A stretch of 64,000 nt of DNA from Micromonospora echinaurantiaca. GTDB taxonomy: Bacteria > Actinomycetota > Actinomycetes > Mycobacteriales > Micromonosporaceae. Positions 1 to 64,000 of this stretch are shown here, in pieces. Under the pieces are notes generated by a model that made no database searches, was not told where the DNA came from, and saw only the letters and a program-made list of their open reading frames with translations. Both the position numbers and the translations under genes were made by a program. The DNA is taken from assembly GCF_900090235.1 (NCBI RefSeq), contig NZ_LT607750.1, forward strand, positions 5,943,001-6,007,000, written 5' to 3'. Within the stretch, counting starts at the first letter, position 1. Every line of letters starts with the position of its first letter.

Positions 1-220
1 GTTCCGCCTCGACCACCACGAACTCCTCGACCAGGGCGCTGCCGTCGGGCTGGCGCCGGGTCTCCCGCCAGGCGGTGCCCGGCCCGAAGCCGCCGTCGGT
101 GAGCAGTTCGACCGTGCCGGCGGCGCCGGTGCGGGCGGTGCGCAGCCGCGGATCGGCCAGGAGGCGCCAGACGTCGACGGCGTGCGCCTCGATGAACTCG
201 GTAACCGACACCGTCGACAT
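1..220 (-). CDS. SRPBCC-family protein, N-terminal part (runs off the window)
   Basis: The reading frame starts at an ATG read leftwards from 220 and is still open at base 1, giving about 73 residues of the amino terminus. It begins MSTVSVTEFIEAHAVDVWRL and continues through a W-R-L-L-A-D-P pattern and a GPGTAWRETR strand. This is the usual opening of the START/SRPBCC (polyketide cyclase, AHSA1-like) helix-grip fold, which binds hydrophobic ligands or acts as a stress-related binding protein. The family call rests on this opening pattern only; the ligand cannot be told. A good purine-rich ribosome site (GGAGGTGGC) lies just upstream of the ATG. Confidence 0.6.
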   Translation of the reverse strand, partial: MSTVSVTEFIEAHAVDVWRLLADPRLRTARTGAAGTVELLTDGGFGPGTAWRETRRQPDGSALVEEFVVVEAE

Positions 221-415
221 GCCACCTCCCGTGGCCTCGACGGTACGCCGGGTGAGCGCGGAACGGGGATTCCGCGGCGAAACTTTCATCACCCGAACCC
301 GCGCGCCCGGTGCGGATCATGTGCGGGGATCACGTCCGGCGGCCCGGTCCCGATCAGCGGTGGCCCTCGCCGGCGGCCCGGCCGGCGCCGGGCCACCCGA
401 TCCGTCAGCGGCGGG

Positions 416-634
416 TCAGGGGCGGAACTGGCCGGCCCGGATCGCCGCCACGAACGCGGTCCACCCCGGCAAGCTCACCGCGAGCCTCGGCCCGGCCTGG
501 TCCTTCGAGTCGCGCACCCCGACCACGCCGAGGACGCCGACCAGGTTGTCGGCCACCTCCACGCAGAGCCCCTGGTCGTTGGAGCGGCTGCTGGTGCGCC
601 ACACCGCGCCCGCGAACTCGTTCATCGTCGTCAT
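416..634 (-). CDS. DUF397 domain protein
   Basis: A 72-residue protein with the DUF397 signature: a W-R-T-S-S-R-S motif near the start, a V-E-V-A segment, a V-x-V-R-D-S-K-D strand, and a closing W-x-x-F-x-x-x-I-R-x-G-x-F. In actinobacteria DUF397 proteins are small partners usually encoded beside an XRE-type (Scr1-like) helix-turn-helix regulator and linked to differentiation. Here no such regulator is adjacent, so this is an orphan copy whose partner, if any, lies outside the window. The length is normal for the family. Confidence 0.85.
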   Translation of the reverse strand: MTTMNEFAGAVWRTSSRSNDQGLCVEVADNLVGVLGVVGVRDSKDQAGPRLAVSLPGWTAFVAAIRAGQFRP

Positions 635-804
635 CTCCCTCGCGTCGATGGGACGCCGTGCCGCGTTCGGACCGGAGCCGGAAGGGGGGCGCCGGCCCGG
701 TCCGGCGCGGCACGGCGACGGAATCCGGAGCGATCAACGCGACAGTGCCGGGCCCCGGTCGCACACTCGGTGCGACCAGGGCCCAGGGAGATCGAATGGG
801 TCGG

Positions 805-2004
805 TCAGCGCGCCGGGAGGATGGTCCCGGTCACCTCGCCCAGCGCCACCGTGGTGCCGTCCGGGCCGGGCGCGGTGGCGCTGATCGTCACCGTGTCGCC
901 GTCCTCCAGGAAGGTCCGGGTCTCGCCACCGGCGAACTTCACCGGCTCCGCGCCGCCCCAGGTGAGTTCCAGGAACGAGCCGACCTGGTGCCGCTCCGGC
1001 CCGGAGACGGTGCCGGAGGCGTACAGGTCGCCGGTACGCAGCGATGCGCCGTTGACGGTCAGGTGAGCCAGCTGCTGGGCCGGCGTCCAGTACATCGTGG
1101 CGAACGGCGGCTCGCTGACCTGCTCGCCGTTCCACCGCACCGCCAGCCGCAGGTCCAGCCCCAGGTGCGGCACGTCCCGCAGGTAGTCCGCGACCGGCGG
1201 ATCCTGGTCGGGTGCGGGCACGAACGCGTCGCCGAGCGCGTCCAGCGGAGTGACCCAGGCGGAGACCGAGGTGGCGAAGGACTTGCCCAGGAACGGGCCG
1301 AGCGGCTGGTACTCCCAGGCCTGGATGTCCCGGGCGGACCAGTCGTTGACCAGCACCACGCCGAAGACGTGGTCGGCGAAGTCGTCGACGCTCACCCGGC
1401 TGCCCAGCGGGCTCGGCACGCCCACCACGAAGCCGACCTCGGCCTCGATGTCCAGCCGCACGGACGGGCCGGCGACCGGCCCCTGCGGGGTGGCCCGCTG
1501 GCCGGTGGGGCGCACCACCGGGGTGCCGGAGACCACCACGGTGCCGGCCCGGCCGTGGTAGCCGATCGGCAGGTGCTTCCAGTTGGGCAGCAACGGCGGC
1601 TGGCCCGGCCGGAAGATCTGCCCGACGTTGGCCGCGTGGTGCTCGGAGGAGTAGAAGTCCACGTAGTCGGCCACCTCGAACGGCAGCTGCATCCGTACCT
1701 CGTCGAGCGGGATCAGCAGCGGCTCCACGTCCGGCCGGTGCGCGGTGTCGGTGAGCAGCTCGGTCACCCGCTGCCGGACCGCCGTCCACTGCGGACGGCC
1801 GAGCGCCATGAACCCGTTGAGGGTGGGCTGGCCGAGCGCCCCGGCGGCGAGCACCAGACCGGCCGCCTCCGCGCCGGCCAGGTCGAGCACGAAGTCCCCG
1901 ATCCGTACGCCGATCCGCGGCTCGCGCTCGCCGTGGCGGAACACCCCGTACGGCAGGTTGTGCACCCCGTACGGCGAACCGTCGGCACCCGTCACCCAGC
2001 TCAT
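805..2004 (-). CDS. fahA: Fumarylacetoacetase
   Basis: This 399-residue enzyme hydrolyses fumarylacetoacetate to fumarate and acetoacetate, the last step of the homogentisate route of tyrosine and phenylalanine breakdown. The sequence carries the family landmarks: an N-terminal domain with LPYGVF and G-x-R-I-G-D, then the catalytic domain with YVDFYSSEHHAANVGQIFRP, L-P-I-G-Y-H-G-R, the E-A-E-V-G-F-V-V-G metal-binding strand, LVNDWSARDIQAWEYQPLGP and the closing G-D-T-V-T-I-S. The chosen ATG gives MSWVTGADGSPYGVHNLPYG and overlaps the stop of the upstream gene by four bases (ATGA), suggesting coupled translation. An earlier in-frame start would add 40 residues lying inside that gene. hmgA, the preceding pathway step, is transcribed divergently nearby. 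Confidence 0.95.
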   Translation of the reverse strand: MSWVTGADGSPYGVHNLPYGVFRHGEREPRIGVRIGDFVLDLAGAEAAGLVLAAGALGQPTLNGFMALGRPQWTAVRQRVTELLTDTAHRPDVEPLLIPLDEVRMQLPFEVADYVDFYSSEHHAANVGQIFRPGQPPLLPNWKHLPIGYHGRAGTVVVSGTPVVRPTGQRATPQGPVAGPSVRLDIEAEVGFVVGVPSPLGSRVSVDDFADHVFGVVLVNDWSARDIQAWEYQPLGPFLGKSFATSVSAWVTPLDALGDAFVPAPDQDPPVADYLRDVPHLGLDLRLAVRWNGEQVSEPPFATMYWTPAQQLAHLTVNGASLRTGDLYASGTVSGPERHQVGSFLELTWGGAEPVKFAGGETRTFLEDGDTVTISATAPGPDGTTVALGEVTGTILPAR

Positions 2005-2894
2005 GCCGCATTGCCCCCGTTCACCAGCCCCAGCCGGATCAGATCGGTCAGTGGTTCCAGGATGCTGCACGACCCGAAGCCGACCCACAGCCGACGCGCG
2101 GTGTCCAGTCGCGGCTCGGCCCACTGCACCAGCGGGCGCGGGTCGGCGGCGGTGAGCAGTTCGGCGACGGTGCTGGTGGCGGCGCCCTCGGCCGCGGCCA
2201 CGGTGGCGGCCAGCACGTTGCCGAAGCCGTGGTGGGTGAAACCGGTCTCCGGATCGAGGTGACGGACGGCCTGGTGCAGTCCGGCGGTCAGCTTGAACGG
2301 CAGCTCCCGGTCGCGGCAGGCGCAGATCACGGCGGCCAGTTCGGCCGGGGTGGGGAAGAGCTCCGCGGCCAGCCCGCCGGTGCGGAACTTCGCGGCGATC
2401 GGCACCCCGTCGGCGCGGGCCGCGGCGAGCGCGTCCAGCGCCCCCATCAGCCCGAACGTCAACGGCAGCTCGGCGTAGACGTCGAGGCGGCCATCAACCG
2501 GCGCGCCTTCGATCGCGGCGTCGGCGGCGGCCCGGCGGGCCATCGCGACCAGCTCGGCCAGGCCGGGCAGCGGGTCCTCGCCGCGCTTGGCGACGGCCGC
2601 CTCGACCTGCCGGACCCGCAGCCGCGGGTCGGCCTCGGCACGCACCTTGTCGAGCTGGCCGATCGGCAGGTCACCGATCACCCCGACGTCGATCCGCTCG
2701 TCGGAGCCGAGCAGGCCGGCCAGCGCCGGCAGCTTCGTGGCCGGGACCAGGAGCGGGCCGACCAGGTCGGCGTACCAGGAGGCGCGGTGCCGCCGGTGTG
2801 CGGCGACCGCGTCGGGCAGCGACGCGCTGCCGGGCGGGAAGACGGCGGCGTCGTCGACCAGGCCGTCGAGGAGCGCGGGCACCTGCGTTGACAC
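2001..2894 (-). CDS. Uncharacterised protein in the fahA transcription unit
   Basis: A 297-residue soluble protein, with no signal peptide or membrane segment, that I do not recognise. It starts at a GTG (MSTQVPALLDGLVDDAAVFP) and its stop overlaps the fahA start (ATGA), so the two are probably co-translated. Conserved-looking blocks are AAVFPPGSASLPDAV near the start, a KFRTGG strand around residue 190, F-K-L-T-A-G-L-H-Q-A-V-R around 225, and W-V-G-F-G-S-C-S near the end. Alternating strand/helix blocks rich in Ala and Leu would suit a TIM-barrel-like fold, but that is inference. No clear Shine-Dalgarno precedes the GTG, so the message may be leaderless. Context points to aromatic catabolism. 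Confidence 0.8.
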   Translation of the reverse strand: MSTQVPALLDGLVDDAAVFPPGSASLPDAVAAHRRHRASWYADLVGPLLVPATKLPALAGLLGSDERIDVGVIGDLPIGQLDKVRAEADPRLRVRQVEAAVAKRGEDPLPGLAELVAMARRAAADAAIEGAPVDGRLDVYAELPLTFGLMGALDALAAARADGVPIAAKFRTGGLAAELFPTPAELAAVICACRDRELPFKLTAGLHQAVRHLDPETGFTHHGFGNVLAATVAAAEGAATSTVAELLTAADPRPLVQWAEPRLDTARRLWVGFGSCSILEPLTDLIRLGLVNGGNAA

Positions 2895-2933
2895 GAGACA
2901 AGAATGTACGGGACGCTACAAGGAACGGACAAC

Positions 2934-2954
2934 AGCGTCCGATTATCGGACGCT
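2934..2954. promoter_or_regulatory. Perfect 10-bp palindrome between hmgA and the fahA operon
   Basis: AGCGTCCGAT and its exact reverse complement ATCGGACGCT are separated by one T. The palindrome sits 36 bp upstream of the hmgA ATG and 40 bp from the divergent GTG start. A third half-site-like GGGACGCT lies at 2910-2917. Position and symmetry suit an operator for a dimeric regulator controlling both directions; the regulator itself is not identifiable in this window. Confidence 0.65.
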
Positions 2955-2989
2955 CACCGGCGGTGAACGGGACGAATCCGGGAGGCGAG

Positions 2990-4156
2990 ATGCCGTACTA
3001 CCGCAGCGTCGGCGAGGTGCCGCGCAAGCGCCACACCCAGTTCCGGCAGCCCGACGGCAGCCTCTACGCCGAGGAGCTGATGGGCCAGGAGGGCTTCTCC
3101 TCCGACTCGTCGCTGCTCTACCACCGGCACGCGCCCACCGCGATCGTGGCCGCCGAGGAGTTCACCCCGCCGGCGTTCACCCGCACCCCCAACCTGCCGC
3201 TCAAGCCCCGGCACCTGCGCACCCACAAGCTCGACGGCGCCGGCGCCGACCCGGTGCTCGGCCGGCAGTACCTGCTGGCCAACGACGACGTCCGGATCGC
3301 GTACGTGCTGGCCGACCGGCCGTCGCCGCTGTTCCGGGACGCCACCGGCGACCACTGCCTCTACCTGGAGTCCGGCGCCCTGCGGGTGGAGTCGACGTTC
3401 GGCGTGCTCGACGCGGTGGCCGGCGACTACGTCATCATCCCCACCTCGACCGTGCACCGGCTGGTGCCGACCGGCGACGAGCCGACCCGGCTGCTCGCCA
3501 TCGAGGCGGCCGGCCACATCGGCCCGCCCAAGCGCTACCTCTCGGTGCGCGGGCAGTTCCTGGAGCACTCGCCGTACTGCGAGCGGGACGTCCGGGGGCC
3601 GGACGCGCCGCTGCTGGTCGACGGCGAGGAGGTGGAGGTGCTGGTCCGGCACCGTCGCGGGTGGACCCGGCACGTCTACGCCCACCACCCGTTCGACGTG
3701 GTCGGCTGGGACGGCCACATGTACCCGTGGGCGTTCTCCATCCACGACTTCGAGCCGATCACCGGCCGGATCCACCAGCCGCCGCCGGTGCACCAGACCT
3801 TCCAGGGCCCGAACTTCGTGATCTGCTCGTTCGTGCCCCGCAAGGTCGACTACCACCCGGACGCGATCCCGGTGCCGTACAACCACCACAACGTCGACTC
3901 CGACGAGATGCTCTTCTACACCGGCGGCAACTACGAGGCCCGGCGCGGCTCCGGCATCGAGCAGGGCTCGATCTCGCTGCACCCGTCCGGCTTCACCCAC
4001 GGCCCGCAGCCCGGCGCCGCGGAGCGCTCGATCGGCGTCGACTACTTCGACGAGCTGGCCGTCATGGTCGACACCTTCCGCCCGCTCGACCTCTGCGACG
4101 CCGGCCAGTCCTGCGAGGACGACGGCTACGCCTGGACCTGGGCGCGCCGCGGCTGA
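2990..4156 (+). CDS. hmgA: Homogentisate 1,2-dioxygenase
   Basis: A 388-residue cupin dioxygenase that opens the aromatic ring of homogentisate to give maleylacetoacetate, using Fe(II) and O2. It begins MPYYRSVGEVPRKRHTQFRQ and shows family blocks LYAEELMGQEGFSSDSSLLYH, D-Y-V-I-I-P-T-S-T-V-H-R, YPWAFSIHDFEPITGRIHQP, the V-P-Y-N-H-H-N-V-D-S-D-E-M-L-F-Y metal-binding segment and L-H-P-S-G-F-T-H-G-P-Q-P-G. It is shorter than the roughly 440-residue enzymes of proteobacteria and animals, the compact form common in actinobacteria. The ATG follows GGGAGGCGAG. It diverges from the fahA unit across a palindromic operator and is followed by a strong hairpin. Confidence 0.93.
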   Translation: MPYYRSVGEVPRKRHTQFRQPDGSLYAEELMGQEGFSSDSSLLYHRHAPTAIVAAEEFTPPAFTRTPNLPLKPRHLRTHKLDGAGADPVLGRQYLLANDDVRIAYVLADRPSPLFRDATGDHCLYLESGALRVESTFGVLDAVAGDYVIIPTSTVHRLVPTGDEPTRLLAIEAAGHIGPPKRYLSVRGQFLEHSPYCERDVRGPDAPLLVDGEEVEVLVRHRRGWTRHVYAHHPFDVVGWDGHMYPWAFSIHDFEPITGRIHQPPPVHQTFQGPNFVICSFVPRKVDYHPDAIPVPYNHHNVDSDEMLFYTGGNYEARRGSGIEQGSISLHPSGFTHGPQPGAAERSIGVDYFDELAVMVDTFRPLDLCDAGQSCEDDGYAWTWARRG

Positions 4157-4177
4157 GCCGCACCCGTCAGCCGACCA

Positions 4178-4222
4178 CCGGCGTGATCGTGGCCTGAGCG
4201 ACACGGGCCACGATCACGCCGG
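4178..4222 (+). terminator. Long perfect hairpin after hmgA
   Basis: Two 17-bp arms, CCGGCGTGATCGTGGCC and its exact complement, flank an 11-nt loop starting 21 bp after the hmgA stop. There is no U-tract, so it would be an I-shaped actinobacterial terminator. The inner TGATCGT / ACGATCA tips resemble the hairpins at 21869-21931 and 36323-36385. Confidence 0.6.
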
Positions 4223-4302
4223 CTGCGCTCACCCGCGGACCGGACGGCAGGCCGGGCCGGGTGACGGACACCGCCCGGCCGTCCCGCCGTCCGATCCGGC
4301 GC

Positions 4303-4674
4303 TCAGCGCCGGCCCCGGTGGACCACGGCGCCCCGCCGAGGCTGGCCGTGCTGCCGTACCGACCAGGGTCGGGGTTGGGCAGCGGACACCCGGCCGCGGT
4401 GCGGTGGACGGCGGTCCGGCCGCTCCGTGGTGCCCGGCCGGCCGGCGAGACCGGCGTCGGGTCCGGTAGCGACGACCGTCGGCCCGCCGGCCGGATCGAA
4501 CTGCCGGCGGGGCGGCCGGAGACCGGCGACCGGGCGGCCGGCGCCGCCACCGCCGCCCGAGCCGGGCGACAGCCGGGTGCCCGAGCCGGGCGACAGCCGG
4601 CCGCCCGGGCCGGTCGGGTCCGGCTCGGCGTCGAGTCGGGCTACCGCGTACTCCTCGATGGTCAGCTGTGTCAT
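4303..4674 (-). CDS. Small hypothetical protein, doubtful downstream half
   Basis: A 123-residue frame starting at an ATG preceded by an excellent ribosome site (GGAGGAG, five bases upstream) and lying 72 bp after the sigma-factor stop on the same strand. The first 22 residues (MTQLTIEEYAVARLDAEPDP...) look like genuine coding sequence. After that the protein becomes Gly/Pro/Arg-rich low-complexity sequence with a repeated RLSPGSG. It may be a short peptide whose conserved part is the leader, or a gene degraded by frameshift. No maturation enzyme that would make it a peptide precursor is nearby. Confidence 0.35.
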   Translation of the reverse strand: MTQLTIEEYAVARLDAEPDPTGPGGRLSPGSGTRLSPGSGGGGGAGRPVAGLRPPRRQFDPAGGPTVVATGPDAGLAGRPGTTERPDRRPPHRGRVSAAQPRPWSVRQHGQPRRGAVVHRGRR

Positions 4675-4746
4675 GAGGGCTCCTCCGGTGCGGGTCGGGT
4701 GGGCGGGTCGGGTGGTCGTGTCCGGGTTCAAGCTGCTCCCTTCTGC

Positions 4747-5661
4747 TCAGGCGGCCAGGAGGTCGGCCAGGACGCGGGTCCGGGCGGGGTGGCGGAGTTT
4801 GGACATCGCCTTGGCCTCGATCTGGCGGATGCGTTCCCGGGTCAGGCCGAGCACCCGGCCGATCTCGTCCAGGGTGCGCGGTTCCGCGTCGGCGAGGCCG
4901 TACCGCTGGGCGATGACCGTCGCCTCCCGCTCGGTGAGGGCGGACAGCGCGATGTCCAGGTAGGAGCGCAGCGAGCCGGCGGCCACCTGGGCGGCCGGAT
5001 CCGGTGCGTCGTCGGTGAGGAAGTCGCCGAGTTGCGCGCCGCCCTCGCCGACCGGGGTGTGCAGCGAGACCGGCTCCCGGTCGTACCGCAGCGCCTGCTC
5101 GACCTTCTCGGGAGCCAGGTCGAGCTCGACCGCGATCCGCGCGGCGGTCGGCTCCTCGCCGAGGTCCCGGTGCAGGGTGCGGCGGACCCGGTGCACCCGG
5201 TTGATCAGCTCGGCCATGTGGGCGGGCACCCGGATGGTGCGGCTCTGGTCGGCCAGCGCGCGGCCGAGCGCCTGCTTGATCCACCAGGTGGCGTAGGTGG
5301 AGAACTTCAGCCCGCGCCGGTGGTCGAACTTCTCCACCGCGCGCATCATCCCGATGACGCCCTCCTGGACCAGGTCGGGCAGCGGCAGCCCGCCCTCGCG
5401 GACGTACCGCCGGGCGATCGAGACGACCAGCCGGAGGTTGGCCTCGATCATGTGCCGCCGGGCCCGTCGGCCGTCGGCGGCCAGCCGCTCGCAGGTGGCC
5501 CGCTCGTCCGCGGTGAGCCCGTCCGGATCGGCGTCCAGACGGTGCTGGGCGAGCGCCCCGGCCTCGATCCGGGCGCCCAGCTCCACCTCCTGCTCGGCGG
5601 TGAGCAGCGGGGTCCGGCCGATCTCCCGGAGGTAGGCACCCACCGAATCGGTCACGGTCAT
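4747..5661 (-). CDS. RNA polymerase sigma factor, sigma-70 group 2-like (HrdD/SigB-like)
   Basis: A 304-residue sigma factor directing RNA polymerase to promoters close to the housekeeping consensus. Region 1.2 (DSVGAYLREIGRTPLLTAEQ), region 2 (L-P-L-P-D-L-V-Q-E-G-V-I-G-M-M-R-A-V-E-K-F-D then FSTYATWWIKQALGRALADQ), region 3 and region 4 (RTLDEIGRVLGLTRERIRQI) are all present, while the long acidic region 1.1 of primary sigma factors is missing. That pattern is typical of non-essential primary-like sigma factors in actinobacteria, often linked to stress or stationary phase. It is transcribed divergently from a TetR regulator, and a consensus-like promoter overlapping a palindrome lies upstream, suggesting TetR control. 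Confidence 0.9.
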   Translation of the reverse strand: MTVTDSVGAYLREIGRTPLLTAEQEVELGARIEAGALAQHRLDADPDGLTADERATCERLAADGRRARRHMIEANLRLVVSIARRYVREGGLPLPDLVQEGVIGMMRAVEKFDHRRGLKFSTYATWWIKQALGRALADQSRTIRVPAHMAELINRVHRVRRTLHRDLGEEPTAARIAVELDLAPEKVEQALRYDREPVSLHTPVGEGGAQLGDFLTDDAPDPAAQVAAGSLRSYLDIALSALTEREATVIAQRYGLADAEPRTLDEIGRVLGLTRERIRQIEAKAMSKLRHPARTRVLADLLAA

Positions 5662-5712
5662 GAGCGATCTCCCTTCGACGGCCCGGACGGGGCGCAGCAG
5701 CGCCTCGATGCG

Positions 5713-5726
5713 ACCTAAACTTAGGT
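5713..5726. promoter_or_regulatory. Palindrome ACCTAAACTTAGGT, candidate TetR operator
   Basis: Six-base arms ACCTAA / TTAGGT around a two-base centre. The site overlaps the predicted -10 of the sigma-factor promoter and lies 57 bp upstream of the divergent TetR start, so one bound dimer could shut off the sigma gene and also autoregulate the repressor. Confidence 0.55.
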
Positions 5727-5746
5727 TCGACCCATAAAGATGTCAA
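5718..5746 (-). promoter_or_regulatory. Promoter of the sigma-factor gene
   Basis: Read leftwards, a perfect TTGACA (-35) is followed by a 17-bp spacer and TAAGTT (-10), about 57 bp upstream of the sigma-factor ATG. Unusually AT-rich for this genome. The -10 is covered by the palindrome at 5713-5726. Confidence 0.6.
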
Positions 5747-5782
5747 CAACAAATTTGGGACGGATACAGGTATGCTCGCGCC

Positions 5783-6427
5783 ATGAGCGGACAGACGACC
5801 GGCCTGCGGGCCCTGAAGAAGCGCCAGACCAGGGAGAACATCTCCCACCAGGCGACCAGGCTGTTCTTGGAGCGCGGCTTCGACAACGTCACGATCGCCG
5901 AGATCGCGGCCGCCGCGCAGGTGGCCAAGATGACGGTCACCAACTACTTCCCGCGCAAGGAGGACCTCGCGCTCGACCTGCGGGACGCGTTCGTCGAGGG
6001 GCCGGTCACCACCGTGCGCGAACGCCGCCCCGGCGAGTCGGCACTGGCCGCGCTACGCCGGGAGTACCTGGCCGCGGCGGCCGGGCACGATCCGGTCATC
6101 GGCTTCACCGACCCGGAGTTCGCCCGCATGGTCACCGGCAGTGCCGCGCTGGTCGCCCGGCTGCGCGAGTTCCACGACGACCGGGAGCGGGCCCTGGCCC
6201 ACGTGCTCGCCGAGGAGACCGGCGCGGACCCCGGCAACCTCCTGCCGCGCGTCGCCGCGGCTCAGCTGGGCGGCGTCCTCCGGCTGCTGCTCGATGAGAC
6301 GCTACGCCTGACGCTGGCGGGTCACGGCAACGACGAGATCGCCCGGATCGTCACCGCACACGTCCGCACCGCCTTCGGCGCGCTGGAGCCCTCCCTCGGC
6401 GACTACGCCGTCCGGCCAACCCACTGA
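5783..6427 (+). CDS. TetR/AcrR-family transcriptional regulator
   Basis: A 214-residue repressor-type protein. The N-terminal DNA-binding domain is typical: R-E-N-I-S-H-Q-A-T-R-L-F-L-E-R-G-F-D-N-V-T-I, A-E-I-A-A-A-A-Q-V-A and T-V-T-N-Y-F-P-R-K-E-D-L between residues 17 and 62. The remainder is a helical ligand-binding domain with no recognisable ligand signature. It is divergent from the sigma-70 gene, with a palindrome between them, so the sigma gene is the most likely target along with itself. Confidence 0.88.
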   Translation: MSGQTTGLRALKKRQTRENISHQATRLFLERGFDNVTIAEIAAAAQVAKMTVTNYFPRKEDLALDLRDAFVEGPVTTVRERRPGESALAALRREYLAAAAGHDPVIGFTDPEFARMVTGSAALVARLREFHDDRERALAHVLAEETGADPGNLLPRVAAAQLGGVLRLLLDETLRLTLAGHGNDEIARIVTAHVRTAFGALEPSLGDYAVRPTH

Positions 6428-6453
6428 CCGGCCCTGCCCGCAGGCACGCGGGA

Positions 6454-7479
6454 TCAGAACTGGGTACGGGTGAAGACGGCGAACTCGGCCGCCGCGGCGG
6501 TGGCGATGGCGAGGACCAGCGGCCACGGGGTGCCGACCAGGGCGTAGAGCAGGATCAGCAGGGGCGCGCCGGCGGCCGCGTACACGGCGAGGGCGAGCAT
6601 CCGGTCGGAGCGGAGCAGGCTGGGCAGGATCGTCCGGGTCAGGCCGGGCAGCTTGGCGGCGAATCGCCAGACCACCAGCGCGCCGCCGAGCGCCGCGAAC
6701 GCCGCCGCGACCCGGGACAACCCCTCGCTCCCCGGCGCCATGCAGGCGATCACGACGGCGGCGATCATCGTCCAGCCCGCGCCGTAGAGCACGAGCTGGC
6801 GTACGCCGGTGGAGATGGTGCGGCCGGAGTCGATCCGGCCCGGGCTCATCGCCGCCGCCTCGGCCAGGTGCTCCAGCGCGTCGCTCCAGCGCCGCTGCTC
6901 CAGCCGGAGCACGCCGATGTCGTGCCGCGCCTCGGCCAGCTGCGGGTCCAGCCGCAGCGCCTCCCGGTAGGCCCGCTCGGCCAGGTCGAACAACTCCATG
7001 TTGGCGGCGACCAGGCCGAGCACCAGGTGCGCCTGCGGCTCCTCGGGGGCCAGCTCCACCCCGCGCCAGGCCGCGTTCAGCGCCAGCTGCCCGTTGCGCG
7101 AGCCGGCCAGGATCGCGGCCGCGCTCCGCTGGGCGTACGCGTCGTCGGGGCCGAGCGCCAGGATCTGGTCGGCGGTACCGGCCGACTCGGCGTACCGCTC
7201 CAGATCGGCCAGGGCCATTCCCCGGGCGACCAGCGCCGGGACCGCGTCCGGTGCGGCGGCGACCGCGGCGTCGGCGGCGGTGAGCGCCTCGGCCGGCCGA
7301 TCGGCGGCCAGGTGCACCCGGGCCAGCATGGTGAGCGCCTGGGGGTTCTCCGGTTCCAGGGCGACCGCGTAGCCGACCTCCGCGGCGGCCTCGTCGTAGC
7401 GGCCGAGTTCGGCGAGGAGCTGGGCGCGCTGGAGGTAGCCGTCGGCGGCGGACCGGTCGGAGGTGGCGTCGCTGGACAT
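6454..7479 (-). CDS. TPR protein with C-terminal membrane domain
   Basis: A 341-residue protein. Residues about 10-220 contain five or more tetratricopeptide repeats (for example YLQRAQLLAELGRYDEAAAE and A-E-R-A-Y-R-E-A-L-R-L-D-P-Q-L-A-E-A-R), a protein-protein docking scaffold. Residues about 228-338 hold four hydrophobic helices (VLYGAGWTMIAAVVIACMAP and three more), so the TPR domain probably sits on the cytoplasmic face of the membrane. It lies 11 bp upstream of ispF in the direction of transcription of the opposite end of the unit, that is, just downstream of ispF on the same strand. No specific role is known; the partner protein cannot be told. Confidence 0.75.
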   Translation of the reverse strand: MSSDATSDRSAADGYLQRAQLLAELGRYDEAAAEVGYAVALEPENPQALTMLARVHLAADRPAEALTAADAAVAAAPDAVPALVARGMALADLERYAESAGTADQILALGPDDAYAQRSAAAILAGSRNGQLALNAAWRGVELAPEEPQAHLVLGLVAANMELFDLAERAYREALRLDPQLAEARHDIGVLRLEQRRWSDALEHLAEAAAMSPGRIDSGRTISTGVRQLVLYGAGWTMIAAVVIACMAPGSEGLSRVAAAFAALGGALVVWRFAAKLPGLTRTILPSLLRSDRMLALAVYAAAGAPLLILLYALVGTPWPLVLAIATAAAAEFAVFTRTQF

Positions 7480-7489
7480 CGCGGCGAGC

Positions 7490-7972
7490 CTAGGCGTCCG
7501 GCGCCGGGTACACCAGGGCCACCGCGATCCCGGTGAGTCCCTCGCCCCGGCCGGGGAAGCCGAGCCCGTCCGTGGTGGCCGCGGAGACGCTGACCGGCGC
7601 GCCGACCGCCGCCGAGAGCACCTGCTCGGCCTCCGCCCGGCGCGGGCCGATCTTCGGCCGGTTGCCGATCACCTGCACCGACACGTTGCCGATGGCGAAT
7701 CCGGCGGCCCGGACCCGACGGGCGCTCTCGGTGAGCAGGGCGACGCCGGACGCGCCGGCCCACTCCGGCTCGGCCACCCCGAAGTTGGCGCCCAGGTCGC
7801 CGAGGCCGGCGGCGGAGAGCAGCGCGTTGCAGGCCGCGTGCGCGGCAACGTCGGCGTCCGAGTGACCGGCCAGGCCGTCCTGGTCGGGCCAGAGCAGGCC
7901 GGCCACCCAGCACGGCCGGCCGGGCGCGAAGGCGTGCACGTCGGTGCCGATGGCCACCCGGGGAACGATCAT
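7490..7972 (-). CDS. ispF: 2-C-methyl-D-erythritol 2,4-cyclodiphosphate synthase
   Basis: A 160-residue enzyme of the MEP isoprenoid pathway, cyclising 4-diphosphocytidyl-methylerythritol 2-phosphate with release of CMP. Family residues are visible: the zinc ligands in G-T-D-V-H-A-F, the [12 protein letters not shown] motif, the D-L-G-A-N-F-G region where D-I-G-x-x-F-P is usual, and [15 protein letters not shown] near the end. The trimeric enzyme is normally about 158 residues. It lies 16 bp downstream of ispD, which makes its precursor, in a shared transcription unit. Confidence 0.97.
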
Positions 7973-7988
7973 GGACAGAGGGTACGCG

Positions 7989-8684
7989 TCAGCCGCCGGT
8001 GGCCAGCAGGTGCTCGGCCAGCGCCAGGTCGAACGGGCGGGTGATCTTCAGCGCGTACTCGGAGCCGGGGACGCAGCGCACCGGCACGCCCTGCTTCTCG
8101 ACCAGGCCGGCGTCGTCGGTGAGCGGGTCGCCGGCGGCGGCGTGCGCGGCGGTCAGCACCGCGCGACGGAAGCCCTGTGGGGTCTGCACCGCCCGCAGGG
8201 CGGAGCGGTCGACGGTGCCGAGGACGACCTCGTCGGCGCCGACCTCCTTGACCGTGTCGACCACCGGGAGCACCGGGATCACCGCGTCGTGGCCGGCCCG
8301 GACCGCCGCCGCGACGGATTCCACCAGTTCGGGCGGGGTGAGCGCGCGGGCCGCGTCGTGCACCAGGACGATCTCGGGGCCGGCGGGCACCGCGGCCAGC
8401 GCGACGGCCACCGACGCCTGCCGTTCCGCGCCGCCGGGCACCACGGTCACCGGGGCGACCGGGGCGAGCAGCGCGCGGACGGCGGCCACCTCGGCGGCGG
8501 GGGCGGCCACCACAATGGTGTGCACCGACGGTGCGGCGGCCAGCCGGCGGACCGCGTGCACCAGCAGCGGCTCCCCGGCGAGCGGGCGCAACGCCTTGGG
8601 CCGGCCGGGGCCGAGGCGTACGCCGGCACCGGCCGCAGGCACGAGGACCGCGACGTCACCGCGCGGATTGAGCTGCGCGGTCAC
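7989..8684 (-). CDS. ispD: 2-C-methyl-D-erythritol 4-phosphate cytidylyltransferase
   Basis: A 231-residue nucleotidyltransferase joining CTP and methylerythritol 4-phosphate. The nucleotide-binding start [11 protein letters not shown] with P-K-A-L, the G-G-A-E-R-Q-A-S-V motif, [10 protein letters not shown] and D-T-V-K-E-V all match IspD. It starts with GTG ([10 protein letters not shown]...) 56 bp downstream of carD, the common actinobacterial carD-ispD-ispF order. The next gene on the strand, ispF, uses the product two steps later. Confidence 0.96.
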
Positions 8685-8740
8685 GTCGCGGTCCTCGGTG
8701 GTTTCTTCGCTACGAATCGGGTACGACGATGCTGTGGGGA

Positions 8741-9226
8741 CTAGGCCTCGGTGAGCACCTTGTCGAGCAGCGTCTCCGCCTCGTCCTTGGTGCTCTTCTC
8801 GGCCAGCGCGACCTCGCCGACGAGAATGTCGCGGGCCTTGGCGAGCATGCGCTTCTCACCCGCGGAAAGACCCCGCTCCCGCTCCCGGCGCCACAGGTCG
8901 CGGACGACCTCGGCGACCTTCAGCGGGTTGCCGGAGGCCAGCTTCTCCAGATTCGCCTTGTAACGCCGCGACCAGTTGGTCGGCTCCTCGGTGTGCGGAG
9001 CCCGGAGAACATCGAAGACCTTGCCCAGGCCCTCTTCGCCGACCACCTCGCGCACACCCACGATCTCGGCGTTCTCAGCGGGTACCCGGACCGTCAGGTC
9101 ACCCTGCGCGACCCTCAGGACGAGGTACTGCTTAGGCTCGCCCTTGATGACCCGAGTCTCGATTGCCTCGATGAGTGCGGCCCCGTGGTGGGGGTAAACA
9201 ACGGTCTCGCCGACACTGAAAACCAT
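8741..9226 (-). CDS. carD: CarD-like RNA polymerase-binding regulator
   Basis: A 161-residue protein starting [20 protein letters not shown], the Tudor-like RNA-polymerase-interacting domain, followed by the helical DNA-binding domain with W-S-R-R-Y-K-A-N, the [14 protein letters not shown] segment and [20 protein letters not shown]. CarD binds the beta subunit and stabilises open complexes, notably at rRNA promoters in mycobacteria. Length and spacing match the family exactly. AAAGGGG upstream of the ATG serves as ribosome site. It probably heads the carD-ispD-ispF unit. Confidence 0.97.
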
Positions 9227-9553
9227 AGGTTCGAAACCCCTTTCGCTGTGTCTAGGGTAACACGCTCAGGCACCGATGTCTCACCGCTGTCCTGACCGTT
9301 GGCGCAGCTCAGGGGCCCTGTGAGAGGTATTTCTTCAGCTTGACAGGACGTCAAACCGATGGTTTGAACACGCTCCGTGACGTACGGATGACATCCCGGT
9401 ACGAGTGACGCGAACGTCGAGATCAAGGGCTATGCGCTCGACTCATGGTATCCCGGCACGAGCCGGTGCGCCCAGTTGTAGCGGCAGGAGGCCGGGTGCG
9501 GGACGCTGGAGGACGAGCCGCTGTCCGCTCCCGAGCCGTTTCAGGGGGGTCCG
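9227..9553. promoter_or_regulatory. Divergent control region between carD and a membrane-protein gene
   Basis: This 327-bp stretch has no gene. It contains a 7-bp-arm palindrome TCAAACC-GAT-GGTTTGA at 9351-9367 and a nearby looser inverted repeat CGTAC...GTACG around 9379-9401. For carD, a weak -10-like TACCCT lies near 9260. AGGGGGG just before 9554 is the ribosome site of the plus-strand gene. I see no RNA gene or riboswitch fold here. Confidence 0.5.
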
Positions 9554-10222
9554 ATGGGCAAGCCTGACGCCGACGGCCCCGAGCTGCCCGACCTGCCCCC
9601 CGAGTGGGGCCGGGTGGTCGTCCCGGACGACGCCTCCGCGCTGGCCGACGAGGCCGCCCGGGTCCGCCGCGAGCTGCGCAGCTCCGGCCCGGCCCGTCCC
9701 GCGCTCGCCTTCCCGCTACTCGTCCTGCTGGTCGCGGTGCTCACCACGGTCGCCGGGCTGTTCGCGGTGACCTGGCCCCGGTCGTCGCGCACCGACGAGC
9801 CGACCGTCGTACCCCGTCCGACGCCCGCCGAACTGGCCGGCCGGCCGCTGCCGGCGCTGGACCTGGTCGACGCCGGTCAGTCGCCGGTGCCGCTGCGCGG
9901 CCTGCTGCCCGCGGTGATCGTCCTGGTCGACGGCTGCGCCTGCGCGGACCGCGTGGTCGAGGCGGCTGCCGCCGCGCCGACCGGGGTCACCGTGGTCACC
10001 GTCACCGGCGACCGGACGGTGGCCACCAGCCCGTCCCCCGCCCCGGGCGTCCGCCCGCTGGCCGACCCGGCCGGCGGGCTGCGCGCGTTCCTGCACCTGC
10101 CGGCCCGTCCCGGCACCGTCACCGTGCTCCTGGTGGACCGCTCCGGGGTGCTGCTGCGGGTGGTGCCGGAGGTGCACTCGGTCGAGGACTACCGGGCCGA
10201 CCTGGACCGCCTCGCCCGCTGA
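9554..10222 (+). CDS. Membrane-anchored thioredoxin-fold-like protein
   Basis: A 222-residue protein with a charged cytoplasmic N terminus, one membrane helix at about residues 50-73 (LAFPLLVLLVAVLTTVAGLF), and an extracytoplasmic domain. That domain has the order of a thioredoxin-like fold: a G-R-P-L-P-A-L-D-L-V start, an A-V-I-V-L-V-D-G-C-A-C-A-D strand-turn with a C-x-C pair in place of the usual C-x-x-C, then V-T-V-V-T-V-T-G-D and V-T-V-L-L-V-D-R-S-G-V-L-L-R-V-V. I infer a redox or redox-derived function outside the membrane. The gene stands alone, diverging from carD. Confidence 0.65.
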   Translation: MGKPDADGPELPDLPPEWGRVVVPDDASALADEAARVRRELRSSGPARPALAFPLLVLLVAVLTTVAGLFAVTWPRSSRTDEPTVVPRPTPAELAGRPLPALDLVDAGQSPVPLRGLLPAVIVLVDGCACADRVVEAAAAAPTGVTVVTVTGDRTVATSPSPAPGVRPLADPAGGLRAFLHLPARPGTVTVLLVDRSGVLLRVVPEVHSVEDYRADLDRLAR

Positions 10223-10239
10223 CCTGATCCGCCCGCGCC

Positions 10240-10334
10240 CGTGCCGGGTCCGCCCGTTGACCGGAACCCGGCGTGCCGGGTCCGCCGTTGACCGGAGCCC
10301 GCCGTGCCGGGTCCGCCCGCCGACCGGAACCGGC
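10240..10334. repeat. Three tandem copies of a ~31-bp repeat
   Basis: Units begin CGTGCCGGGTCCGCC and contain GACCGGA; they start near 10240, 10272 and 10303 with a few substitutions and one single-base length change. They fill the space between two convergent genes, so they could act as a weak terminator or simply be slippage products. Confidence 0.7.
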
Positions 10335-10363
10335 CCGCCGCGCCGGCCCGGCCGGTTCGCCGG

Positions 10364-10984
10364 TCAGGGCACCGCGACCAGTCGCGCCTCGACCCGGACC
10401 GGTTCGGCCCCGGCGGTCGACAGGGTGACCCGCAGCGGCCCGCCCCGGCTGATCGCCTGGGTGGTGACCAGCGAGCCGTCGCAGCCGCTGGTCAACGGAT
10501 CGCCGGCCCGCGCGCCGAGCACCGAGACCCGCAGTTCGCCCGGCCCGGTGCAGCGGAACTGGAGCACGTGGCGAGCGCCGTACCCGGTGGCGGTCTGCCG
10601 GGTGACCGGGCGCTCCTGGGTGAGGGTGGTCCGCTCCCGCCAGATCAGCTCGCCGGGCCGGTCGAGCCAGCCGTCGTCGTCGTACCGCCGGAAGGGCTCG
10701 ACGGCCCCGGCGCCCGGCTGCGGGTCCATCCGCATGGCGGCGCCGGTGACCGGGTCGACCCGGAAGGTCACGCTGCGCTCCGGGTCCCCCACCACCTCGA
10801 AACGCGGCGCGGGCGACGCGGGCGTCGCTGTCGGCGCCGTGGACGGCGGCCCGGTGACCGGCGCGTTCGCCCGCCACCACGAGCCACCGGCGATCAGCGC
10901 GGCGACCGCCAGGCCAGCCAGTACGGCGGCCCGCAACCGGTCGCCGGCCCGGCTGTGCGGCCGGCCGTCCGCCTCGGCGTCCAT
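10364..10984 (-). CDS. Hypothetical single-pass membrane protein
   Basis: A 206-residue protein with a short basic cytoplasmic tail, one membrane helix at about residues 18-38 (L-R-A-A-V-L-A-G-L-A-V-A-A-L-I-A-G), a Pro/Thr linker and an extracytoplasmic domain rich in beta-strand pattern with two cysteines (Q-F-R-C-T-G and T-S-G-C-D-G) that may form a disulfide. The domain ends in an immunoglobulin-like L-R-V-T-L-S-T-A-G-A-E-P-V-R-V-E-A. I do not recognise a family. An upstream in-frame start would add 44 residues overlapping the neighbouring gene and is less likely. Confidence 0.6.
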   Translation of the reverse strand: MDAEADGRPHSRAGDRLRAAVLAGLAVAALIAGGSWWRANAPVTGPPSTAPTATPASPAPRFEVVGDPERSVTFRVDPVTGAAMRMDPQPGAGAVEPFRRYDDDGWLDRPGELIWRERTTLTQERPVTRQTATGYGARHVLQFRCTGPGELRVSVLGARAGDPLTSGCDGSLVTTQAISRGGPLRVTLSTAGAEPVRVEARLVAVP

Positions 10985-11022
10985 GGGGCGAGGGTAACCG
11001 CCGCCGGCCCGGTCCGTCGCGT

Positions 11023-12075
11023 TCAGTCCCGCCGTTCGAGCAGCGCGGCGTAGAGGGTCAGGCCCGGCCCGAAGGCCAGCATCAGCACCCGTTGTGGCGG
11101 CGCCGCCGCCCGGCACAGCCGGTCCAGGATCAGCAGGACCGTCGGCGACGAGCAGTTGCCGTGCTCGTCCAGGGTGGCCCGGGACGCGGCCAACCCCGCC
11201 GGCGGTAGCGCCAGCTCCCGCTCCACCACGTTCAGGATGCGGGGCCCGCCGGGGTGCACCGCCCAGCCGTCCACCCCGGACAGGGTGGCGCCGTGCCGGC
11301 CCAGCAAATCATCGACCAGGCCCCGGACGTGGGTGGAGAGCACCTGCGGCACCTTCGGCGAGAGCCCCATCCGGAAGCCGGTGTCGGTGACGTCCCAGGT
11401 CATGTGGTCGGCGGTCGAGGTGTCGGTGACCGAGGTGACCTCGCGCACCGCGTACCCCCGGCCGTCGGGCACCACCACGGCGGCGACCGCGGCGTCCGAG
11501 AAGAGCGCGTGCGAGACGATCTGCTGGGTGTCCACCCGGGCGCTGGACGGTTGGATGTGCAGGCTGGTCAGCTCGGCGCAGAGCAGCAGCGCCGGCCGGC
11601 CGCGGGCGGTGACGAAGTCGCTCGCCGCGCCCAGCCCGGGCAGCGCCGCGTAGCAGCCCATGTGGCCGACGAACATCCGCTGGGTCTCCGGCGCCATGCC
11701 CAGGTCCCGGGCGAGCAGGATGTCCAGGCCCGGGGTGGCGTAGCCGGTGCACGAACAGACGATGAAGAGTCCGATGTCGCCGGCGGCCAGCCCGGCCGCG
11801 GTGAGCGCCCGCCCCACCGCCTCCTTGCCCAGCGGCAGCGCCTCCACCTGGTAGCGGCGCATCCGCCGTTCGGTGGGCCAGTCGGAGACGTCCTCCAGCA
11901 GCGGGTTGACCGCGGCCTGGCGGCGGGTCACCCCGGAGTGGGCGAAGATCCGCTCCGCCAGCGCCCGGGTGGTGCCGGAGAAGTGCCGGGAGAAGAACCC
12001 GGCCCACAGCTCGTCCTGCGCGGCGGACGGCGGGTGTGCCGTACCGAGACCCGCGATCACTGGCACGGCCACCAT
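11023..12075 (-). CDS. Type III polyketide synthase
   Basis: A 350-residue chalcone-synthase-fold enzyme that loads an acyl-CoA starter, extends it with malonyl-CoA units and cyclises the product, giving alkylresorcinols, pyrones or tetrahydroxynaphthalene-like compounds. The catalytic triad is in place: Cys141 in G-H-M-G-C-Y-A-A-L-P-G, His274 in W-A-V-H-P-G-G and Asn307 in E-H-G-N-C-S-S. The closing G-F/A-G-P-G-L-T motif appears as F-G-P-G-L-T. The chosen ATG (MVAVPVIAGLGTAHP) follows GAGAGGTGGAG. It is followed, in reverse order, by a flavoprotein and a methyltransferase on the same strand and a UbiA gene opposite, forming a compact biosynthetic locus. Confidence 0.93.
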   Translation of the reverse strand: MVAVPVIAGLGTAHPPSAAQDELWAGFFSRHFSGTTRALAERIFAHSGVTRRQAAVNPLLEDVSDWPTERRMRRYQVEALPLGKEAVGRALTAAGLAAGDIGLFIVCSCTGYATPGLDILLARDLGMAPETQRMFVGHMGCYAALPGLGAASDFVTARGRPALLLCAELTSLHIQPSSARVDTQQIVSHALFSDAAVAAVVVPDGRGYAVREVTSVTDTSTADHMTWDVTDTGFRMGLSPKVPQVLSTHVRGLVDDLLGRHGATLSGVDGWAVHPGGPRILNVVERELALPPAGLAASRATLDEHGNCSSPTVLLILDRLCRAAAPPQRVLMLAFGPGLTLYAALLERRD

Positions 12076-12160
12076 GCTCCACCTCTCGTCGTGGTCCCCT
12101 GCACGTCCACCATGGCGTCCCCGGTCCAGGGTGCGCGCCGGCCCGGTGAACTCCTCGTGT

Positions 12161-13327
12161 TCACCAACGAGGCGCCGACCCGTCACGGTCCGGGTCGCCG
12201 CCCAGCGCCGCGATGCCGAGCCAGTCGGCGCAGACGTCGGAGGTTGCCGGGTGCAGCGACCCGCAGCGGGCGTCCCGGTAGAGCCGCTCCAGGGGATGCC
12301 CCCGCCGGGTGGCCGAGGTGCCGGCCGCCTCCAGCATGGACGCCGCCACGTCCGCCGCGGTGGTGCCGGCGAGCAGCTTGGCCCGCCACACCCAGCGGTT
12401 GGTCTCCGCGTCGCCCGGCGCCTCGTCCACCCGGCGGGCCGCCTCCTCGACCACCAGCTGGGCCGCCGCCACCGCCGCGTCGGCCCGACCGAGCCGGGCG
12501 CGGACCGCGGGCAGGCCGGCGAGGTTGCGCGCGTTCAGGTGCTCGGCGGCCGCGTCGACCGCCGCCCGGGCCACCCCGACGTAGACCGCGGCGTAGCTGG
12601 CCACCAGCCAGTGCGGCATCAGCTGGGCGACCACCAGGGCCAACCCCTCCACCCCGCCGAGCAGCCGGTCGGCCGGCACGGTGACGTCCAGGTGCAGGTC
12701 GTGCGAGGCGGTCGCCCGCATGCCGAGCGAGTCCCAGCTCGGCTCGACGGTCAGGCCGTCGCCGGCCGGGACCAGGAACTGGGAGACCACCGCCTGGTCG
12801 GCGACGCTGCGCGCGGCCACCAGGTAGCCGTCCGCGTGCCCGGCGCCGGAGCAGAAGGTCTTGCTGCCCTTGATCCGGTAGCCGCCGTCGACCGGCTCGT
12901 AGACCGTGGCCAGCTGGGAGAGGCGGGCGCCGGCGCCCCGCTCGCTCATCGCCACCGCGTACCAGGACCCCCGGGCGGCGGCGGAGAGCAGCCGGTCGCG
13001 GGCGGCCAACGCCTCGTCCGGTACACCGAGCGCCGCGGCCAGTTCCTCGGTGACCGCGCCGAGCGCGCCGGTGACCGAAGCGTGCATGTTGAAGACCAGG
13101 GCGGTGGCGCCGTTGCCCCGGGCCAGCTCGGTGGCGACGGCCGCGTACTCGGCGAAGGTGGCCCCCAGCCCGCCCAGTTCACGGGGAACCATCAGGCCGA
13201 GCAGCCCGGCCTCCCGCAGGTCGTGGAAGTCCGCCACCGGGAACGAGCCGTCCCGGTCGTGCTCCCCCGCCCGAGCCGCGAACCGCGGCGCCAACCGCCG
13301 AGCCGTGTCCAGCGCGTGCAGCGTCAT
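12161..13327 (-). CDS. Acyl-CoA dehydrogenase-fold flavoprotein, probably a flavin-dependent monooxygenase
   Basis: A 388-residue protein with the three-domain acyl-CoA dehydrogenase architecture: L-M-V-P-R-E-L-G-G-L-G-A near residue 50, M-S-E-R-G-A-G-A-R around 127 (usually M-T-E-x-x-x-G-S-D), I-K-G-S-K-T-F-C-S-G around 152, and a C-terminal helical domain. The C-terminal site where dehydrogenases have Y-E-G with the catalytic glutamate reads A-R-C-G-S-L-H-P, with H-P-L-E-R-L-Y-R-D before it. That pattern is typical of group D flavin hydroxylases. In this locus it could hydroxylate the polyketide-derived aromatic ring. A role as a true dehydrogenase is less likely but not excluded. Confidence 0.75.
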   Translation of the reverse strand: MTLHALDTARRLAPRFAARAGEHDRDGSFPVADFHDLREAGLLGLMVPRELGGLGATFAEYAAVATELARGNGATALVFNMHASVTGALGAVTEELAAALGVPDEALAARDRLLSAAARGSWYAVAMSERGAGARLSQLATVYEPVDGGYRIKGSKTFCSGAGHADGYLVAARSVADQAVVSQFLVPAGDGLTVEPSWDSLGMRATASHDLHLDVTVPADRLLGGVEGLALVVAQLMPHWLVASYAAVYVGVARAAVDAAAEHLNARNLAGLPAVRARLGRADAAVAAAQLVVEEAARRVDEAPGDAETNRWVWRAKLLAGTTAADVAASMLEAAGTSATRRGHPLERLYRDARCGSLHPATSDVCADWLGIAALGGDPDRDGSAPRW

Positions 13328-13372
13328 ACCCGCCCCCTCCTCGGCCCAGTCCTTACCCCCGCGCGGACCGGG

Positions 13373-14122
13373 CTATCCGCTTCGTGTGCCACGCCCCTGA
13401 TAGAGCACCGCCGTCGACCAGGTCGGCACGATCCGGGGCGGCGGACCGGCGTCCGTCGCGGCCGGACGGTCACCGTGCCGCGTCCGCCGCAGCAACCAGC
13501 CCAGCAGGCCGCCGATCGCCGGCCGGACGCCGCGCAGCCGCAGCCGTACGCCGTGCCGCTCGCACTCCGCCACCAGCGCGCGGGCGTCCACGAACAACCG
13601 TGGGTCGTGGATCCCGCGCGGCACGGTGGGCAGCCGCTCGGCGATCCGGACCGCGAGCAGCCGGCTCAGCGCGGTGTCGTTGAGGGTGTCCAGCACGAGC
13701 AGGCCGCCCGGCCGGAGCAGCCGGCACGCTTCGGCCACCGCGGCCCGCCAGTCCGGCACGTGCTCCAGCAGCTCGCCGGCGGCCACCACGTCCGCGCAGC
13801 CGTCGGCCAGCGGCACCGCCGTGGCGTCCCCCTGGACCGCCGTCACCCCGTGCTCGGCGGCCTGCGCCAGGGCCGACCGGGTGAGGTCCACCCCGACGTG
13901 CCGGTAGCCCTTGCCGGCCAGGTGCGGGGCGAGCAGCCCGGCGCCGCAGCCCAGGTCGATCAGGAGCGCGCCGGGCCGGGGCGCCGGCGGTACCAGCGCC
14001 GCCCGGGCCTCGGCCAGCCAGTGCAGCATGGCGAACGCGCCGTCCGGCCGCCACCACTCGCCGGCCAGGTCGTCGTACTGGCGCGGATCGTTGCGTGGCA
14101 GGGTGCGGCCCGCGTCTCGCAT
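13373..14122 (-). CDS. SAM-dependent methyltransferase, UbiG/COQ3-like
   Basis: A 249-residue class I methyltransferase. Motif I is L-I-D-L-G-C-G-A-G-L-L near residue 70, motif II V-G-V-D-L-T-R-S, and motif post-I D-V-V-A-A-G-E-L-L-E-H-V followed by L-R-P-G-G-L-L-V-L-D-T-L-N. The start R-N-D-P-R-Q-Y-D-D-L-A-G-E-W-W resembles the UbiG opening, in which a phenolic hydroxyl of a quinone precursor is methylated. Its place between a type III PKS, a hydroxylase-like flavoprotein and UbiA suits O-methylation of a resorcinol or quinol. Start chosen at ATG 14122; a longer frame would overlap the divergent gene. Confidence 0.85.
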   Translation of the reverse strand: MRDAGRTLPRNDPRQYDDLAGEWWRPDGAFAMLHWLAEARAALVPPAPRPGALLIDLGCGAGLLAPHLAGKGYRHVGVDLTRSALAQAAEHGVTAVQGDATAVPLADGCADVVAAGELLEHVPDWRAAVAEACRLLRPGGLLVLDTLNDTALSRLLAVRIAERLPTVPRGIHDPRLFVDARALVAECERHGVRLRLRGVRPAIGGLLGWLLRRTRHGDRPAATDAGPPPRIVPTWSTAVLYQGRGTRSG

Positions 14123-14168
14123 GGCTCCGAGCGTGGCACGACTCACCGGTAACGACCAGACTTCCGTT

Positions 14169-15008
14169 ATGTCGTCGACGGTGTTAGGGCTGGTCAGGGC
14201 GAGCCATCCGGAACCGGCCGCGGCGGTCACCACAGTGGCCGGTCTGCTGGCCGTCGGGGTCGGTCACCGACCGTCCGGAGTGGTCGCCGTGGTGCTCACG
14301 GTGCTGGCCAGCCAACTCGCGGTCGGCTGGGCCAACGACGCGCTCGACGCCGCCCGGGACGCCACGGTGGGGCGTACCGACAAGCCGGTCGCCGCGGGCG
14401 CGGTCGGCCGGCGCACGGTGGCCCTGGCCGCGGCGGTGGCCGCGCTCGCCACCCCGGCGCTGGCCCTGGCCACCAACCCGCCGGCGGCGCTCTGCGCCAC
14501 CGCCGGCCTGATCTCCGCCCTGCTCTACGACTGGCCGCTGAAGTCCAGCCCGGTCTCGGTGCTGCCGTACGCGGTCTCCTTCGGGTCGCTGCCCGCCTTC
14601 GTGGTGCTGGCGCTGCCCGGCGCGCCCGCGCCGCCGGTCTGGCTGGTGGCCGCCGCGGCCTGTCTGGGCGCCGGCGCGCACTTCGCCAACGTCCTGCCCG
14701 ACTTCGCCGACGACGCCCGGACCGGGGTGCGCGGGCTGCCGCACCGGCTCGGGCCGGCCGGCAGCCGGGTGGCCGCCGCCGGGCTGCTGCTCGCGGCGAC
14801 GGCCACGCTGGTGGTCGGGCCGCCCGGCCCGCCGTCGGGGGTCGGCCTGGCCGCGGTGGCGGCCGCCGTCGTGGTGCCGCCGCTGAGCTGGTACGGCGGG
14901 CGCGCCACCGCCCGGGCCGGTGGCCGCCCGGTGGCCGCATTCCGGGCCGTCATGCTGGTGGCCCTGATCGACGTGGTGCTGCTGGTGAGCAGCGGGCGGG
15001 TGGTCTGA
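14169..15008 (+). CDS. UbiA-family prenyltransferase
   Basis: A 279-residue polytopic membrane protein with about eight hydrophobic helices. It has both Asp-rich motifs that hold Mg-prenyl diphosphate: N56-D57-x-x-D60-x-x-x-D64 and D178-x-x-D181-D182. Such enzymes attach a prenyl chain to an aromatic acceptor or to another small molecule in the membrane. It diverges from the methyltransferase with 46 bp between the starts, and so probably shares regulation with the type III PKS group. The acceptor and chain length cannot be told from sequence. Confidence 0.87.
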   Translation: MSSTVLGLVRASHPEPAAAVTTVAGLLAVGVGHRPSGVVAVVLTVLASQLAVGWANDALDAARDATVGRTDKPVAAGAVGRRTVALAAAVAALATPALALATNPPAALCATAGLISALLYDWPLKSSPVSVLPYAVSFGSLPAFVVLALPGAPAPPVWLVAAAACLGAGAHFANVLPDFADDARTGVRGLPHRLGPAGSRVAAAGLLLAATATLVVGPPGPPSGVGLAAVAAAVVVPPLSWYGGRATARAGGRPVAAFRAVMLVALIDVVLLVSSGRVV

Positions 15009-15145
15009 GGTCCCCCGGCGGGTGGCATCCCCGGGTCGGCGTGCGGGTCTCGATCAGCCCCAACTACCCTGGAGCGCGGTCTGCGCGGGCATGGCCACCG
15101 TGCGCCCGGGTAGGACCGGGTGGGATCGTGACGAGGAGGACCGAC

Positions 15146-15916
15146 GTGACGCGCTCGATCAGGGGTTCCCGGCGGGCGGCCCTGGTGCTGTCCGGGGTGG
15201 CTGCGGCGACCGGACTGCTGCTGTCCGGGTGCGGCGCCGGCCAGGTCGCCGAGACCGCCAACAAGGAGCCGTCGGTCCAGGGCGTGAACCTCAGCACCAG
15301 CAACGGTGAGTACGCCGTCCGTGGCCTGCTGGTCGAATTCCCCGGCACCGAGGGCTACCAGGCCGGCGCGAACGCGCTGCTCAACGCCGTGATCTACAAC
15401 GACTCGCGGAACCCGGTCACGGTCACCGTCAGCAGCCAGGACGCCCGCGACGTGGTGATCACCGGCGACGGCGCGGCGGCCAGCCCGGCCGCCACCCCGG
15501 CCGAGGCGGCCTCCCCGACCGCCACCCCGACCGGCACCGCCAGCCCGACCGGCACCGCCAGCCCGACCGGCACCGCCAGCCCGACCGGCACCGCCAGCCC
15601 GACCGGCACGGCCAGCCCGTTCGTGCCCCCGTCGCCGTCGGCGACCCCGTCCGTCCCGGCCGGCGGGCCGGCCCGGATCGAGATCCCGCCGCTGAGCTAC
15701 GTGCAGCTCAACTCCGAGGCGAACCGGATCCTCCAGCTGATCGGGTTGAACGAGGCGGTCCGCTCGGGGCAGAACGTCTTCGTCACCTTCGACTTCGGCA
15801 ACGGCGTCACCCTCACCGGCCCGGCGCCGGTCGCGGTGCCGCTCACCCCGGCGGCTCCCCCGTCGCCGATCATCGAGCGCGAGGGCGGCTACGAGGGCCA
15901 GGAAGGCGGGCACTGA
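15146..15916 (+). CDS. LpqE-like lipoprotein with Thr/Pro repeat linker
   Basis: A 256-residue secreted lipoprotein. The signal peptide ends in the lipobox L-L-S-G-C-G (cysteine near residue 30), so it would be anchored to the outer face of the membrane. Residues about 55-110 form a beta-rich domain (V-R-G-L-L-V-E-F-P-G); a low-complexity linker of S-P-T-G-T-A repeats follows, then a second stretch ending in a Gly-rich tail. Its place between carD-ispDF and radA matches lpqE of mycobacteria, which supports the name but not a function. GTG 15146 was chosen because GAGGAGG precedes it; ATG 15041 would add 35 residues before the signal. Confidence 0.75.
   Translation: MTRSIRGSRRAALVLSGVAAATGLLLSGCGAGQVAETANKEPSVQGVNLSTSNGEYAVRGLLVEFPGTEGYQAGANALLNAVIYNDSRNPVTVTVSSQDARDVVITGDGAAASPAATPAEAASPTATPTGTASPTGTASPTGTASPTGTASPTGTASPFVPPSPSATPSVPAGGPARIEIPPLSYVQLNSEANRILQLIGLNEAVRSGQNVFVTFDFGNGVTLTGPAPVAVPLTPAAPPSPIIEREGGYEGQEGGH
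15527..15616. repeat. Five tandem 18-bp repeats inside the lipoprotein gene
   Basis: Unit CCGACCGGCACCGCCAGC, five copies in frame with a single substitution in the last, encoding the repeated P-T-G-T-A-S linker. Near-identity at the DNA level suggests recent slippage expansion, so copy number probably varies between strains. Confidence 0.9.
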
Positions 15917-15937
15917 CCGCCCGTACCAGCACCGACG

Positions 15938-15976
15938 ACACCGTCGGCGTGGCGACCGCCACGCCGGCGGTGTTTT
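15938..15976 (+). terminator. Rho-independent terminator after the lipoprotein gene
   Basis: A 16-bp stem (ACACCGTCGGCGTGGC with GCCACGCCGGCGGTGT, one mismatch), loop GACC, then TTT. It begins 21 bp after the stop at 15916 and shortly before radA. Confidence 0.85.
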
Positions 15977-16004
15977 CGTCGTACGCGGGGACTAACGTCC
16001 CGGT

Positions 16005-17456
16005 GTGACCACCTCCCGATCCACCTCACCGCGTGCCGGGGCGGCGGGGCGCGGCCGCGCCGCCGGCCGTGAGCCGCGCCCGGCCTACGAGTGCGACGCC
16101 TGCGGCCACCAGCCGCCCAAGTGGGTCGGGCGCTGCCCGGAGTGCGGCGAGTGGGGCTCGGTGGTCGAGTGCACGGTGACCGGCCCGACCGTCTCCGGGC
16201 GGGTGGTCAGCTCCCGGATGCCGGCCGAGCCGGCCCGGCCGATCGCCACCATCAGCGCCGCGCCCGCCCGAGCCCGGCCCACCGGGGTGGGCGAGCTCGA
16301 CCGGGTGCTCGGCGGCGGCCTGGTCCCCGGCGCGGTGGTGCTGCTCGCCGGCGAGCCGGGCGTCGGCAAGTCCACCCTGCTGCTCGACGTGGCCCAGCAG
16401 TGGGCGGCCGGCGCGGGCAGCCCCTCGCTGGTGGTCAGCGGCGAGGAGTCGGTCAGCCAGGTGCGGCTGCGCGCCGAGCGGATGGGCACCCTGCACGACC
16501 AGCTCTACCTGGCCGCCGAGAGCGACCTCGCCGCGGTGCTCGGGCACCTCGACGCGGTCAAGCCGGGCCTGCTGGTGCTCGACTCCGTGCAGACCATCTC
16601 GACCACCGGCACCGAGGGCGTGCCCGGCGGGGTGACCCAGGTCCGGGCGGTGACCGCCGCCCTGGTCGCGGTGGCCAAGGAGCGTGGCATCGCCACCGTG
16701 CTGGTCGGCCACGTCACCAAGGACGGGCAGGTGGCCGGGCCCCGGGTGCTGGAGCACCTGGTCGACGTGGTGCTGCACTTCGAGGGCGACAAGCACTCCT
16801 CGCTGCGGATGGTGCGCGGCGTCAAGAACCGGTTCGGCGCCGCCGACGAGGTCGGCTGCTTCGAGATGCACGAGGGCGGCATCAGCAGCCTGGCCGACCC
16901 GTCCGGGCTCTTCCTCACCCGCTACTCCGAGCCGGTGCCGGGCACCTGCGTCACGGTGGCGATGGAGGGGCGGCGGGCGCTGGTCACCGAGGTGCAGGCG
17001 CTGATCGGCGCCACGGTCGCCGGCTCGCCCCGGCGGACGGTCTCCGGGCTCGACTCGGCCCGGCTGGCGATGGTGCTGGCGGTGCTCCAGCGGCGTACCG
17101 AGCGGCTGACCCTGCACGACCGGGAGGTCTTCGCCGCCACGGTGGGCGGCATCCGGGTGGTGGAGCCGGCGGCCGACCTGGCCGTCGCCCTCGCGGTCGC
17201 CTCCGGCGGGCTCAACCTGGCCATCGCCCCGCACCTGGTGGCGATCGGAGAGGTCGGCCTGACCGGCGAGGTCCGGCGGGTCGGGGCGGTGCCCCGGCGG
17301 CTGGCCGAGGCGGCCCGGCTGGGGTTCCGCTACGCGCTCGTGCCGACCGGCTGCGGCCCGGAGAGCACCGGCGTCACCGCGGAGCAGCTGCGCGTGACGG
17401 AGGTCACGGACGTCCGGGCGGCGCTCCAGGCGGCGGCGCGCGTCTCCGCGGAGTGA
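16005..17456 (+). CDS. radA: DNA repair protein RadA
   Basis: A 483-residue RecA-like ATPase that helps process recombination intermediates during branch migration. An N-terminal four-cysteine zinc finger (Y-E-C-D-A-C-G then G-R-C-P-E-C-G-E-W-G) is followed by Walker A G-E-P-G-V-G-K-S-T, the RadA-specific K-N-R-F-G motif (V-K-N-R-F-G-A-A-D-E-V-G) and a C-terminal Lon-like domain with V-G-G-I-R-V-V-E-P-A-A-D-L-A. GTG start at 16005. disA follows 134 bp downstream, the same order as in many Gram-positive genomes, where DisA and RadA act together at DNA lesions. Confidence 0.97.
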   Translation: MTTSRSTSPRAGAAGRGRAAGREPRPAYECDACGHQPPKWVGRCPECGEWGSVVECTVTGPTVSGRVVSSRMPAEPARPIATISAAPARARPTGVGELDRVLGGGLVPGAVVLLAGEPGVGKSTLLLDVAQQWAAGAGSPSLVVSGEESVSQVRLRAERMGTLHDQLYLAAESDLAAVLGHLDAVKPGLLVLDSVQTISTTGTEGVPGGVTQVRAVTAALVAVAKERGIATVLVGHVTKDGQVAGPRVLEHLVDVVLHFEGDKHSSLRMVRGVKNRFGAADEVGCFEMHEGGISSLADPSGLFLTRYSEPVPGTCVTVAMEGRRALVTEVQALIGATVAGSPRRTVSGLDSARLAMVLAVLQRRTERLTLHDREVFAATVGGIRVVEPAADLAVALAVASGGLNLAIAPHLVAIGEVGLTGEVRRVGAVPRRLAEAARLGFRYALVPTGCGPESTGVTAEQLRVTEVTDVRAALQAAARVSAE

Positions 17457-17590
17457 CCGATGACGGTCGACGGCGGGCGGCCGCGGCGATACCGGGCACC
17501 CCGCCCGGGTCGTTGCGCACCACCCGCACCGGACATCGCGACACATCACAGTAACCACGACAGCACCCACCGCAGGGCAGTCCGTAGACT

Positions 17591-18778
17591 GTGCCCGTGC
17601 CGATCGACCGCGATACCACCAAGCCTGCCGGCGCGACGCCCCACGCCCGCACCGGCGCTGTGGGCTCGCCCGCCCGTCCGATCAGCGTCAACGTGACCGG
17701 GGGCGGCAGCTCCGCCGGCGATCCGCTGCGCGCCAACCTGGCTCTCATGGCGCCCGGCACCGCGCTGCGCGACGGTCTGGAACGGATCCTGCGCGGCCGT
17801 ACGGGCGCGCTGATCGTCCTCGGCTACGACAAGGTCGTCGAGGGGCTCTGCACCGGCGGGTTCCCGCTGGACGTCGAGTTCTCCGCCACCCGGGTCCGGG
17901 AGCTGTGCAAGATGGACGGCGCCGTGGTGCTCTCCAGCGACGGCACCCGGATCGTCCGGGCCGCGGTGCACCTGATGCCCGACCCGACCATCCCCACCGA
18001 GGAGTCCGGCACCCGGCACCGCACCGCCGAACGGGTCGCCCGGCAGACCGGCTACCCGGTGATCTCGGTCAGCCAGTCCATGCGGATCATCAGCCTCTAC
18101 GTCAACGGCCAGCGGCACGTGCTGGACGACTCGGCGGCCATCCTCTCCCGCGCCAACCAGGCACTCGCCACGCTGGAGCGGTACAAGCTGCGGCTGGACG
18201 AGGTCTCCGGCACCCTCTCCGCGCTGGAGATCGAGGACCTGGTCACCGTACGCGACGCGGTGGCGGTGGTGCAGCGGCTGGAGATGGTCCGCCGGATCGC
18301 CGACGAGATCGCCGGCTACGTGGTCGAGCTGGGCACCGACGGGCGGCTGCTGGCCCTCCAGCTCGATGAGCTGATGGCCGGCGTGGACGCCGACCGCACC
18401 CTGGTGATCCGGGACTACCTCCCGGCCGGCCGCAAGTCCCGCACCCTGGACGAGGCGCTGGTCGAGCTGGACCTGCTCGGCGCCACCGAACTGATCGACC
18501 TGGTCTCGGTCGCCAAGGCGATCGGCTACCCGGCCGCCTCGGATGCCCTGGACGCGGCGGTGAGCCCGCGCGGCTTCCGGCTGCTGGCCAAGGTGCCCCG
18601 GCTGCCGGTGGCCGTGGTGGACCGGCTGGTGCTGCACTTCGGCAGCCTCCAGCGGCTGCTCGGCGCGACGGTGGAGGACCTCCAGGCCGTCGAGGGGGTG
18701 GGCGACGCCCGCGCCCGCGGCGTACGGGAGGGCCTGTCCCGGCTCGCCGAGGCGTCCATCCTGGAACGCTACGTCTGA
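17591..18778 (+). CDS. disA: DNA integrity scanning diadenylate cyclase DisA
   Basis: A 395-residue enzyme making cyclic di-AMP from two ATP. The DAC domain (about residues 40-180) has the D-G-A-V-V-L-S and G-T-R-H-R-T-A-E-R active-site motifs; a linker helix region follows, and the C-terminal helix-hairpin-helix domain ([20 protein letters not shown]) binds branched DNA. The N terminus carries a roughly 25-residue Gly/Pro-rich extension compared with Bacillus DisA. GTG start; a second in-frame GTG lies six bases later and would shorten it by two residues. No strong ribosome site is seen. Confidence 0.97.
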
Positions 18779-18810
18779 CCCCGGCGCGCCCGGCCTCGGG
18801 CGGTGGCCGG

Positions 18811-19518
18811 TCAGCCGGTGAGGGTGAGCTTCACCGGCTCGCTGAGCTTGCTGCCGACCCGGGCGAAGACCTGGTACGTCCCCGCCGGCGGCACCTCACC
18901 CGCGGCCACCCCGTTCGCGCACCGGCTGGACGCCTTGCCGTTCCAGCCGACCTGGTAGGACCGCTCGAAGCCGGGCGTGAAGGACTGCACGTCGGAGCCC
19001 TTGCCGGTGCCGCAGGTGTCGGACGACCAGATCTTCTCGGCCCCGGACTTGATGAACAGCTCCTGCACGTCGGCGCCGACGTCTCGGCTGCAGGTCCGCT
19101 CGGACCGGTTCTTGATCTTCAGTTGCAGGTCCACCGCCGCGCCGCGGACCACCGACGCGGGCCGGGCCACCGGGGTCACGGTGATCTCGACGTCCGTGCA
19201 GGTGCCGTCGTCGACCACCGGCGCACCGGGAACCGGGCCGTTGGTGACGGTCGGCTCGCCCGACGGGTCGACGGAGCCCGCGTCGCCGGACGGCGGCGCG
19301 CCGGTCTGCGGGGTGAGCACCGACCCGGTGGGTTCCGGCGAGGCGGCGGACGACGTCGCGCCGGCGCTCGGTTGCGCGTCGCCGGTCACCTTCGGATCCG
19401 GATCCGAACCGGTGCAGGAATAGAGCAGGACAATCAGGAAAAGAAGCCCCGCTCCGAGTACGACGGCGCGACGCCGCCAGTAAACGGCGGGTGGCAGGGG
19501 GCCGACCGTCAGACGCAT
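18811..19518 (-). CDS. Hypothetical membrane-anchored secreted-domain protein (Rv3587c-like position)
   Basis: A 235-residue protein with one N-terminal membrane helix (VVLGAGLLFLIVLLYSC), a 60-residue Ser/Pro/Gly linker and an extracytoplasmic domain. That domain contains four cysteines (D-D-G-T-C-T-D, R-T-C-S-R-D, D-T-C-G-T, S-R-C-A-N-G) and ends in a beta-rich stretch, suggesting two disulfides. It occupies the slot of mycobacterial Rv3587c, convergent to disA. No function is known to me. The cysteine after the helix might also serve as a lipidation site, but the lipobox is poor. Confidence 0.65.
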   Translation of the reverse strand: MRLTVGPLPPAVYWRRRAVVLGAGLLFLIVLLYSCTGSDPDPKVTGDAQPSAGATSSAASPEPTGSVLTPQTGAPPSGDAGSVDPSGEPTVTNGPVPGAPVVDDGTCTDVEITVTPVARPASVVRGAAVDLQLKIKNRSERTCSRDVGADVQELFIKSGAEKIWSSDTCGTGKGSDVQSFTPGFERSYQVGWNGKASSRCANGVAAGEVPPAGTYQVFARVGSKLSEPVKLTLTG

Positions 19519-19713
19519 GATGCCCCCCACCGTAGCGGCGACCGCCGCACAGCCCGCCGCGACGCGCCGGGACGTCGACCGCTCACCGGGCCCACTCTCC
19601 ACTCGCGACTGTTCCGCCCGCGCCCCCGCGATGCGGCCGACACCTCGCCGAGCCCGCTGGCGCCGCCGCCGACCCCTCGCCCGCTGCCCGGCGCCGGACC
19701 GCCGGCCCTCGGC

Positions 19714-20298
19714 TCAGAGGTAGACCTTGCGCTGATAGACGGCGTGCGCGCCAGCGACCCGGTCCAGGAAGAGCAGGCCTGCGCAGTGGTCGATCTCGTG
19801 CTGCAGGGCCCGGGCCTCGAACCCGTCGGTCACCAGCCGGACCGGCGCGCCGGTGCCGGGCAGCACGCCCTCCACCACCAGCCGGCTGGCCCGCTTCACG
19901 TCACCGGTCAGGTCGGGCACGGACATGCAGCCCTCCCGCCCCGGCTTCCACCGGGTCGCCTCGACCACCCGGGCGTTGCAGAGCACGAAGGTGCCGTGCA
20001 CGGTGACCGCCTTCGGGTGACGGGTGACGTCCACCGCGAAGACCTGCGCACCCACCCCGACCTGCGGGGCGGCCAGGCCGACACAACCCGGCGACACCCG
20101 CATGGTGGCGATCAGGTCGGCGGCCAGCCGCACGGTCTCGGCCGAGGTCGGGTCCACCTCGCCGCCGGCCCGGCTGAGCACCGGGTGCGGGGCGGCCACC
20201 ACCGTACGCACCTCGCCCGGCACGGCCAGCGCCTCCGGGGTCCAGTCGCCGAGGCCGGCGTACTCGTCGGCGTCCGGGGCGTTCGCGTCGCCGGTCAC
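19714..20298 (-). CDS. def: Peptide deformylase
   Basis: A 194-residue metallohydrolase that removes the formyl group from nascent proteins. All three family motifs are present: motif 1 G-C-V-G-L-A-A-P-Q-V-G, motif 2 E-G-C-M-S-V-P, and motif 3 Q-H-E-I-D-H. The Cys in motif 2 and both His of motif 3 are the metal ligands, and Glu of motif 3 is catalytic. The start ATG overlaps by four bases the stop of the upstream ACT-domain gene, so they are translated as a pair. The about 30-residue acidic N-terminal extension is longer than in E. coli Def. Confidence 0.96.
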   Translation of the reverse strand: MTGDANAPDADEYAGLGDWTPEALAVPGEVRTVVAAPHPVLSRAGGEVDPTSAETVRLAADLIATMRVSPGCVGLAAPQVGVGAQVFAVDVTRHPKAVTVHGTFVLCNARVVEATRWKPGREGCMSVPDLTGDVKRASRLVVEGVLPGTGAPVRLVTDGFEARALQHEIDHCAGLLFLDRVAGAHAVYQRKVYL

Positions 20299-20807
20299 AA
20301 CAGGTCCGGGTCGGCCGGCCGGAGGGTCACCCCCACGCCCAGCTCGGCCGCGGTCTCGGCGAGCCGGCCGGCGAGCGCGTCGGCGGTGCCGGGCGGGAGG
20401 TCCACCTCGGCGACCACCACGTACAACGTCCCGGCCAGGCGGGTGCTCAGGTCGGTGACGTTGCCGCCCGCGTCGGCGAGCACCCGGGTCATCGCGGCCA
20501 CGATGCCCAGCCGGTCGGCGCCGTGCACCGCCATCACGTACGGCTCGCCGCCCGGCGCCAGCTCACCGTCCGGGGTGACGGCGCGTACGGTCGCCAGCAG
20601 CTGGCCGTCGGCGGCGAGCGGGGCCAGCGCGGCCTCGACCTCGGCGGCGGCCGGACCGACGCAGATCAGCGTCATCGCGAAGTGCCCCCGCAGCCGGGTC
20701 ATCGTGCTGTCGGTGAGGTTCGCGCCGAGCCGGGCGAGCACCTCGGCGACGTCGGCCACGATGCCCGGCCGGTCCCGGCCGATGACGGTGATCGCGAGCT
20801 CGTTCAT
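20295..20807 (-). CDS. Two-ACT-domain protein, GcvR-like
   Basis: A 170-residue protein made of two ACT domains: residues 1-75 (M-N-E-L-A-I-T-V-I-G-R-D-R-P-G-I-V-A-D-V) and 88-165 (V-M-A-V-H-G-A-D-R-L-G-I-V-A-A-M). The R-P-G-I / R-L-G-I turns are the ligand-binding signature. ACT pairs of this kind bind amino acids and act as regulators (GcvR in E. coli), but the effector here is unknown. It overlaps def by four bases and probably leads that two-gene unit. ATG 20807 was chosen; earlier sequence overlaps mutY on the opposite strand. Confidence 0.85.
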   Translation of the reverse strand: MNELAITVIGRDRPGIVADVAEVLARLGANLTDSTMTRLRGHFAMTLICVGPAAAEVEAALAPLAADGQLLATVRAVTPDGELAPGGEPYVMAVHGADRLGIVAAMTRVLADAGGNVTDLSTRLAGTLYVVVAEVDLPPGTADALAGRLAETAAELGVGVTLRPADPDLL

Positions 20808-20903
20808 CCGGGCATTCTGCCCGATCCGCCCCCGGTCGCCGCGACGGCCCGCCCGGGCCGCCCAACCTGCGGGACCGGGCCGCGTGACATCATCGGCCCC
20901 GCG

Positions 20904-21800
20904 ATGAGTGCACCCACCTTCACCACCCGGGTCAGCCGGTGGTACCAGGAGAACGCCCGTGACCTGCCGTGGCGCGGACCGGACGTGAGCCCGTGGGCGA
21001 TCCTGGTCAGCGAGGTCATGCTCCAGCAGACGCCGGTGGTCCGGGTGGTCCCCGCCTGGCAGGCGTGGCTGGCGCGCTGGCCGGAGCCGGCCGCGCTGGC
21101 GGCGGACACCCCGGCCGAGGCGATCCGGATGTGGGGGCGGCTCGGCTACCCCCGCCGGGCGGTCCGGCTGCGCGAGTGCGCGGTGGCGATCGTGCAGCGG
21201 CACGGCGGCCGGGTGCCGGACCGGCTGGACCAGTTGCTGGCCCTGCCGGGCATCGGCACGTACACGGCTCGGGCGGTGGCCGCGTTCGCGTACGGGCAGC
21301 GGCACCCGGTGGTGGACACCAACGTCCGGCGGGTGGTCGCCCGGGCGGTGGCCGGCGAGCCGGACGCCGGACCGGTGACCCGACCCGCCGACCTGGTCGC
21401 CACCGAGGAACTGCTGCCCGCCGAGCCGGCCGCCGCCGCGCTGGCCAGCGCGGCGTTCATGGAACTGGGCGCGGTCGTCTGCACCGCCCGGGCGCCCCGC
21501 TGCGACCGGTGCCCGGTCGAGTCGGTCTGCGCCTGGCGCGCCTCGGGACAGCCCGCGCCGACCGGCCCGACCCGGCGCCCGCAGCGGTACGCCGGCACCG
21601 ACCGGCAGGTCCGTGGGCTGCTGCTCGGGGTGCTGCGGGAGGCCACCGGCCCGGTGCCGCGGCAGCGACTCGACCAGGTGTGGGCGGACGACGTGCAGCG
21701 GTCCCGCGCACTGGCCGCGCTGGTGCAGGACGGCCTGGTGGAGCCGGTCGACGACTCCTCCTTCCGCCTGACCGGCGACACCCCCCTCCCCACCCCCTGA
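20904..21800 (+). CDS. mutY: A/G-specific adenine glycosylase
   Basis: A 298-residue helix-hairpin-helix glycosylase that removes adenine opposite 8-oxoguanine. It has S-E-V-M-L-Q-Q-T-P-V (catalytic Glu), the hairpin L-P-G-I-G-T-Y-T-A-R-A-V-A and the catalytic Asp in V-V-D-T-N-V-R-R-V-V. The iron-sulfur loop C-x6-C-x2-C-x5-C is visible at C-T-A-R-A-P-R-C-D-R-C-P-V-E-S-V-C. The C-terminal oxoG-recognition domain is short (about 80 residues), as usual in actinobacteria. ATG 20904 is 97 bp from the divergent ACT gene. Confidence 0.95.
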   Translation: MSAPTFTTRVSRWYQENARDLPWRGPDVSPWAILVSEVMLQQTPVVRVVPAWQAWLARWPEPAALAADTPAEAIRMWGRLGYPRRAVRLRECAVAIVQRHGGRVPDRLDQLLALPGIGTYTARAVAAFAYGQRHPVVDTNVRRVVARAVAGEPDAGPVTRPADLVATEELLPAEPAAAALASAAFMELGAVVCTARAPRCDRCPVESVCAWRASGQPAPTGPTRRPQRYAGTDRQVRGLLLGVLREATGPVPRQRLDQVWADDVQRSRALAALVQDGLVEPVDDSSFRLTGDTPLPTP

Positions 21801-21868
21801 CACCACCCCAACCAGCGCGCCGCCACGCCCCGCCCCGCCAGGCCGCGTCGGGCCACGTCCGCCGCCCA

Positions 21869-21931
21869 TGATCGTCTGACGATGGGCAGGTGTTTCACCG
21901 GGCATACGCCCTGCCCTGCATCAGACGATCA
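21869..21931. repeat. Dispersed hairpin repeat, copy 1
   Basis: Two 22-bp arms (21869-21890 and 21910-21931) pair with three mismatches around a 19-nt loop. The outer part reads TGATCGTCTGA ... TCAGACGATCACGG. The same outer sequence occurs at 36323-36385 with a different inner stem. It lies between convergent mutY and clpC and may terminate mutY transcription. Confidence 0.75.
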
Positions 21932-21932
21932 C

Positions 21933-21988
21933 GGCCGAGAGGCCGAGAGGCCGAGAGGCCGGGTGGCCGGGCGGGCCGGGCGGGCCGG
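21933..21988. repeat. GGCCGAGA / GGCCGGGCG short tandem repeats
   Basis: Three copies of the 8-bp unit GGCCGAGA run into degenerate GGCCGGGCG copies in the mutY-clpC gap. No coding potential is seen in this stretch. Confidence 0.6.
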
Positions 21989-22023
21989 TGTCGGGTGGGC
22001 GGGTTGGGCGGGTTCGGGTGCGC

Positions 22024-22064
22024 AAAAGGCGACGGCCCGGTGGCGGGTGCCACCGGGCCGTCGC
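22024..22064 (-). terminator. Rho-independent terminator of clpC
   Basis: A perfect 16-bp stem (GCGACGGCCCGGTGGC) with a GGGT-type loop, followed on the minus strand by CTTTTG. It ends 17 bp after the clpC stop. One of the strongest terminators in the window. Confidence 0.9.
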
Positions 22065-22080
22065 CCTCGTGCTGTTGGCC

Positions 22081-24612
22081 TTACTCGTCCGCGCCCGCGG
22101 CGGCGGTGCCGCCGAGGTCGGCCGGGACCGCGTCCGGCACGTCGACCGGCTTGTCGGCGCCCCGGAAGACGAGCTTGGACTTGTCGATGTTGCTCGGGTC
22201 GCCCTCGCAGTCCACCACCACGATCTGACCCGGGGTCAGCTCGTTGAAGAGGATCCGCTCGGAGAGGTTGTCCTCGATGTCGCGCTGGATCGTGCGACGC
22301 AGCGGACGTGCACCGAGCACCGGGTCGAAGCCCTTCTTCGCCAGGTACTTCTTGGCGTTGTCGGTCAGCTCCAGACCCATGTCCTTGTTCCGCAGCTGGG
22401 TCTCGATCCGCGCGATCATGATGTCCACGATCGAGAGGATCTCGTTCTCCCGCAGCTGGTGGAAGACGATGGTGTCGTCGATCCGGTTCAGGAACTCAGG
22501 CCGGAAGTGCTGCTTGAGCTCGTCGTTGACCTTCTGCTTCATCCGGTCGTAGTTGGACTCGGAGTCCTCCGACGCCTGGAAGCCGAGCGACACCGCCTTG
22601 GCCACGTCACGCGTACCCAGGTTGGTGGTCAGGATGATGACCGTGTTCTTGAAGTCCACGATCCGGCCCTGACCGTCGGTGAGCCGACCGTCCTCCAGGA
22701 TCTGGAGCAGCGTGTTGAACACGTCCGGGTGGGCCTTCTCGATCTCGTCGAAGAGGACCACCGAGAACGGCCGACGCCGCACCTTCTCGGTCAGCTGCCC
22801 GCCCTCGTCGTAGCCGACGTAGCCGGGAGGAGCACCCACCAGCCGGGAGACCGTGTAGCGGTCGTGGAACTCGGACATGTCCAGCTGGATGAGGGCGTCC
22901 TCGCTGCCGAACAGGAACTCGGCCAGCGCCTTGGAGAGCTCGGTCTTACCGACGCCGGACGGGCCGGCGAAGATGAACGAGCCCGAGGGACGCTTCGGGT
23001 CCTTCAGCCCGGCGCGGGTACGCCGGATCGCCTTGGACACCGCCTTGACCGCGTCCTCCTGGCCGATGACGCGCTTGTGCAGCTCGTCCTCCATGCGCAG
23101 CAGGCGCGAGGTCTCCTCCTCGGTCAGCTTGTAGACCGGGATGCCGGTCCAGTTGCCGAGCACCTCGGCGATCTGCTCGTCGTCGACCTCGCTGACGACG
23201 TCCAGGTCACCGGCCTTCCACTCCTTCTCCCGCTGCGCCTTCTGGCCAAGGAGCTGCTTCTCCTTGTCGCGCAGCTGGGCGGCGCGCTCGAAGTCCTGCG
23301 CGTCGATCGCGGACTCCTTGTCGCGACGCACCTGGGCGATGCGCTCGTCGAAGTCGCGCAGGTCTGGCGGCGCGGTCATCCGGCGGATGCGCATCCGGGC
23401 ACCGGCCTCGTCGATCAGGTCGATCGCCTTGTCCGGCAGGAAGCGGTCGGAGATGTAGCGGTCGGCCAGCGTCGCCGCCGCGACCAGGGCCGCGTCGGTG
23501 ATGCTCACCCGGTGGTGCGCCTCGTAGCGGTCGCGCAGCCCCTTGAGGATCTCGATGGTGTGGGCCAGCGACGGCTCACCCACCTGGATCGGCTGGAACC
23601 GGCGCTCGAGAGCGGCGTCCTTCTCCAGGTGCTTGCGGTACTCGTCCAGCGTGGTGGCGCCGATGGTCTGCAGCTCGCCACGGGCCAGCATCGGCTTGAG
23701 GATGCTCGCCGCGTCGATCGCGCCCTCGGCGGCACCCGCACCCACCAGGGTGTGGATCTCGTCGATGAACAGGATGATGTCGCCCCGGGTGCGGATCTCC
23801 TTGAGCACCTTCTTGAGGCGCTCCTCGAAGTCACCGCGGTAGCGGGAACCGGCGACCAGCGCACCGAGGTCGAGCGTGTAGAGCTGCTTGTCCTTCAGCG
23901 TCTCGGGCACCTCGCCCTTGATGATCTTCTGGGACAGCCCCTCCACCACGGCGGTCTTACCGACGCCGGGCTCACCGATCAGGACCGGGTTGTTCTTGGT
24001 ACGGCGGGAGAGCACCTGCATGACCCGCTCGATTTCCTTCTCGCGCCCGATGACCGGGTCGAGCTTGCCCTCGCGGGCGGCCTGGGTCAGGTTACGGCCG
24101 AACTGGTCCAGCACCAGGCTGGTGGACGGCGCGGCCTCGCCCGGCGCGGCGCCCGCCGCGGCCGGCTCCTTGCCCTGGTAGCCGGAGAGCAGCTGGATCA
24201 CCTGCTGGCGGACCCGGTTGAGGTCCGCGCCGAGCTTGACCAGCACCTGGGCGGCGACGCCCTCACCCTCGCGGATCAGACCGAGCAGGATGTGCTCCGT
24301 GCCGATGTAGTTGTGGCCGAGCTGCAGCGCCTCGCGCAGCGACAGCTCCAGCACCTTCTTGGCCCGCGGCGTGAACGGGATGTGCCCGCTCGGCGCCTGC
24401 TGGCCCTGGCCGATGATCTCCTCGACCTGCTGGCGGACGCCCTCGAGGGAGATGCCGAGGCTCTCCAGGGCCTTTGCCGCGACACCCTCACCCTCGTGGA
24501 TCAGGCCCAGCAGGATGTGCTCCGTACCGATGTAGTTGTGGTTGAGCATCCGGGCCTCTTCCTGGGCCAGGACGACAACCCGTCGCGCTCGGTCGGTGAA
24601 CCGCTCGAACAT
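22081..24612 (-). CDS. clpC: ATP-dependent Clp protease ATP-binding subunit ClpC
   Basis: An 843-residue AAA+ unfoldase feeding proteins to ClpP. It has the double Clp N-domain ([11 protein letters not shown] and the repeated [14 protein letters not shown]), D1 with Walker [10 protein letters not shown], the UVR-like middle helix (residues about 420-460) and D2 with [12 protein letters not shown]. Length matches ClpC1 of mycobacteria. It is single-gene, has a long 5' region and a strong terminator, and is transcribed toward mutY. The ClpP-binding L-G-F loop appears as V-S-L-G-F near residue 670. Confidence 0.98.
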
Positions 24613-25234
24613 GCCCTCGTGCTCCTCACGTGCCGTGCGCCTTGATGGTCAAAGATCTTGGCGGGGCCGGTGCGCGAACGCCCGGGACGGGCGTCCTTGC
24701 CTCATTACTCTATCGCCGCGGACCGACTCAGCTGAGGTCGTGTGTCTCCGGCAGGAGCCGTGTACGCGTCGCTCTGCACAACCGTCCGCGCTCAGCGGGT
24801 GTTCCGGTACCCCGAGCGCTACGCGTAGAGCGAAATTCCGCCCGCCGGTCGGACAACCTCTGGAACGGCCCACGCGGGCCCCGACGGCACCCGCACGGCC
24901 GGGAACGACGCCGGCACGACCGGCGCATGGGCCGCCCGACGGTCATCCACAAGCTGTGGAAAACTCCTCCACCGGCTGTGGACAACGCGCGTCCCACCGG
25001 GATTCTTCCCGCCGTATTCCACCACCCGGCCGGACCGCCGCGGACACCCGTGGTACGCGGCCCGCCCGGTGGACGCCGAATGACCACCGGCGTGCGGTGG
25101 GCCAGAATGTCTGGTTCGGCGCACACCCGTTCCCGGCCCCTCGCAGGCCGGGAAACCGGACTCGGGGGCGGAAACGGCGACGCCGGCCCGGAGAGGTGCT
25201 CCGGCCCGGCGTCGGGTCGCCCGTCGGCGGCGCG
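24613..25234. other. 622-bp gene-free region between clpC and lsr2
   Basis: No convincing gene lies here on either strand. Its clpC-proximal half must hold the clpC promoter: read leftwards, GATAGAGTAAT near 24705-24715 is a plausible -10. The middle contains CGCTACGCGTAGAGCG around 24820-24835, a palindrome-like site resembling the CGC-rich targets of Clp-gene regulators, though not an exact match to the ClgR consensus as I know it. TCCACAAGCTGTGGA and CTGTGGACAAC near 24949-24987 resemble DnaA-box-like TGTGGACAA; see the findings. The lsr2-proximal end has a terminator hairpin. Confidence 0.5.
25178..25214 (-). terminator. Hairpin terminator of lsr2
   Basis: Arms of 16 bp (CGACGCCGGCCCGGAG and CTCCGGCCCGGCGTCG, one mismatch) around a 5-nt loop, 20 bp after the lsr2 stop, followed on the minus strand by GTTTCC. 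Confidence 0.7.
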
Positions 25235-25579
25235 TCAGCGCGTGGCGTGGTACTCGTCGACGATCTCCTGAGGGATCCGGCCCCGGTCGGAGATGTCCTT
25301 GCCGGCCTTCTTGGCCCAGGCCCGGATCGCCTTGTTCTGCTCCCGATCGGCGGTGGCGCCGCCCCGGCCGCGTGCGGCCCGGCCACCGACGACCACGCCG
25401 CCCCGGCCGACCTTGGTGCCCGCCCCGACGTACGGCGCGAATACCTCACGCAATTTCTCGGCGTTGGAACTCGACAGGTCGATCTCGTACTGAACGCCGT
25501 CGAGGGCGAACTTGACGGTCTCGTCAGCGTCCCCGCCGTCCAGGTCATCGACCAGCTTGTGAATGATCTGCTTGGCCAC
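25235..25579 (-). CDS. lsr2: Nucleoid-associated protein Lsr2
   Basis: A 114-residue xenogeneic silencer that binds AT-rich DNA and bridges it, an actinobacterial analogue of H-NS. The N-terminal dimerisation domain (A-K-Q-I-I-H-K-L-V-D-D-L-D-G-G) and C-terminal DNA-binding domain ending I-R-A-W-A-K-K-A-G with the AT-hook-like R-G-R (D-I-S-D-R-G-R-I-P) are intact. I chose the GTG at 25579, preceded by AAAGGAATG, because family members start at this A-K-Q-I residue; an ATG three codons earlier lies inside that ribosome site. It is encoded between lysS and clpC, as in mycobacteria. Confidence 0.97.
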   Translation of the reverse strand: MAKQIIHKLVDDLDGGDADETVKFALDGVQYEIDLSSSNAEKLREVFAPYVGAGTKVGRGGVVVGGRAARGRGGATADREQNKAIRAWAKKAGKDISDRGRIPQEIVDEYHATR

Positions 25580-25691
25580 GTCCCACATTCCTTTCGAGCA
25601 GGGTGCACCTGCAAACTGCAAGAACAATAACCCGTACGACGCGCGCCGCGTCAATAGGATGCGGTATCGATCCGGTTGAGGGTTGTTGCGA

Positions 25692-27200
25692 CTACTCCGG
25701 CCGCACCAACGGGAACAGGATCGTTTCCCGAATTCCCAGGCCGGTGAGCGCCATCAACAGCCGGTCGATTCCCATTCCCATACCCCCGGCCGGCGGCATT
25801 CCGTACTCCATCGCGCGGAGGAAGTCCTCGTCCAGCCGCATGGCCTCGTCGTCGCCCCGGGCGGCGAGCTGCGCCTGGGCCAGCAGCCGCTCCCGCTGCA
25901 CCACCGGGTCGACCAGCTCCGAGTACGCGGTGCCCAGCTCGAAACCGAGCACGTAGAGGTCCCACTTCTCGGCCAGCCCCGGCTCGCTGCGGTGCGCGCG
26001 GGTCAGCGGGCTGGTCTCCACCGGGTAGTCCCGGACGAAGGTGGGCGCCTCCAGGCCGGGGACCACCAGTTCCTCGAACAGCTCCTCGGCCAGCTTGCCG
26101 GGTCCCCACTTCGGGTCGACGGCGAGGTCCACCTTGTCGGCGTACTCGACCAGCCGGGCCCGTTCGGTGTGCACGGTCACCTCTTCGCCGAGCGCCTCGG
26201 AAAGCACCCCGTAGAGAGTCACCGAACGCCACTCGCCGCCCAGGTCGAACTCCCGGCCGTCGGCGTGGGTGACCACCGTCGAGCCACTGACCGCGATCGC
26301 CGCCCGCTGGACGAGATTGCGGGTCAGCTCGGCCATCGTGTTGTAGTCGCCGTACGCCTGGTAGGTCTCCAGCATCGCGAACTCCGGCGAGTGCGAAGAG
26401 TCGACGCCCTCATTACGGAAGTTGCGGTTGATCTCGAAGACCCGCTCCACGCCGCCGACCACGGCACGCTTCAGAAACAGTTCCGGCGCGATTCGCAGAT
26501 ACAGATCGGTGTCGAGCGCATTGCTGTGGGTCACGAATGGGCGGGCCGCCGCGCCACCGTGCAGCAACTGCAGCATCGGCGTCTCCACCTCGATGTAGCC
26601 CTGCTCGTGCAGCGAATCACGCAGACTGCGTACGGTGGCCGCGCGGGTGCGGACCATCTGGCGCGCCTGCGGCCGGACGATCAGGTCGACGTAGCGCTGC
26701 CGGACCCGGGCCTCCTCGCTGAGCGGCTTGTGCGCCACCGGCAGCGGGCGCAGCGCCTTGGCGGTGACCACCCACTGCTCGGCCAGGACCGACAGCTCGC
26801 CCCGGCGGCTGGTGATCACCTCGCCGGTCACCCCGACGAGGTCGCCGAGGTCCACCAGGCGCTTCCAGTCCTCCAGCCGCTCCGGGCCGATCCGGTCGAG
26901 GGAGAGCATCGCCTGCAGCTCGGTGCCGTCACCGTCGCGCAGGGTGGCGAAGCAGAGCTTGCCGGTGTTGCGTACGAAGATCACCCGCCCGGTGACCGAG
27001 GCCCGGTCGCCGGTGGCGGTGTCGGTCGGCAGGTCGGCGTACTTCTGGCGGATCTCGGCCAGCGTGTGGGTGCGCGGGAATCCGACCGGGTACGGCTCCA
27101 CGCCGTCGGCGAGCATCCGGTCCCGCTTCTCCCGGCGGACCTTCATCTGCTCGGGAAGGTCGTCGGCGGGATCCACTGGCACGGGCTTCTGCTCGGTCAC
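25692..27200 (-). CDS. lysS: Lysyl-tRNA synthetase, class II
   Basis: A 502-residue enzyme charging tRNA-Lys. It has an N-terminal OB-fold anticodon-binding domain (residues about 60-175, [16 protein letters not shown]) and class II motifs: motif 1 around E-V-E-T-P-M-L, motif 2 [16 protein letters not shown], and motif 3 G-M-G-M-G-I-D-R-L. Length is normal. It is transcribed toward lsr2, with a 112-bp gap between them. Confidence 0.98.
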
Positions 27201-27291
27201 GGCACGCTTCCTCAGAGGGAGATGTTCGGCGGGGTCAACCCCCGAGCGTACTCAAGCACCCAGTCGCCGGTTACCGGATAACCTGCCCGGC

Positions 27292-28032
27292 ATGACCGAC
27301 CCCACTCAGGCGCTGTCGTTCGGGACGGTGGCCGCCGACTACGACCGGTTCCGGCCCCGCTATCCGCGGGAGGCGGTCCGCTGGGCGCTCACCGGCCTGG
27401 CCCCGTCCGCCCGGGTGGTGGACCTGGGCGCCGGCACCGGCATCCTCACCCGCGCGGTGCTGGCCCTCGGCCACCAGGTGGTGCCGGTCGAGCCCGACCC
27501 CGGGATGCGGGCCCAGCTCGACGCGGTGACCCCGGGCACCGTCGCGCTGGCCGGCAGCGCGGAGTCCGTGCCACTGCCGGACGGTACGGCCGACGCGGTG
27601 GTCGTCGGCCAGGCGTACCACTGGTTCGACCGGGAGCGGGCGCACGCCGAGATCGCCCGGGTGGTGCGGCCGGGCGGCGTCTTCGCGCCGATCTGGAACG
27701 TCCGGGACGAGGAGGTCGCCTGGGTGGCCGAGCTGAGCCGGATCGCCCACATCGGGGACAGCGCGGGGAACGTGATCGAGAAGTACGCCGACTTCGGCGC
27801 CGACTTCGGGCCGATCGAGCTGGGCCGGTTCGCCCACACGAGCACGCTCACCCCCGGTGAGGTGATCGAGCTGCTGCACACCCGCTCGTACTGGCTCACC
27901 GCACCGGCGAAGGAGCGCGGGAAGATCGACCGACAACTGCGTGACCTCTTCGCCACCCACCCCGACCTGGCCGGGCGGGACACCGTCGAGCTGCCGTACC
28001 AGACGCTGGTGTTCCGGTCCCGCCGACGCTGA
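27292..28032 (+). CDS. Class I SAM-dependent methyltransferase
   Basis: A 246-residue methyltransferase of the large UbiE/Methyltransf_11 group. It begins T-D-P-T-Q-A-L-S-F-G-T-V-A-A-D-Y-D-R-F-R-P-R-Y-P, with motif I V-V-D-L-G-A-G-T-G-I-L-T, acidic V-P-V-E-P-D-P-G-M-R, A-D-A-V-V-V-G-Q-A-Y-H-W-F-D and V-R-P-G-G-V-F. The Q-A-Y-H-W-F motif is typical of small-molecule methyltransferases whose substrate is usually unknown. It diverges from lysS with 91 bp between starts and stands alone. Confidence 0.85.
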   Translation: MTDPTQALSFGTVAADYDRFRPRYPREAVRWALTGLAPSARVVDLGAGTGILTRAVLALGHQVVPVEPDPGMRAQLDAVTPGTVALAGSAESVPLPDGTADAVVVGQAYHWFDRERAHAEIARVVRPGGVFAPIWNVRDEEVAWVAELSRIAHIGDSAGNVIEKYADFGADFGPIELGRFAHTSTLTPGEVIELLHTRSYWLTAPAKERGKIDRQLRDLFATHPDLAGRDTVELPYQTLVFRSRRR

Positions 28033-28089
28033 ACCACCGGCGGTCGCCGGGCGCCCGATCGGCGGAGAAGGCAGGCCGGACCGCCCGGG

Positions 28090-28848
28090 TCAGACGTTGC
28101 GGTCGTAGACCATCCGCAGGCCGATCAGCGTGATCATCGGCTCGTGGTGGGTGATCGTCCGGCACTCGTTGATCACCAGCGAGGCCAGCCCGCCGGTGGC
28201 GATCACGGCCCGCACCTCGCCCAGCTCCTCGGTCATCCGCTCGACGATCCGGTCCACCTGGCCGGCGAAGCCGAAGTAGAGGCCGGACTGGAGGCACTCG
28301 ACGGTGTTCTTGCCGATCACCGAGCGGGGCCGGGTGGCCTCGACCTTGCGCAGCTGGGCCGCGCGGGCGGCCAGCGCGTCGAAGGAGATCTCGATGCCGG
28401 GGGCGAAGGCACCGCCGAGGAACTCGCCCCGGCCGCTGATCACGTCGAAGTTGGTGGTGGTGCCGAAGTCCACCACGATCGACGGCCCGCCGTAGAGGGT
28501 GTAGGCCGCCAGGGTGTTGACCACCCGGTCGGCGCCCACCTCCTTCGGGTTGTCGATGGCGAGCTGCACCCCGGTCCGCACCCCGGGCTCCACGATCACA
28601 CTCGGCAGGTCGGCGTAGTAGCGGGACAGCATGGTGCGCAGCGAGCGCAGCGCGGCCGGCACCGTCGAGCAGGCGGCCACCCCGGTGATCTCGACGGCGT
28701 CCCCGGCGAGCAGGCCCCGGAACTTCAGCCCCAACTCGTCCGCCGTCGAGCGCGCATCGGTCTTGATCCGCCAGGAGTGCACCAGCTTGTCGCCGTCGAA
28801 GGTCGCCAGCACGGTGTTGGTGTTTCCGATGTCGATGCAGAGCAGCAC
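28090..28848 (-). CDS. coaX: Type III pantothenate kinase
   Basis: A 252-residue ASKHA-fold kinase that phosphorylates pantothenate, the first committed step to coenzyme A. It begins M-L-L-C-I-D-I-G-N-T-N-T-V, carries the P-loop-like phosphate motif, N-P-K-E-V-G-A-D-R-V-V-N-T-L-A-A, the catalytic D-F-G-T-T-T-N-F-D-V and G-G-A-F-A-P-G-I-E. Type III kinases need a monovalent cation and resist CoA feedback. panC and panD, which make the substrate, lie a few kilobases away on the same strand. Confidence 0.96.
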   Translation of the reverse strand: MLLCIDIGNTNTVLATFDGDKLVHSWRIKTDARSTADELGLKFRGLLAGDAVEITGVAACSTVPAALRSLRTMLSRYYADLPSVIVEPGVRTGVQLAIDNPKEVGADRVVNTLAAYTLYGGPSIVVDFGTTTNFDVISGRGEFLGGAFAPGIEISFDALAARAAQLRKVEATRPRSVIGKNTVECLQSGLYFGFAGQVDRIVERMTEELGEVRAVIATGGLASLVINECRTITHHEPMITLIGLRMVYDRNV

Positions 28849-28966
28849 GCCCGAAGCCTAGACAACGCGGCTACGGGCGGGCGCGCAGCGGCCGACGAAC
28901 CGTATCCTGGACGGATCGCGGCATGAACATAGGTCTATCCACGGCTGGGCCGGACGGGGAGCGGAC

Positions 28967-30058
28967 ATGTCGGGGATGTGGTGGGCCCGCGGGCGCAACA
29001 CGTTGCGCCGGCGCCGTCGGCATGTGCTGGTGCTGGCCGCGCTGACCGGTGGCGCGCTCTGGATGATCGTGCAGTCCTGGCGCTCCGGGCAGACCTTCCG
29101 CGGCGACCTCTACCTCAACATCGGCGCCGCCCTGATCATGACGCTGCTGACCTACGTGGTGCTCAACCCGCTCTTCCGCGAACTCCAGACGGTGAGCATC
29201 ATCGAGCACCCCCGGCTCGACCGGGACGCGCTGATCGAACGGGTGGCCAACTGCCGGGAAGCCGTGGCGATCCTGGAGACGTTCACCAGCATGCTGGAGG
29301 GGCCGTACACCAACCGGTTCCTCTCCGCGCTGCGGGTCGCGCTGGCCAACGGGGCGACGGTCCGGGTGCTGCTGCTCGACCCGGACTCGCCGGCGGTCCG
29401 GCTGCGGGCCGAGGAGCTGCGCCGCTCGGACGCGGCCATCGCGATCATGAACAACCTCTTCCACTTCGGCCGGCTCCAGCAGCAGCTGCCGCCGGCCTCC
29501 CGGTCCCGGCTCCGGGTACGCCTCTACAGCACCGCGCCGTCGGTGCAGATGTACCGCTGGGACGACAAGGCGTACATCTCGTTCTTCCCGGTCAGCGGCA
29601 AGACCTTCGACGCCCAGCAGATCGAGGCGTTCGTCAACACCCCGCTCGGCGAGTTCGTGGACGACCGGTTCACCGAGCTGTGGGAGACCGCCCCGGTACG
29701 CGACCTCGACTCCTGCCTGAGCCTGCAACTCTGCCTCCGCCAGGACGGGCGCGACCTGGAGACCTGCGAGGCCCGCTACGTGCGGGTGGACGGCACCTGG
29801 TACATCGCCGGCAGCGACCTGGTCCGGAACGTGGCCCGGCACGGGTTGGCCGGGCTGAGCGTGGTGCTCCAGCGGCCGGAGGCCGCCGGCCAGACCTTCG
29901 CCCTGGGCGAGGCCGACGAGCTGGAGCCCGGGATCTACCACCGCGCGCTCCAGCTCTTCCGGGCCAAGTACGGCCTGGACCACCGGGACGACACCGAGAA
30001 CCAGGTGATCTTCAACCTGGTGGGGCCGGCCGCCCTGCCCACCCGGGCCGCGGCCTGA
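28967..30058 (+). CDS. Two-TM protein with phospholipase-D-like domain lacking HKD
   Basis: A 363-residue protein with two membrane helices (about residues 21-38 and 47-66, with T-L-L-T-Y-V-V-L-N-P-L-F-R-E-L-Q) and a cytoplasmic domain. That domain has the strand-helix pattern of the PLD superfamily (A-N-G-A-T-V-R-V-L-L-L-D-P-D-S-P-A-V, then V-Q-M-Y-R-W-D-D-K-A-Y-I-S-F-F-P). The catalytic H-x-K-x4-D is not present, so it is likely a binding or sensory version, similar to DUF5919-type domains. Start ATG at 28967 gives a basic N terminus. Function unknown; it stands between coaX and nadC. Confidence 0.7.
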   Translation: MSGMWWARGRNTLRRRRRHVLVLAALTGGALWMIVQSWRSGQTFRGDLYLNIGAALIMTLLTYVVLNPLFRELQTVSIIEHPRLDRDALIERVANCREAVAILETFTSMLEGPYTNRFLSALRVALANGATVRVLLLDPDSPAVRLRAEELRRSDAAIAIMNNLFHFGRLQQQLPPASRSRLRVRLYSTAPSVQMYRWDDKAYISFFPVSGKTFDAQQIEAFVNTPLGEFVDDRFTELWETAPVRDLDSCLSLQLCLRQDGRDLETCEARYVRVDGTWYIAGSDLVRNVARHGLAGLSVVLQRPEAAGQTFALGEADELEPGIYHRALQLFRAKYGLDHRDDTENQVIFNLVGPAALPTRAAA

Positions 30059-30142
30059 GCCGACCGGCGCGGCGACCCGATCCACCGCGCCGGCCAGCCC
30101 GTGGTGACCGCCCGGCGGCCGACGCCGCCGTCGGCCGGAGCG

Positions 30143-31039
30143 TCACTCGGTGCGCAGGTCCATCGCGATGTCGAGGATCGGCGAGGAGTGGGTCAGCCCG
30201 CCGACCGAGAGGAAGTCGACGCCGGTCGCCGCGTACCGGGCGGCCACCGCCAGGGTCAGCCCGCCGGTCGCCTCCAGCTCGGCCCGGTCGCCGACCGCGG
30301 CCACCACCTCGGTCAGCACCTCCGGCGTCATGTTGTCGCAGAGCAGGAAGTTCGCGCCGGCCTCGACCGCCTCCACCGCCTCGGCCAGCGTGGTCACCTC
30401 CACCTGCACCGGCACGTCCGGGAACGCGTCCCGGACCCGCCGGTACGCCGGGGTGATGCCGCCGGCCGCCAGCTTGTGGTTGTCCTTGATCATGGCGACG
30501 TCGTGCAGCCCCATCCGCTTGTTCGTGCCGCCGCCGGCCCGGACCGCGTACTTCTCCAGAGCGCGCAGGCCCGGGGTGGTCTTGCGGGTGTCGAGCACCA
30601 TCGCCTTGGTGCCGGCCAGCGCGTCCGCCCAGGCCCGGGTGTGGGTGGCCACCCCGGACATCCGGCAGAGCAGGTTGAGCGCGGTCCGCTCGGCGGTGAG
30701 CAGCAGCCGGGTCGGCCCGGTCACCGTGGCCAGCACGTCGCCGCGGGCCACCCGCGCGCCGTCCCGCGCGACCAGCGACACCTCGACCGTACGCGCGCCG
30801 CCGGTCACCTCGCCGACCAGCTCGAACACCGTGGCCGCCACGGCCAGCCCGGCCACCACGCCGTCCGCGCGGGCCACCAGGTCGGCCGTGTCCATCTGCT
30901 CGACCGGGATGGTGGCGACGCTGGTGACGTCCAGGAAGTCCGGGCCCAGGTCCTCGACCAGGGCGTCCTCGACCACCCGGCGCACCCGGGCCGGGTCGAG
31001 CCCCGCCGCCCGCAACGCCCGCTCGGTCGACTCCGTCAT
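30143..31039 (-). CDS. nadC: Nicotinate-nucleotide pyrophosphorylase (carboxylating)
   Basis: A 298-residue enzyme converting quinolinate and PRPP to nicotinate mononucleotide in de novo NAD synthesis. Signatures are E-D-L-G-P-D-F-L-D-V-T-S, the E-R-T-A-L-N-L-L-C-R-M-S-G-V-A-T segment, T-R-K-T-T-P-G-L-R, the G-G-G-T-N-K-R-M-G-L loop with K-D-N-H, and the V-E-V-T-T-L-A-E-A-V-E strand. Its ATG overlaps the nadB stop by four bases, so nadB and nadC are coupled. nadA is not in the window. Confidence 0.96.
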   Translation of the reverse strand: MTESTERALRAAGLDPARVRRVVEDALVEDLGPDFLDVTSVATIPVEQMDTADLVARADGVVAGLAVAATVFELVGEVTGGARTVEVSLVARDGARVARGDVLATVTGPTRLLLTAERTALNLLCRMSGVATHTRAWADALAGTKAMVLDTRKTTPGLRALEKYAVRAGGGTNKRMGLHDVAMIKDNHKLAAGGITPAYRRVRDAFPDVPVQVEVTTLAEAVEAVEAGANFLLCDNMTPEVLTEVVAAVGDRAELEATGGLTLAVAARYAATGVDFLSVGGLTHSSPILDIAMDLRTE

Positions 31040-32739
31040 CGCGTCTCCTCCCACTCCTGCGCCAACCGGCCCTGCGCCCCGATCGCACCGACCAGGTGGC
31101 CCAGCCACCGCTCGTCGGCCGTCGGGAAGTCCTCCCGCCAGTGGCAACCCCGGGTCTCCCGGCGGGCGTACGCGGCGGCGACCAGCGTCGACGCCACCGT
31201 GACCAGGTTCGTCGCCTCCCAGTCGGCGGTGCGCGGGGTGCCCCGTCCGGCGCCGACGTCGCCCAGCGTCGCCGCGGTCTCCGCCAGCGTCGCCGCCGAG
31301 CGGAGCACGCCGGCGCCCCGGGTCATCGCCCGTTGCAGCACCGGGGTCGCCGCGGCCGGCACCACCCAGCCCGCGCCGCCGACCCAGGCGCCGGTCGGCG
31401 CCGGCTGTGCCTGCTCGGGCAGGCCGGTGGCGACGTGCTCGGCGATCCGCCGGGAGAAGACCAGCCCCTCCAGCAGCGAGTTGCTGGCCAGCCGGTTCGC
31501 GCCGTGCACGCCGGTGCAGGCCACCTCACCACAGGCGTACAGGCCGGGGATGGAGGTGCGGCCGTGCAGGTCGGTGCGGACGCCGCCGGAGGCGTAGTGC
31601 GCGGCCGGGGCGACCGGGATCAGGTCCACCGCCGGGTCCACCCCGATGGCCAGGCAGGACGCCACGATGGTGGGGAACCGCTGGGCCAGCCAGTCCCCGC
31701 CGAGGTGCCGGGCGTCCAGGAAGACGTGGTCGGCGCCGGTGGCCAGCAGCACCCGGTGGATGCCCTTGGCCACCACGTCCCGGGGGGCCAACTCGGCCAG
31801 TTCGTGCTGGCCGACCATGAACCGTTTGCCGTCGGCGTCGACCAGGTGGGCGCCCTCGCCGCGCAACGCCTCGGAGACCAACGGCTGCTGGGCGTGCCCG
31901 GCGCCGGGCACCCGGACCTGCTCCGGCACGATCAGCGCGGTCGGATGGAACTGGACGAACTCCACGTCGGTCACGGCCGCGCCGGCCCGCATGGCCAGCG
32001 CCACCCCGTCGCCGGTGGACACCGCCGGATTGGTGGTGGCCGCGAAGACCTGCCCCATCCCGCCGGTGGCCAGCACCACCGCCCGGGCCAGGATCGCGCC
32101 GACCCCGTCCTCGCTGCCCTCGCCGAGCACGTGCAGGGTAATCCCGCAGGCCGGGCCGAGCCCGCCCGGGCCGTCACCGGGCGCCCGGAGCAGGTCCAGC
32201 ACCAGGGCGTGCTCGACCAGCCGGATCCACGGGTCGCGGCGTACCGCCGCGTGCAGCGCCCGCTGCACCTCGGCCCCGGTCGCGTCGCCACCGGCGTGCA
32301 CGATCCGGTTGGCCCGGTGCCCGCCCTCGCGGGTCAGCATCAGCGAACCGTCCGGGTTGCGGTCGAACTCGGCGCCGATCCGCATCAGCTCACGCAGCCG
32401 GGTCGGCCCCTCCTCGACCAGCACCCGCACCGCGGCCGGGTCGCAGAGGCCGACCCCGGCGACCTCGGTGTCGACGGCGTGCGCGGCCGGGGTGTCGTGC
32501 GGGTCGAGCACCGCGGCGATGCCGCCCTGCGCCCAGCGGGTCGACCCGTCGTCGATGTTGACCTTCGTGACCACGGTGACGTGCAGCCCCGCCTCCCGCA
32601 GGTGCAGCGCGGCGGTGAGCCCGGCCACCCCGGAGCCGACCACGATCACGTCGGTGGTCTCCACCCAGCCGGGGGCGGGCGCGACCAGCAGCGACGGCAG
32701 GGCCGGCAGGGCCGGCAGGTCGAGCGTCGGAAGGTCCAT
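31036..32739 (-). CDS. nadB: L-aspartate oxidase
   Basis: A 567-residue FAD enzyme of the succinate dehydrogenase flavoprotein fold that oxidises aspartate to iminoaspartate for NAD synthesis. The dinucleotide motif V-I-V-V-G-S-G-V-A-G-L-T-A-A-L is near residue 35, then D-D-G-S-T-R-W-A-Q-G-G-I-A-A, G-E-V-A-C-T-G-V-H-G-A-N-R-L-A-S-N-S and the C-terminal helical domain. ATG 32739 (MDLPTLDLPALPALPSLLVA) was chosen over a TTG four codons upstream. The Leu/Pro-rich 25-residue leader is unusual. Coupled to nadC by ATGA. Confidence 0.95.
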   Translation of the reverse strand: MDLPTLDLPALPALPSLLVAPAPGWVETTDVIVVGSGVAGLTAALHLREAGLHVTVVTKVNIDDGSTRWAQGGIAAVLDPHDTPAAHAVDTEVAGVGLCDPAAVRVLVEEGPTRLRELMRIGAEFDRNPDGSLMLTREGGHRANRIVHAGGDATGAEVQRALHAAVRRDPWIRLVEHALVLDLLRAPGDGPGGLGPACGITLHVLGEGSEDGVGAILARAVVLATGGMGQVFAATTNPAVSTGDGVALAMRAGAAVTDVEFVQFHPTALIVPEQVRVPGAGHAQQPLVSEALRGEGAHLVDADGKRFMVGQHELAELAPRDVVAKGIHRVLLATGADHVFLDARHLGGDWLAQRFPTIVASCLAIGVDPAVDLIPVAPAAHYASGGVRTDLHGRTSIPGLYACGEVACTGVHGANRLASNSLLEGLVFSRRIAEHVATGLPEQAQPAPTGAWVGGAGWVVPAAATPVLQRAMTRGAGVLRSAATLAETAATLGDVGAGRGTPRTADWEATNLVTVASTLVAAAYARRETRGCHWREDFPTADERWLGHLVGAIGAQGRLAQEWEETR

Positions 32740-32813
32740 GCCCCCAGTCAACCCGAACGCCCCTCGCCCGGGGCGGCGGGGGCGGGACGAGTGGTTTGGG
32801 ATACGCCGTCCGG

Positions 32814-33710
32814 CTACCGGGTGCGCACCGGCAGGCCGGCCGGACCGGCGCCCTTGAGCGAGCCGGTCACCGTACGGTCGCTGAGCCAGAGGTGGCAGCG
32901 GACCCCCCGGTCACCCACCCGCCACCGCCCGGCTCCCGGCGGGCGGACCACCACCCCGCTGCGGAAGCGCAGGTCCGCGTCGTTGGGCACGCCGACGTAC
33001 CGGGCGAGGACCGAACGGCAGCCGGCGTAGAGCGGCAACCAGTCGGCGTCCCGGCTCGGGTACGGCAGGTCCGGCGCCCGCCACACCCCGACGAACTCGG
33101 CGTCGTGGCGGGTGGCGCACTCCACCGGAAGCAGCGACCCGACGGCCCCGCCCCGGCCGCCGCGGGTCCGCTGGCAGCCCAGCCGCAGCGGGGACGCGCC
33201 CCGCAGCGCGTCCCGCAGGCTGCCGGTGCGGGTCACCACGGTGGCCGCCGCCTCGACCGTGGTGAGTTCGGTGAGGTCGCAGCGGAACCAGCGGGAGCCG
33301 GCCGCCCAGCCGGGCCCGGAGGGCACCGCGACCGCCAGCCGCAGCCGCCCGACCCGCCACTCGTCGCCGACGTACTCGCTGGCCCTGCCGTCGCACTCGG
33401 CGAACGCGCCGCGCAGCTCGGTCGAGCCGCTGGCCGGCGGGGTCGCCCGGGCGGCCGGGAACGCGCCGACGTGCACCGTCTCCACCCGGTGCGGGGCGGC
33501 GCAGTCCACCGGCTGGTACGCCGACAGCGGCACCACGTCGGTGAAGTCCGCCTCGTGGCAGACCCCGGCGGCCGGGGTGAACGGCCCCGGCGCGGGCAGG
33601 GCGGCCCAGTCGTCGACCAGGTCGCCGTCCAGCCCTCCGGCGCCGCCGCAGCCGGCCAGCAGGGCGCCCGTGACGACAGCTGCGAGCAGGGTGGTCATCG
33701 CACGGCGCAT
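32814..33710 (-). CDS. Septum-formation-family lipoprotein
   Basis: A 298-residue lipoprotein: signal M-R-R-A-M-T-T-L-L-A-A-V-V-T-G-A-L-L then lipobox L-A-G-C-G. The mature part contains two copies of a roughly 100-residue module with conserved cysteines and the H-D-A-E-F-V-G-V-W type motif (second copy; first copy P-H-R-V-E-T-V-H-V-G-A-F). This matches the actinobacterial septum formation family, named after a Mycobacterium gene but of unproved biochemical role. About six cysteines could form disulfides. It is upstream of, and on the same strand as, nadB, with a 74-bp gap to that gene's start. Confidence 0.75.
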   Translation of the reverse strand: MRRAMTTLLAAVVTGALLAGCGGAGGLDGDLVDDWAALPAPGPFTPAAGVCHEADFTDVVPLSAYQPVDCAAPHRVETVHVGAFPAARATPPASGSTELRGAFAECDGRASEYVGDEWRVGRLRLAVAVPSGPGWAAGSRWFRCDLTELTTVEAAATVVTRTGSLRDALRGASPLRLGCQRTRGGRGGAVGSLLPVECATRHDAEFVGVWRAPDLPYPSRDADWLPLYAGCRSVLARYVGVPNDADLRFRSGVVVRPPGAGRWRVGDRGVRCHLWLSDRTVTGSLKGAGPAGLPVRTR

Positions 33711-33856
33711 CCGCGGCCTCCCCCAACCACCGACCGTCTTCCGACGGTGTGCTCAGGGTAACCAGGAATGACCTTCCGGTGACAGACCGGAGGCGGGGTC
33801 GGAAACCTGCCACCGGTGACGGGACGGTCGGGCGGCCGGCCGCCGACCGGAACGGC

Positions 33857-34279
33857 TCAGACGGCGGCGAACGGGCTGGGCACCGGGTCGCCGGCCATGC
33901 CCGGGGCCACCCCGGCCGGGTCGGCGCCCAACTCGATCACCCGGTTGTCCGCGTCCACGTGCACCACCCGCGGCTGGTACGCGCGGGCCTCGGCGTCGTC
34001 CATCTGCCCGTACGAGATCAGGATGACCAGGTCGCCCGGGTGCACCAGGTGCGCGGCGGCACCGTTGATGCCGATCACGCCGCTGCCCCGCTCGCCGGGG
34101 ATGACGTACGTCTCCAGCCGGGCGCCGTTGGTGATGTCCACGATCGCCACCTGCTCGCCGGGGAGCAGGTCCGCGGCGTCCAGCAGATCCTGGTCCACGG
34201 TCACCGAGCCGACGTAGTGCAGGTCGGCCTGGGTCACCGTGGCCCGGTGGATCTTCGACTTGAGCATGGTCCGCAGCAT
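33857..34279 (-). CDS. panD: Aspartate 1-decarboxylase
   Basis: A 140-residue pyruvoyl enzyme making beta-alanine. It starts [16 protein letters not shown] and self-cleaves between Gly24 and Ser25 (H-Y-V-G-S-V-T-V-D), giving the pyruvoyl cofactor on Ser25. [18 protein letters not shown] and D-L-V-I-L-I-S-Y-G follow. It lies 11 bp after panC, which joins beta-alanine to pantoate. Confidence 0.97.
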
Positions 34280-34290
34280 CGGGGTGCCTT

Positions 34291-35160
34291 TCACGCGTGC
34301 GTGGTGGGGTTCGGGATCGCCGGGGCGAGCCGGATCGCCGTGTTGTCGATCAGCCGGGTGTTGCCGACCCAGGCCGCGATGAGCAGCCGGGCCGGGCCGG
34401 CGACCGGTCCCGGCTCCAGGTCCGGGTCGGTGAGCACCAGGTAGTCCAGCCGTGCGCCGGGCGTACCGGCACCGAAACCGGCATGGGCGGCGGCCAGCAC
34501 GGCGCCCGCGTCCAGCCCGCGGTCGGCGGCCTCCGCGCCGGCCCGCAGCGCCGCCGAGAGGCTGAGCGCGGCCTGCCGCTCGGTCGGCGAGAGGTAGCGG
34601 TTGCGGCTGGACAGGGCCAGCCCGTCCGGCTCCCGTACGGTCGGCACGCCGACCACTTCGACCGGCACGTCGAGGTCGCGGGCCATCCGCCGCACCAGGG
34701 TCAGCTGCTGGTAGTCCTTCTCGCCGAAGAACGCCAGGTCGGGGCGGGTCAGCTGGAGCAGCTTCAGCACCACGGTGAGCACCCCGTGGAAGAAGCCGGG
34801 CCGGCTGTGCCCCTCCAGGTCCTCGCCGAGCTGGCCCGGATTGACCCGGACCCGGGGCTGGCCGTCCGGGTACATCTCCGCCACCGAGGGGGCGAAGACC
34901 AGGTCGGCGCCGGCTCGCCGGCAGACCTCCAGGTCGGCGTCGAGGGTACGCGGATAGCGGTCGAAGTCCTCGTTCGGGCCGAACTGCAACGGGTTCACAA
35001 AGATGGTGACCAGCACGTGGTCGGCCCGCTCCCGGGCGGCCCGCAGCAGCGCCTCGTGGCCCGAGTGCAGGGCGCCCATGGTCATCACGACGCCCACGGT
35101 GCCCTTCAGCCCGCCGCGCGCCGCGGCCAGCTCGGCCCGGGTGTGCACCAGTTCCGTCAC
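34291..35160 (-). CDS. panC: Pantothenate synthetase
   Basis: A 289-residue ATP-dependent ligase condensing pantoate with beta-alanine. It has [11 protein letters not shown] (HIGH-like ATP site), [35 protein letters not shown] and [11 protein letters not shown]. Start is GTG. It lies 31 bp after the DUF2520 gene in a DUF2520-panC-panD unit, the order also seen in mycobacteria. Confidence 0.97.
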
Positions 35161-35191
35161 GCGGCACCTCCGCCGGTCGTCACCTGCTCGC

Positions 35192-36169
35192 TCACGCGGC
35201 GACCTCCCGCGCCGTGTCGGCCAGCACGCCGAGCAGCGACTCCGCGTCGACCGGGCGCAGCCGGCCGGCCGCGATGGCCCGGTCCGCGGTACGCCGGGCC
35301 AGCGCCAGGTACGGCGCGACCGACTCCGGCGCGGTGGCGGCCAACCGGGCCAGGTGCCGCTCCACCGTGCCGGCGTCGCCCCGGGACACCGGGCCGGTCA
35401 GCGCGTCGTCGCCGAGCCGCAGCGCGTTCTCCAGGGCGGCCCGCAGCAGCGGGGCGAGCACCTTCTCCGGCTGGGCCACCCCGGCGTCGCGCAGCCGGTC
35501 GGCCGCCTCGTTGACCAGGGTCACCAGGTGGTTGGCGCCGTGCGCCAGCGCCGCGTGGTAGAGCGGCCGGTCCGCCTCGCCCACCCACTCGGGCACGCCG
35601 CCGAGATCGGCGACCAGCCGGGCGGCCAGCGGGCGCAGCTCGGCCGGCGCGGTCACCCCGTACGAGATGCCGGCGAGCCGGCCGAGGTCGTCCGGCGTAC
35701 CCGTGAAGGTCATCGCGGGGTGCAGGGCCAGCGGGCGAGCGCCCACGGCGGCGGCCGGCGCCAGCACGGCCAGCCCGTGCGCGCCGGAGGTGTGCGCGAC
35801 CACCTGGCCGGGCCGGAGCGCGCCGCTGTCGGCCAGGCCGGCGACCACCCCGGCCAGCGCGTCGTCCGGGACGGCGAGCAACAGCAGGTCGGTGGCCGCT
35901 CGGGCCACCGAGGTGGCGGAGCGGCGGGGAACGCCGGGGAGCAGCAGGGCCAGCCGGGCACGGCTGGCGCCGGAGACGCCGGCGGCGGCGACCACCCGGT
36001 GACCGGCGGCGGTCAGCGCCGCGCCCAGCACGGCACCGACCCGGCCGGCGCCGATGACGCCGACGGTGAGGAAGCGGGGGGTGGTGGCCGGGGCGCCGGC
36101 AAGGGCGCCGCCCGACTGTGCGGCGGCCCCGCGCGGGGCGGCCGGACGCGGGCGCAGCGGTGCGCTCAT
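35192..36169 (-). CDS. Rossmann-like/DUF2520 oxidoreductase-type protein
   Basis: A 325-residue protein with an N-terminal NAD(P)-binding fold ([17 protein letters not shown]) preceded by a 45-residue Ala/Pro-rich tail, then a helical DUF2520 domain with [13 protein letters not shown] and [14 protein letters not shown]. The architecture resembles ketopantoate or hydroxyacid reductases, and its constant place in front of panC suggests a part in pantoate supply, but no activity is established to my knowledge. ATG 36169 was chosen; 14 residues could be added upstream. Confidence 0.85.
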
Positions 36170-36322
36170 GGCAACGATCCAGTCCTCGAGAAGGGGTACC
36201 GGTCGCCGCAAGTATGCGCCGGGGCAACGATGCCGAAACAGGATGTGTGAAAACCTTCACCAACCGGGCGACCGGCCCCCTCCGGTGGCGCGGCGCGGCC
36301 CGCTGTGCGGGGTACCTACCGG

Positions 36323-36385
36323 TGATCGTCTGACGTTCAGAAGGTGTCCGGACGCGGCTGCGACCTTCTCCCGATCAGAGGATCA
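36323..36385. repeat. Dispersed hairpin repeat, copy 2
   Basis: Arms 36323-36345 and 36363-36385 pair imperfectly around a 17-nt loop. The outer sequence TGATCGTCTGACG and the matching TCAGAGGATCACGG repeat the ends of the element at 21869-21931, whereas the inner stem (AGAAGGT / ACCTTCT) differs. The gap between the divergent DUF2520 gene and the methyltransferase also contains promoter sequence that I cannot assign. Confidence 0.7.
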
Positions 36386-36451
36386 CGGTCGAACTGCCGG
36401 GGCAGGCGGCGGCGGGGGTGGGGTGAGCCCGGGTCGGCGTAGGGTCGGGCG

Positions 36452-38113
36452 GTGACGCACGCCGAGAGCTGCGCCGAGCAGAGGTCGACCCGATGGCGGG
36501 CCGCGATGGGCCAGGCGCTGTACGGGCCGGGCGGGTTCTTCGTCTCCGGCTCCGGCCCGGCCGACCACTTCCGCACCAGTGTCCACGCCTCACCGGCGTT
36601 CGCCGCCGCGCTGCTGCGCCTGCTCGAACAGGTCGACGCCGCCCTCGGCCACCCCGAACGGCTCGACGTCGTCGACGTCGGCGCTGGTCGCGGTGAGCTG
36701 CTACGGACCCTCGCCACGTTGGCCGCCGCTTCCAACGATGCTGTGGGGTTCGCCGTCTCCGGCGACGTCGGGGGCGCGGTGGCGTCCGCCGGTTCCGGTG
36801 GCGTCGGGGGTGCGGGGTTCGTCGCTTCCGGCGGCGTCGGGGGTGCGGGGTTCGTCGCTTCCGGCGGCGTCGGGGGTGCGGGGTTCGTCGCTTCCGGCGG
36901 CGTCGGGGGTGCGGGGTTCGTCGCTTCCGGCGGCGTCGGGGGTGCGGTGGGGGTTTCCGGGGAGCCCACCCGCTCCGGGCGGTCAGGCTTGATCCCTCCG
37001 CGGGCGGGCTCCCCGGAAACCCTGACTCCTCCGGCCGCCGTCCGCCCGGCACCCTCCCCCGGATTCTCACCCGCCGTCGGTCCGGCGAGCGCTGCGCTGC
37101 CTGCCCCCGCCGGTTCGGCACGGTTCCCTGCGTCGGGGCCTGCCGTCGATGCGGCGACTTCCGCTGCCTCCGCCGCCGCATCGCTCGGTGCACCGTCCGG
37201 CGGGGTCGCTGACCGGCAGCCGCTCGTTCGGCGGTTGCGGCTCACCGCGGTCGAGCTTGCTCCCCGACCCGATGACCTGCCCGCCGAGATCGCCTGGTCC
37301 GACGAGATTCCCTCCGGGGTCGTCGGGCTGCTCGTGGCCACCGAGTGGCTCGACAACGTGCCGCTCGACGTGGCGGTGCACACCGGCGACACCTGGCGCT
37401 ATCTGCTGGTCGATCCGCTGACCGGCGAGGAGAGCGTGGGTGGGCAGGTCAGCCCGGAAGACGCCGAGTGGCTGGCGACCTGGTGGCCGGTTCCCGGCGG
37501 CGACCTCGCCGAGCACGACGTCAGCCTGCCGGGACAGACCGGGACCGGCTCTCCTGGGTCGACCGGGTCGGGTTTCCGGGCAGCCCGGCCGGCGGAGGGA
37601 TCAAGCCTGACCGCCCGGAGCCGGTCGGGCTGCCCGGAAACCCCTACGGCAAGGCGCGCCGAGATCGGGCGGACCCGCGACCAAGCCTGGGCGGAGGCGG
37701 TGCGGAAGGTCGACCGGGGGCTGGCGGTGGCGGTGGACTACGGGCACCTGCGGGAGAACCGGCCGGTGGACGGGACGTTGACCGGGTACCGGGGTGGCCG
37801 GCAGGTGCCGCCGGTGCTGGACGGGTCGTGTGACGTGACCGCGCACGTCGCCATGGACTCCGTCGCGTCCGCCGGTGAGCGGGTCGCCCAGTGTGCGTAC
37901 GCCCTGGGGTCGCAGCGGGAGGGGCTGCGGGCGCTCGGGGCCGACGGCGGCCGACCGCCGCTGAGCCTGGCCGCCAGCGACCCGGCCGGGTACGTGCGGG
38001 CGCTGGCCGCCGCGTCGGCGGTGGCCGAGCTGACCGACCCGGCCGGGCTCGGCGGGCACTGGTGGCTGCGCCAACCGGTCGGCATCGATCCGGCGCCGTT
38101 CATGGCACGATGA
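36452..38113 (+). CDS. MidA/NDUFAF7-family SAM-dependent methyltransferase with two inserted repeat regions
   Basis: A 553-residue protein. Conserved parts match PF02636 (MidA): G-G-F-F-V-S-G...[11 protein letters not shown] (residues 27-50), motif [13 protein letters not shown] (73-84), A-V-E-L-A (266-270), A-T-E-W-L-D-N-V-P (296-304; family N-E-x-L-D-A-x-P), V-A-V-D-Y-G-H (426-432), G-T-L-T-G-Y and D-V-T-A-H-V (461-466). Human NDUFAF7 methylates an arginine of the NuoD homologue of complex I. Here the gene overlaps a nuoD by four bases. Residues about 93-255 and 362-405 are low-complexity insertions made of 33-bp tandem repeats and a palindromic element. GTG start; ATG at codon 19 is an alternative. 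Confidence 0.82.
36794..36946. repeat. Four and a half 33-bp tandem repeats inside the methyltransferase gene
   Basis: Copies at 36794, 36827, 36860 and 36893 plus a 21-bp partial copy, encoding repeats of [12 protein letters not shown] decayed copy precedes them at about 36761-36793. The repeat number is a multiple of 3 bp, so the frame survives expansion. Minus-strand translation is also open, but that is a by-product. Confidence 0.92.
36951..37022. mobile_element. Palindromic element, copy A, inside the methyltransferase gene
   Basis: A 72-bp unit with perfect 17-bp inverted ends (GGGTTTCCGGGGAGCCC at 36951-36967 and its complement at 37006-37022). The 27-bp core at 36973-36999 contains GGTCAGGCTTGATCCCTCC and is identical, in reverse orientation, to the core at 37594-37620. 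No transposase is encoded. It adds 24 codons in frame. Confidence 0.85.
37570..37643. mobile_element. Palindromic element, copy B (inverted), inside the same gene
   Basis: A 74-bp unit with perfect 17-bp inverted ends (GGGTTTCCGGGCAGCCC at 37570-37586, complement at 37627-37643) that differ from copy A by one base per arm. The 27-bp core at 37594-37620 is the exact reverse complement of that in copy A. The paired change in both arms means the stem stays perfect. Confidence 0.85.
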
Positions 38114-39297
38114 CGGGCATGACGACGGACGCCGGCGACCTCCGCGAGCTGACCGTCGGCACCGGAGCGGGCCTGGTGGCGGGCACCGGCGGAGAGCAGC
38201 TCGGCACCGACATGGTGCTCAACATCGGGCCGCAGCACCCCTCGACGCACGGCGTGCTCCGGCTGCGGCTGGTGCTCGACGGCGAGCGGGTGGTCTCCGC
38301 CGAGCCGATCGTCGGCTACATGCACCGGGGTGCCGAGAAGCTCTTCGAGGTACGCGACTACCGGCAGATCATCGTGCTGGCCAACCGGCACGACTGGCTC
38401 TCCGCCTTCGCCAACGAGCTGGGCGTGGTGCTCGCGGTCGAGCGGCTGATGGGCATGGAGGTGCCGGAGCGGGCGACCTGGCTGCGAATGGCCCTCGCGG
38501 AGCTGAACCGGGTGCTCAACCACCTGATGTTCCTCGGCTCGTACCCGCTCGAGATCGGCGCGATCACCCCGATGTTCTACGCCTTTCGGGAACGGGAGAC
38601 CCTCCAGGCGGTAATGGAGGAGGTCTCCGGCGGCCGGATCCACTACATGTTCAACCGGGTCGGCGGGCTGAAGGAGGAGGTGCCCTCCGGCTGGACCGGC
38701 CGGGCCCGCGCCGCGATCGGCGAGGTACGCCGGCGGCTGCCCGACCTGGACAACCTGATCCGGCGCAACGACATCTTCCTGGCCCGCACCGTCGGCGTCG
38801 GGGTGCTCTCGGCCGCGGACGCCGCCGCGTTCGGCGCGTCCGGTCCGGTCGCCCGCGCCTCCGGGCTCGACCTGGACCTGCGCCGCGACGAGCCCTACCT
38901 GGCCTACGACCAGCTCGACGTGCCGGTGGTGACCAAGACCGCCGGGGACTGCCACGCCCGCTTCGAGGTGCTGCTCGACCAGGTGTACGCCTCGCTCGAC
39001 CTCGCCGAGCAGTGCCTGGACCGGGTGGACCGGCTGACCGGGCCGGTGAACACCCGGCTGCCCAAGGTGCTCAAGGCGCCCGAGGGGCACACCTACGCCT
39101 GGACCGAGAACCCGCTCGGAATCAACGGCTACTACCTGGTGTCCCGGGGCGAGAAGACGCCCTGGCGGCTCAAGCTGCGCACCGCCTCGTACGCGAACGT
39201 GCAGGCGCTGGCCACCCTGCTCCCCGGCTGCCTGGTGCCGGATCTGATCGCCATCCTCGGCTCGATGTTCTTCGTGGTCGGCGACATCGACAAGTGA
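38110..39297 (+). CDS. nuoD: NADH-quinone oxidoreductase subunit D (stand-alone copy)
   Basis: A 395-residue homologue of the 49-kDa subunit of complex I. It has [15 protein letters not shown] near residue 37, [12 protein letters not shown] at 69-80, [20 protein letters not shown] and the C-terminal R-T-A-S-Y-A-N-V-Q. Arg73 in H-R-G is the position methylated in the mitochondrial protein. No other nuo gene is nearby, so this is either a second copy or part of a split complex. The start ATG overlaps the methyltransferase stop (ATGA); a second ATG lies nine bases later. Confidence 0.9.
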
Positions 39298-39315
39298 CCG
39301 CAGGACGGCCGGGCG

Positions 39316-39441
39316 GGTCAGCGCCACCGGCCTACGCCAGCGGTCAGCGCCGGCGGTCAGCGCCGGCGGTCAGCGCCAGCGGGTTGCGGGCTCCGCCGCC
39401 GGTCAGCGCCACCGGCCTACGCCAGCAGTCGGCGCCGGCGG
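39316..39441. repeat. GGTCAGCGCC repeats between nuoD and a convergent gene
   Basis: A 26-bp sequence starting GGTCAGCGCCACCGGCC occurs at 39316 and again at 39401, with several shorter GCGGTCAGCGCCGG copies between and after. It fills the gap between convergent genes. Confidence 0.7.
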
Positions 39442-40938
39442 TCAGCGCCAGCGGTCGGCGGAGCGGGCGCCGCCGGCGCGGGGCGAGTCGTCCTGCGGCG
39501 GGTAGCCGTAACGCTGCTCCTCGGCGCGCGGCCGCCACCGCTCCGGCGCGGGCTCGGGCTCGTAGCCGCGCGACGGCTCCGGCTGGTGGCCGCGTGACTC
39601 GGGCTGGTGGCCGCGCTGCCGCGGCGGGCGCCACTCGTCCGGCACCGGCACCCCGCCGACCGGCAACGCCGGCCGGTCCTCCGGCTCGGCCCAGCCCTCG
39701 CGCCACCCCTCGGCGTCGTCCCGGTCGTGGCCCCGCCGGGCGCTCGCCCAGCGGTCCGCCACCCGGTACTCGGTGCCGCCCGCGTCGGCGAGCACCTCCG
39801 CACGCCGTTCCCCGACCCGCACCTCACGGCCGTGCTCGTCGTCGCGCACCGCTGCCCAGCGGTCACCGGCGCGCAGCCGCGACCAGTACTCACCACCCTC
39901 GGCGTCCTCGTCCGCCTGGTACGACCGGTCGCGTCCGGCCGGCTCGCGCCAGCCCGGTTCAGCACCGCCGGCCCAACCGCGGTCGTCCCGCTGATCGGAC
40001 CAGCCGGGCTCGTCACGCCGGTCGGACCAGCCCCGGTCCTCGCGCTGCCCGGACCGGTCCCGCTCGTCCCGTTGGGCCGACCAGCCACGGTCGTCGTTCC
40101 GGTCGCCGTACCCGGACCAGGAGCGGCCGTCCGGTTCGGCACCGCCCCACGACCGCTCCTCGCCACCCGGGGCCCACCCGCCGCCGTAGCGGCTGCCGGA
40201 ATCGCCGGGCACCCCGGCGGCGCCGTCCACGATGGTGTGCCGGGTGGTGACGTGCACGGTCTCGGTGTGCCGGACCACCCCGAGCGGGCGGGCCGCGGCC
40301 TCGGCGCGGCCGTCGGGTTCCGCCGGCCGGGCCGCGCCGTACACCCCGGTGCTCGGCCGCTCGCCGCCGCCGTACACCCCGCCCGAGGAGCCGTACCGGG
40401 CGGCCGGCTGCGGCCGGCGGGCTTCCTCGTCGTCGCGTGCCGGCTGCCCCCAGCGCGGCGCCGCCTCGTCCGGTACGCGGCCCCGGGCGGCGGCCGGCTC
40501 CTCCGCCGGCTCGGCGGCGGGCACCCGGGCGCGGCCGGCGTCGGCCTGGTCGTCACCGGCCAGCGCGGCGCTGCTGGCGTCGAGTCGCCGGCGCAGCGCG
40601 GCGACCGCCTCCTGGGCCCGCTGCGCGTGGTCGAGCGCCTGGTTGCCGCGCTGCGCCGCGGCCACGATCTCGCCGCGCAGCTCGCGCCGCAGCTGCTCGA
40701 TCTCCTCCAGCAGCTCCTCGGTGTCGCCGTGGCCGCCGCCGTCGGGGCGCAACGCGATCGACAGGCCGATCAGCACCACGGCCAGGATGGCCAGCACGGC
40801 GGCGAACCGCAGCGGCCCGTTGCCGTCGGCGACCAGCAGGATCAACGCCGCCACCGGCGCCAGCGCCACACCGATCCAGAACAGGGCGGTGAGCAGGGAC
40901 GGATTGCGCTTGTCGGCGGGGGCGACCGGGGCTGGCAT
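39442..40938 (-). CDS. Two-TM protein with coiled coil and long disordered Arg/Asp/Trp-rich tail
   Basis: A 498-residue protein. Two membrane helices at about residues 16-37 (LLTALFWIGVALAPVAALIL) and 43-62 are followed by a helical, probably coiled-coil segment (D-T-E-E-L-L-E-E-I-E-Q-L-R-R-E-L-R-G-E, residues 72-120). The last 370 residues are low-complexity and charged, with loosely repeated D-R-G-W-S and R-D-E-R units and no recognised domain. Such tails often bind other proteins or nucleic acids, but nothing specific can be said. It converges on nuoD. Confidence 0.7.
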   Translation of the reverse strand: MPAPVAPADKRNPSLLTALFWIGVALAPVAALILLVADGNGPLRFAAVLAILAVVLIGLSIALRPDGGGHGDTEELLEEIEQLRRELRGEIVAAAQRGNQALDHAQRAQEAVAALRRRLDASSAALAGDDQADAGRARVPAAEPAEEPAAARGRVPDEAAPRWGQPARDDEEARRPQPAARYGSSGGVYGGGERPSTGVYGAARPAEPDGRAEAAARPLGVVRHTETVHVTTRHTIVDGAAGVPGDSGSRYGGGWAPGGEERSWGGAEPDGRSWSGYGDRNDDRGWSAQRDERDRSGQREDRGWSDRRDEPGWSDQRDDRGWAGGAEPGWREPAGRDRSYQADEDAEGGEYWSRLRAGDRWAAVRDDEHGREVRVGERRAEVLADAGGTEYRVADRWASARRGHDRDDAEGWREGWAEPEDRPALPVGGVPVPDEWRPPRQRGHQPESRGHQPEPSRGYEPEPAPERWRPRAEEQRYGYPPQDDSPRAGGARSADRWR

Positions 40939-41066
40939 GGGTGTGCAGCCTACCGAGAGTTGCCGTGCCTGGGAACGGCCCGAGGCATCCCCGGCCGGGC
41001 TTTACCGGGCGTTGACCCGTGGTTAACAAGAGCGGCGATCCGCCCCGGGCCGCAGGTCGACTCGAC

Positions 41067-41198
41067 CGCAGTTCGCCTCGGGGCAGTTCGCCTAGCCGCA
41101 GTTCGCCCTTGCGCAGTGCGCCTCGTGCCGCGGTGGCGTCGCGAGGGAGTGGCCGTGCGCCCGGAGCGCGGCGGCGAGAGGCCGCCGCCGCACTCCGG
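41067..41198 (-). terminator. Repeat-rich 3' region with hairpin after the betaine-binding protein gene
   Basis: A hairpin with outer arms CCGGAG / CTCCGG and inner GGCGGC / GCCGCC spans 41161-41198, eight bases after the stop on the minus strand. Upstream of it, 41067-41125 holds four copies of GCAGTTCGCCT-like sequence. The stretch 40939-41206 contains no gene. Confidence 0.55.
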
Positions 41199-41206
41199 AT
41201 CGAGCA

Positions 41207-42211
41207 TCAGCCGGTGGCCAGCGCCCCGTCGGAGGAGAAGACCAGCCCGACGCTGGCGGCGCCCGTCTTCAGCGCGTTCTTGGTCTGCGGACCGCCCGCG
41301 TCGAGCGAGCTGAACGAGCCGGCCTTGAAGTCGTAGACCTCGACCAGCCCGGCCTGGCACTTCGGCCGCTGCGGGCACTCCGGCGGGCCGGCCAGCACGG
41401 TGGCCTGGCCGGAGCACTTCGCGGCCAGGTCGGACAGGGTGCTGACGCCGTACTTGTCGGCGAACGCCTTGGTGACCGCGAAGGCGTTCTGGTCCTGCGC
41501 GGCCGACGGGGCGCCGAAGGCGATGCCCACCTTGTCACCGGCCGCCTTCAGCGCGGTGACCGTCTTGTCCAGCTCCGGCGAGGAGACCGGCTGGGCGTTC
41601 GGCCCGTTGGCCTTGGTGTTGAGGAACTCGGCCATGGTCGCCGCGTACTCCGGGACGACCTGGATCTCGCCCTTCTCCAGCGCCGGCTCGTAGAGCTCGC
41701 GGCTGCCGATCTGCTGCACCCGGACCTGGTAGCCGGCGGCGGTCAGCGTGACCTTGTAGAGCTCGGCCAGGGTCTGGCTCTCGCTGAAGTTGCCGGCGCC
41801 GACCACGATCTGCCCGCCCGGGCCCTTGGCGATGCCGGCGGTGAGGTCGTTCGCGGTGGCGAACTCCTTGGCCGCCACCTCGGGCGTCTTGCGGTCGACG
41901 TCGACGGCCTTGTTGAGCTGGATCAGCTTCGGCGTGTCGAGCGCGGTGGAGACCTTGTCGAGCGCCGCCACCAGCTGCGGGGTGGCCACGTCGACGTTGA
42001 CCGCCGGGATGACGTTGTCGGTGTTCTGGAGCTTCTTGTCGTCGTCGAGGACGACGAGCTGGTCGCCGGCGACGGGGGCGCAGCCGGCCCCGGTGGCGCC
42101 CTGCTGGGGCGCGTCGGTGCCGGAGGAGCCCGCGTCGCCGCATCCGGTCAGCAGCCCGGCCGCCGCGAGGGCGCCGGCCGCCTCCACCGCCAAGCGTGTA
42201 CGTGCGCGCAT
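41207..42211 (-). CDS. Glycine betaine/choline-type ABC transporter substrate-binding lipoprotein
   Basis: A 334-residue lipoprotein of the OpuAC/OsmF family that captures quaternary amines such as glycine betaine or choline outside the cell. The signal ends in lipobox L-L-T-G-C. The family pattern G-A-G-N-F-S-E-S-Q-T-L-A-E-L-Y, then V-Q-Q-I-G-S-R-E-L-Y-E-P-A-L and V-V-P-E-Y-A-A-T-M, is clear. The protein has two extra cysteine pairs (P-E-C-P-Q-R-P-K-C). ATG 42211 with GGCGGGC upstream was chosen. Two permeases precede it on the same strand, while the ATPase is divergent. Ligand identity is inferred from the family only. Confidence 0.88.
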   Translation of the reverse strand: MRARTRLAVEAAGALAAAGLLTGCGDAGSSGTDAPQQGATGAGCAPVAGDQLVVLDDDKKLQNTDNVIPAVNVDVATPQLVAALDKVSTALDTPKLIQLNKAVDVDRKTPEVAAKEFATANDLTAGIAKGPGGQIVVGAGNFSESQTLAELYKVTLTAAGYQVRVQQIGSRELYEPALEKGEIQVVPEYAATMAEFLNTKANGPNAQPVSSPELDKTVTALKAAGDKVGIAFGAPSAAQDQNAFAVTKAFADKYGVSTLSDLAAKCSGQATVLAGPPECPQRPKCQAGLVEVYDFKAGSFSSLDAGGPQTKNALKTGAASVGLVFSSDGALATG

Positions 42212-42437
42212 GATGCCCGCCTTCCGTGTCCCGGCGCGACCCGTGTCGGGCCGGCCGCGTGTCCGACGGGCGACTGCTTCGTCGATCGCCCGCGTTTCCA
42301 CCCAACATCTTCCGCGCGGGTCCGACAACTTCGAGCGATGTTCGTCACCGGATCGTCACCCCCGGGGCCGGCACGCCGACCATGCCCCGGCGGCCGGTTC
42401 GGAAGGCCCGCCGCTGGTCGGCGATGGGACCGGCGGA

Positions 42438-43160
42438 TCAGCCACCGGCGACCGCGTCGGCCGCCCGCCGGCTCGCCCGGCGGCGGGCCGGGCGCAGCGG
42501 TCGCGGGGTCACCAGCCGCTCGACCACGGCCAGCACCAGCTCCACCAGCACCGCGAGGCCGGCCACCAGGACGCCTCCGGCCAGGATCTGCCCGCCGCCG
42601 GCGGCGATGTCGAGCCCGAACCCGGCGCGGATGATCTGGCCCAGCCCGCCGCCGTTGACGAACGAGGCCAGCGCCGCGGTGGCCACCACCTGCACCGCGG
42701 CCGTCCGGAACCCGGCCGCGAGGTAGGGCACGGCCAGTGGCAGCTCGACCCGGCGCAGCAACTGCCAGCCGGAGAAGCCCATGCCGCGCGCCGCGTCCCG
42801 GGCCTCCGGGTCGGCCTGCCGCACCCCGGTGTACGCGTTCGCCAGCAGCGGCGGCACCGCGAAGACGGCCAGCGCCACCACCACCGCGGGGCGGCCGAAG
42901 CCGAGGAAGGTCAGCGGCAGGATGGTCAGCAGGGCGAGCGTCGGCACGGCGAGTGTGAGGTTGGCCACCAGCACGACGAGGCCACCACCCCGGCCGGTGT
43001 GCCCCAGCCAGAGCCCGATCGGCCAGGCCACCAGGCAGCCCAGCGCCACGGCGGCGGCCGACATCGACAGGTGCTCGCCGAGCCGGTCCAGGATGCCGCC
43101 GGGGTTCGTCCAGTTCAGCGGGTCGTTGAGCCAGACCAGGGCCGCCTCGACCGGGTTCAC
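42438..43160 (-). CDS. ABC transporter permease, betaine/choline type (second permease)
   Basis: A 240-residue inner-membrane protein with about six helices and the EAA-type coupling motif R-D-A-A-R-G-M-G-F-S-G-W-Q-L-L-R-R-V-E-L-P-L-A that contacts the ATPase. It resembles OpuCB/OpuCD and OsmY-type permeases: P-T-L-A-L-L-T and G-G-G-L-G-Q-I-I-R-A-G-F. It lies 40 bp after the other permease and 226 bp before the binding-protein gene; that 226-bp gap may hold a second promoter. Confidence 0.9.
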   Translation of the reverse strand: MNPVEAALVWLNDPLNWTNPGGILDRLGEHLSMSAAAVALGCLVAWPIGLWLGHTGRGGGLVVLVANLTLAVPTLALLTILPLTFLGFGRPAVVVALAVFAVPPLLANAYTGVRQADPEARDAARGMGFSGWQLLRRVELPLAVPYLAAGFRTAAVQVVATAALASFVNGGGLGQIIRAGFGLDIAAGGGQILAGGVLVAGLAVLVELVLAVVERLVTPRPLRPARRRASRRAADAVAGG

Positions 43161-43200
43161 CGTCGCCCCCTTCCACGGGCCGGGCTGCCGGGCCGGGCGG

Positions 43201-43890
43201 TCACGCGGCCCGCCCGCGTCGCAGCCAGGGGGTGAGCAGCCGGCCCACCCCGGCGAGCAACAGGTCCAGCACCAGGGCGAGCAGGACGCAGAGCAGCGTC
43301 CCGGTCATGATCTGCGCCTTGTAGAAGTTGTTCTGGAAGCCGGCGAAGATGAGCTGCCCGAGGCCGCCGCGACCGATCACCACGCCGACGGTGACCAGGG
43401 CCACCGTGGAGACCGTGGCCAGCCGCAGTCCGGTGAGGATGCCGGGCAGGGCCAGCGGCAGCTCGATCCGGAACAGCCGGCCCCACCGGCCGTAGCCCAT
43501 CCCCTCGGCGGCCTCCCGGACCTCGGGCGGCACCTGGTTGAGCCCGGCGATCGCGTTGCGCACGATCACCAGCAGCGCGTACAGCACCACCACGCTGAGC
43601 ACGGTGATCGCGCCGATGCCCAGATAGGGCGCGAGGAAGGCGAAGAGCGCCAGCGACGGGATGGTGTAGAGCACGCCGGTGAGTGCGAGAATCGGCCCGG
43701 CGAGCCGGCGGAACCAGTACGCGGCCACCGCCAGCGGCAGCGCGACCAGGGCGGCGATCAGCACCGCGCGGGCGGTCAGCGCGGCGTGCTCCCGCACCGC
43801 GGCGAGGATCGTGTCAGAGTTGTCCCGCACGTACTGCCAGGAGAACCACGGGTTACCCGGGTCGGCCCGGTAGCTCAGGCGGAAGGACAT
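43201..43890 (-). CDS. ABC transporter permease, betaine/choline type (first permease)
   Basis: A 229-residue inner-membrane protein with about six helices and the coupling motif R-E-A-A-E-G-M-G-Y-G-R-W-G-R-L-F-R-I-E-L-P. Y-T-I-P-S-L-A-L-F and G-R-G-G-L-G-Q-L-I-F-A-G-F match OpuCB-type permeases. Its ATG is only two bases from the divergent GTG of the ATPase gene, so its promoter must lie inside the ATPase coding region. Confidence 0.9.
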   Translation of the reverse strand: MSFRLSYRADPGNPWFSWQYVRDNSDTILAAVREHAALTARAVLIAALVALPLAVAAYWFRRLAGPILALTGVLYTIPSLALFAFLAPYLGIGAITVLSVVVLYALLVIVRNAIAGLNQVPPEVREAAEGMGYGRWGRLFRIELPLALPGILTGLRLATVSTVALVTVGVVIGRGGLGQLIFAGFQNNFYKAQIMTGTLLCVLLALVLDLLLAGVGRLLTPWLRRGRAA

Positions 43891-43892
43891 AC

Positions 43893-44885
43893 GTGGACGT
43901 TACCCCGGAGAGCACCGGCGAGCCGCGCGCGGCGTCGATCACCCTGGAGGGCATCCGCAAGCGCTACCCGGACGGCACCGAGGCGGTCCGCGAGCTCAGC
44001 CTGGACATCAAGGCCGGTGAACTGGTGGTGCTGATCGGCCCGTCGGGCTGCGGCAAGTCCACCGTGCTACGGATGATCAACCGGCTGGTCGAGCCGACCG
44101 GCGGCCGGATCCTGCTCGGCGACGAGGACGTGACCCGGGCGGACCCGGTCCGGCTGCGCCGGCGGATCGGCTACGTCATCCAGAACGTCGGCCTCTTTCC
44201 ACACCAGACGGTCAGCGCCAACGTCGCCACCGTGCCCCGGCTGCTCGGCTGGCCCCGGGAGCGCAGCCGCCGCCGGGTCGACGAGCTGCTGGAGCTGGTC
44301 GGGCTGGACCCGGCGCAGTTCGGCCGGCGCTATCCGCACGAGCTCTCCGGCGGGCAGCGGCAGCGGGTCGGGGTGGCCCGGGCGCTGGCCGCCGACCCGG
44401 TGGTGCTGCTGATGGACGAGCCGTTCTCGGCCGTCGACCCGATCGTGCGGAGCCGGTTGCAGGAGGAGTTCCTGCGGTTGCAGGCCGAGGTGCGCAAGAC
44501 GATCGTGCTGGTCACCCACGACCTGGACGAGGCGGTCCGGCTCGGCGACCGGATCGCGGTGCTCTCCGAGGGCGGTCACCTGGAGCAGTACGACACCCCG
44601 GCGGCCCTGCTCGGCGCGCCCGCCACGCCGTTCGTCCGGGAGTTCGTCGGCGCCGATCGGGGCATCCGCCGGCTGGTGGTCACGCCGGTCACCCGGGAGA
44701 TGCTGGCGCCGCTGGCCGACGCGCCCGCCGACCTGCCGGCGGTCCCGCTCGGCGGTCCGGCGTACGACGCGCTCGGGGTGATGCTCACCGCGGCGGCCGA
44801 CCGGGTGCTGGTCACCGACGAGGGGCGGCCGGTCGGCGTGCTCAGCCGGGCCGACCTGCTCGACGCCGGCCGGTCCGACCGCTGA
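43893..44885 (+). CDS. ABC transporter ATP-binding protein, betaine/choline type (OpuCA/ProV-like)
   Basis: A 330-residue ATPase energising the importer. Walker A G-P-S-G-C-G-K-S-T, Q-loop Y-V-I-Q-N-V-G-L-F-P-H, signature L-S-G-G-Q-R-Q-R, Walker B V-L-L-M-D-E-P-F-S-A-V-D and the H-loop V-T-H-D-L are intact. A C-terminal part (about residues 255-325) looks like a single CBS motif (L-V-T-D-E-G-R-P-V-G-V-L-S-R-A-D-L-L), which in OpuA senses ionic strength. The GTG start is preceded by GGAAGGA, which lies in the permease gene. Unlike most relatives it is transcribed away from its permeases. Confidence 0.92.
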   Translation: MDVTPESTGEPRAASITLEGIRKRYPDGTEAVRELSLDIKAGELVVLIGPSGCGKSTVLRMINRLVEPTGGRILLGDEDVTRADPVRLRRRIGYVIQNVGLFPHQTVSANVATVPRLLGWPRERSRRRVDELLELVGLDPAQFGRRYPHELSGGQRQRVGVARALAADPVVLLMDEPFSAVDPIVRSRLQEEFLRLQAEVRKTIVLVTHDLDEAVRLGDRIAVLSEGGHLEQYDTPAALLGAPATPFVREFVGADRGIRRLVVTPVTREMLAPLADAPADLPAVPLGGPAYDALGVMLTAAADRVLVTDEGRPVGVLSRADLLDAGRSDR

Positions 44886-44970
44886 GACCTGCGCCCGGGC
44901 GCCGGACGGCGACTCTTGCCGACCGGCGGCGACGGCCACCCGGGCGGATGGCGGACGACCGCGCCCCGGC

Positions 44971-45465
44971 TCAGGCCCGTCCGCCCAGGCTGGCCGTGCC
45001 CACGATCCAGCCGGCGAGGAAGCCGTACGAGGCGCCGGTGCCGGCGGACTGGAGCGCGGCGAGCAGCGTCGGGTCCGGACCGAGGAACGCCGCGAGCAGC
45101 GACGCCAGGCCGCCGGCCAGGACGTACGCGGCCCAGCCGGAGAAGAACTGGCTGACCGAACCCTGCACCCGGGCCACCTGGGCGGCGGGCAGCAGGTAGA
45201 GGAAGGTCGCCGCGAGCACCACCAGCAGCACCGCGCGCAGGTTGCCGGCGAGCAGTCCACCGTCCTCGCCGGAGAGGCGCCAGGCGGGCCAGCCGAGCAG
45301 CCGCAGGAACCAGCCGCCGGCCGAGTTCGGGTCGGTGTGGTCCTGCGCCCAGCCCACGTACGCCGGACTGCCGCAGACCGCGACCAGGACGAGCGCGGCC
45401 AGCGCGCCGGTGCCCGCCGCGGTGCCGTAACGGCCGATGCGGCGCGGTCGGTTGGTGAGGGCCAT
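44971..45465 (-). CDS. Hypothetical four-helix membrane protein
   Basis: A 164-residue protein with four hydrophobic segments: A-A-L-V-L-V-A-V-C-G near residue 22, L-R-A-V-L-L-V-V-L-A-A-T-F-L-Y-L-L around 78, a Gly/Ala-rich W-A-A-Y-V-L-A-G-G-L-A-S-L-L-A-A-F-L, and Y-G-F-L-A-G-W-I-V-G-T at the end. I recognise no family. It lies 42 bp downstream of a 104-residue protein gene on the same strand. Confidence 0.6.
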   Translation of the reverse strand: MALTNRPRRIGRYGTAAGTGALAALVLVAVCGSPAYVGWAQDHTDPNSAGGWFLRLLGWPAWRLSGEDGGLLAGNLRAVLLVVLAATFLYLLPAAQVARVQGSVSQFFSGWAAYVLAGGLASLLAAFLGPDPTLLAALQSAGTGASYGFLAGWIVGTASLGGRA

Positions 45466-45507
45466 CGGTGGGTCAGCTCCCGCCGGGCCACTCGGCGGGC
45501 GCCGGCG

Positions 45508-45822
45508 TCACTTCGGGTGCTTCATCAGGTAGTCGATGAAGGCGGCCCGCAGCAGCGGCTCCGCCTCGTCGTAGCCGTGGCCGGTCAGCTCGCGCCACAG
45601 CGCGTTGGCCTCGTCGATGATCGGCCCGATCGAGTTCGGCGCCCCGTCCAGCGCGGCGGCCTCGTCCGCGTTCGGCAGGTGTCGCAGCACCGACCAGAAG
45701 AACCCCACGTCCCGGCGGTCCCGGGCGACCTCGAACGCGCGCTCCCGCAACTCCTCAGTGGACAGCGCGTCGAGCGCAGCGAACGACGGGTCGGCCCCGG
45801 GGGTCGATGGTGTGTCGGTCAT
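45508..45822 (-). CDS. Small conserved acidic protein
   Basis: A 104-residue soluble protein, mostly helical: L-S-T-E-E-L-R-E-R-A-F-E-V-A-R-D-R-R-D-V-G-F-F-W then W-S-V-L-R-H-L-P, and a closing L-L-R-A-A-F-I-D-Y-L-M-K-H. The pattern looks conserved rather than random and the codon use is typical. Function unknown; it may act with the neighbouring membrane proteins, transcribed in the same direction. Confidence 0.7.
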   Translation of the reverse strand: MTDTPSTPGADPSFAALDALSTEELRERAFEVARDRRDVGFFWSVLRHLPNADEAAALDGAPNSIGPIIDEANALWRELTGHGYDEAEPLLRAAFIDYLMKHPK

Positions 45823-45888
45823 GCCGCCGAGCCTAACCGCCGAGATCAGCCGGGGCCTGGTGGACGCGGCAGGCCCGTTCGGCGGTCC

Positions 45889-47103
45889 TCACCGGCCGCC
45901 GTCGTCCCACCGGCGGGGTCCGGTGTCCCACTGCGGGGAGCTCCACGGGTCGGCCGGGCTCTCGGTGGTCTGCGTGGGCAGGGTGGGCGGCCAGGTGTCG
46001 GCGGGGTCCGACCGGGTCATCGTCCAGCCGGTGCTGATCCGGCCGTCCCCGCCCGGTGCCGGCTCCGCCGTGCTGCCCGCCGCCGGCCGCCCGTACGCCT
46101 CGACCAGCCGGGTGACCACCAGTCCGACGCCGAGCGCGGCCCCGCCGACCGCCCACCGGCTCACCGTCCAGCCGCGGGCCTGCGCGTAGGTGAGCACGAG
46201 GGTCACCAGGCAGACCGCCAGCAGGGTGCCGAAGACGCCGCCGCGCCGGCCGTACCCGCTGGTCCCGGCGAGCAGCGCGGCGCCAACCGCCAGCACCGTC
46301 CAGTCCAGCCCGGGTGTGGGCGCCACCGGCCCGCCGGCACCGGCGGCCATCAGCACCCCGGCGAGCATGGCCAGCACGGTGGAGCCGATCAGCGCCCCGG
46401 CGGCGACGAACGCGGCCACCGCGCCCCGGCGGCGGGCCGGATCGGCGACCGGACGGAACCGGCCGATCAGGCGGCGGACCGGTCGGGTCGCCCCGAGCAG
46501 GCCGCCGAGCACGGCCACCGCGGCGAACCCGGCGAAGAGCTGAGTCGCGCCGCTGCTCGGGTCGTACTCCCCCTGCACCAGCACCGGCGCCGAGCGTTGC
46601 TCGATGTACACGATCACCCCGGCCGCGCCGGCGAGGCTCGCCGCCCAGGCGGGCACGTGCAGCACCACCACGGCCAGCGCCAGCGCCAGCCCGCCGAGGG
46701 CGGCCACCGCGGCGGCCGGCGCCACGGCGTTCACCACGCCCCGGTCGCCCTGCTCGGCCACGTGCAGGGCGGCGGCCACCGCCACCGGGCCGATGGCCAG
46801 GTTGACCACGGAGGTACGCAGGCTCAGCCCGGCGGCCAGCGCCAGCAGGCCGAGGGTGACCGCGGCGACCAGCAGCGACCGCAGCCCGCTGCCGCGCAGC
46901 GTCGCGGGGCTCTCCCGCCACAGCAGGTAACCCACCACGCCCACGGCGATCAGCAGCAGCGCCTCCCAGAGCAGGTGCACGGCGATCCGGTCCCGGCCGG
47001 GCTCGCCGTGCGCGGGGTCGTCGAAGACGTTCTCCAGGACGGATGCCGGTACCCCGGACGAGGGCTCGAGCGACCCGTCGCGCCCCGGCTCGTCGTACCC
47101 CAT
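45889..47103 (-). CDS. Polytopic membrane protein, RbsC/BPD_transp_2-like fold
   Basis: A 404-residue protein with nine or ten hydrophobic helices between residues about 45 and 330, and a Pro/Thr-rich hydrophilic tail. Two places echo sugar/branched-chain permeases of the RbsC/LivM group: S-L-R-T-S-V-V-N-L-A-I-G-P (in RbsC the L-x-V-G region) and A-G-T-S-G-Y-G-R-R-G-G-V-F-G-T-L-L (in RbsC G-G-T-S-x-x-G-G-x-G). No ATPase or binding protein is next to it, so its partner is unknown. ATG 47103 was chosen over a TTG one codon earlier. Confidence 0.65.
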   Translation of the reverse strand: MGYDEPGRDGSLEPSSGVPASVLENVFDDPAHGEPGRDRIAVHLLWEALLLIAVGVVGYLLWRESPATLRGSGLRSLLVAAVTLGLLALAAGLSLRTSVVNLAIGPVAVAAALHVAEQGDRGVVNAVAPAAAVAALGGLALALAVVVLHVPAWAASLAGAAGVIVYIEQRSAPVLVQGEYDPSSGATQLFAGFAAVAVLGGLLGATRPVRRLIGRFRPVADPARRRGAVAAFVAAGALIGSTVLAMLAGVLMAAGAGGPVAPTPGLDWTVLAVGAALLAGTSGYGRRGGVFGTLLAVCLVTLVLTYAQARGWTVSRWAVGGAALGVGLVVTRLVEAYGRPAAGSTAEPAPGGDGRISTGWTMTRSDPADTWPPTLPTQTTESPADPWSSPQWDTGPRRWDDGGR

Positions 47104-47220
47104 CAACGCCTCCCACCCTGGCCGGTCGTCCAGGTCCGACGCGCGGGCGGACCGGGGCGGCCGTTGCTCTCCGGTCGCCAGGCACGGTACCTGCGCAGGG
47201 AGTCCCGCGTAACCCCTCGA

Positions 47221-47763
47221 TCAGCGCGGGCCGGGGCGGGTGTCCCGGTCGCCGGGCTCGCGGTCCTCGTCGTCCTGTTGCTCGGGTACCCGGCAGGAGC
47301 GTTCCAGCCAGAGCGCGGCGGCGACCAGGGCGAGCGAGGCGAGCAGCCCCGCGCCGGCGGCCGGTCGGTCCTCGCCGGCCGCACGGGTGGTCTCCACGAA
47401 GAGCCAGCCGGTGAGCCCGGCGTAGCCGCCGGCGAAGATGGCGCCGGCCAGCGAGGACGCCTTGGCCAGCACCACGAATCGGGCGACCATCAGCGGGTTG
47501 ACCGGGTCGCGGCCGGGGCGGCGCTCGATCCGCCCCCGGGTGTTGATCGCGGCGTACGCCTCCAGCACGGCGAGCCCGGCCAGGGTGACCACCGGCAACC
47601 AGGGCAGCCGGGGCAGGCCGCTGTAGTAGAGACCGCTGATCAGCAGCCAGGCCGCCGCCGCGGCGGCGAGGGCGGCCACCACCAGGGTGGAGATCCGGGT
47701 CGGACCCATCCGTGACCGGCCGGGCCTCGGCCCGCCGGGTGGTCGGGACTGCGCCCGGGTCAT
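47221..47763 (-). CDS. DUF3180 membrane protein of the folate cluster
   Basis: A 180-residue protein with four helices: I-S-T-L-V-V-A-A-L-A-A-A-A-A-A-W-L-L, L-P-W-L-P-V-V-T-L-A-G-L-A-V-L-E-A-Y, A-S-S-L-A-G-A-I-F-A-G-G-Y-A-G-L, and A-G-L-L-A-S-L-A-L-V-A-A-A-L-W-L-E. The middle part (N-T-R-G-R-I-E-R-R-P-G-R-D-P-V-N-P-L) is characteristic of DUF3180, found after folK in actinobacteria. Function unproved. Its start is overlapped by the stop of a 27-codon mini-ORF that links it to folK. Confidence 0.85.
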   Translation of the reverse strand: MTRAQSRPPGGPRPGRSRMGPTRISTLVVAALAAAAAAWLLISGLYYSGLPRLPWLPVVTLAGLAVLEAYAAINTRGRIERRPGRDPVNPLMVARFVVLAKASSLAGAIFAGGYAGLTGWLFVETTRAAGEDRPAAGAGLLASLALVAAALWLERSCRVPEQQDDEDREPGDRDTRPGPR

Positions 47764-47843
47764 GCCGGCACTCCGCTTCGCTGCGTGCCGCCATCAGGCA
47801 CCACCGCGCCGAGCTGATGATTCACTCGCTGGCGCTCGCTCAT
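47760..47843 (-). CDS. Mini-ORF linking folK to the DUF3180 gene (relay repeat, copy 1)
   Basis: A 27-codon frame (starts M-S-E-R-Q-R-V-N-H-Q, ends G-G-T-Q-R-S-G-V-P-A). Its ATG overlaps the folK stop as ATGA and its own stop overlaps the DUF3180 start as ATGA. The DNA contains GAATCATCAG and GCGGAGTGCCG, shared with the mini-ORF at 56425-56481. I consider it a translated coupling segment rather than a functional peptide, but this is inference. Confidence 0.5.
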   Translation of the reverse strand: MSERQRVNHQLGAVVPDGGTQRSGVPA

Positions 47844-48367
47844 GCCCTCGACTCTATCGCCAGTTCCGGTCGGGGACGCAGATCCAGGGCGTCGGCGGCG
47901 GCCGGCCCGGTGGTGAGCAGGTCGGTCAGCCAGCCGTGGCCGGGCAGCCGGCCGTACGGCTGGATGTCGATCCACGGTCGCAGCACGAACGCCCGCAGGT
48001 GCGCCCGGGGGTGCGGCAGGGTGAGCTCGGGATCGTCGCTGAGCACCGGCTCGTCGTCGTCGGTCCAGACGGCGATGACGTCGACGTCGAGGGTGCGCGG
48101 GCCGAACCGGCGGTCCGGGTCGCGGGTGCGCCCGGCGGCCCGCTCGGCGGCACGGGCCCGCTCCAGCCAGTCCCGGGGGGTCGCCGCCGGGTCCGCGGCC
48201 AGCAGCACCGCGTTGAGGTACGCGGGCTGGTCGGTGTCGCCCCACGGCGGCGTCTCGTACACCCCGGACACCACCAGCACGCTGTCGCCGAGCGCGTGCA
48301 CGGCCGAGCGCAGGTGGTCGAGCCGGTCACCGAGGTTGCTGCCCAGCGAGAGGACGGCCCGGGTCAC
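47840..48367 (-). CDS. folK: 2-amino-4-hydroxy-6-hydroxymethyldihydropteridine diphosphokinase
   Basis: A 175-residue kinase that transfers pyrophosphate to the pterin alcohol in folate synthesis. It has L-S-L-G-S-N-L-G-D-R, V-Y-E-T-P-P-W-G, N-A-V-L-L, and the signature R-F-G-P-R-T-L-D-V-D-V-I with D-P-E-L-T-L-P-H-P-R-A-H-L-R. Its start ATG overlaps the folB stop by four bases, so folP-folB-folK form a coupled unit. Confidence 0.97.
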   Translation of the reverse strand: MTRAVLSLGSNLGDRLDHLRSAVHALGDSVLVVSGVYETPPWGDTDQPAYLNAVLLAADPAATPRDWLERARAAERAAGRTRDPDRRFGPRTLDVDVIAVWTDDDEPVLSDDPELTLPHPRAHLRAFVLRPWIDIQPYGRLPGHGWLTDLLTTGPAAADALDLRPRPELAIESRA

Positions 48368-48729
48368 CGGGCACGCGTCCGGGTCATGGTGACGGCCACG
48401 TCGCTGAAGGCGTGCGGCACCGGCGCCTCGGGCTTGTGCACGGTGACCGTCGCGGTGACCACCCGGGAATCGGCCAGGCAGACCGCCAGCAGCCGATCGG
48501 CGAGCGTCTCGATCAGGTTGACCGGCTCCCCGGTCACCACCGCGACCAGCCGCTCGGCCAGCTCGCCGTAGTGGACGGTGTCGGTCACCTCGTCGGAGCG
48601 GGCGGCGGGCGCCAGGTCCAACTCCAGGACCGCGTCGACGACGAAGTCCTGGCCCTGCTCGCGCTCGAAGTCGTACACCCCGTGCCGACCGTGCGCCCGC
48701 AGGCCGGTCAGCTCGATCCGGTCGGTCAC
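48364..48729 (-). CDS. folB: Dihydroneopterin aldolase
   Basis: A 121-residue aldolase making 6-hydroxymethyl-dihydropterin. It begins T-D-R-I-E-L-T-G-L-R-A-H-G-R-H-G-V-Y-D-F-E-R, with the usual G-V-x-x-x-E-R glutamate and Q-D-F-V-V-D-A-V-L-E-L-D-L, then T-V-H-Y-G-E-L-A and T-V-H-K-P-E-A-P-V. GTG start overlaps the folP stop (GTGA). Same order as in mycobacteria. Confidence 0.97.
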   Translation of the reverse strand: MTDRIELTGLRAHGRHGVYDFEREQGQDFVVDAVLELDLAPAARSDEVTDTVHYGELAERLVAVVTGEPVNLIETLADRLLAVCLADSRVVTATVTVHKPEAPVPHAFSDVAVTMTRTRAR

Positions 48730-49673
48730 CGGTCCCCTCCTCCGCTCGGCACCGGCCCGGTGGCGACGAGCCGGGGCCGGCCGGTGGCCTGCCAGACCGC
48801 CAGCGCGTCCACGGTGCCCCGCACGTCGTGCACCCGGACCCCCCAGGCGCCGGACGCCACCGCGAGCACGCTGGTGGCGATGGTGGCCGCCTCCCGGCCG
48901 TCGGTCGGCCGGGGGGTGCCGTCCGGACCGGCTAGCAGCCGGCCGAGGTACGACTTGCGGCTCGACCCGAACAGCAGCGGGAAGCCGAGTTCGAGCAGCT
49001 CGGTCAGGCGGGCGCTGAGTTCCCAGTTGTGGGTGGCGGTCTTGGCGAAGCCGAGCCCGGGGTCGATCACGATCCGGTCGGCGGCGACGCCGGCCCGCAT
49101 CGCCTCGTCGACCCGCTGGCCCAGCTCGGCGCGGACGTCGGCGACCACGTCGGTGTAGCTGGCCAGCTCCCGCATCCCCCGGGAGTGGCCGCGCCAGTGC
49201 ATCAGCACCCAGGGACAGCCGGCCTCCCGGACCACCCGGGCCATGTCCGGGTCGGCGAGACCGCCGGAGACGTCGTTGACCACCGCCGCGCCGGCCGCGA
49301 GCGCTGCCTCGGCCACCCGGGCCCGGCTGGTGTCGATGCTGGTCGGCACGCCCGCCGCGGCCAGTTCCCGGATCACCGGGAGGACCCGGGCCGCCTCGGT
49401 CTCCGCGTCCACCCGGTCGGCGCCGGGCCGGGTCGACTCGCCGCCGACGTCCACCAGGTGGGCGCCGTCGGCGCGCAGCCGCACGCCGTGTCCGACGGCG
49501 GCATCCAGGTCGGCGTACCGTCCGCCGTCGGAGAAGGAATCGGGCGTGACGTTGAGGACGCCCATCACCACCGGGGCCGGGCCCCGTACCAGATCGGTCA
49601 CGGCTTGACGGTACCGGTCCACAAGATGGCCCGGGCAGGCCTGGGTCGGCCGTCCGTACGACACCCCTGACAT
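48726..49673 (-). CDS. folP: Dihydropteroate synthase
   Basis: A TIM-barrel enzyme joining pterin pyrophosphate to p-aminobenzoate, the sulfonamide target. Motifs are M-G-V-L-N-V-T-P-D-S-F-S-D-G-G, D-V-G-G-E-S-T-R-P-G-A, I-D-T-S-R, V-N-D-V-S-G-G, D-P-G-L-G-F-A-K-T and G-S-S-R-K-S-Y-L-G. As drawn it has 315 residues; the first 24 are not family-like, and the GTG at 49601 (V-T-D-L-V-R-G-P-A-P) is an equally good start. folE, its usual upstream neighbour, is 12.8 kb away here. The gene diverges from the secretion-like block. Confidence 0.95.
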   Translation of the reverse strand: MSGVSYGRPTQACPGHLVDRYRQAVTDLVRGPAPVVMGVLNVTPDSFSDGGRYADLDAAVGHGVRLRADGAHLVDVGGESTRPGADRVDAETEAARVLPVIRELAAAGVPTSIDTSRARVAEAALAAGAAVVNDVSGGLADPDMARVVREAGCPWVLMHWRGHSRGMRELASYTDVVADVRAELGQRVDEAMRAGVAADRIVIDPGLGFAKTATHNWELSARLTELLELGFPLLFGSSRKSYLGRLLAGPDGTPRPTDGREAATIATSVLAVASGAWGVRVHDVRGTVDALAVWQATGRPRLVATGPVPSGGGDR

Positions 49674-49733
49674 GGGCATTGGAACAGGTGTACGATCGGT
49701 CGTCCGGGTCGGATCGGGCAGCCTCTTCGCGGC

Positions 49734-49762
49734 TTGTCGCAAAGGGGGGCGGCCCGTACGCT
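49734..49762 (+). promoter_or_regulatory. Candidate promoter of the secretion-like block
   Basis: TTGTCG (-35), 17-bp spacer, TACGCT (-10), about 197 bp before the first gene. The 285-bp gap 49674-49958 also holds the folP promoter region and otherwise shows no gene; a GGAGGGAGG stretch lies at about 49797-49805. Confidence 0.4.
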
Positions 49763-49958
49763 TTGGAATTGCCCAGCATCGAGATGGCGAAGCCTGGAGG
49801 GAGGGCCGAAGCGGGAAATATCCGGCCAAAGCTGACCACTCTCCGTGGTGAGCAACGAACGCAGGGTTCCGCACGCTGCGCACAGTGAGCACCGTTCCCG
49901 CCCAGGCACGTCTACTGCACCGCCGCGGCGCCGCCGGCCGCGACATGGGGAGGTACCA

Positions 49959-50273
49959 GTGATCGCCATCGAGCTGATGGAGACGGCGTCCTCGACCGCC
50001 GCCCACCTGCTCTCCACCCTGGCGTCGACTCCACTCGCCGAGCCGGCGCCGAAGGGCATCGACACCGAGGGTGTCGTCACCTTCTTCGCCAGCAAGATCG
50101 CGCCGATCCTGCTCGCCGTCCTGGGCGTCATCTTCATCGGCCGGGCCAGCCGCGGCGAGATCTCCAAGGTGCTGACCAGTTCCGCGATCGCCATCGTCGG
50201 TCTGGCGTTCATCGCCGGGGCGGCCACGCTGTTCTTCATCGGCGACTACCTGATCGACCTGATCTTCGAATAG
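49959..50273 (+). CDS. Two-TM pilin-like protein (VirB2/TrbC-like)
   Basis: A 104-residue protein with a 35-residue N-terminal segment and two membrane helices (I-A-P-I-L-L-A-V-L-G-V-I-F-I-G and S-A-I-A-I-V-G-L-A-F-I-A-G-A-A-T-L-F-F) joined by a short basic loop G-R-A-S-R-G-E-I-S-K. This hairpin shape fits VirB2/TrbC pilins and the small membrane proteins that open Gram-positive T4SS operons. GTG start with GGGGAGG upstream. First gene of the block; the name is inferred from shape and position, not from motif identity. Confidence 0.65.
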   Translation: MIAIELMETASSTAAHLLSTLASTPLAEPAPKGIDTEGVVTFFASKIAPILLAVLGVIFIGRASRGEISKVLTSSAIAIVGLAFIAGAATLFFIGDYLIDLIFE

Positions 50274-50286
50274 GCGCGGGCTCGAC

Positions 50287-50649
50287 ATGCGGCTGCGCAC
50301 CGACGACGACATCTACCGGGCTCGCCTGGTCTACCTCGGGCCGCCCGGCTACACCCTTCCGGTCCACCTCCCGTACGCCCAGTACGGGCTGTTCATGCTG
50401 CTCGTCCCCCTCTACATGTTCATCCACTGGTTGTTCACGCTGAAGGTGGAGCTCTTCCCGGCCTGGGAGATCGCGCTCGCCATCGTGACCACCTCGTTCG
50501 TCTTCCGGTACGTCGACCCGGACCGGCCGGCGCGGATGGTGATCCGCACCGCGCTGACCGACTGGCGGCGCACCCGGGAGCCGGCCACCGAGCAGCGCGA
50601 TCCCCGCCTGGTCGGCAGCCGGATCAGGATCCGGGAGGAACTGGCATGA
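50287..50649 (+). CDS. PrgI/TcpE/VirB3-like small membrane protein
   Basis: A 120-residue protein with two close helices (Y-G-L-F-M-L-L-V-P-L-Y-M-F-I-H-W and I-A-L-A-I-V-T-T-S-F-V-F) and a C-terminal basic cytoplasmic tail with F-R-Y-V-D-P-D-R-P-A-R-M-V-I-R-T. The arrangement and place directly before a VirB4-like ATPase match PrgI/TcpE/VirB3 proteins. It lies 13 bp after the pilin-like gene. Its stop overlaps the start of a 13-codon mini-ORF. Confidence 0.65.
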   Translation: MRLRTDDDIYRARLVYLGPPGYTLPVHLPYAQYGLFMLLVPLYMFIHWLFTLKVELFPAWEIALAIVTTSFVFRYVDPDRPARMVIRTALTDWRRTREPATEQRDPRLVGSRIRIREELA

Positions 50650-50687
50650 CCGGGCAGTCGTACGACGCGGGTGAGGCGATCGCATGA
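50646..50687 (+). CDS. 13-codon mini-ORF linking the PrgI-like and VirB4-like genes
   Basis: The frame encodes M-T-G-Q-S-Y-D-A-G-E-A-I-A. Its ATG overlaps the upstream stop as ATGA and its TGA overlaps the downstream ATG as ATGA. GGGTGAGGCG inside it could be the ribosome site of the VirB4-like gene. It shows no sequence similarity to the other three linkers but has the same layout. Confidence 0.4.
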   Translation: MTGQSYDAGEAIA

Positions 50688-53600
50688 GCCGCTCTTCCAC
50701 GCCGGGTTCCCCGGCCGGGCGTCCGGCCGCTCCGCCCGGTAACCGTGCGCGATCGTTCGACTACACGGATGCCCCGGAGCCGGACGAGGCCGCCCTCGAC
50801 CCGGCGCTGGTGCCCGCCCCGGGTCACGGCGGGGTGGGCGTCTTCCAGGCGCCCCGCCCGGTGCAGCGCCGGGCCGCCACCGAACCCGCCCCCGCACCGT
50901 CCACCAGCGACAGCGCCGACATCGACTCGCCCTTTTTGGACCTGTTCGGCGGCGCCCACCCGGGAGCGGCCCGCCCGGCCCCGCCACGCCGCGGCCCCGA
51001 GCGGGAACAGCCGACGATCCCGCAGCAGCCGGCCACCGCGCCGCTGCCCGCCCCACCCGAGGTCGCCCCACCCGCGCCCGTCGCGGAGCCCCCGGCGACG
51101 TACCAGCCGCCGACCCGGCCGGCCCGTCCCCGGGTGCCGCAGCAGCCCGGCGACCGGCTGCCCGTGGTACGCCCGCCCGCCCAGCCGGTGCCGGCCGACC
51201 CGGGTGGCGCTCGGGCCGCCGATGAGCTCGACCCGCCCGAGCCGCCCGACCGCCCGGCCCGCCGGGCGCCGAAGCAACTGCCGGAACGGCCCGCCGGCCG
51301 GGAGATTGCCCCGCCCCGACAGCGCTCCCCCGAACGGCGCAAGCAGCCGGCCAAGCCGGTCCGGGTCAAGCCGCCGAAAATCACGTTCGGCGACCGGGAT
51401 CCGGCCGTGGAACTGGCCATCACCGAGATCGCCGGGCACCTCACCTTCACCCCGAACACCGTCACCGCCTGGTACTGGCTGCCCGAGGTGCGCTGGGCGT
51501 TCCGGCCGGACGCCGAGCGGGAGGCGCTGCTCTCGGCGATCTCCGAGCAGTACGCCGGCCTCGCCGGCTTCCGGCTGCACCTACGCCGCACCACCCGCCC
51601 CTTCCCGGCCGACGAGTGGGCCCGCACCATCGACGCGAACACCCCGGCGCCGCTGCCCGACGTACCGGGCACGCCGGGTTGGGGCGACCACCTGGTGGCC
51701 GCGCAGCGGCACCTGCTCTCGGTCAACCACGCCGAGGGCCAGACCTATCTCGGGGTCACCTTCGCCCGGCGGTCGCTCGGCGACTCGCTCACCGAGCGGC
51801 TGCTGCGCACCTTCGGCCGGGGGGTCGCCGAGGGCGAACGCCGCCGGCTGGGCCGGACCGTCGAGCAGTTCGACGAGGTGCTCGGCGCGTTCGGCATGCG
51901 CGGGCGGCGGGTCACCCCGCAGGAGCTGGAGTGGCTGCTGTACCGCTCGGTGGCGCTCTGCATGGCGCCCCCCGGCGCGCTCTCCCCGGTCACCGACGGC
52001 CGGTGGGAACGCGGCGACCTGCTGGCCCTGACCGAGCAGGTGGAGCGCTACCGCACGCCGTACGGCTCGACGGTCAAGCTGGTCAACCGGGTCACCGGCG
52101 AGGAACGGCACGTCGCGGTGCTGGCGGTGGGCCGGATGGAACCGCTGGAGATCCCGGAGCGGCACGAGCCCTGGCTGCACTTCCACGAGCGGCTGCCCTG
52201 GCCGATGGAGTTGTCCACCCGGGTCGACATCCTCGGTCCCGGCGACTCCTTCCGCAACCTCGAACACCGGCTGCGGATGATCCGCTCGCAGCAGCTCGAC
52301 TACGCCGAGCACGGCATCGACGCCCCGCCCGAGCTGGAGCGGTTGGCCAAGCGGGCGCTGGTGATCGGCGACGAGATGACCACCGGGCTGCCGGTCGACT
52401 CGGCCCGCGCGCACGGCTGGCACCGCATCGCGGTCGGTGGCCGTACCCGGGAGGAGTGCCTGGAGCGGGCCCGGCGGCTGGTCCAGCTCTACTCCCGCGA
52501 GCTGCGCATCTCGCTCCAGCACCCGAAGAACCAGGACTGGCTGGCCCGCGAGTTCATCCCCGGCGAGCCGATCGCCAACACCGGCTACGTCCGGCGGATG
52601 CCGGTCAACCTGCTCGCCGCCGCGCTGCCCCAGGCCGCGTCGACCGTCGGCGACCGGCGCGGCGACCTGATCGGCCGGACAGCCGGCACCTGCCGCCGCC
52701 CGGTCTTCCTCGACCTGCACTACCCGATGGAGGTCCGCGAGCGCTCCGGGCTCGCCGTCTTCGTGGCCGAACCGGGCGGCGGCAAGTCCACCCTGCTCGG
52801 CGCGCTCGGCTACCTGGCCGCCCGGCGCGGCGTGCAGGTGACCCTGCTCGACCCGTCCGGCCCGCTGGCCCGGCTCTGCGCGATGCCGGAGCTGCGCCCG
52901 TACTCGCGGGTGCTCAACCTGACCGGCTCGGAGCACGGCACCCTGGCGCCGTACTCGCTCATCCCCACCCCGCTGCGCAGCGAGTTCGGCGCCGGCGCGG
53001 CCGGTGACCGGGAGTTCGAGATCGCCGTCTCCAACGCCCGCGCCGAGCGACGGATGCTGGTGCAGGACATCTGCATGATGCTGGTGCCGCCGCAGGTGGC
53101 CCGCGAGGCGTCGACCGCCACCCTGTTCCGGCACGCCGTACGCCAGGTGCCGGCGGAGGAGACCTCCACCCTGGACGACGTGGTCACCACGCTCAGCCAG
53201 CTGGACGACGACGCCGGCAAGGAACTGGCCAACCTGCTGCTCGACACCGCCGAGATGCCGCTGGCCATGCTCTTCTTCGGTAAGCCACCGGAAGGGCTGC
53301 TCGGCGCAGACGCGGCGCTCACCGTGATCACCATGGCCGGCCTCCGGCTGCCCGACCTCAAGATCGAGCGGGAGTACTGGTCGGCCGAGGAGGCGCTCGC
53401 CCTGCCGATGCTGCACACCGCGCACCGGCTGGCCGTCCGTCGCTGCTACGGCGGGTCGATGTCGTCGCGCAAGCTGGTCGGCCTCGACGAGGCGCACTTC
53501 ATGGAGGGCTGGCGCTCCGGGCGCTCGTTCCTGGTCCGGCTCGCCCGGGACTCCCGCAAGTGGAACCTCGCCGCCCTGGTGGCCTCGCAGAACCCGCGCG

Positions 53601-53938
53601 ACATCCTCGGCCTCGACGTGCAGAACCTCGTCTCCACCGTGTTCGTCGGCCGAATCGCCGAGGACACCGAGATCGCCTCCGAGGCGCTGCGCCTGCTCCG
53701 GGTGCCGGTCAACGACGGCTACGAGGCCACCCTCGCCTCGCTTTCCACGGCGGACGCCACCTCGGCCAGCCGGCTCGGCTTCCGGGAGTTCGTGATGCGC
53801 GACGTCGACGGGCGGGTGCAGAAGGTCCGGGTCGACGTCTCGTACGTCCAGGGCCTGCTGGACCACCTCGACACCACACCCGCGGCGATCGCCGCCGCGA
53901 CCGGCGTACTGCCGACCGTGCCCGATCTGGAGGCGTGA
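50684..53938 (+). CDS. VirB4/TraC/TcpF-like secretion ATPase
   Basis: A 1084-residue protein. Residues 1-230 are disordered and Pro-rich; 235-680 form the VirB4 N-terminal domain; 685-1075 the motor. Walker A is A-E-P-G-G-G-K-S-T (695-703) and Walker B L-V-G-L-D-E-A-H-F (931-939), followed by R-D-S-R-K-W-N-L-A-A-L-V-A-S-Q-N-P-R-D. The D-E-A-H and S-Q-N motifs are typical of VirB4 and HerA-type ATPases. It should power assembly of, or substrate movement through, a membrane channel. The next gene starts two bases after its stop. Confidence 0.85.
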   Translation: MSRSSTPGSPAGRPAAPPGNRARSFDYTDAPEPDEAALDPALVPAPGHGGVGVFQAPRPVQRRAATEPAPAPSTSDSADIDSPFLDLFGGAHPGAARPAPPRRGPEREQPTIPQQPATAPLPAPPEVAPPAPVAEPPATYQPPTRPARPRVPQQPGDRLPVVRPPAQPVPADPGGARAADELDPPEPPDRPARRAPKQLPERPAGREIAPPRQRSPERRKQPAKPVRVKPPKITFGDRDPAVELAITEIAGHLTFTPNTVTAWYWLPEVRWAFRPDAEREALLSAISEQYAGLAGFRLHLRRTTRPFPADEWARTIDANTPAPLPDVPGTPGWGDHLVAAQRHLLSVNHAEGQTYLGVTFARRSLGDSLTERLLRTFGRGVAEGERRRLGRTVEQFDEVLGAFGMRGRRVTPQELEWLLYRSVALCMAPPGALSPVTDGRWERGDLLALTEQVERYRTPYGSTVKLVNRVTGEERHVAVLAVGRMEPLEIPERHEPWLHFHERLPWPMELSTRVDILGPGDSFRNLEHRLRMIRSQQLDYAEHGIDAPPELERLAKRALVIGDEMTTGLPVDSARAHGWHRIAVGGRTREECLERARRLVQLYSRELRISLQHPKNQDWLAREFIPGEPIANTGYVRRMPVNLLAAALPQAASTVGDRRGDLIGRTAGTCRRPVFLDLHYPMEVRERSGLAVFVAEPGGGKSTLLGALGYLAARRGVQVTLLDPSGPLARLCAMPELRPYSRVLNLTGSEHGTLAPYSLIPTPLRSEFGAGAAGDREFEIAVSNARAERRMLVQDICMMLVPPQVAREASTATLFRHAVRQVPAEETSTLDDVVTTLSQLDDDAGKELANLLLDTAEMPLAMLFFGKPPEGLLGADAALTVITMAGLRLPDLKIEREYWSAEEALALPMLHTAHRLAVRRCYGGSMSSRKLVGLDEAHFMEGWRSGRSFLVRLARDSRKWNLAALVASQNPRDILGLDVQNLVSTVFVGRIAEDTEIASEALRLLRVPVNDGYEATLASLSTADATSASRLGFREFVMRDVDGRVQKVRVDVSYVQGLLDHLDTTPAAIAAATGVLPTVPDLEA

Positions 53939-53939
53939 C

Positions 53940-55877
53940 ATGGCGAGGGCCCGGGCGCTTCTCCTCGCACTCGGCATCCTCGCCGGGGCCACCATCGGCT
54001 GGCCGGCGGTCGGGGCGACACCGGCGGCGGCGGCCCCGGCCGTCACCGCCCAAGCCGCGGCTGACCTGTGCACCACACCGGAGTGGCAGGCCGACTTCCG
54101 CGCCTGCGTCGCCAAGCTGAAGGATGTTTCCGCAGCGCGGGCCGACTGCCTCGAGGCTCCGACGCCGGGCACTCCTGACGCAGGGCTCGCCGGCTGGTTC
54201 GCCAGCGCACCTCCAGAGAAGACAGCTGGGGGGGTGACCGGCCGATACAGCCTGTATGGATACGCCGGCTACAGCTACACCACATACGACGTCGGATGTG
54301 CCGCGCCAGTCCTGCATCCCGACTACAAGTTCACCACGACCATCGCGAACGGCGAATTCATGATCGCCACAGCCGTGATCGGTGCTTCCAACGCCCTCCG
54401 GGAACGGGCGTGGGATCCGCGGTCGATGTGGGGCTGGGCCGACCCGCTGGTGGAGAAGGCCACGAAGGCCGTCTACCAGAAGGTGTTCAGCGTCTTCGGC
54501 ATCGTCACCCTGTGTGTGGTCGGGCTCTACCTGCTCTGGCGCTCTCGCCAGTCGGACATGAGCAACGCGATGACCACGGCCGGCTGGGCGCTGCTGGTGA
54601 TGGTGGCGGTCACCGCCCTGGCCGCCTGGCCGGTCAAGTCGGCGAATGTCGCCGACGGCACCCTGATCACGACCCTCGGCGTGGTTCACGACGCGGTGGG
54701 TCCGCAGGCCAGGGATGTGGCACCGGGCCGGTGCATAGATCCGAATCCAGATCGGTGTAAGGACCATCGCCCGCCCGCCGTCCGGGCCAGCGACACTGCC
54801 ACCGAATCCATGCTTTATCGGAACTGGCTGCGCGGGGTGTTGGGTTCCGCCGACAGCGAGACCGCCAAGAAGTACGGCCCGGCGCTGTATGACGCCCGGT
54901 CATTGACCTGGGGCGAGGCGCAGTCCATTCGGGCCAATCCAGCGACTCGTCAGGCAACCATCGCCGCAAAACAGCAGCAATGGATGAAGGTGGCTGAGCA
55001 GATCCGGGAGGAGGACCCGGAGGCGTACGAGTACCTCCAGGGTGTGCGGGACATGGACCGGGTCGGCGCCGGCTTCATCGCCGTCCTCGCCTCGCTGCTG
55101 TTCGCGATGTTCGACCTGACCGCGTCGGTGCTGGTCCTGCTCGGCTTCCTGATCTTCCGGTGGGCGGTGATCGCGGCACCGATCCTGGGCACGGTCGGCC
55201 TGTTGAGGCCGGCCAGCGCGGGGCTGCGCCGGCTGGCGAACGCGGTGGTCGCCGCGGTCTTCAACATCGCCATCTTCGGCACCGGGGCGGCCATCTACCT
55301 CTTCGCGGTCGACCTGATCATGAGCACCACCACCCTGCCCGGTTGGCTCCAGGTGGTGCTGGTCTGGCTCTGCGGTGTGGTCGGCTGGCTGCTGCTCCGC
55401 CCGTACCGGCGGATCACCCAGCTCGGCGGCAAGGACAGCAGCGAGGCGGTCAGCTCGGCCGGCTCCTGGCACCGGCGCTTCTTCCGGGACATGCGGACCG
55501 CCGCCCGACTGGACGTGTCGGAGCCCGGTGGCACCGCCGAGCCGACGATGAGCCGACGCCGTCCCGTCGTCGCCGAACAGACCCGCCTGCGGCCCGAGGC
55601 ACGGCACGAGGATCCGGCGCACGCGGCCGGCGGTGGTGGCAGCGGTGGCGGTGCCGGTGGTGACCGGCAACGTCCGGACGGCCGGGACCCGGCGGGCGGG
55701 GCGACCGCCCCGGAGGAGCGGGGCAGCGGCCGGCCCGCGCCCCGACCCCGCCGGGCGGCGACCTGGACCGAGCCGGACGTGCCGGAGGAGAGCCCGTCCT
55801 ACGTCATCTACCGTCCGGGGACGACCGACCGCACGCCCGATCGACCCGCGCCGCGGATCCGCTCTGAGGCCCGGTGA
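53940..55877 (+). CDS. VirB6/TrbL-like polytopic membrane protein
   Basis: A 645-residue protein: signal peptide (residues 1-33, cleaved after A-A-A-A-P), a cysteine-bearing extracytoplasmic domain, about seven helices (136-152, 184-200, 213-231, 377-396, 398-420, 432-460, 468-487), and a disordered Gly/Arg-rich tail. Large polytopic proteins of this kind form the channel of T4SS (VirB6, TrbL). The soluble loops (bases about 54100-54450 and 54700-54990) use A- and T-ending codons more than the flanks, so they may evolve differently. Overlaps the next gene by GTGA. Confidence 0.75.
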   Translation: MARARALLLALGILAGATIGWPAVGATPAAAAPAVTAQAAADLCTTPEWQADFRACVAKLKDVSAARADCLEAPTPGTPDAGLAGWFASAPPEKTAGGVTGRYSLYGYAGYSYTTYDVGCAAPVLHPDYKFTTTIANGEFMIATAVIGASNALRERAWDPRSMWGWADPLVEKATKAVYQKVFSVFGIVTLCVVGLYLLWRSRQSDMSNAMTTAGWALLVMVAVTALAAWPVKSANVADGTLITTLGVVHDAVGPQARDVAPGRCIDPNPDRCKDHRPPAVRASDTATESMLYRNWLRGVLGSADSETAKKYGPALYDARSLTWGEAQSIRANPATRQATIAAKQQQWMKVAEQIREEDPEAYEYLQGVRDMDRVGAGFIAVLASLLFAMFDLTASVLVLLGFLIFRWAVIAAPILGTVGLLRPASAGLRRLANAVVAAVFNIAIFGTGAAIYLFAVDLIMSTTTLPGWLQVVLVWLCGVVGWLLLRPYRRITQLGGKDSSEAVSSAGSWHRRFFRDMRTAARLDVSEPGGTAEPTMSRRRPVVAEQTRLRPEARHEDPAHAAGGGGSGGGAGGDRQRPDGRDPAGGATAPEERGSGRPAPRPRRAATWTEPDVPEESPSYVIYRPGTTDRTPDRPAPRIRSEAR

Positions 55878-56428
55878 GTGCGGTGCGGCGGGCGCTGGAG
55901 TTCCTGGTCACCCGGGCACTGCGGTCCCGGCTGGGGATCGCGCTCGTGATCGCGGTGGTGGTGTTCGGCATCATCGGCGCCGCCCGGTTGGTCGCCGGCC
56001 CCGGCGATGCGACGACCCTGAGCAACCGGCCGAGCCAGCCGATCACGACCGTCGAGCCGGACGAGGGCGACGACGGAGCGATCGCCACCGGTCCACCGGC
56101 CTCCCCGGTGACCCGTCCTGGGGCCCGCACGCCGGAGCAGACGGCCGACCGGTTCGTCACCGCCTGGCTGGGCAGGCCGGGTCTGACCACCGACCAGTGG
56201 CACCAGGGTCTGCGACCACTCTCCACCCCGGCGCTGACCGAGAAGCTCGCCGGTGCCGAGCCGGCGGGTGTGCCGGCCGAGCAGGTGACCGGTGCGGTCA
56301 GCCTCCGGCCGCGCACCGCGACCTTCGTCGAGGCCCTGGTGCCGATGGACACCGGACAGCTCCGGCTGGAACTGGTGGCCCCGGACGGGGAGTGGCTGGT
56401 CGACGCGGTGGACTGGGAGCAGGCATGA
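55874..56428 (+). CDS. VirB8/TcpC-like single-TM protein
   Basis: A 184-residue protein with one helix (G-I-A-L-V-I-A-V-V-V-F-G-I-I-G-A-A) near residue 25, a Pro/Thr-rich linker and an extracytoplasmic domain with R-T-P-E-Q-T-A-D-R-F-V-T-A-W-L-G at its start and a closing L-R-L-E-L-V-A-P-D-G-E-W-L-V-D-A-V-D-W. This is the layout of the NTF2-like VirB8/TcpC domain, scaffold of T4SS. GTG start overlaps the upstream stop; its own stop overlaps a mini-ORF start. Confidence 0.65.
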   Translation: MSAVRRALEFLVTRALRSRLGIALVIAVVVFGIIGAARLVAGPGDATTLSNRPSQPITTVEPDEGDDGAIATGPPASPVTRPGARTPEQTADRFVTAWLGRPGLTTDQWHQGLRPLSTPALTEKLAGAEPAGVPAEQVTGAVSLRPRTATFVEALVPMDTGQLRLELVAPDGEWLVDAVDWEQA

Positions 56429-56481
56429 GCGAGCGAATCATCAGGCTTGGCGGCACGGAGCGCAGCGGAGTGCCGACATGA
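56425..56481 (+). CDS. 18-codon mini-ORF linker (relay repeat, copy 2)
   Basis: Starts M-S-E-R-I-I-R-L-G-G and ends S-G-V-P-T. Both ends are ATGA overlaps, with the VirB8-like stop before and the hydrolase start after. It shares GAATCATCAG and GCGGAGTGCCG with the copy between folK and DUF3180, although the two copies sit in unrelated operons on opposite strands. Confidence 0.5.
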   Translation: MSERIIRLGGTERSGVPT

Positions 56482-57647
56482 GCGACGAGACCCGACCGCC
56501 CCGGCGACGGCTCCGGATCGGCACCCTGGCCGCCTTCCTCACCGGCGTCCTGGCGCTGCTCTGCTGCACCGGCGGATCCGCCGCCTTCTTCCTCACCGAA
56601 CTCGGCGGTGACGCCGGCGAACGGCTGACCCTCGCCGGCCAGGAGTGCACGGGCGACTTCCCGGTCAACGCGACCGGCAAGATGCCTCGCATGTCCGAGT
56701 ACGGCGAGAGCCAGCTCCGCAACGCCGCGCGGATCGTCAAGGTCGGGCAGGAGATGAAGGTGCCGCCGCGGGGCTGGGTGATCGCGGTGGCGACCGCGAT
56801 GCAGGAGTCCGGCCTGCGGAACCTGGCCAACCGGACGGTCGCCCAGTCGCGCGACCTGCCGAACGAGGGGGTCGGCGCCGACCACGACTCGGTCGGCCTG
56901 TTCCAGCAGCGGGCCAACTGGGGCAGCGTCGCGCAGCGGATGACCCCCGAGTACGCCGCCCGCAAGTTCTACGAGAAGCTGCTGAAGGTGCCCGGCTGGC
57001 AGCGGATGCCGCTGACCACGGCGGCGCAGAAGGTGCAGATCAGCGCGTTTCCGGACGCGTACGCCAAGCACGAGGCGCTGGCCGCCCGGATCGTGGACGC
57101 GCTGGCCGGCGGCGCGGCCCGGACGGCGGAGATCGGCGGCCAGCAGGTTTGCGACGCCGCCTCCGGCGCGGAGATTGCCGCCTCCGGATGGACGGCCCCG
57201 ATCCCGGGTGGGGTCGGCTCCGGCTTCCGCACGGCGAGCCGGCCTGGCCACAACGGGGTCGACATCGCCGCCCGCAAGGGGACGCCGATCCACGTCGCGG
57301 CCAGTGGCCGGGTGCTGGTGTCGCGCTGCGACCCGGACAACGGCGGCCGGCTCAGCTGCGACGTGGACGGCTGGCCGGGCAAGGGCGGCTGCGGTTGGTT
57401 CGTCGACGTCCTGCACGCCGGGGGCCTGGTCACCCGGTACTGCCACATGGTCTCCAAGCCTCGGGTGCGGGTCGGCCAGACGGTGCAGGCCGGTGAGGTG
57501 ATCGGGGAGGTGGGCAGCAGCGGCAACTCCTCCGGACCGCACCTGCACTTCGAGGTGCACACCGACGGCGACCGGAGCAGCCGGAGCGCGATCGACCCGG
57601 TGCCGTTCATGCGCTCCCGGGGCGCACCCCTCAAGCACCAGGGATGA
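56478..57647 (+). CDS. Bifunctional cell-wall hydrolase: transglycosylase-like + M23 endopeptidase
   Basis: A 389-residue membrane-anchored protein. One helix (T-L-A-A-F-L-T-G-V-L-A-L-L-C-C) near residue 20; a lysozyme/SLT-like domain (residues about 75-210) with Glu110 in T-A-M-Q-E-S-G-L and D-S-V-G-L-F-Q-Q-R; and an M23/LytM domain (240-380) with zinc ligands H258 and D262 (G-H-N-G-V-D-I) and H-L-H-F-E-V (355-360). Such fusions (VirB1-like, TcpG-like) open the peptidoglycan for a T4SS in Gram-positives. ATG overlaps the mini-ORF stop. Confidence 0.85.
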   Translation: MSDETRPPRRRLRIGTLAAFLTGVLALLCCTGGSAAFFLTELGGDAGERLTLAGQECTGDFPVNATGKMPRMSEYGESQLRNAARIVKVGQEMKVPPRGWVIAVATAMQESGLRNLANRTVAQSRDLPNEGVGADHDSVGLFQQRANWGSVAQRMTPEYAARKFYEKLLKVPGWQRMPLTTAAQKVQISAFPDAYAKHEALAARIVDALAGGAARTAEIGGQQVCDAASGAEIAASGWTAPIPGGVGSGFRTASRPGHNGVDIAARKGTPIHVAASGRVLVSRCDPDNGGRLSCDVDGWPGKGGCGWFVDVLHAGGLVTRYCHMVSKPRVRVGQTVQAGEVIGEVGSSGNSSGPHLHFEVHTDGDRSSRSAIDPVPFMRSRGAPLKHQG

Positions 57648-57660
57648 GACGCTCGGTGTC

Positions 57661-58257
57661 ATGAAGGACCCACTGCCCGACCCGTTCGCGGACCAGCCGG
57701 ACTGGGCGCCGGCACCGCCGCGTCCGGTCGAGATGGTGCCGGCCACCAGCCGGGTCGAGCTCCGTGGCCGGCGCGTGCTGGTCGGCCTGCCCGGGCTGGG
57801 CTGGCGTGCCGACCTGCGCGCCGACGAACGCGTGGTGCAGGGCAGCCGGACGTACGTCCCGGTCATCCCCGAGCACGAGTGGTACCGCGCGGAGGCCGAC
57901 CAGGTGGAGGTCTTCGCCCCACTGATGCCGGTGGAGCGGGTCTGGGTGGAGACCGTGGGCACCCGGCCGGCGGCCGGGCTGCACGAGGGCGGGATCCGGC
58001 TCGTCTCCCTGGACGCCCCGACGCACCGCCCGCCGACCCCGGTCGTCGAGGCGGACTCGGTCACCGGCCGCCGGGTTGTGCACGTGGTCGGCGGCGTGGA
58101 GCACCGCGACCTGCGGGCGGTCACCGAAACCTACTCCGGTGCCGACGGCGACATCTGCGTCCGGGTGACCTCGGAGGTGGAGTGGTACCGCTGGGCCTGG
58201 CGCGGCCAGTCACCGACCACCTTGGAGGTCCCGGTCCACCTGCTCTGGATCGAGTGA
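57661..58257 (+). CDS. Uncharacterised soluble protein of the secretion-like block
   Basis: A 198-residue protein without signal peptide or membrane helix, beta-rich, with V-E-L-R-G-R-R-V-L-V-G-L-P-G-L-G-W-R-A-D, E-H-E-W-Y-R-A-E and a final W-Y-R-W-A-W-R-G. I do not recognise a family. It lies 13 bp after the hydrolase gene and its stop is two bases from the convergent gene. Its position suggests a cytoplasmic accessory of the system. Confidence 0.65.
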   Translation: MKDPLPDPFADQPDWAPAPPRPVEMVPATSRVELRGRRVLVGLPGLGWRADLRADERVVQGSRTYVPVIPEHEWYRAEADQVEVFAPLMPVERVWVETVGTRPAAGLHEGGIRLVSLDAPTHRPPTPVVEADSVTGRRVVHVVGGVEHRDLRAVTETYSGADGDICVRVTSEVEWYRWAWRGQSPTTLEVPVHLLWIE

Positions 58258-58259
58258 CG

Positions 58260-58814
58260 TCAGCTGACCGGCGCGCCGGCGCAAACCCGCCAGCCGTTCC
58301 GATCCTCCACCTCAAACTGCCATGCGTCGGTCAAGCTCTGCTGCACGCCGTCTACTGTGGCGCTGCGACGGATCGTCGCCGTGACACGCGCATGTGTTGG
58401 GCCGCTCGTTGAAACCACGACGTTCTCGATGTTGACCGACAAGCCGACGTCCAGCTCCTGTTCACGCCGCTCCATCTCGGCCCGGAAACCATCGACCGAG
58501 GGTAGCGATCCGTCGCAGGTAAAAAGCGCGGCCCGGCTCTGGTCACGCGATACCAGCGTGGCCTGCAAGTAGCTCACCACCGCCACGTCCGGTGCGCTCC
58601 GGTCGGGGGTTGCCGCCCGGTTGTACAGCACGATCCCCGCCACCACCGCAGCGACGCAGAGCACCGCGAGCACCCCCGCGACCACGATGAGCACCGTGCG
58701 CAGCCGCCGCCGCGGACGCTCCGGCGCCGGGGTGGCCGGGGGCGGCGTCAGCTGGTCGGGGGGCGTCCGCTGCGCCGGTACGCGGGAGACCTGGGAACCG
58801 GCGGGGGGCTGCAC
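58260..58814 (-). CDS. Single-TM protein with NTF2/Rv0361-like extracytoplasmic domain
   Basis: A 184-residue protein, the only minus-strand gene within the block. A Pro-rich cytoplasmic N terminus leads to one helix (T-V-L-I-V-V-A-G-V-L-A-V-L-C-V-A-A-V-V-A) and a domain with D-V-A-V-V-S-Y-L-Q-A-T-L and a closing W-Q-F-E-V-E-D-R-N-G-W-R-V-C. The pattern fits small NTF2-like secreted domains common in Micromonosporaceae. GTG 58814 has GGGAG eight bases upstream; a GTG three codons earlier is possible. Convergent with the preceding gene and divergent from the next. Confidence 0.7.
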   Translation of the reverse strand: MQPPAGSQVSRVPAQRTPPDQLTPPPATPAPERPRRRLRTVLIVVAGVLAVLCVAAVVAGIVLYNRAATPDRSAPDVAVVSYLQATLVSRDQSRAALFTCDGSLPSVDGFRAEMERREQELDVGLSVNIENVVVSTSGPTHARVTATIRRSATVDGVQQSLTDAWQFEVEDRNGWRVCAGAPVS

Positions 58815-59011
58815 TGATTCCACTCCCTGAGGCTAGCCGCTGGGCGCTGCGGACCCAATGCCCCAGATCCAGCGGATCGTGACGGACCCCTCCCCACCGG
58901 TGAGATCCACGACAACACCGGCGCAGCGCCGCCGCGCATCCGCAAGGAGCGGCTCCACCTGGGATACCGTCACTGGCGGGGTTGCCAACCTCGGGCAGAG
59001 GGGGTGGACGG

Positions 59012-61546
59012 GTGGCCGGTCCGAAGGCACGCACCAACCGCGCCGCCGCCCTGCACCGGCGGGCCGCCGCCACCGCGACCGCTGCCGCCGTCGTCCTCGA
59101 CGAGACCCGGCCGGCTCCCGCCGACCAGCGCCGCCAGTACGAGCTGGCCGAGCGGCTGCGGGCGGCGGCGGCGGTGCTGGCTCCCGGTTGGGCCGGCGCT
59201 CCACTGGAGACGCTCACGCCGACCGCGCCGGCCGGCGAGGGCCCGCCGCCGTTCGTCCGGGTCGGCACCGCGGCGCCCCTGGACGACGCCCGCTTCCCCG
59301 CGCTGGTGCCGCTGCTCGGCACCGGTCATCTCACGGTGGACGCCGACGCGTACGAGCCCCGGGTGGCCGGGCTGCTCCGGGCCGTACTGCTGCGGCTGCT
59401 GGCGGCGACCCCGGCCGGTGCGCTGCTGGTCCGCGTGGTGGACGCGGCGGGTGGCACGCTGACGCCCTTCGCGGCGCTCGCCGACGCCGGCCTGCTGCCG
59501 CCGCCGGTGGCGGACGTGGCCGGGCTGCGTGCGGTGCTGAACGAGGCCGAGCAGTGGGTGGCACCGGGCGCGAGCGGTCGCCGCCGGCACGACCGGACGC
59601 TGCTGCTGGTGATCGCCGCGCTGCCCGAGTCGACCGGTCCGACCGACCTGGGCCGGATCGCGGCGCTGGCCGAGCAGGGCCCGTCGGCCGGGCTGCACCT
59701 GCTGGTCGCCGGTTGGCCCCGGCTCGGCCGCGATCCCCTGCCGCTGGCCACCCCGCTGGCGATGCGTACCGCGTACGCGCTGCTCGGTGACCCGCCGGGG
59801 ACCTCGTTCGCCGGTCCCGGGGCGGAGCCGCCGGGCGGGTTGAACTCGCCGGTCTTCGTCGAGGCGGACCCGCCCGCCGACCTGGTCGACGCGGTCTGTC
59901 GGCGGCTCGCCGAGCAGGTGGAGGCGGGCTCCCGGCTGGCCCTGGGCGACCTGCTGCCCGACGTGGACGCCGAGGTGTGGACGGCCGGTTCGGCCGACGG
60001 GCTCAGCACCACCGTGGGCGACGCGGGTGGCCGGCCGGTCTCCCTCGGCTTCACCGAGCTGACTCCGCACTGGCTGGTCAGCGGCCGGTCCGGGACGGGC
60101 CGCTCCACCTTCCTCACCACCGCGCTGCTCGGCCTGACCGCCCGGTACGGCCCGGACGAGCTGGTGCTGCACCTGGTGGACCTCGGCGACGGCGAGTCCT
60201 TCGTGGAGTTCCTGCAGACCGAGCGGGACCGGTCCTGGATCCCACAGGTCCGTACCGCCGCGCTGGCCGCCGACCGGGAGTACGTGCTGGACCTGCTCGA
60301 CCAGTTGACCGCGGAGCTGCACCGCCGCGAGGAGGCCGGGCACCGGGCGGGCGGCCAGCGCTACGCCGAGCTGCGGCAGCACCAACCGCTGCCCAGGATC
60401 GTCTGCGTGCTGGATAATCTCCCGCTGCTCTTCGCCGAGCGGGACCGCTTGACGGCAGACGCCGCCGCCCGGCTGGAGACGCTGGCCCGGGGCGGCCGGT
60501 CGTACGGCATCCACCTGGTCCTCGCCGGCGAGGGCGACCTCGGGCTGGGCTCCCGCGCCGACGGCGGGCACCGCGACTCGATGCTCGGTCAGTTCCCGGT
60601 GCGGGTGGCACTGCCCGGCGGTGGCGCCGTGCTGGAACCGACCAACGACTCGGCGGCAGGGCTGCCGGCGGGCAGTGCGGTGGTGAACACCGCCGGTGGG
60701 CTGGGCGGCCCGCGGGGCGCGATCCGGGGGCACGAGCGCATGGTCCGCTTCCCCGATCCGCAGGACGACCCGGAGACGGTGGAGCAGCTGCGCCACCGGC
60801 TCTGGTCGGCCCGGCCCGAGGGGTCGGGGCCGCCGGTGGTCTTCGCCGGCTACGCCCGCCCCCGGCTGCGTAACGATCCCCGGCACCGCGCGGCGCTGGC
60901 CGGGCGGGCGCACGGCCCCGCAGCCCTGCTCGGCCGGGCGGTGGCCGTCGCCCGTACCACGGTGGCTGTGCCGCTCGGGCCGGCGGCGGGCCGCAACCTG
61001 GCAGTTCTCGGGCCGGGGCCGGAGGCGGCCGCGCTGCTGGCCACCGCGGCCCGCAGCACCGCCGCGCACCATCCGCCGGGTGCCGCGCGGTTCGTGCTGG
61101 CGACTGACGACCGGACCCCCGCCATCGACGCGCTCGCCGCCGAGCTGGCCGCCCGGCATCCGGTCGAGCGGGTCGACCTGCCCGGCCTGCTCGCCGTCGC
61201 GGACGCCGGTGAGCCGGCCTACCTGGTGGTCTTCGGGGTGGACGCCGGGTCGCGACTGCCCGCTGCCCGGCTCCGGACCCTGCTGCGGGAGGGCCCGCCG
61301 GCGGGCCTGCACGTGCTCGGCTGGTGGCGCACCGTGCCACCGTTCGCGGCCCTGCTGGAGCCGGCGGACGGCGAGGTGGACAAGCTCGCCGCGGTCGCCG
61401 CGGTGGACGTGCCCGGTGCTCAACTGGCGGCGGTCTTCGGTCGCCCGGTCGACTGGCGGCCCCGGCCGGGTCGGGCGGTGCTCTGGGACGGGCCGGGTGA
61501 GCGGGGCACCGTGCTGGTCCCGTTCGCCCCGGAGGGAGTGGCATGA
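59012..61546 (+). CDS. FtsK/EccC-like protein with substituted P-loop
   Basis: An 844-residue protein with no membrane helix. Residues 340-560 form an FtsK/SpoIIIE-type domain: S-G-R-S-G-T-G-R-S-T at 357-366 aligns with Walker A but has Arg364 in place of the catalytic Lys, and I-V-C-V-L-D-N-L-P-L-L-F at 463-474 has D-N where D-E is usual. A second ATPase-like domain (about 635-830) lacks a P-loop (L-G-P-G-P-E-A). This resembles the degenerate domains of EccC or T4SS coupling proteins. It may bind substrates without hydrolysing ATP. GTG 59012 was chosen over TTG 58982. Ends in an ATGA mini-ORF overlap. Confidence 0.7.
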   Translation: MAGPKARTNRAAALHRRAAATATAAAVVLDETRPAPADQRRQYELAERLRAAAAVLAPGWAGAPLETLTPTAPAGEGPPPFVRVGTAAPLDDARFPALVPLLGTGHLTVDADAYEPRVAGLLRAVLLRLLAATPAGALLVRVVDAAGGTLTPFAALADAGLLPPPVADVAGLRAVLNEAEQWVAPGASGRRRHDRTLLLVIAALPESTGPTDLGRIAALAEQGPSAGLHLLVAGWPRLGRDPLPLATPLAMRTAYALLGDPPGTSFAGPGAEPPGGLNSPVFVEADPPADLVDAVCRRLAEQVEAGSRLALGDLLPDVDAEVWTAGSADGLSTTVGDAGGRPVSLGFTELTPHWLVSGRSGTGRSTFLTTALLGLTARYGPDELVLHLVDLGDGESFVEFLQTERDRSWIPQVRTAALAADREYVLDLLDQLTAELHRREEAGHRAGGQRYAELRQHQPLPRIVCVLDNLPLLFAERDRLTADAAARLETLARGGRSYGIHLVLAGEGDLGLGSRADGGHRDSMLGQFPVRVALPGGGAVLEPTNDSAAGLPAGSAVVNTAGGLGGPRGAIRGHERMVRFPDPQDDPETVEQLRHRLWSARPEGSGPPVVFAGYARPRLRNDPRHRAALAGRAHGPAALLGRAVAVARTTVAVPLGPAAGRNLAVLGPGPEAAALLATAARSTAAHHPPGAARFVLATDDRTPAIDALAAELAARHPVERVDLPGLLAVADAGEPAYLVVFGVDAGSRLPAARLRTLLREGPPAGLHVLGWWRTVPPFAALLEPADGEVDKLAAVAAVDVPGAQLAAVFGRPVDWRPRPGRAVLWDGPGERGTVLVPFAPEGVA

Positions 61547-61590
61547 GCGAGCGATTCACGGGGCGCGGCCGTCTGGGGCCTCGACCATGA
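61543..61590 (+). CDS. 15-codon mini-ORF linker (relay repeat, copy 3)
   Basis: Starts M-S-E-R-F-T-G-R-G-R and ends G-P-R-P. ATGA overlaps the FtsK-like stop at one end and the next gene's start at the other. It shares only the first 12 bases (ATGAGCGAGCGA) with copy 2; the rest differs. Confidence 0.4.
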   Translation: MSERFTGRGRLGPRP

Positions 61591-62324
61591 GCGACGGCGA
61601 GGTGGGTGGCCGGGCGGTGACCACCGCCGTGCCCGGGCGGCAGCGCGACGGCACCCGGGTGCCGGCGCAGCCGGCCGGCGGCGATCCGGTCTCCGCCGCC
61701 TGGACCGACTACCTGGCCGCGGCCCGGCAACTGGACGGGGTACGGCGGGACGCGGTCACCGCCGCCGGTGAGCAGGCCCGGTCGGTGCAGGCCGCGCGCG
61801 AGGAGCTGACCGCCGTACGCACCCGGCTGGCGCCGCAGGAGGCGCGGCTGCGCGAGCTGGGCGTACCACCGATCTCGCTGGTGCCCACGCCGCCGGAGCT
61901 GACCGAGGCGGCCCGGTCGATGGTGGGTGGTCCGGCGGCGGTGCTGGCCGGGCTGCGCGCTGCGCACGACCGGGCGGAGGCCGCGGACGCGGCGCTGGCC
62001 GCGCGTGGCCGGGTCAACCCGGCCGGCTGGCCGGCCCCGCTGCGCAACCTGCTGGTGTACGCGCCGCTGGCGCTGCTGGTGCCGGTGATCCAGGTGGTGG
62101 TCTACCTGGCGACCGGGCCCGGGGCGGCGAGCGTCGCGGCACTGATCTGCGGGCTGCCGATGCCGGCGGTGGCGTTCGCGGCCGGGTGGATCGGCACCGG
62201 ACGGCTCTTCCCGGCCCGGCCGGGCCGGCGGGCGGACCGGACGACGCGGCTCGGCGCGCTGGTCTGCCTGGTCCCGGCGGTGCTGGTCACCGCCGGGCTG
62301 CTGCTCGCGCTCCTCGCCGGCTGA
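61587..62324 (+). CDS. Coiled-coil membrane protein ending the secretion-like block
   Basis: A 245-residue protein. Residues about 35-150 are helical and probably coiled coil ([20 protein letters not shown]), followed by three helices ([34 protein letters not shown], and [15 protein letters not shown]). No family recognised. Coupled to the FtsK-like gene through a mini-ORF, so the two products probably act together. Confidence 0.65.
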
Positions 62325-62332
62325 ACCGGCCC

Positions 62333-62378
62333 GGGCCGCCGAGCCGGCTGAACCGCGGCCGGGCCGCCGAGCCGGCTG
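62333..62378. repeat. Direct repeat after the secretion-like block
   Basis: GGGCCGCCGAGCCGGCTG occurs at 62333 and 62361, and its GCCGGCTGAACCG part also overlaps the end of the preceding gene. It lies in the 149-bp gap between convergent genes. Confidence 0.6.
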
Positions 62379-62473
62379 GCGGCCCGATCGTCGACCGGCG
62401 GCCACGACGTCACCGGAGAGCACTCGGCCGGCCGCCCGCGGGACGCTGGGTCGGCCGGCCGGGTCGGCTCGGG

Positions 62474-63037
62474 TCAGCGGGGGATGATCAGGGCCATCGC
62501 CTCGGCGCGGGACTTCGCGTCGTTCTGCAGGGTGCCGCGCACCGCCGAGGTGATGGTCTGAGCGCCGGACTTCTGGATTCCGCGCATCGCCATGCACATG
62601 TGCTCGCACTCGAGCACCACCACCACGCCGCGCGGCTCCAGCTTGCTCATCAGCAGGTCGGCGATCTGCGAGGTGAGGCGCTCCTGCACCTGGGGCCGGC
62701 GGGCGAAGACCTCGACCAGCCGGGCCAGCTTGGACAGGCCGGTGATCCGGCCGTCCGGCCCGGGGATGTAGCCGATGTGTGCGCTGCCCCGGAACGGCAG
62801 CAGGTGGTGCTCGCAGAGGCTCATCACGTCGATGTCCCGGACCAGCACCAGCTCCTCGTGGTTGGCCTCGAAGGTGGTGCTGAGCACCTGGGCCGGGTCG
62901 ACCCGGAGGCCGGCGAAGAGTTCCGCGTACGCGCGGGCGACCCGGGACGGGGTCTGCTGGAGGCCGTCCCGGTCCGGGTCCTCCCCGACCGCGATCAGGA
63001 TTTCCCGGACGGCCTTCTCGATCCGGCCGAGGTCCAT
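62474..63037 (-). CDS. folE: GTP cyclohydrolase I
   Basis: A 187-residue enzyme (from ATG 63037) converting GTP to dihydroneopterin triphosphate, first step of folate synthesis. It has [12 protein letters not shown], zinc site [28 protein letters not shown] and [11 protein letters not shown]. The 47 codons before this ATG are also open and protein-like ([14 protein letters not shown]), reaching a CTG at 63178 that overlaps the ftsH stop; the true start could be there. The usual next gene, folP, is separated by the secretion-like block. Confidence 0.95.
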
Positions 63038-63174
63038 GGTGTCCTCGACCGGCCGGCCGGTGAGCTTGCCGCTGATCAGCCGGGCGGCGACGTAGTCGAG
63101 GGCGTCGTCGCCGTCGGGCTCGGTCGCGGACGCGGCCAGCCCCCGGTCGTGGGGGCTGGCCGCCGGGTCGGTGC

Positions 63175-64000
63175 TCAGTGCGTACCGTCCGAGTTGTTCG
63201 AGGTGCCGCCGACCGTCGCCTCGGCACCGTCGGCCTGGGCCTGCACCTTGAGCGCCTCCTTCTCCGCCGGGGTGAGCACCGGCGGCTCGGTGGAGGGCTG
63301 GCGCTTGCCGAAGCCGTTGTACGGCGCCATCGGCGGCCGCTTGGCCACCCGCGCGCAGATCCGGGCCATGTCGGCGGTGGAGAGGGTCTCCTTCTCCATC
63401 AGCTCCAGGACGATGTTGTCCAGCACGTCCCGGTACTCGACCAGGATCTCCCAGGCCTCGTCGTGGGCCAGTTCGATCAGCGCCCGCATCTCGGCGTCGA
63501 TCTCGGCGGCGACGGCGTCGGAGTAGTCCCGCTCGTGGCCCATGTTGCGGCCGAGGAACGGCTCGTCGCCGCTGGTGCCGTACTTGATCGCACCGAGCTT
63601 GGAGCTCATGCCGTACTGCGTGATCATCGCGCGGGCCAGCTGGGTGGCCTTCTCGATGTCGTTGCCGGCGCCGGTGGTCGGCTCGTGGAAGACCAGCTCC
63701 TCGGCGGCCCGGCCGCCGAGCGCGTAGGCCAGCGTGTCGACCATCTCCGCGCGGGTCTGGGTGTACTTGTCCTCGGTGGGCAGCACCAGGGTGTGGCCCA
63801 ACGAGCGCCCGCGGGACAGGATCGTCACCTTGTGCACCGGCGCGGCGTGCGGCAGCGCCCAGGCGACCAGCGCGTGCCCACCCTCGTGGTACGCGGTGAT
63901 CTTCTTCTCCTGGTCGCTCATCACCCGGGTCCGCCGCTGCGGACCGGCAATCACCCGGTCGATCGACTCCTCCAGGGAGTCGTTGGTGATCGCCCGCTGG
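63175..64000 (-). CDS. ftsH: ATP-dependent zinc metalloprotease FtsH, C-terminal part
   Basis: The frame is open at base 64000, giving about 275 residues of the protease half. The zinc site is [10 protein letters not shown] (H-E-x-x-H), followed by [32 protein letters not shown] with the third zinc ligand Asp, and M-S-S-K-L-G. The AAA domain lies outside the window. A hydrophilic tail of about 60 residues ends S-D-G-T-H. It degrades membrane and regulatory proteins at the inner membrane. folE follows directly. Confidence 0.96.

Follow-up and report, generated by a model that had tools for sequence, protein, structure and literature searches.

Between folP and folE of Micromonospora echinaurantiaca (contig NZ_LT607750.1; the whole stretch of 64,000 nt that was analysed is called the window) lie ten genes, nine on the plus strand and one on the minus strand. 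The question raised by this locus is whether they form one type IV secretion system (T4SS), and whether such a system is a mobile element or a regular part of the chromosome. The original prediction, a single ten-gene T4SS-like machine that is domesticated or dedicated and not a recent ICE, was partly supported. All ten genes were present at the predicted place and on the predicted strands, and the block is not a chance array. The features are as follows.

48726-49673: DHPS/folP, one border of the block (Pterin_bind, 6e-83)
49734-49762, plus strand: conserved promoter (-35 TTGTCG, 17-bp spacer, -10 TACGCT)
49763-49958, plus strand: leader of ~190 nt, conserved in sequence (alignment of 28 loci)
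49959-50273, plus strand: VirB2-like small membrane protein, 104 aa (same-position homologues in plasmids and other families)
50287-50649, plus strand: VirB3/TcpE-like protein, 120 aa (plasmid homologues)
50684-53938, plus strand: VirB4 ATPase, 1084 aa (AAA_10, 5.5e-24)
53940-55877, plus strand: VirB6-like polytopic membrane protein, 645 aa (homology to a plasmid protein)
55874-56428, plus strand: VirB8-like protein, 184 aa, membrane anchor and NTF2 domain
56478-57647, plus strand: VirB1-like wall hydrolase, 389 aa, TM segment, muramidase domain and M23 endopeptidase
57661-58257, plus strand: soluble protein, 198 aa, predicted tandem of two ~70-residue SH3/Tudor-like barrels (model pLDDT 88)
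58260-58823, minus strand: TM protein, 187 aa, with an Rv0361-family-like C-terminal domain (NF051431, 9.9e-9)
59012-61546, plus strand: EccC-like ATPase of FtsK/SpoIIIE type, with no clear TM segment at the N-terminus (FtsK_SpoIIIE, 7e-14)
61587-62324, plus strand: 245 aa protein, three to four TM-like segments in the C-terminal half (hydropathy scan)
62474-63037: folE, the other border (GTP_cyclohydroI, 2e-77)
beyond folE: FtsH-type gene (Peptidase_M41)

The start codon of the VirB2-like gene is GTG at 49959; position 49734 marks the -35 box of the promoter instead. The hydrolase gene begins with ATG at 56478, and GTG at 59012 is the probable start of the FtsK/EccC-like gene. A GTACGCT-type match was present in 62/66 loci with a VirB2-like gene, and the promoter hexamers look like a vegetative sigma site. 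The leader carries an inverted repeat (TCACCAC...GTGGTGA), with weak covariation in RNAalifold and no family found in Rfam.

The genes from 49959 to 57647 were confirmed as a Gram-positive (monoderm) type IV secretion core. VirB4 contains Walker A (EPGGGKS, residues 696-702) and Walker B (GLDEAH, residues 933-938) motifs, which were intact in the window copy and in all 53 rows of the VirB4 tree; against the TcpF model it reached 3.8e-20 and 71 bits, where 1100 are needed, and a sequence search of the PDB gave no match. For the VirB6-like protein, without a direct Pfam match, the VirB6/TrbL assignment came from the plasmid protein at the same position (27% over 521 columns, E 1e-48) and from a two-step link, in which its profile matched Streptosporangiaceae proteins and a relative of these matched the Pfam family TrbL/VirB6 at 2e-7. 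The VirB8-like protein has a predicted NTF2 fold on a membrane anchor, with TraM of pIP501 as the best structural match and a similar fold in PrgL. In the hydrolase, an N-terminal TM segment is combined with a muramidase domain (match of the N-terminal part to 8b2e, E 2e-24) and Peptidase_M23 (3.5e-25), the latter also matching SpoIIQ-type proteins. The roles VirB4, VirB6, VirB8 and VirB1 were thereby upheld, whereas VirB2 and VirB3 are suggested only by position, homologues and weak profiles: the VirB2-like protein matched nothing in Pfam or NCBIfam, the VirB3/TcpE-like protein reached only 65.5% probability (hhalign) against the Pfam-recognised TcpE of Streptosporangiaceae, and one Amycolatopsis homologue of it is labelled TcpE family by its source. 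VirB2, 3, 6 and 8 of the window are all without a significant Pfam or NCBIfam model.

The same six genes were found in identical order in the transfer regions of three plasmids (L122, Streptomyces NZ_CP029542; L123, Nonomuraea NZ_CP107854; L124, Prescottella pVAPN1571), whose VirB4 proteins are 32-38% identical to that of the window. In contrast to the window core, the plasmids carry ParA and an FtsK-type protein with a hydrophobic N-terminus (judged by eye) near by; no VirD4/TcpA-type coupling protein stands beside the core in the locus, to which this search was confined. VirD4, relaxase and integrase families were absent from the 10 cassette and 8 flanking proteins, TrwC (MOBF), the sole MOB family searched genome-wide, had no match across the whole 7.2-Mb genome, and no direct repeat of at least 20 nt bounds the block within 47000-64000. 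The predicted lack of relaxase, integrase and att repeats was borne out within these scans.

Conservation in the family was surveyed in 80 loci of Micromonosporaceae, which ranked best among the 258 relatives found. Homologues of VirB4, VirB6, VirB8, the hydrolase and the proteins at 57661 and 58260 were present in 80/80 of these best loci, followed by the FtsK-like protein (77/80), 61587 (71/80), folP (66/80) and folE (64/80). A VirB2-like protein in the correct frame, with 73-99% identity, was found in 66/80; of the 14 loci without it, 12 start within VirB4 at a contig end, and in two (L042, L073) it is truly absent, as the sequence continues. The FtsK-like gene is not in place in L013 and L054 and is displaced in L029, and three Asanoa loci (L070, L077, L080) have no folE within the stretch. 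Against three congeners, dN/dS was 0.00-0.37 for the six core genes, 0.20-0.23 for folP and 0.03-0.11 for folE; the core is under purifying selection. No internal frameshift or stop was seen in the copies examined. Eight listed Micromonosporaceae VirB4 matches were marked with one TGA, and in the only one checked (G358, locus L219) this was the gene's own stop codon, reached by alignment overrun.

VirB4 was detected in 142/150 Micromonosporaceae genomes (41/44 genera) and in 100/100 Pseudonocardiaceae genomes (46/46 genera), the latter with a related, family-specific clade, and in 5/5 sampled Cryptosporangiaceae. It appears dispensable in the Micromonosporaceae genus g150, because 3/3 sampled genomes of that genus are without it. 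The order sample gave 12/12, 2/2, 5/5 and 11/11 positive genomes for families f1, f11, f13 and f15, and the class sample contained 15 positive genomes of f31. In a quick tree with long-branch warnings, each family with at least two rows formed a single clade, and f1, f13 and f11 grouped together. Depending on the family, the housekeeping neighbours of the core are folP-folE, infC-rpmI-rplT-pheS-pheT or an RNB-domain gene near by; infC is missing beside the core in L105. The site is largely one per family, with exceptions, and largely fixed in Micromonosporaceae, the T4SS is usually present as a single copy per genome, and the sporadic, variable-site distribution of an ICE was not observed. The system is most likely a vertically inherited T4SS with no relaxase found, and not an ICE. 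The prediction of a dedicated chromosomal apparatus was sustained by a block conserved in many genomes with VirB4, VirB6 and VirB8 and no relaxase found.

The idea of one ten-gene machine was not sustained, since 4/20 further Micromonosporaceae genomes, and the loci examined from Cryptosporangiaceae, f11 and Pseudonocardiaceae, have the core of six genes with none of the last four alongside. These four genes are a looser addition. The 57661 protein, whose halves align at 98.9%, had no match in Pfam/NCBIfam-type profile scans and is a new family. Its homologue was found in 14/101 genomes of the sample, every one VirB4-positive, and in none of the genomes sampled from Cryptosporangiaceae, f11 or Pseudonocardiaceae; tblastn gave no plasmid match, whereas plasmid L122 of Streptomyces yielded a relative in a profile search. 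Its proposal as a new component gained independent support, with exceptions: in G070 (genus g3) it adjoins folE while the core is on a separate contig, and L213 keeps the core and lacks 57661. The same proposal gained no independent support for 58260, which is fast evolving (dN/dS 0.40-0.73; 35.5 bits against NF051431, 37 needed), and is unproven for 61587, which has no significant family match and is a partner of the FtsK-like gene, not demonstrably of the T4SS. The FtsK-like gene is there as predicted. By sequence comparison it is related only distantly to the plasmid coupling proteins, which are closer to other FtsK proteins of the genome; in Pseudonocardiaceae, Cryptosporangiaceae and f11, the T4SS and the relatives of this gene lie at separate places. 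From Type VII (ESX) systems it matches the EccC ATPase domain far under the cut-off (EccCa, 4.8e-18; 65 bits, 509 needed), and its neighbours gave no match to EccB, EccD or EccE, which does not indicate an ESX system.

The analysis shows gene content, homology, the predicted VirB8 fold, conservation, selection and context; how the core assembles, acts and what it carries we infer. With a probability of about 0.7, the core was acquired in the distant past from an ICE or a conjugative plasmid, then inherited chromosomally in Micromonosporaceae, Cryptosporangiaceae and, as a separate clade, Pseudonocardiaceae, and most likely serves non-plasmid export. VirB3, VirB6 and the VirB4 ATPase would form the inner-membrane translocon, and VirB8 would supply the part in the cell wall. 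The wall itself would be opened by the muramidase/M23 enzyme, and the VirB2-like protein may line or extend the channel. The accessory set would have joined between folP and folE in Micromonosporaceae; of its members, the 57661 tandem-barrel protein is the strongest candidate for a cytosolic partner dedicated to the core, or for an adaptor of its substrate. Since neither a relaxase nor a plasmid-type coupling protein was found alongside, the cargo is most likely not a relaxase-processed plasmid. Protein may be the cargo with about even odds; an own pilin-like surface structure is a tentative candidate, and equally tentative is chromosomal DNA moved via an unlinked or split partner. The odds are likewise balanced on a wider proposal, that several filamentous actinomycete families have a core-genome T4SS, derived from conjugative plasmids by two or more domestication events, for coupling-protein-free or split-coupling export of a dedicated substrate, with the 57661 family as partner in Micromonosporaceae.

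A pilus or wall-spanning channel for mycelial development or sporulation, instead of a cell-to-cell translocator, is a possible but doubtful alternative, which overlaps with the pilin option above. The families named consist of filamentous actinomycetes, most of which form spores; pilin is handled by VirB4 in other T4SSs, and the SpoIIQ-type matches of the M23 domain agree with such a role; against it, the block holds no developmental gene and the promoter looks vegetative.

Unlikely, and overlapping with the DNA option, is a machine in which the core and the FtsK-like ATPase with its membrane partner, acting as a split coupling protein, would pass chromosomal DNA from one hypha to another with no relaxase involved. 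Streptomyces TraB and mycobacterial distributive transfer move chromosomal DNA without a relaxase by other means. An FtsK-family ATPase and a multi-TM partner do lie within the same block, and a long FtsK-family match (E 2e-36 or better) was found in 30/30 T4SS-holding genomes of four core families, compared with 2/71 other genomes below 1e-20 (101-genome sample). However, this co-occurrence tracks family lines, a long FtsK match is missing from nine more genomes in the sample that are VirB4-positive, including f9, and the separate position of the FtsK relatives in other families, the closer kinship of plasmid coupling proteins to other FtsK proteins and the two loci without the gene in place also speak against it.

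That the core is what remains of an ICE, a conjugative element that has decayed or stalled and whose genes persist by chance, agrees with the plasmid-like gene order and the genome-wide failure to find TrwC, but is highly improbable in view of the low core dN/dS, the intact ATPase motifs and the near-universal presence over two families.

If the preferred reading of a captured, chromosomally inherited export core holds, the VirB4 counts in Pseudonocardiaceae and Micromonosporaceae mean that an unstudied machine of the cell envelope is a normal chromosome part in major families of antibiotic producers. With a core that looks complete but stands without the usual parts for handling DNA, such families as a whole probably have a secretion device that is as yet unstudied. 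Usually single copy and with no relaxase found, it is a clean genetic system for asking what a monoderm T4SS carries besides conjugative DNA, and whether actinomycetes pass proteins or chromosomal DNA on to the cells around them. Searches of open-licence PMC papers listed no description of it that was recognised. In Micromonospora lupini Lupac 08 (L008 in the locus set), virB4 (MiLup08_42651) was reported as a single gene with unknown genes around it; the parts of that report drawn on here contain no account of a machine, of conservation across the family or of the gene's context (PMC4182475).

Among known systems, the MPF-FA/FATA conjugative T4SSs (pCW3 Tcp, pIP501 Tra, pCF10 Prg, Tn916, ICESt3) share the VirB1/3/4/6/8-like set with the window, and the predicted VirB8 fold resembles their TraM and PrgL; unlike them, the window has no T4CP or relaxase found, and its VirB2, 3, 6 and 8 are without significant profile matches. 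The plasmid pVAPN is typed MOBF, in contrast to the chromosomal, single-copy T4SS of the window with no relaxase found. According to the available part of a T4SS survey, few such systems were found in actinobacteria, and its MOBless T4SSs are likewise chromosomal VirB4 systems without a relaxase, thought to be co-opted (Guglielmini 2011, PMC3158045). Patescibacteria keep VirD4-like proteins, as stated in the section used of PMC12857230, and their T4SSs, in the portion consulted of PMC12102498, are like that of the window mostly relaxase-free, with a chromosomal VirB4, and thought to be co-opted.

The window was taken from positions 5,943,001-6,007,000 of a 7,203,133-base single-contig genome, and the layout noted at first reading was borne out by gene checking: ten genes lie between folP and folE, nine of them on the plus strand and one on the minus strand. 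Features are given below with dN/dS ranges, computed against three congeners.

Genes of the block and its flanks (window coordinates, strand, description, dN/dS)
48726-49673, minus, folP (DHPS), flank, 0.20-0.23
refined start 49959, plus, VirB2-like, 0.00-0.23
plus, VirB3/TcpE-like, 0.00-0.13
plus, VirB4, 0.12-0.18
plus, VirB6-like, 0.16-0.21
plus, VirB8-like, 0.21-0.30
refined start 56478, plus, muramidase/M23 wall hydrolase, 0.08-0.37
start 57661, plus, tandem SH3/Tudor-like protein, 0.12-0.19
58260-58823, minus, membrane protein, 0.40-0.73
start probably 59012, plus, FtsK-like, 0.20-0.31
start 61587, plus, partner of the FtsK-like gene, 0.21-0.39
62474-63037, minus, folE, flank, 0.03-0.11

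The six core genes (49959-57647, VirB2-like to wall hydrolase) follow each other almost without gaps and share one predicted conserved promoter. A GTACGCT-type box was detected upstream of the VirB2-like gene in 62 of the 66 loci holding that gene; three loci (L010, L030, L060) gave no match, and a match at the edge of the stretch in locus L081 was left out of the count. Promoter and leader of about 190 nt (49734-49958), conserved as far as distant genera, could serve as an operator; the leader holds the inverted repeat TCACCAC/GTGGTGA, matched no known RNA family and showed no covariation that convinces. Separately, four copies of ATGAGCGAGCG (0.03 expected) were located at 56425, 61543, 47833 and 12939, of which one overlaps the stop codon of the VirB8-like gene and another that of the FtsK-like gene. 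The minus-strand membrane protein is kin to the C-terminal domain of mycobacterial Rv0361 and has evolved far faster than its neighbours.

In the whole-genome order sample VirB4 was present in 39/101 genomes, including every sampled member of Micromonosporaceae (12/12), family f11 (2/2), Cryptosporangiaceae (f13, with Cryptosporangium; 5/5) and Pseudonocardiaceae (with Prauserella and Actinopolyspora; 11/11); nine further positives were scattered, some with weak matches. Denser sampling gave 100/100 genomes and 46/46 genera for Pseudonocardiaceae, and 142/150 genomes and 41/44 genera for Micromonosporaceae, where three of the eight negatives are below 90% completeness and three (G303, G333, G352) make up the whole sample from genus g150, a natural loss of use for comparison. 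The class sample yielded 28/197 genomes, 15 of them Streptosporangiaceae at 31-33% identity, whose VirB4 is 79.5-95.7% identical to that of Nonomuraea gerenzanensis. In one Streptosporangiaceae locus (L142) VirB4 neighbours match Pfam TcpE, TpcC, TrbL and NLPC_P60, which plainly marks this more remote system as a T4SS of the Tcp type.

The site of the core varies between families and is mostly constant inside each: folP-folE in most Micromonosporaceae, and infC-rpmI-rplT-pheS-pheT (profile-checked in L102) in loci L102, L103 and L104 of Cryptosporangiaceae and L107 and L108 of f11, not in L105. An RNB-domain gene lies near the core in Pseudonocardiaceae locus L116, and manB, whiB and cofD, read by eye, in family f9. 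In G070, a genus g3 genome (L192, L193), a relative of the 57661 gene adjoins folE, and the core lies on a different contig, where a gene matching WXG100 stands about 4 kb away from it. Two Micromonospora loci (L042, L073) hold VirB4 and lack VirB2-like, VirB3-like and folP genes upstream despite continuing sequence, either by rearrangement or by assembly fault.

In a quick VirB4 tree, which carried long-branch warnings, each family represented by at least two rows formed one clade; Micromonosporaceae, Cryptosporangiaceae and f11 joined at 100, Pseudonocardiaceae joined plasmids, and Streptosporangiaceae stood far away. Because families form clades with short internal branches, whereas plasmid branches are long, we take the tree to reflect two or more probable captures from plasmids, with vertical inheritance after each. 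Genomes of f11 and f5 (L120, L121, L161) hold another, distant type of VirB4 that has TcpE-like genes beside it and joined the Streptosporangiaceae clade. In four Pseudonocardiaceae genomes (G447, G455, G481, G483) the VirB4 alignment was split near query residue 457 by roughly 360-390 residues; an intein is likely, since the G447 protein (L198, 2249-6247) matches LAGLIDADG_3 (5e-6). Eight Micromonosporaceae matches (G340, G358, G383, G391, G397, G400, G404, G407) contained one TGA, which in G358, the one checked, is the normal stop codon, passed by the alignment.

No TrwC relaxase, the sole relaxase family searched genome-wide, was found in the whole genome (an E. coli control matched), no coupling protein was found beside the core in a search confined to the block and its flanks, and no integrase or bounding repeats were found at the block. 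The core would probably form a wall-spanning T4SS channel for a substrate other than a relaxase-bound plasmid strand.

By tblastn, VirB4 relatives occurred in 284 of 72,556 plasmid records, all below 60% identity; the best eight, from Streptomyces, Nonomuraea and Pseudonocardia plasmids, reached 34-38% over 96-98% of the query. In all three plasmids inspected, from Streptomyces (L122), Nonomuraea (L123; VirB2-like match weak, 6e-4) and Prescottella (pVAPN1571, MOBF type), the six genes recur in identical order, so the chromosomal block corresponds to the core of the transfer regions in actinobacterial plasmids; these three also carry ParA and, near the six genes, an FtsK-type protein. In its accessible parts, a T4SS review has a section on systems without VirD4 and describes the 89K-island system as apparently the first effector translocator of the superfamily in a Gram-positive (PMC12857230). 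A single virB4 is recorded for M. lupini in the portion seen of PMC4182475, and open-licence papers, as far as their texts were accessible, gave no description of an actinomycete T4SS that belongs to the core genome throughout a family. MOBless T4SSs as such are a known kind (PMC3158045, in the part available).
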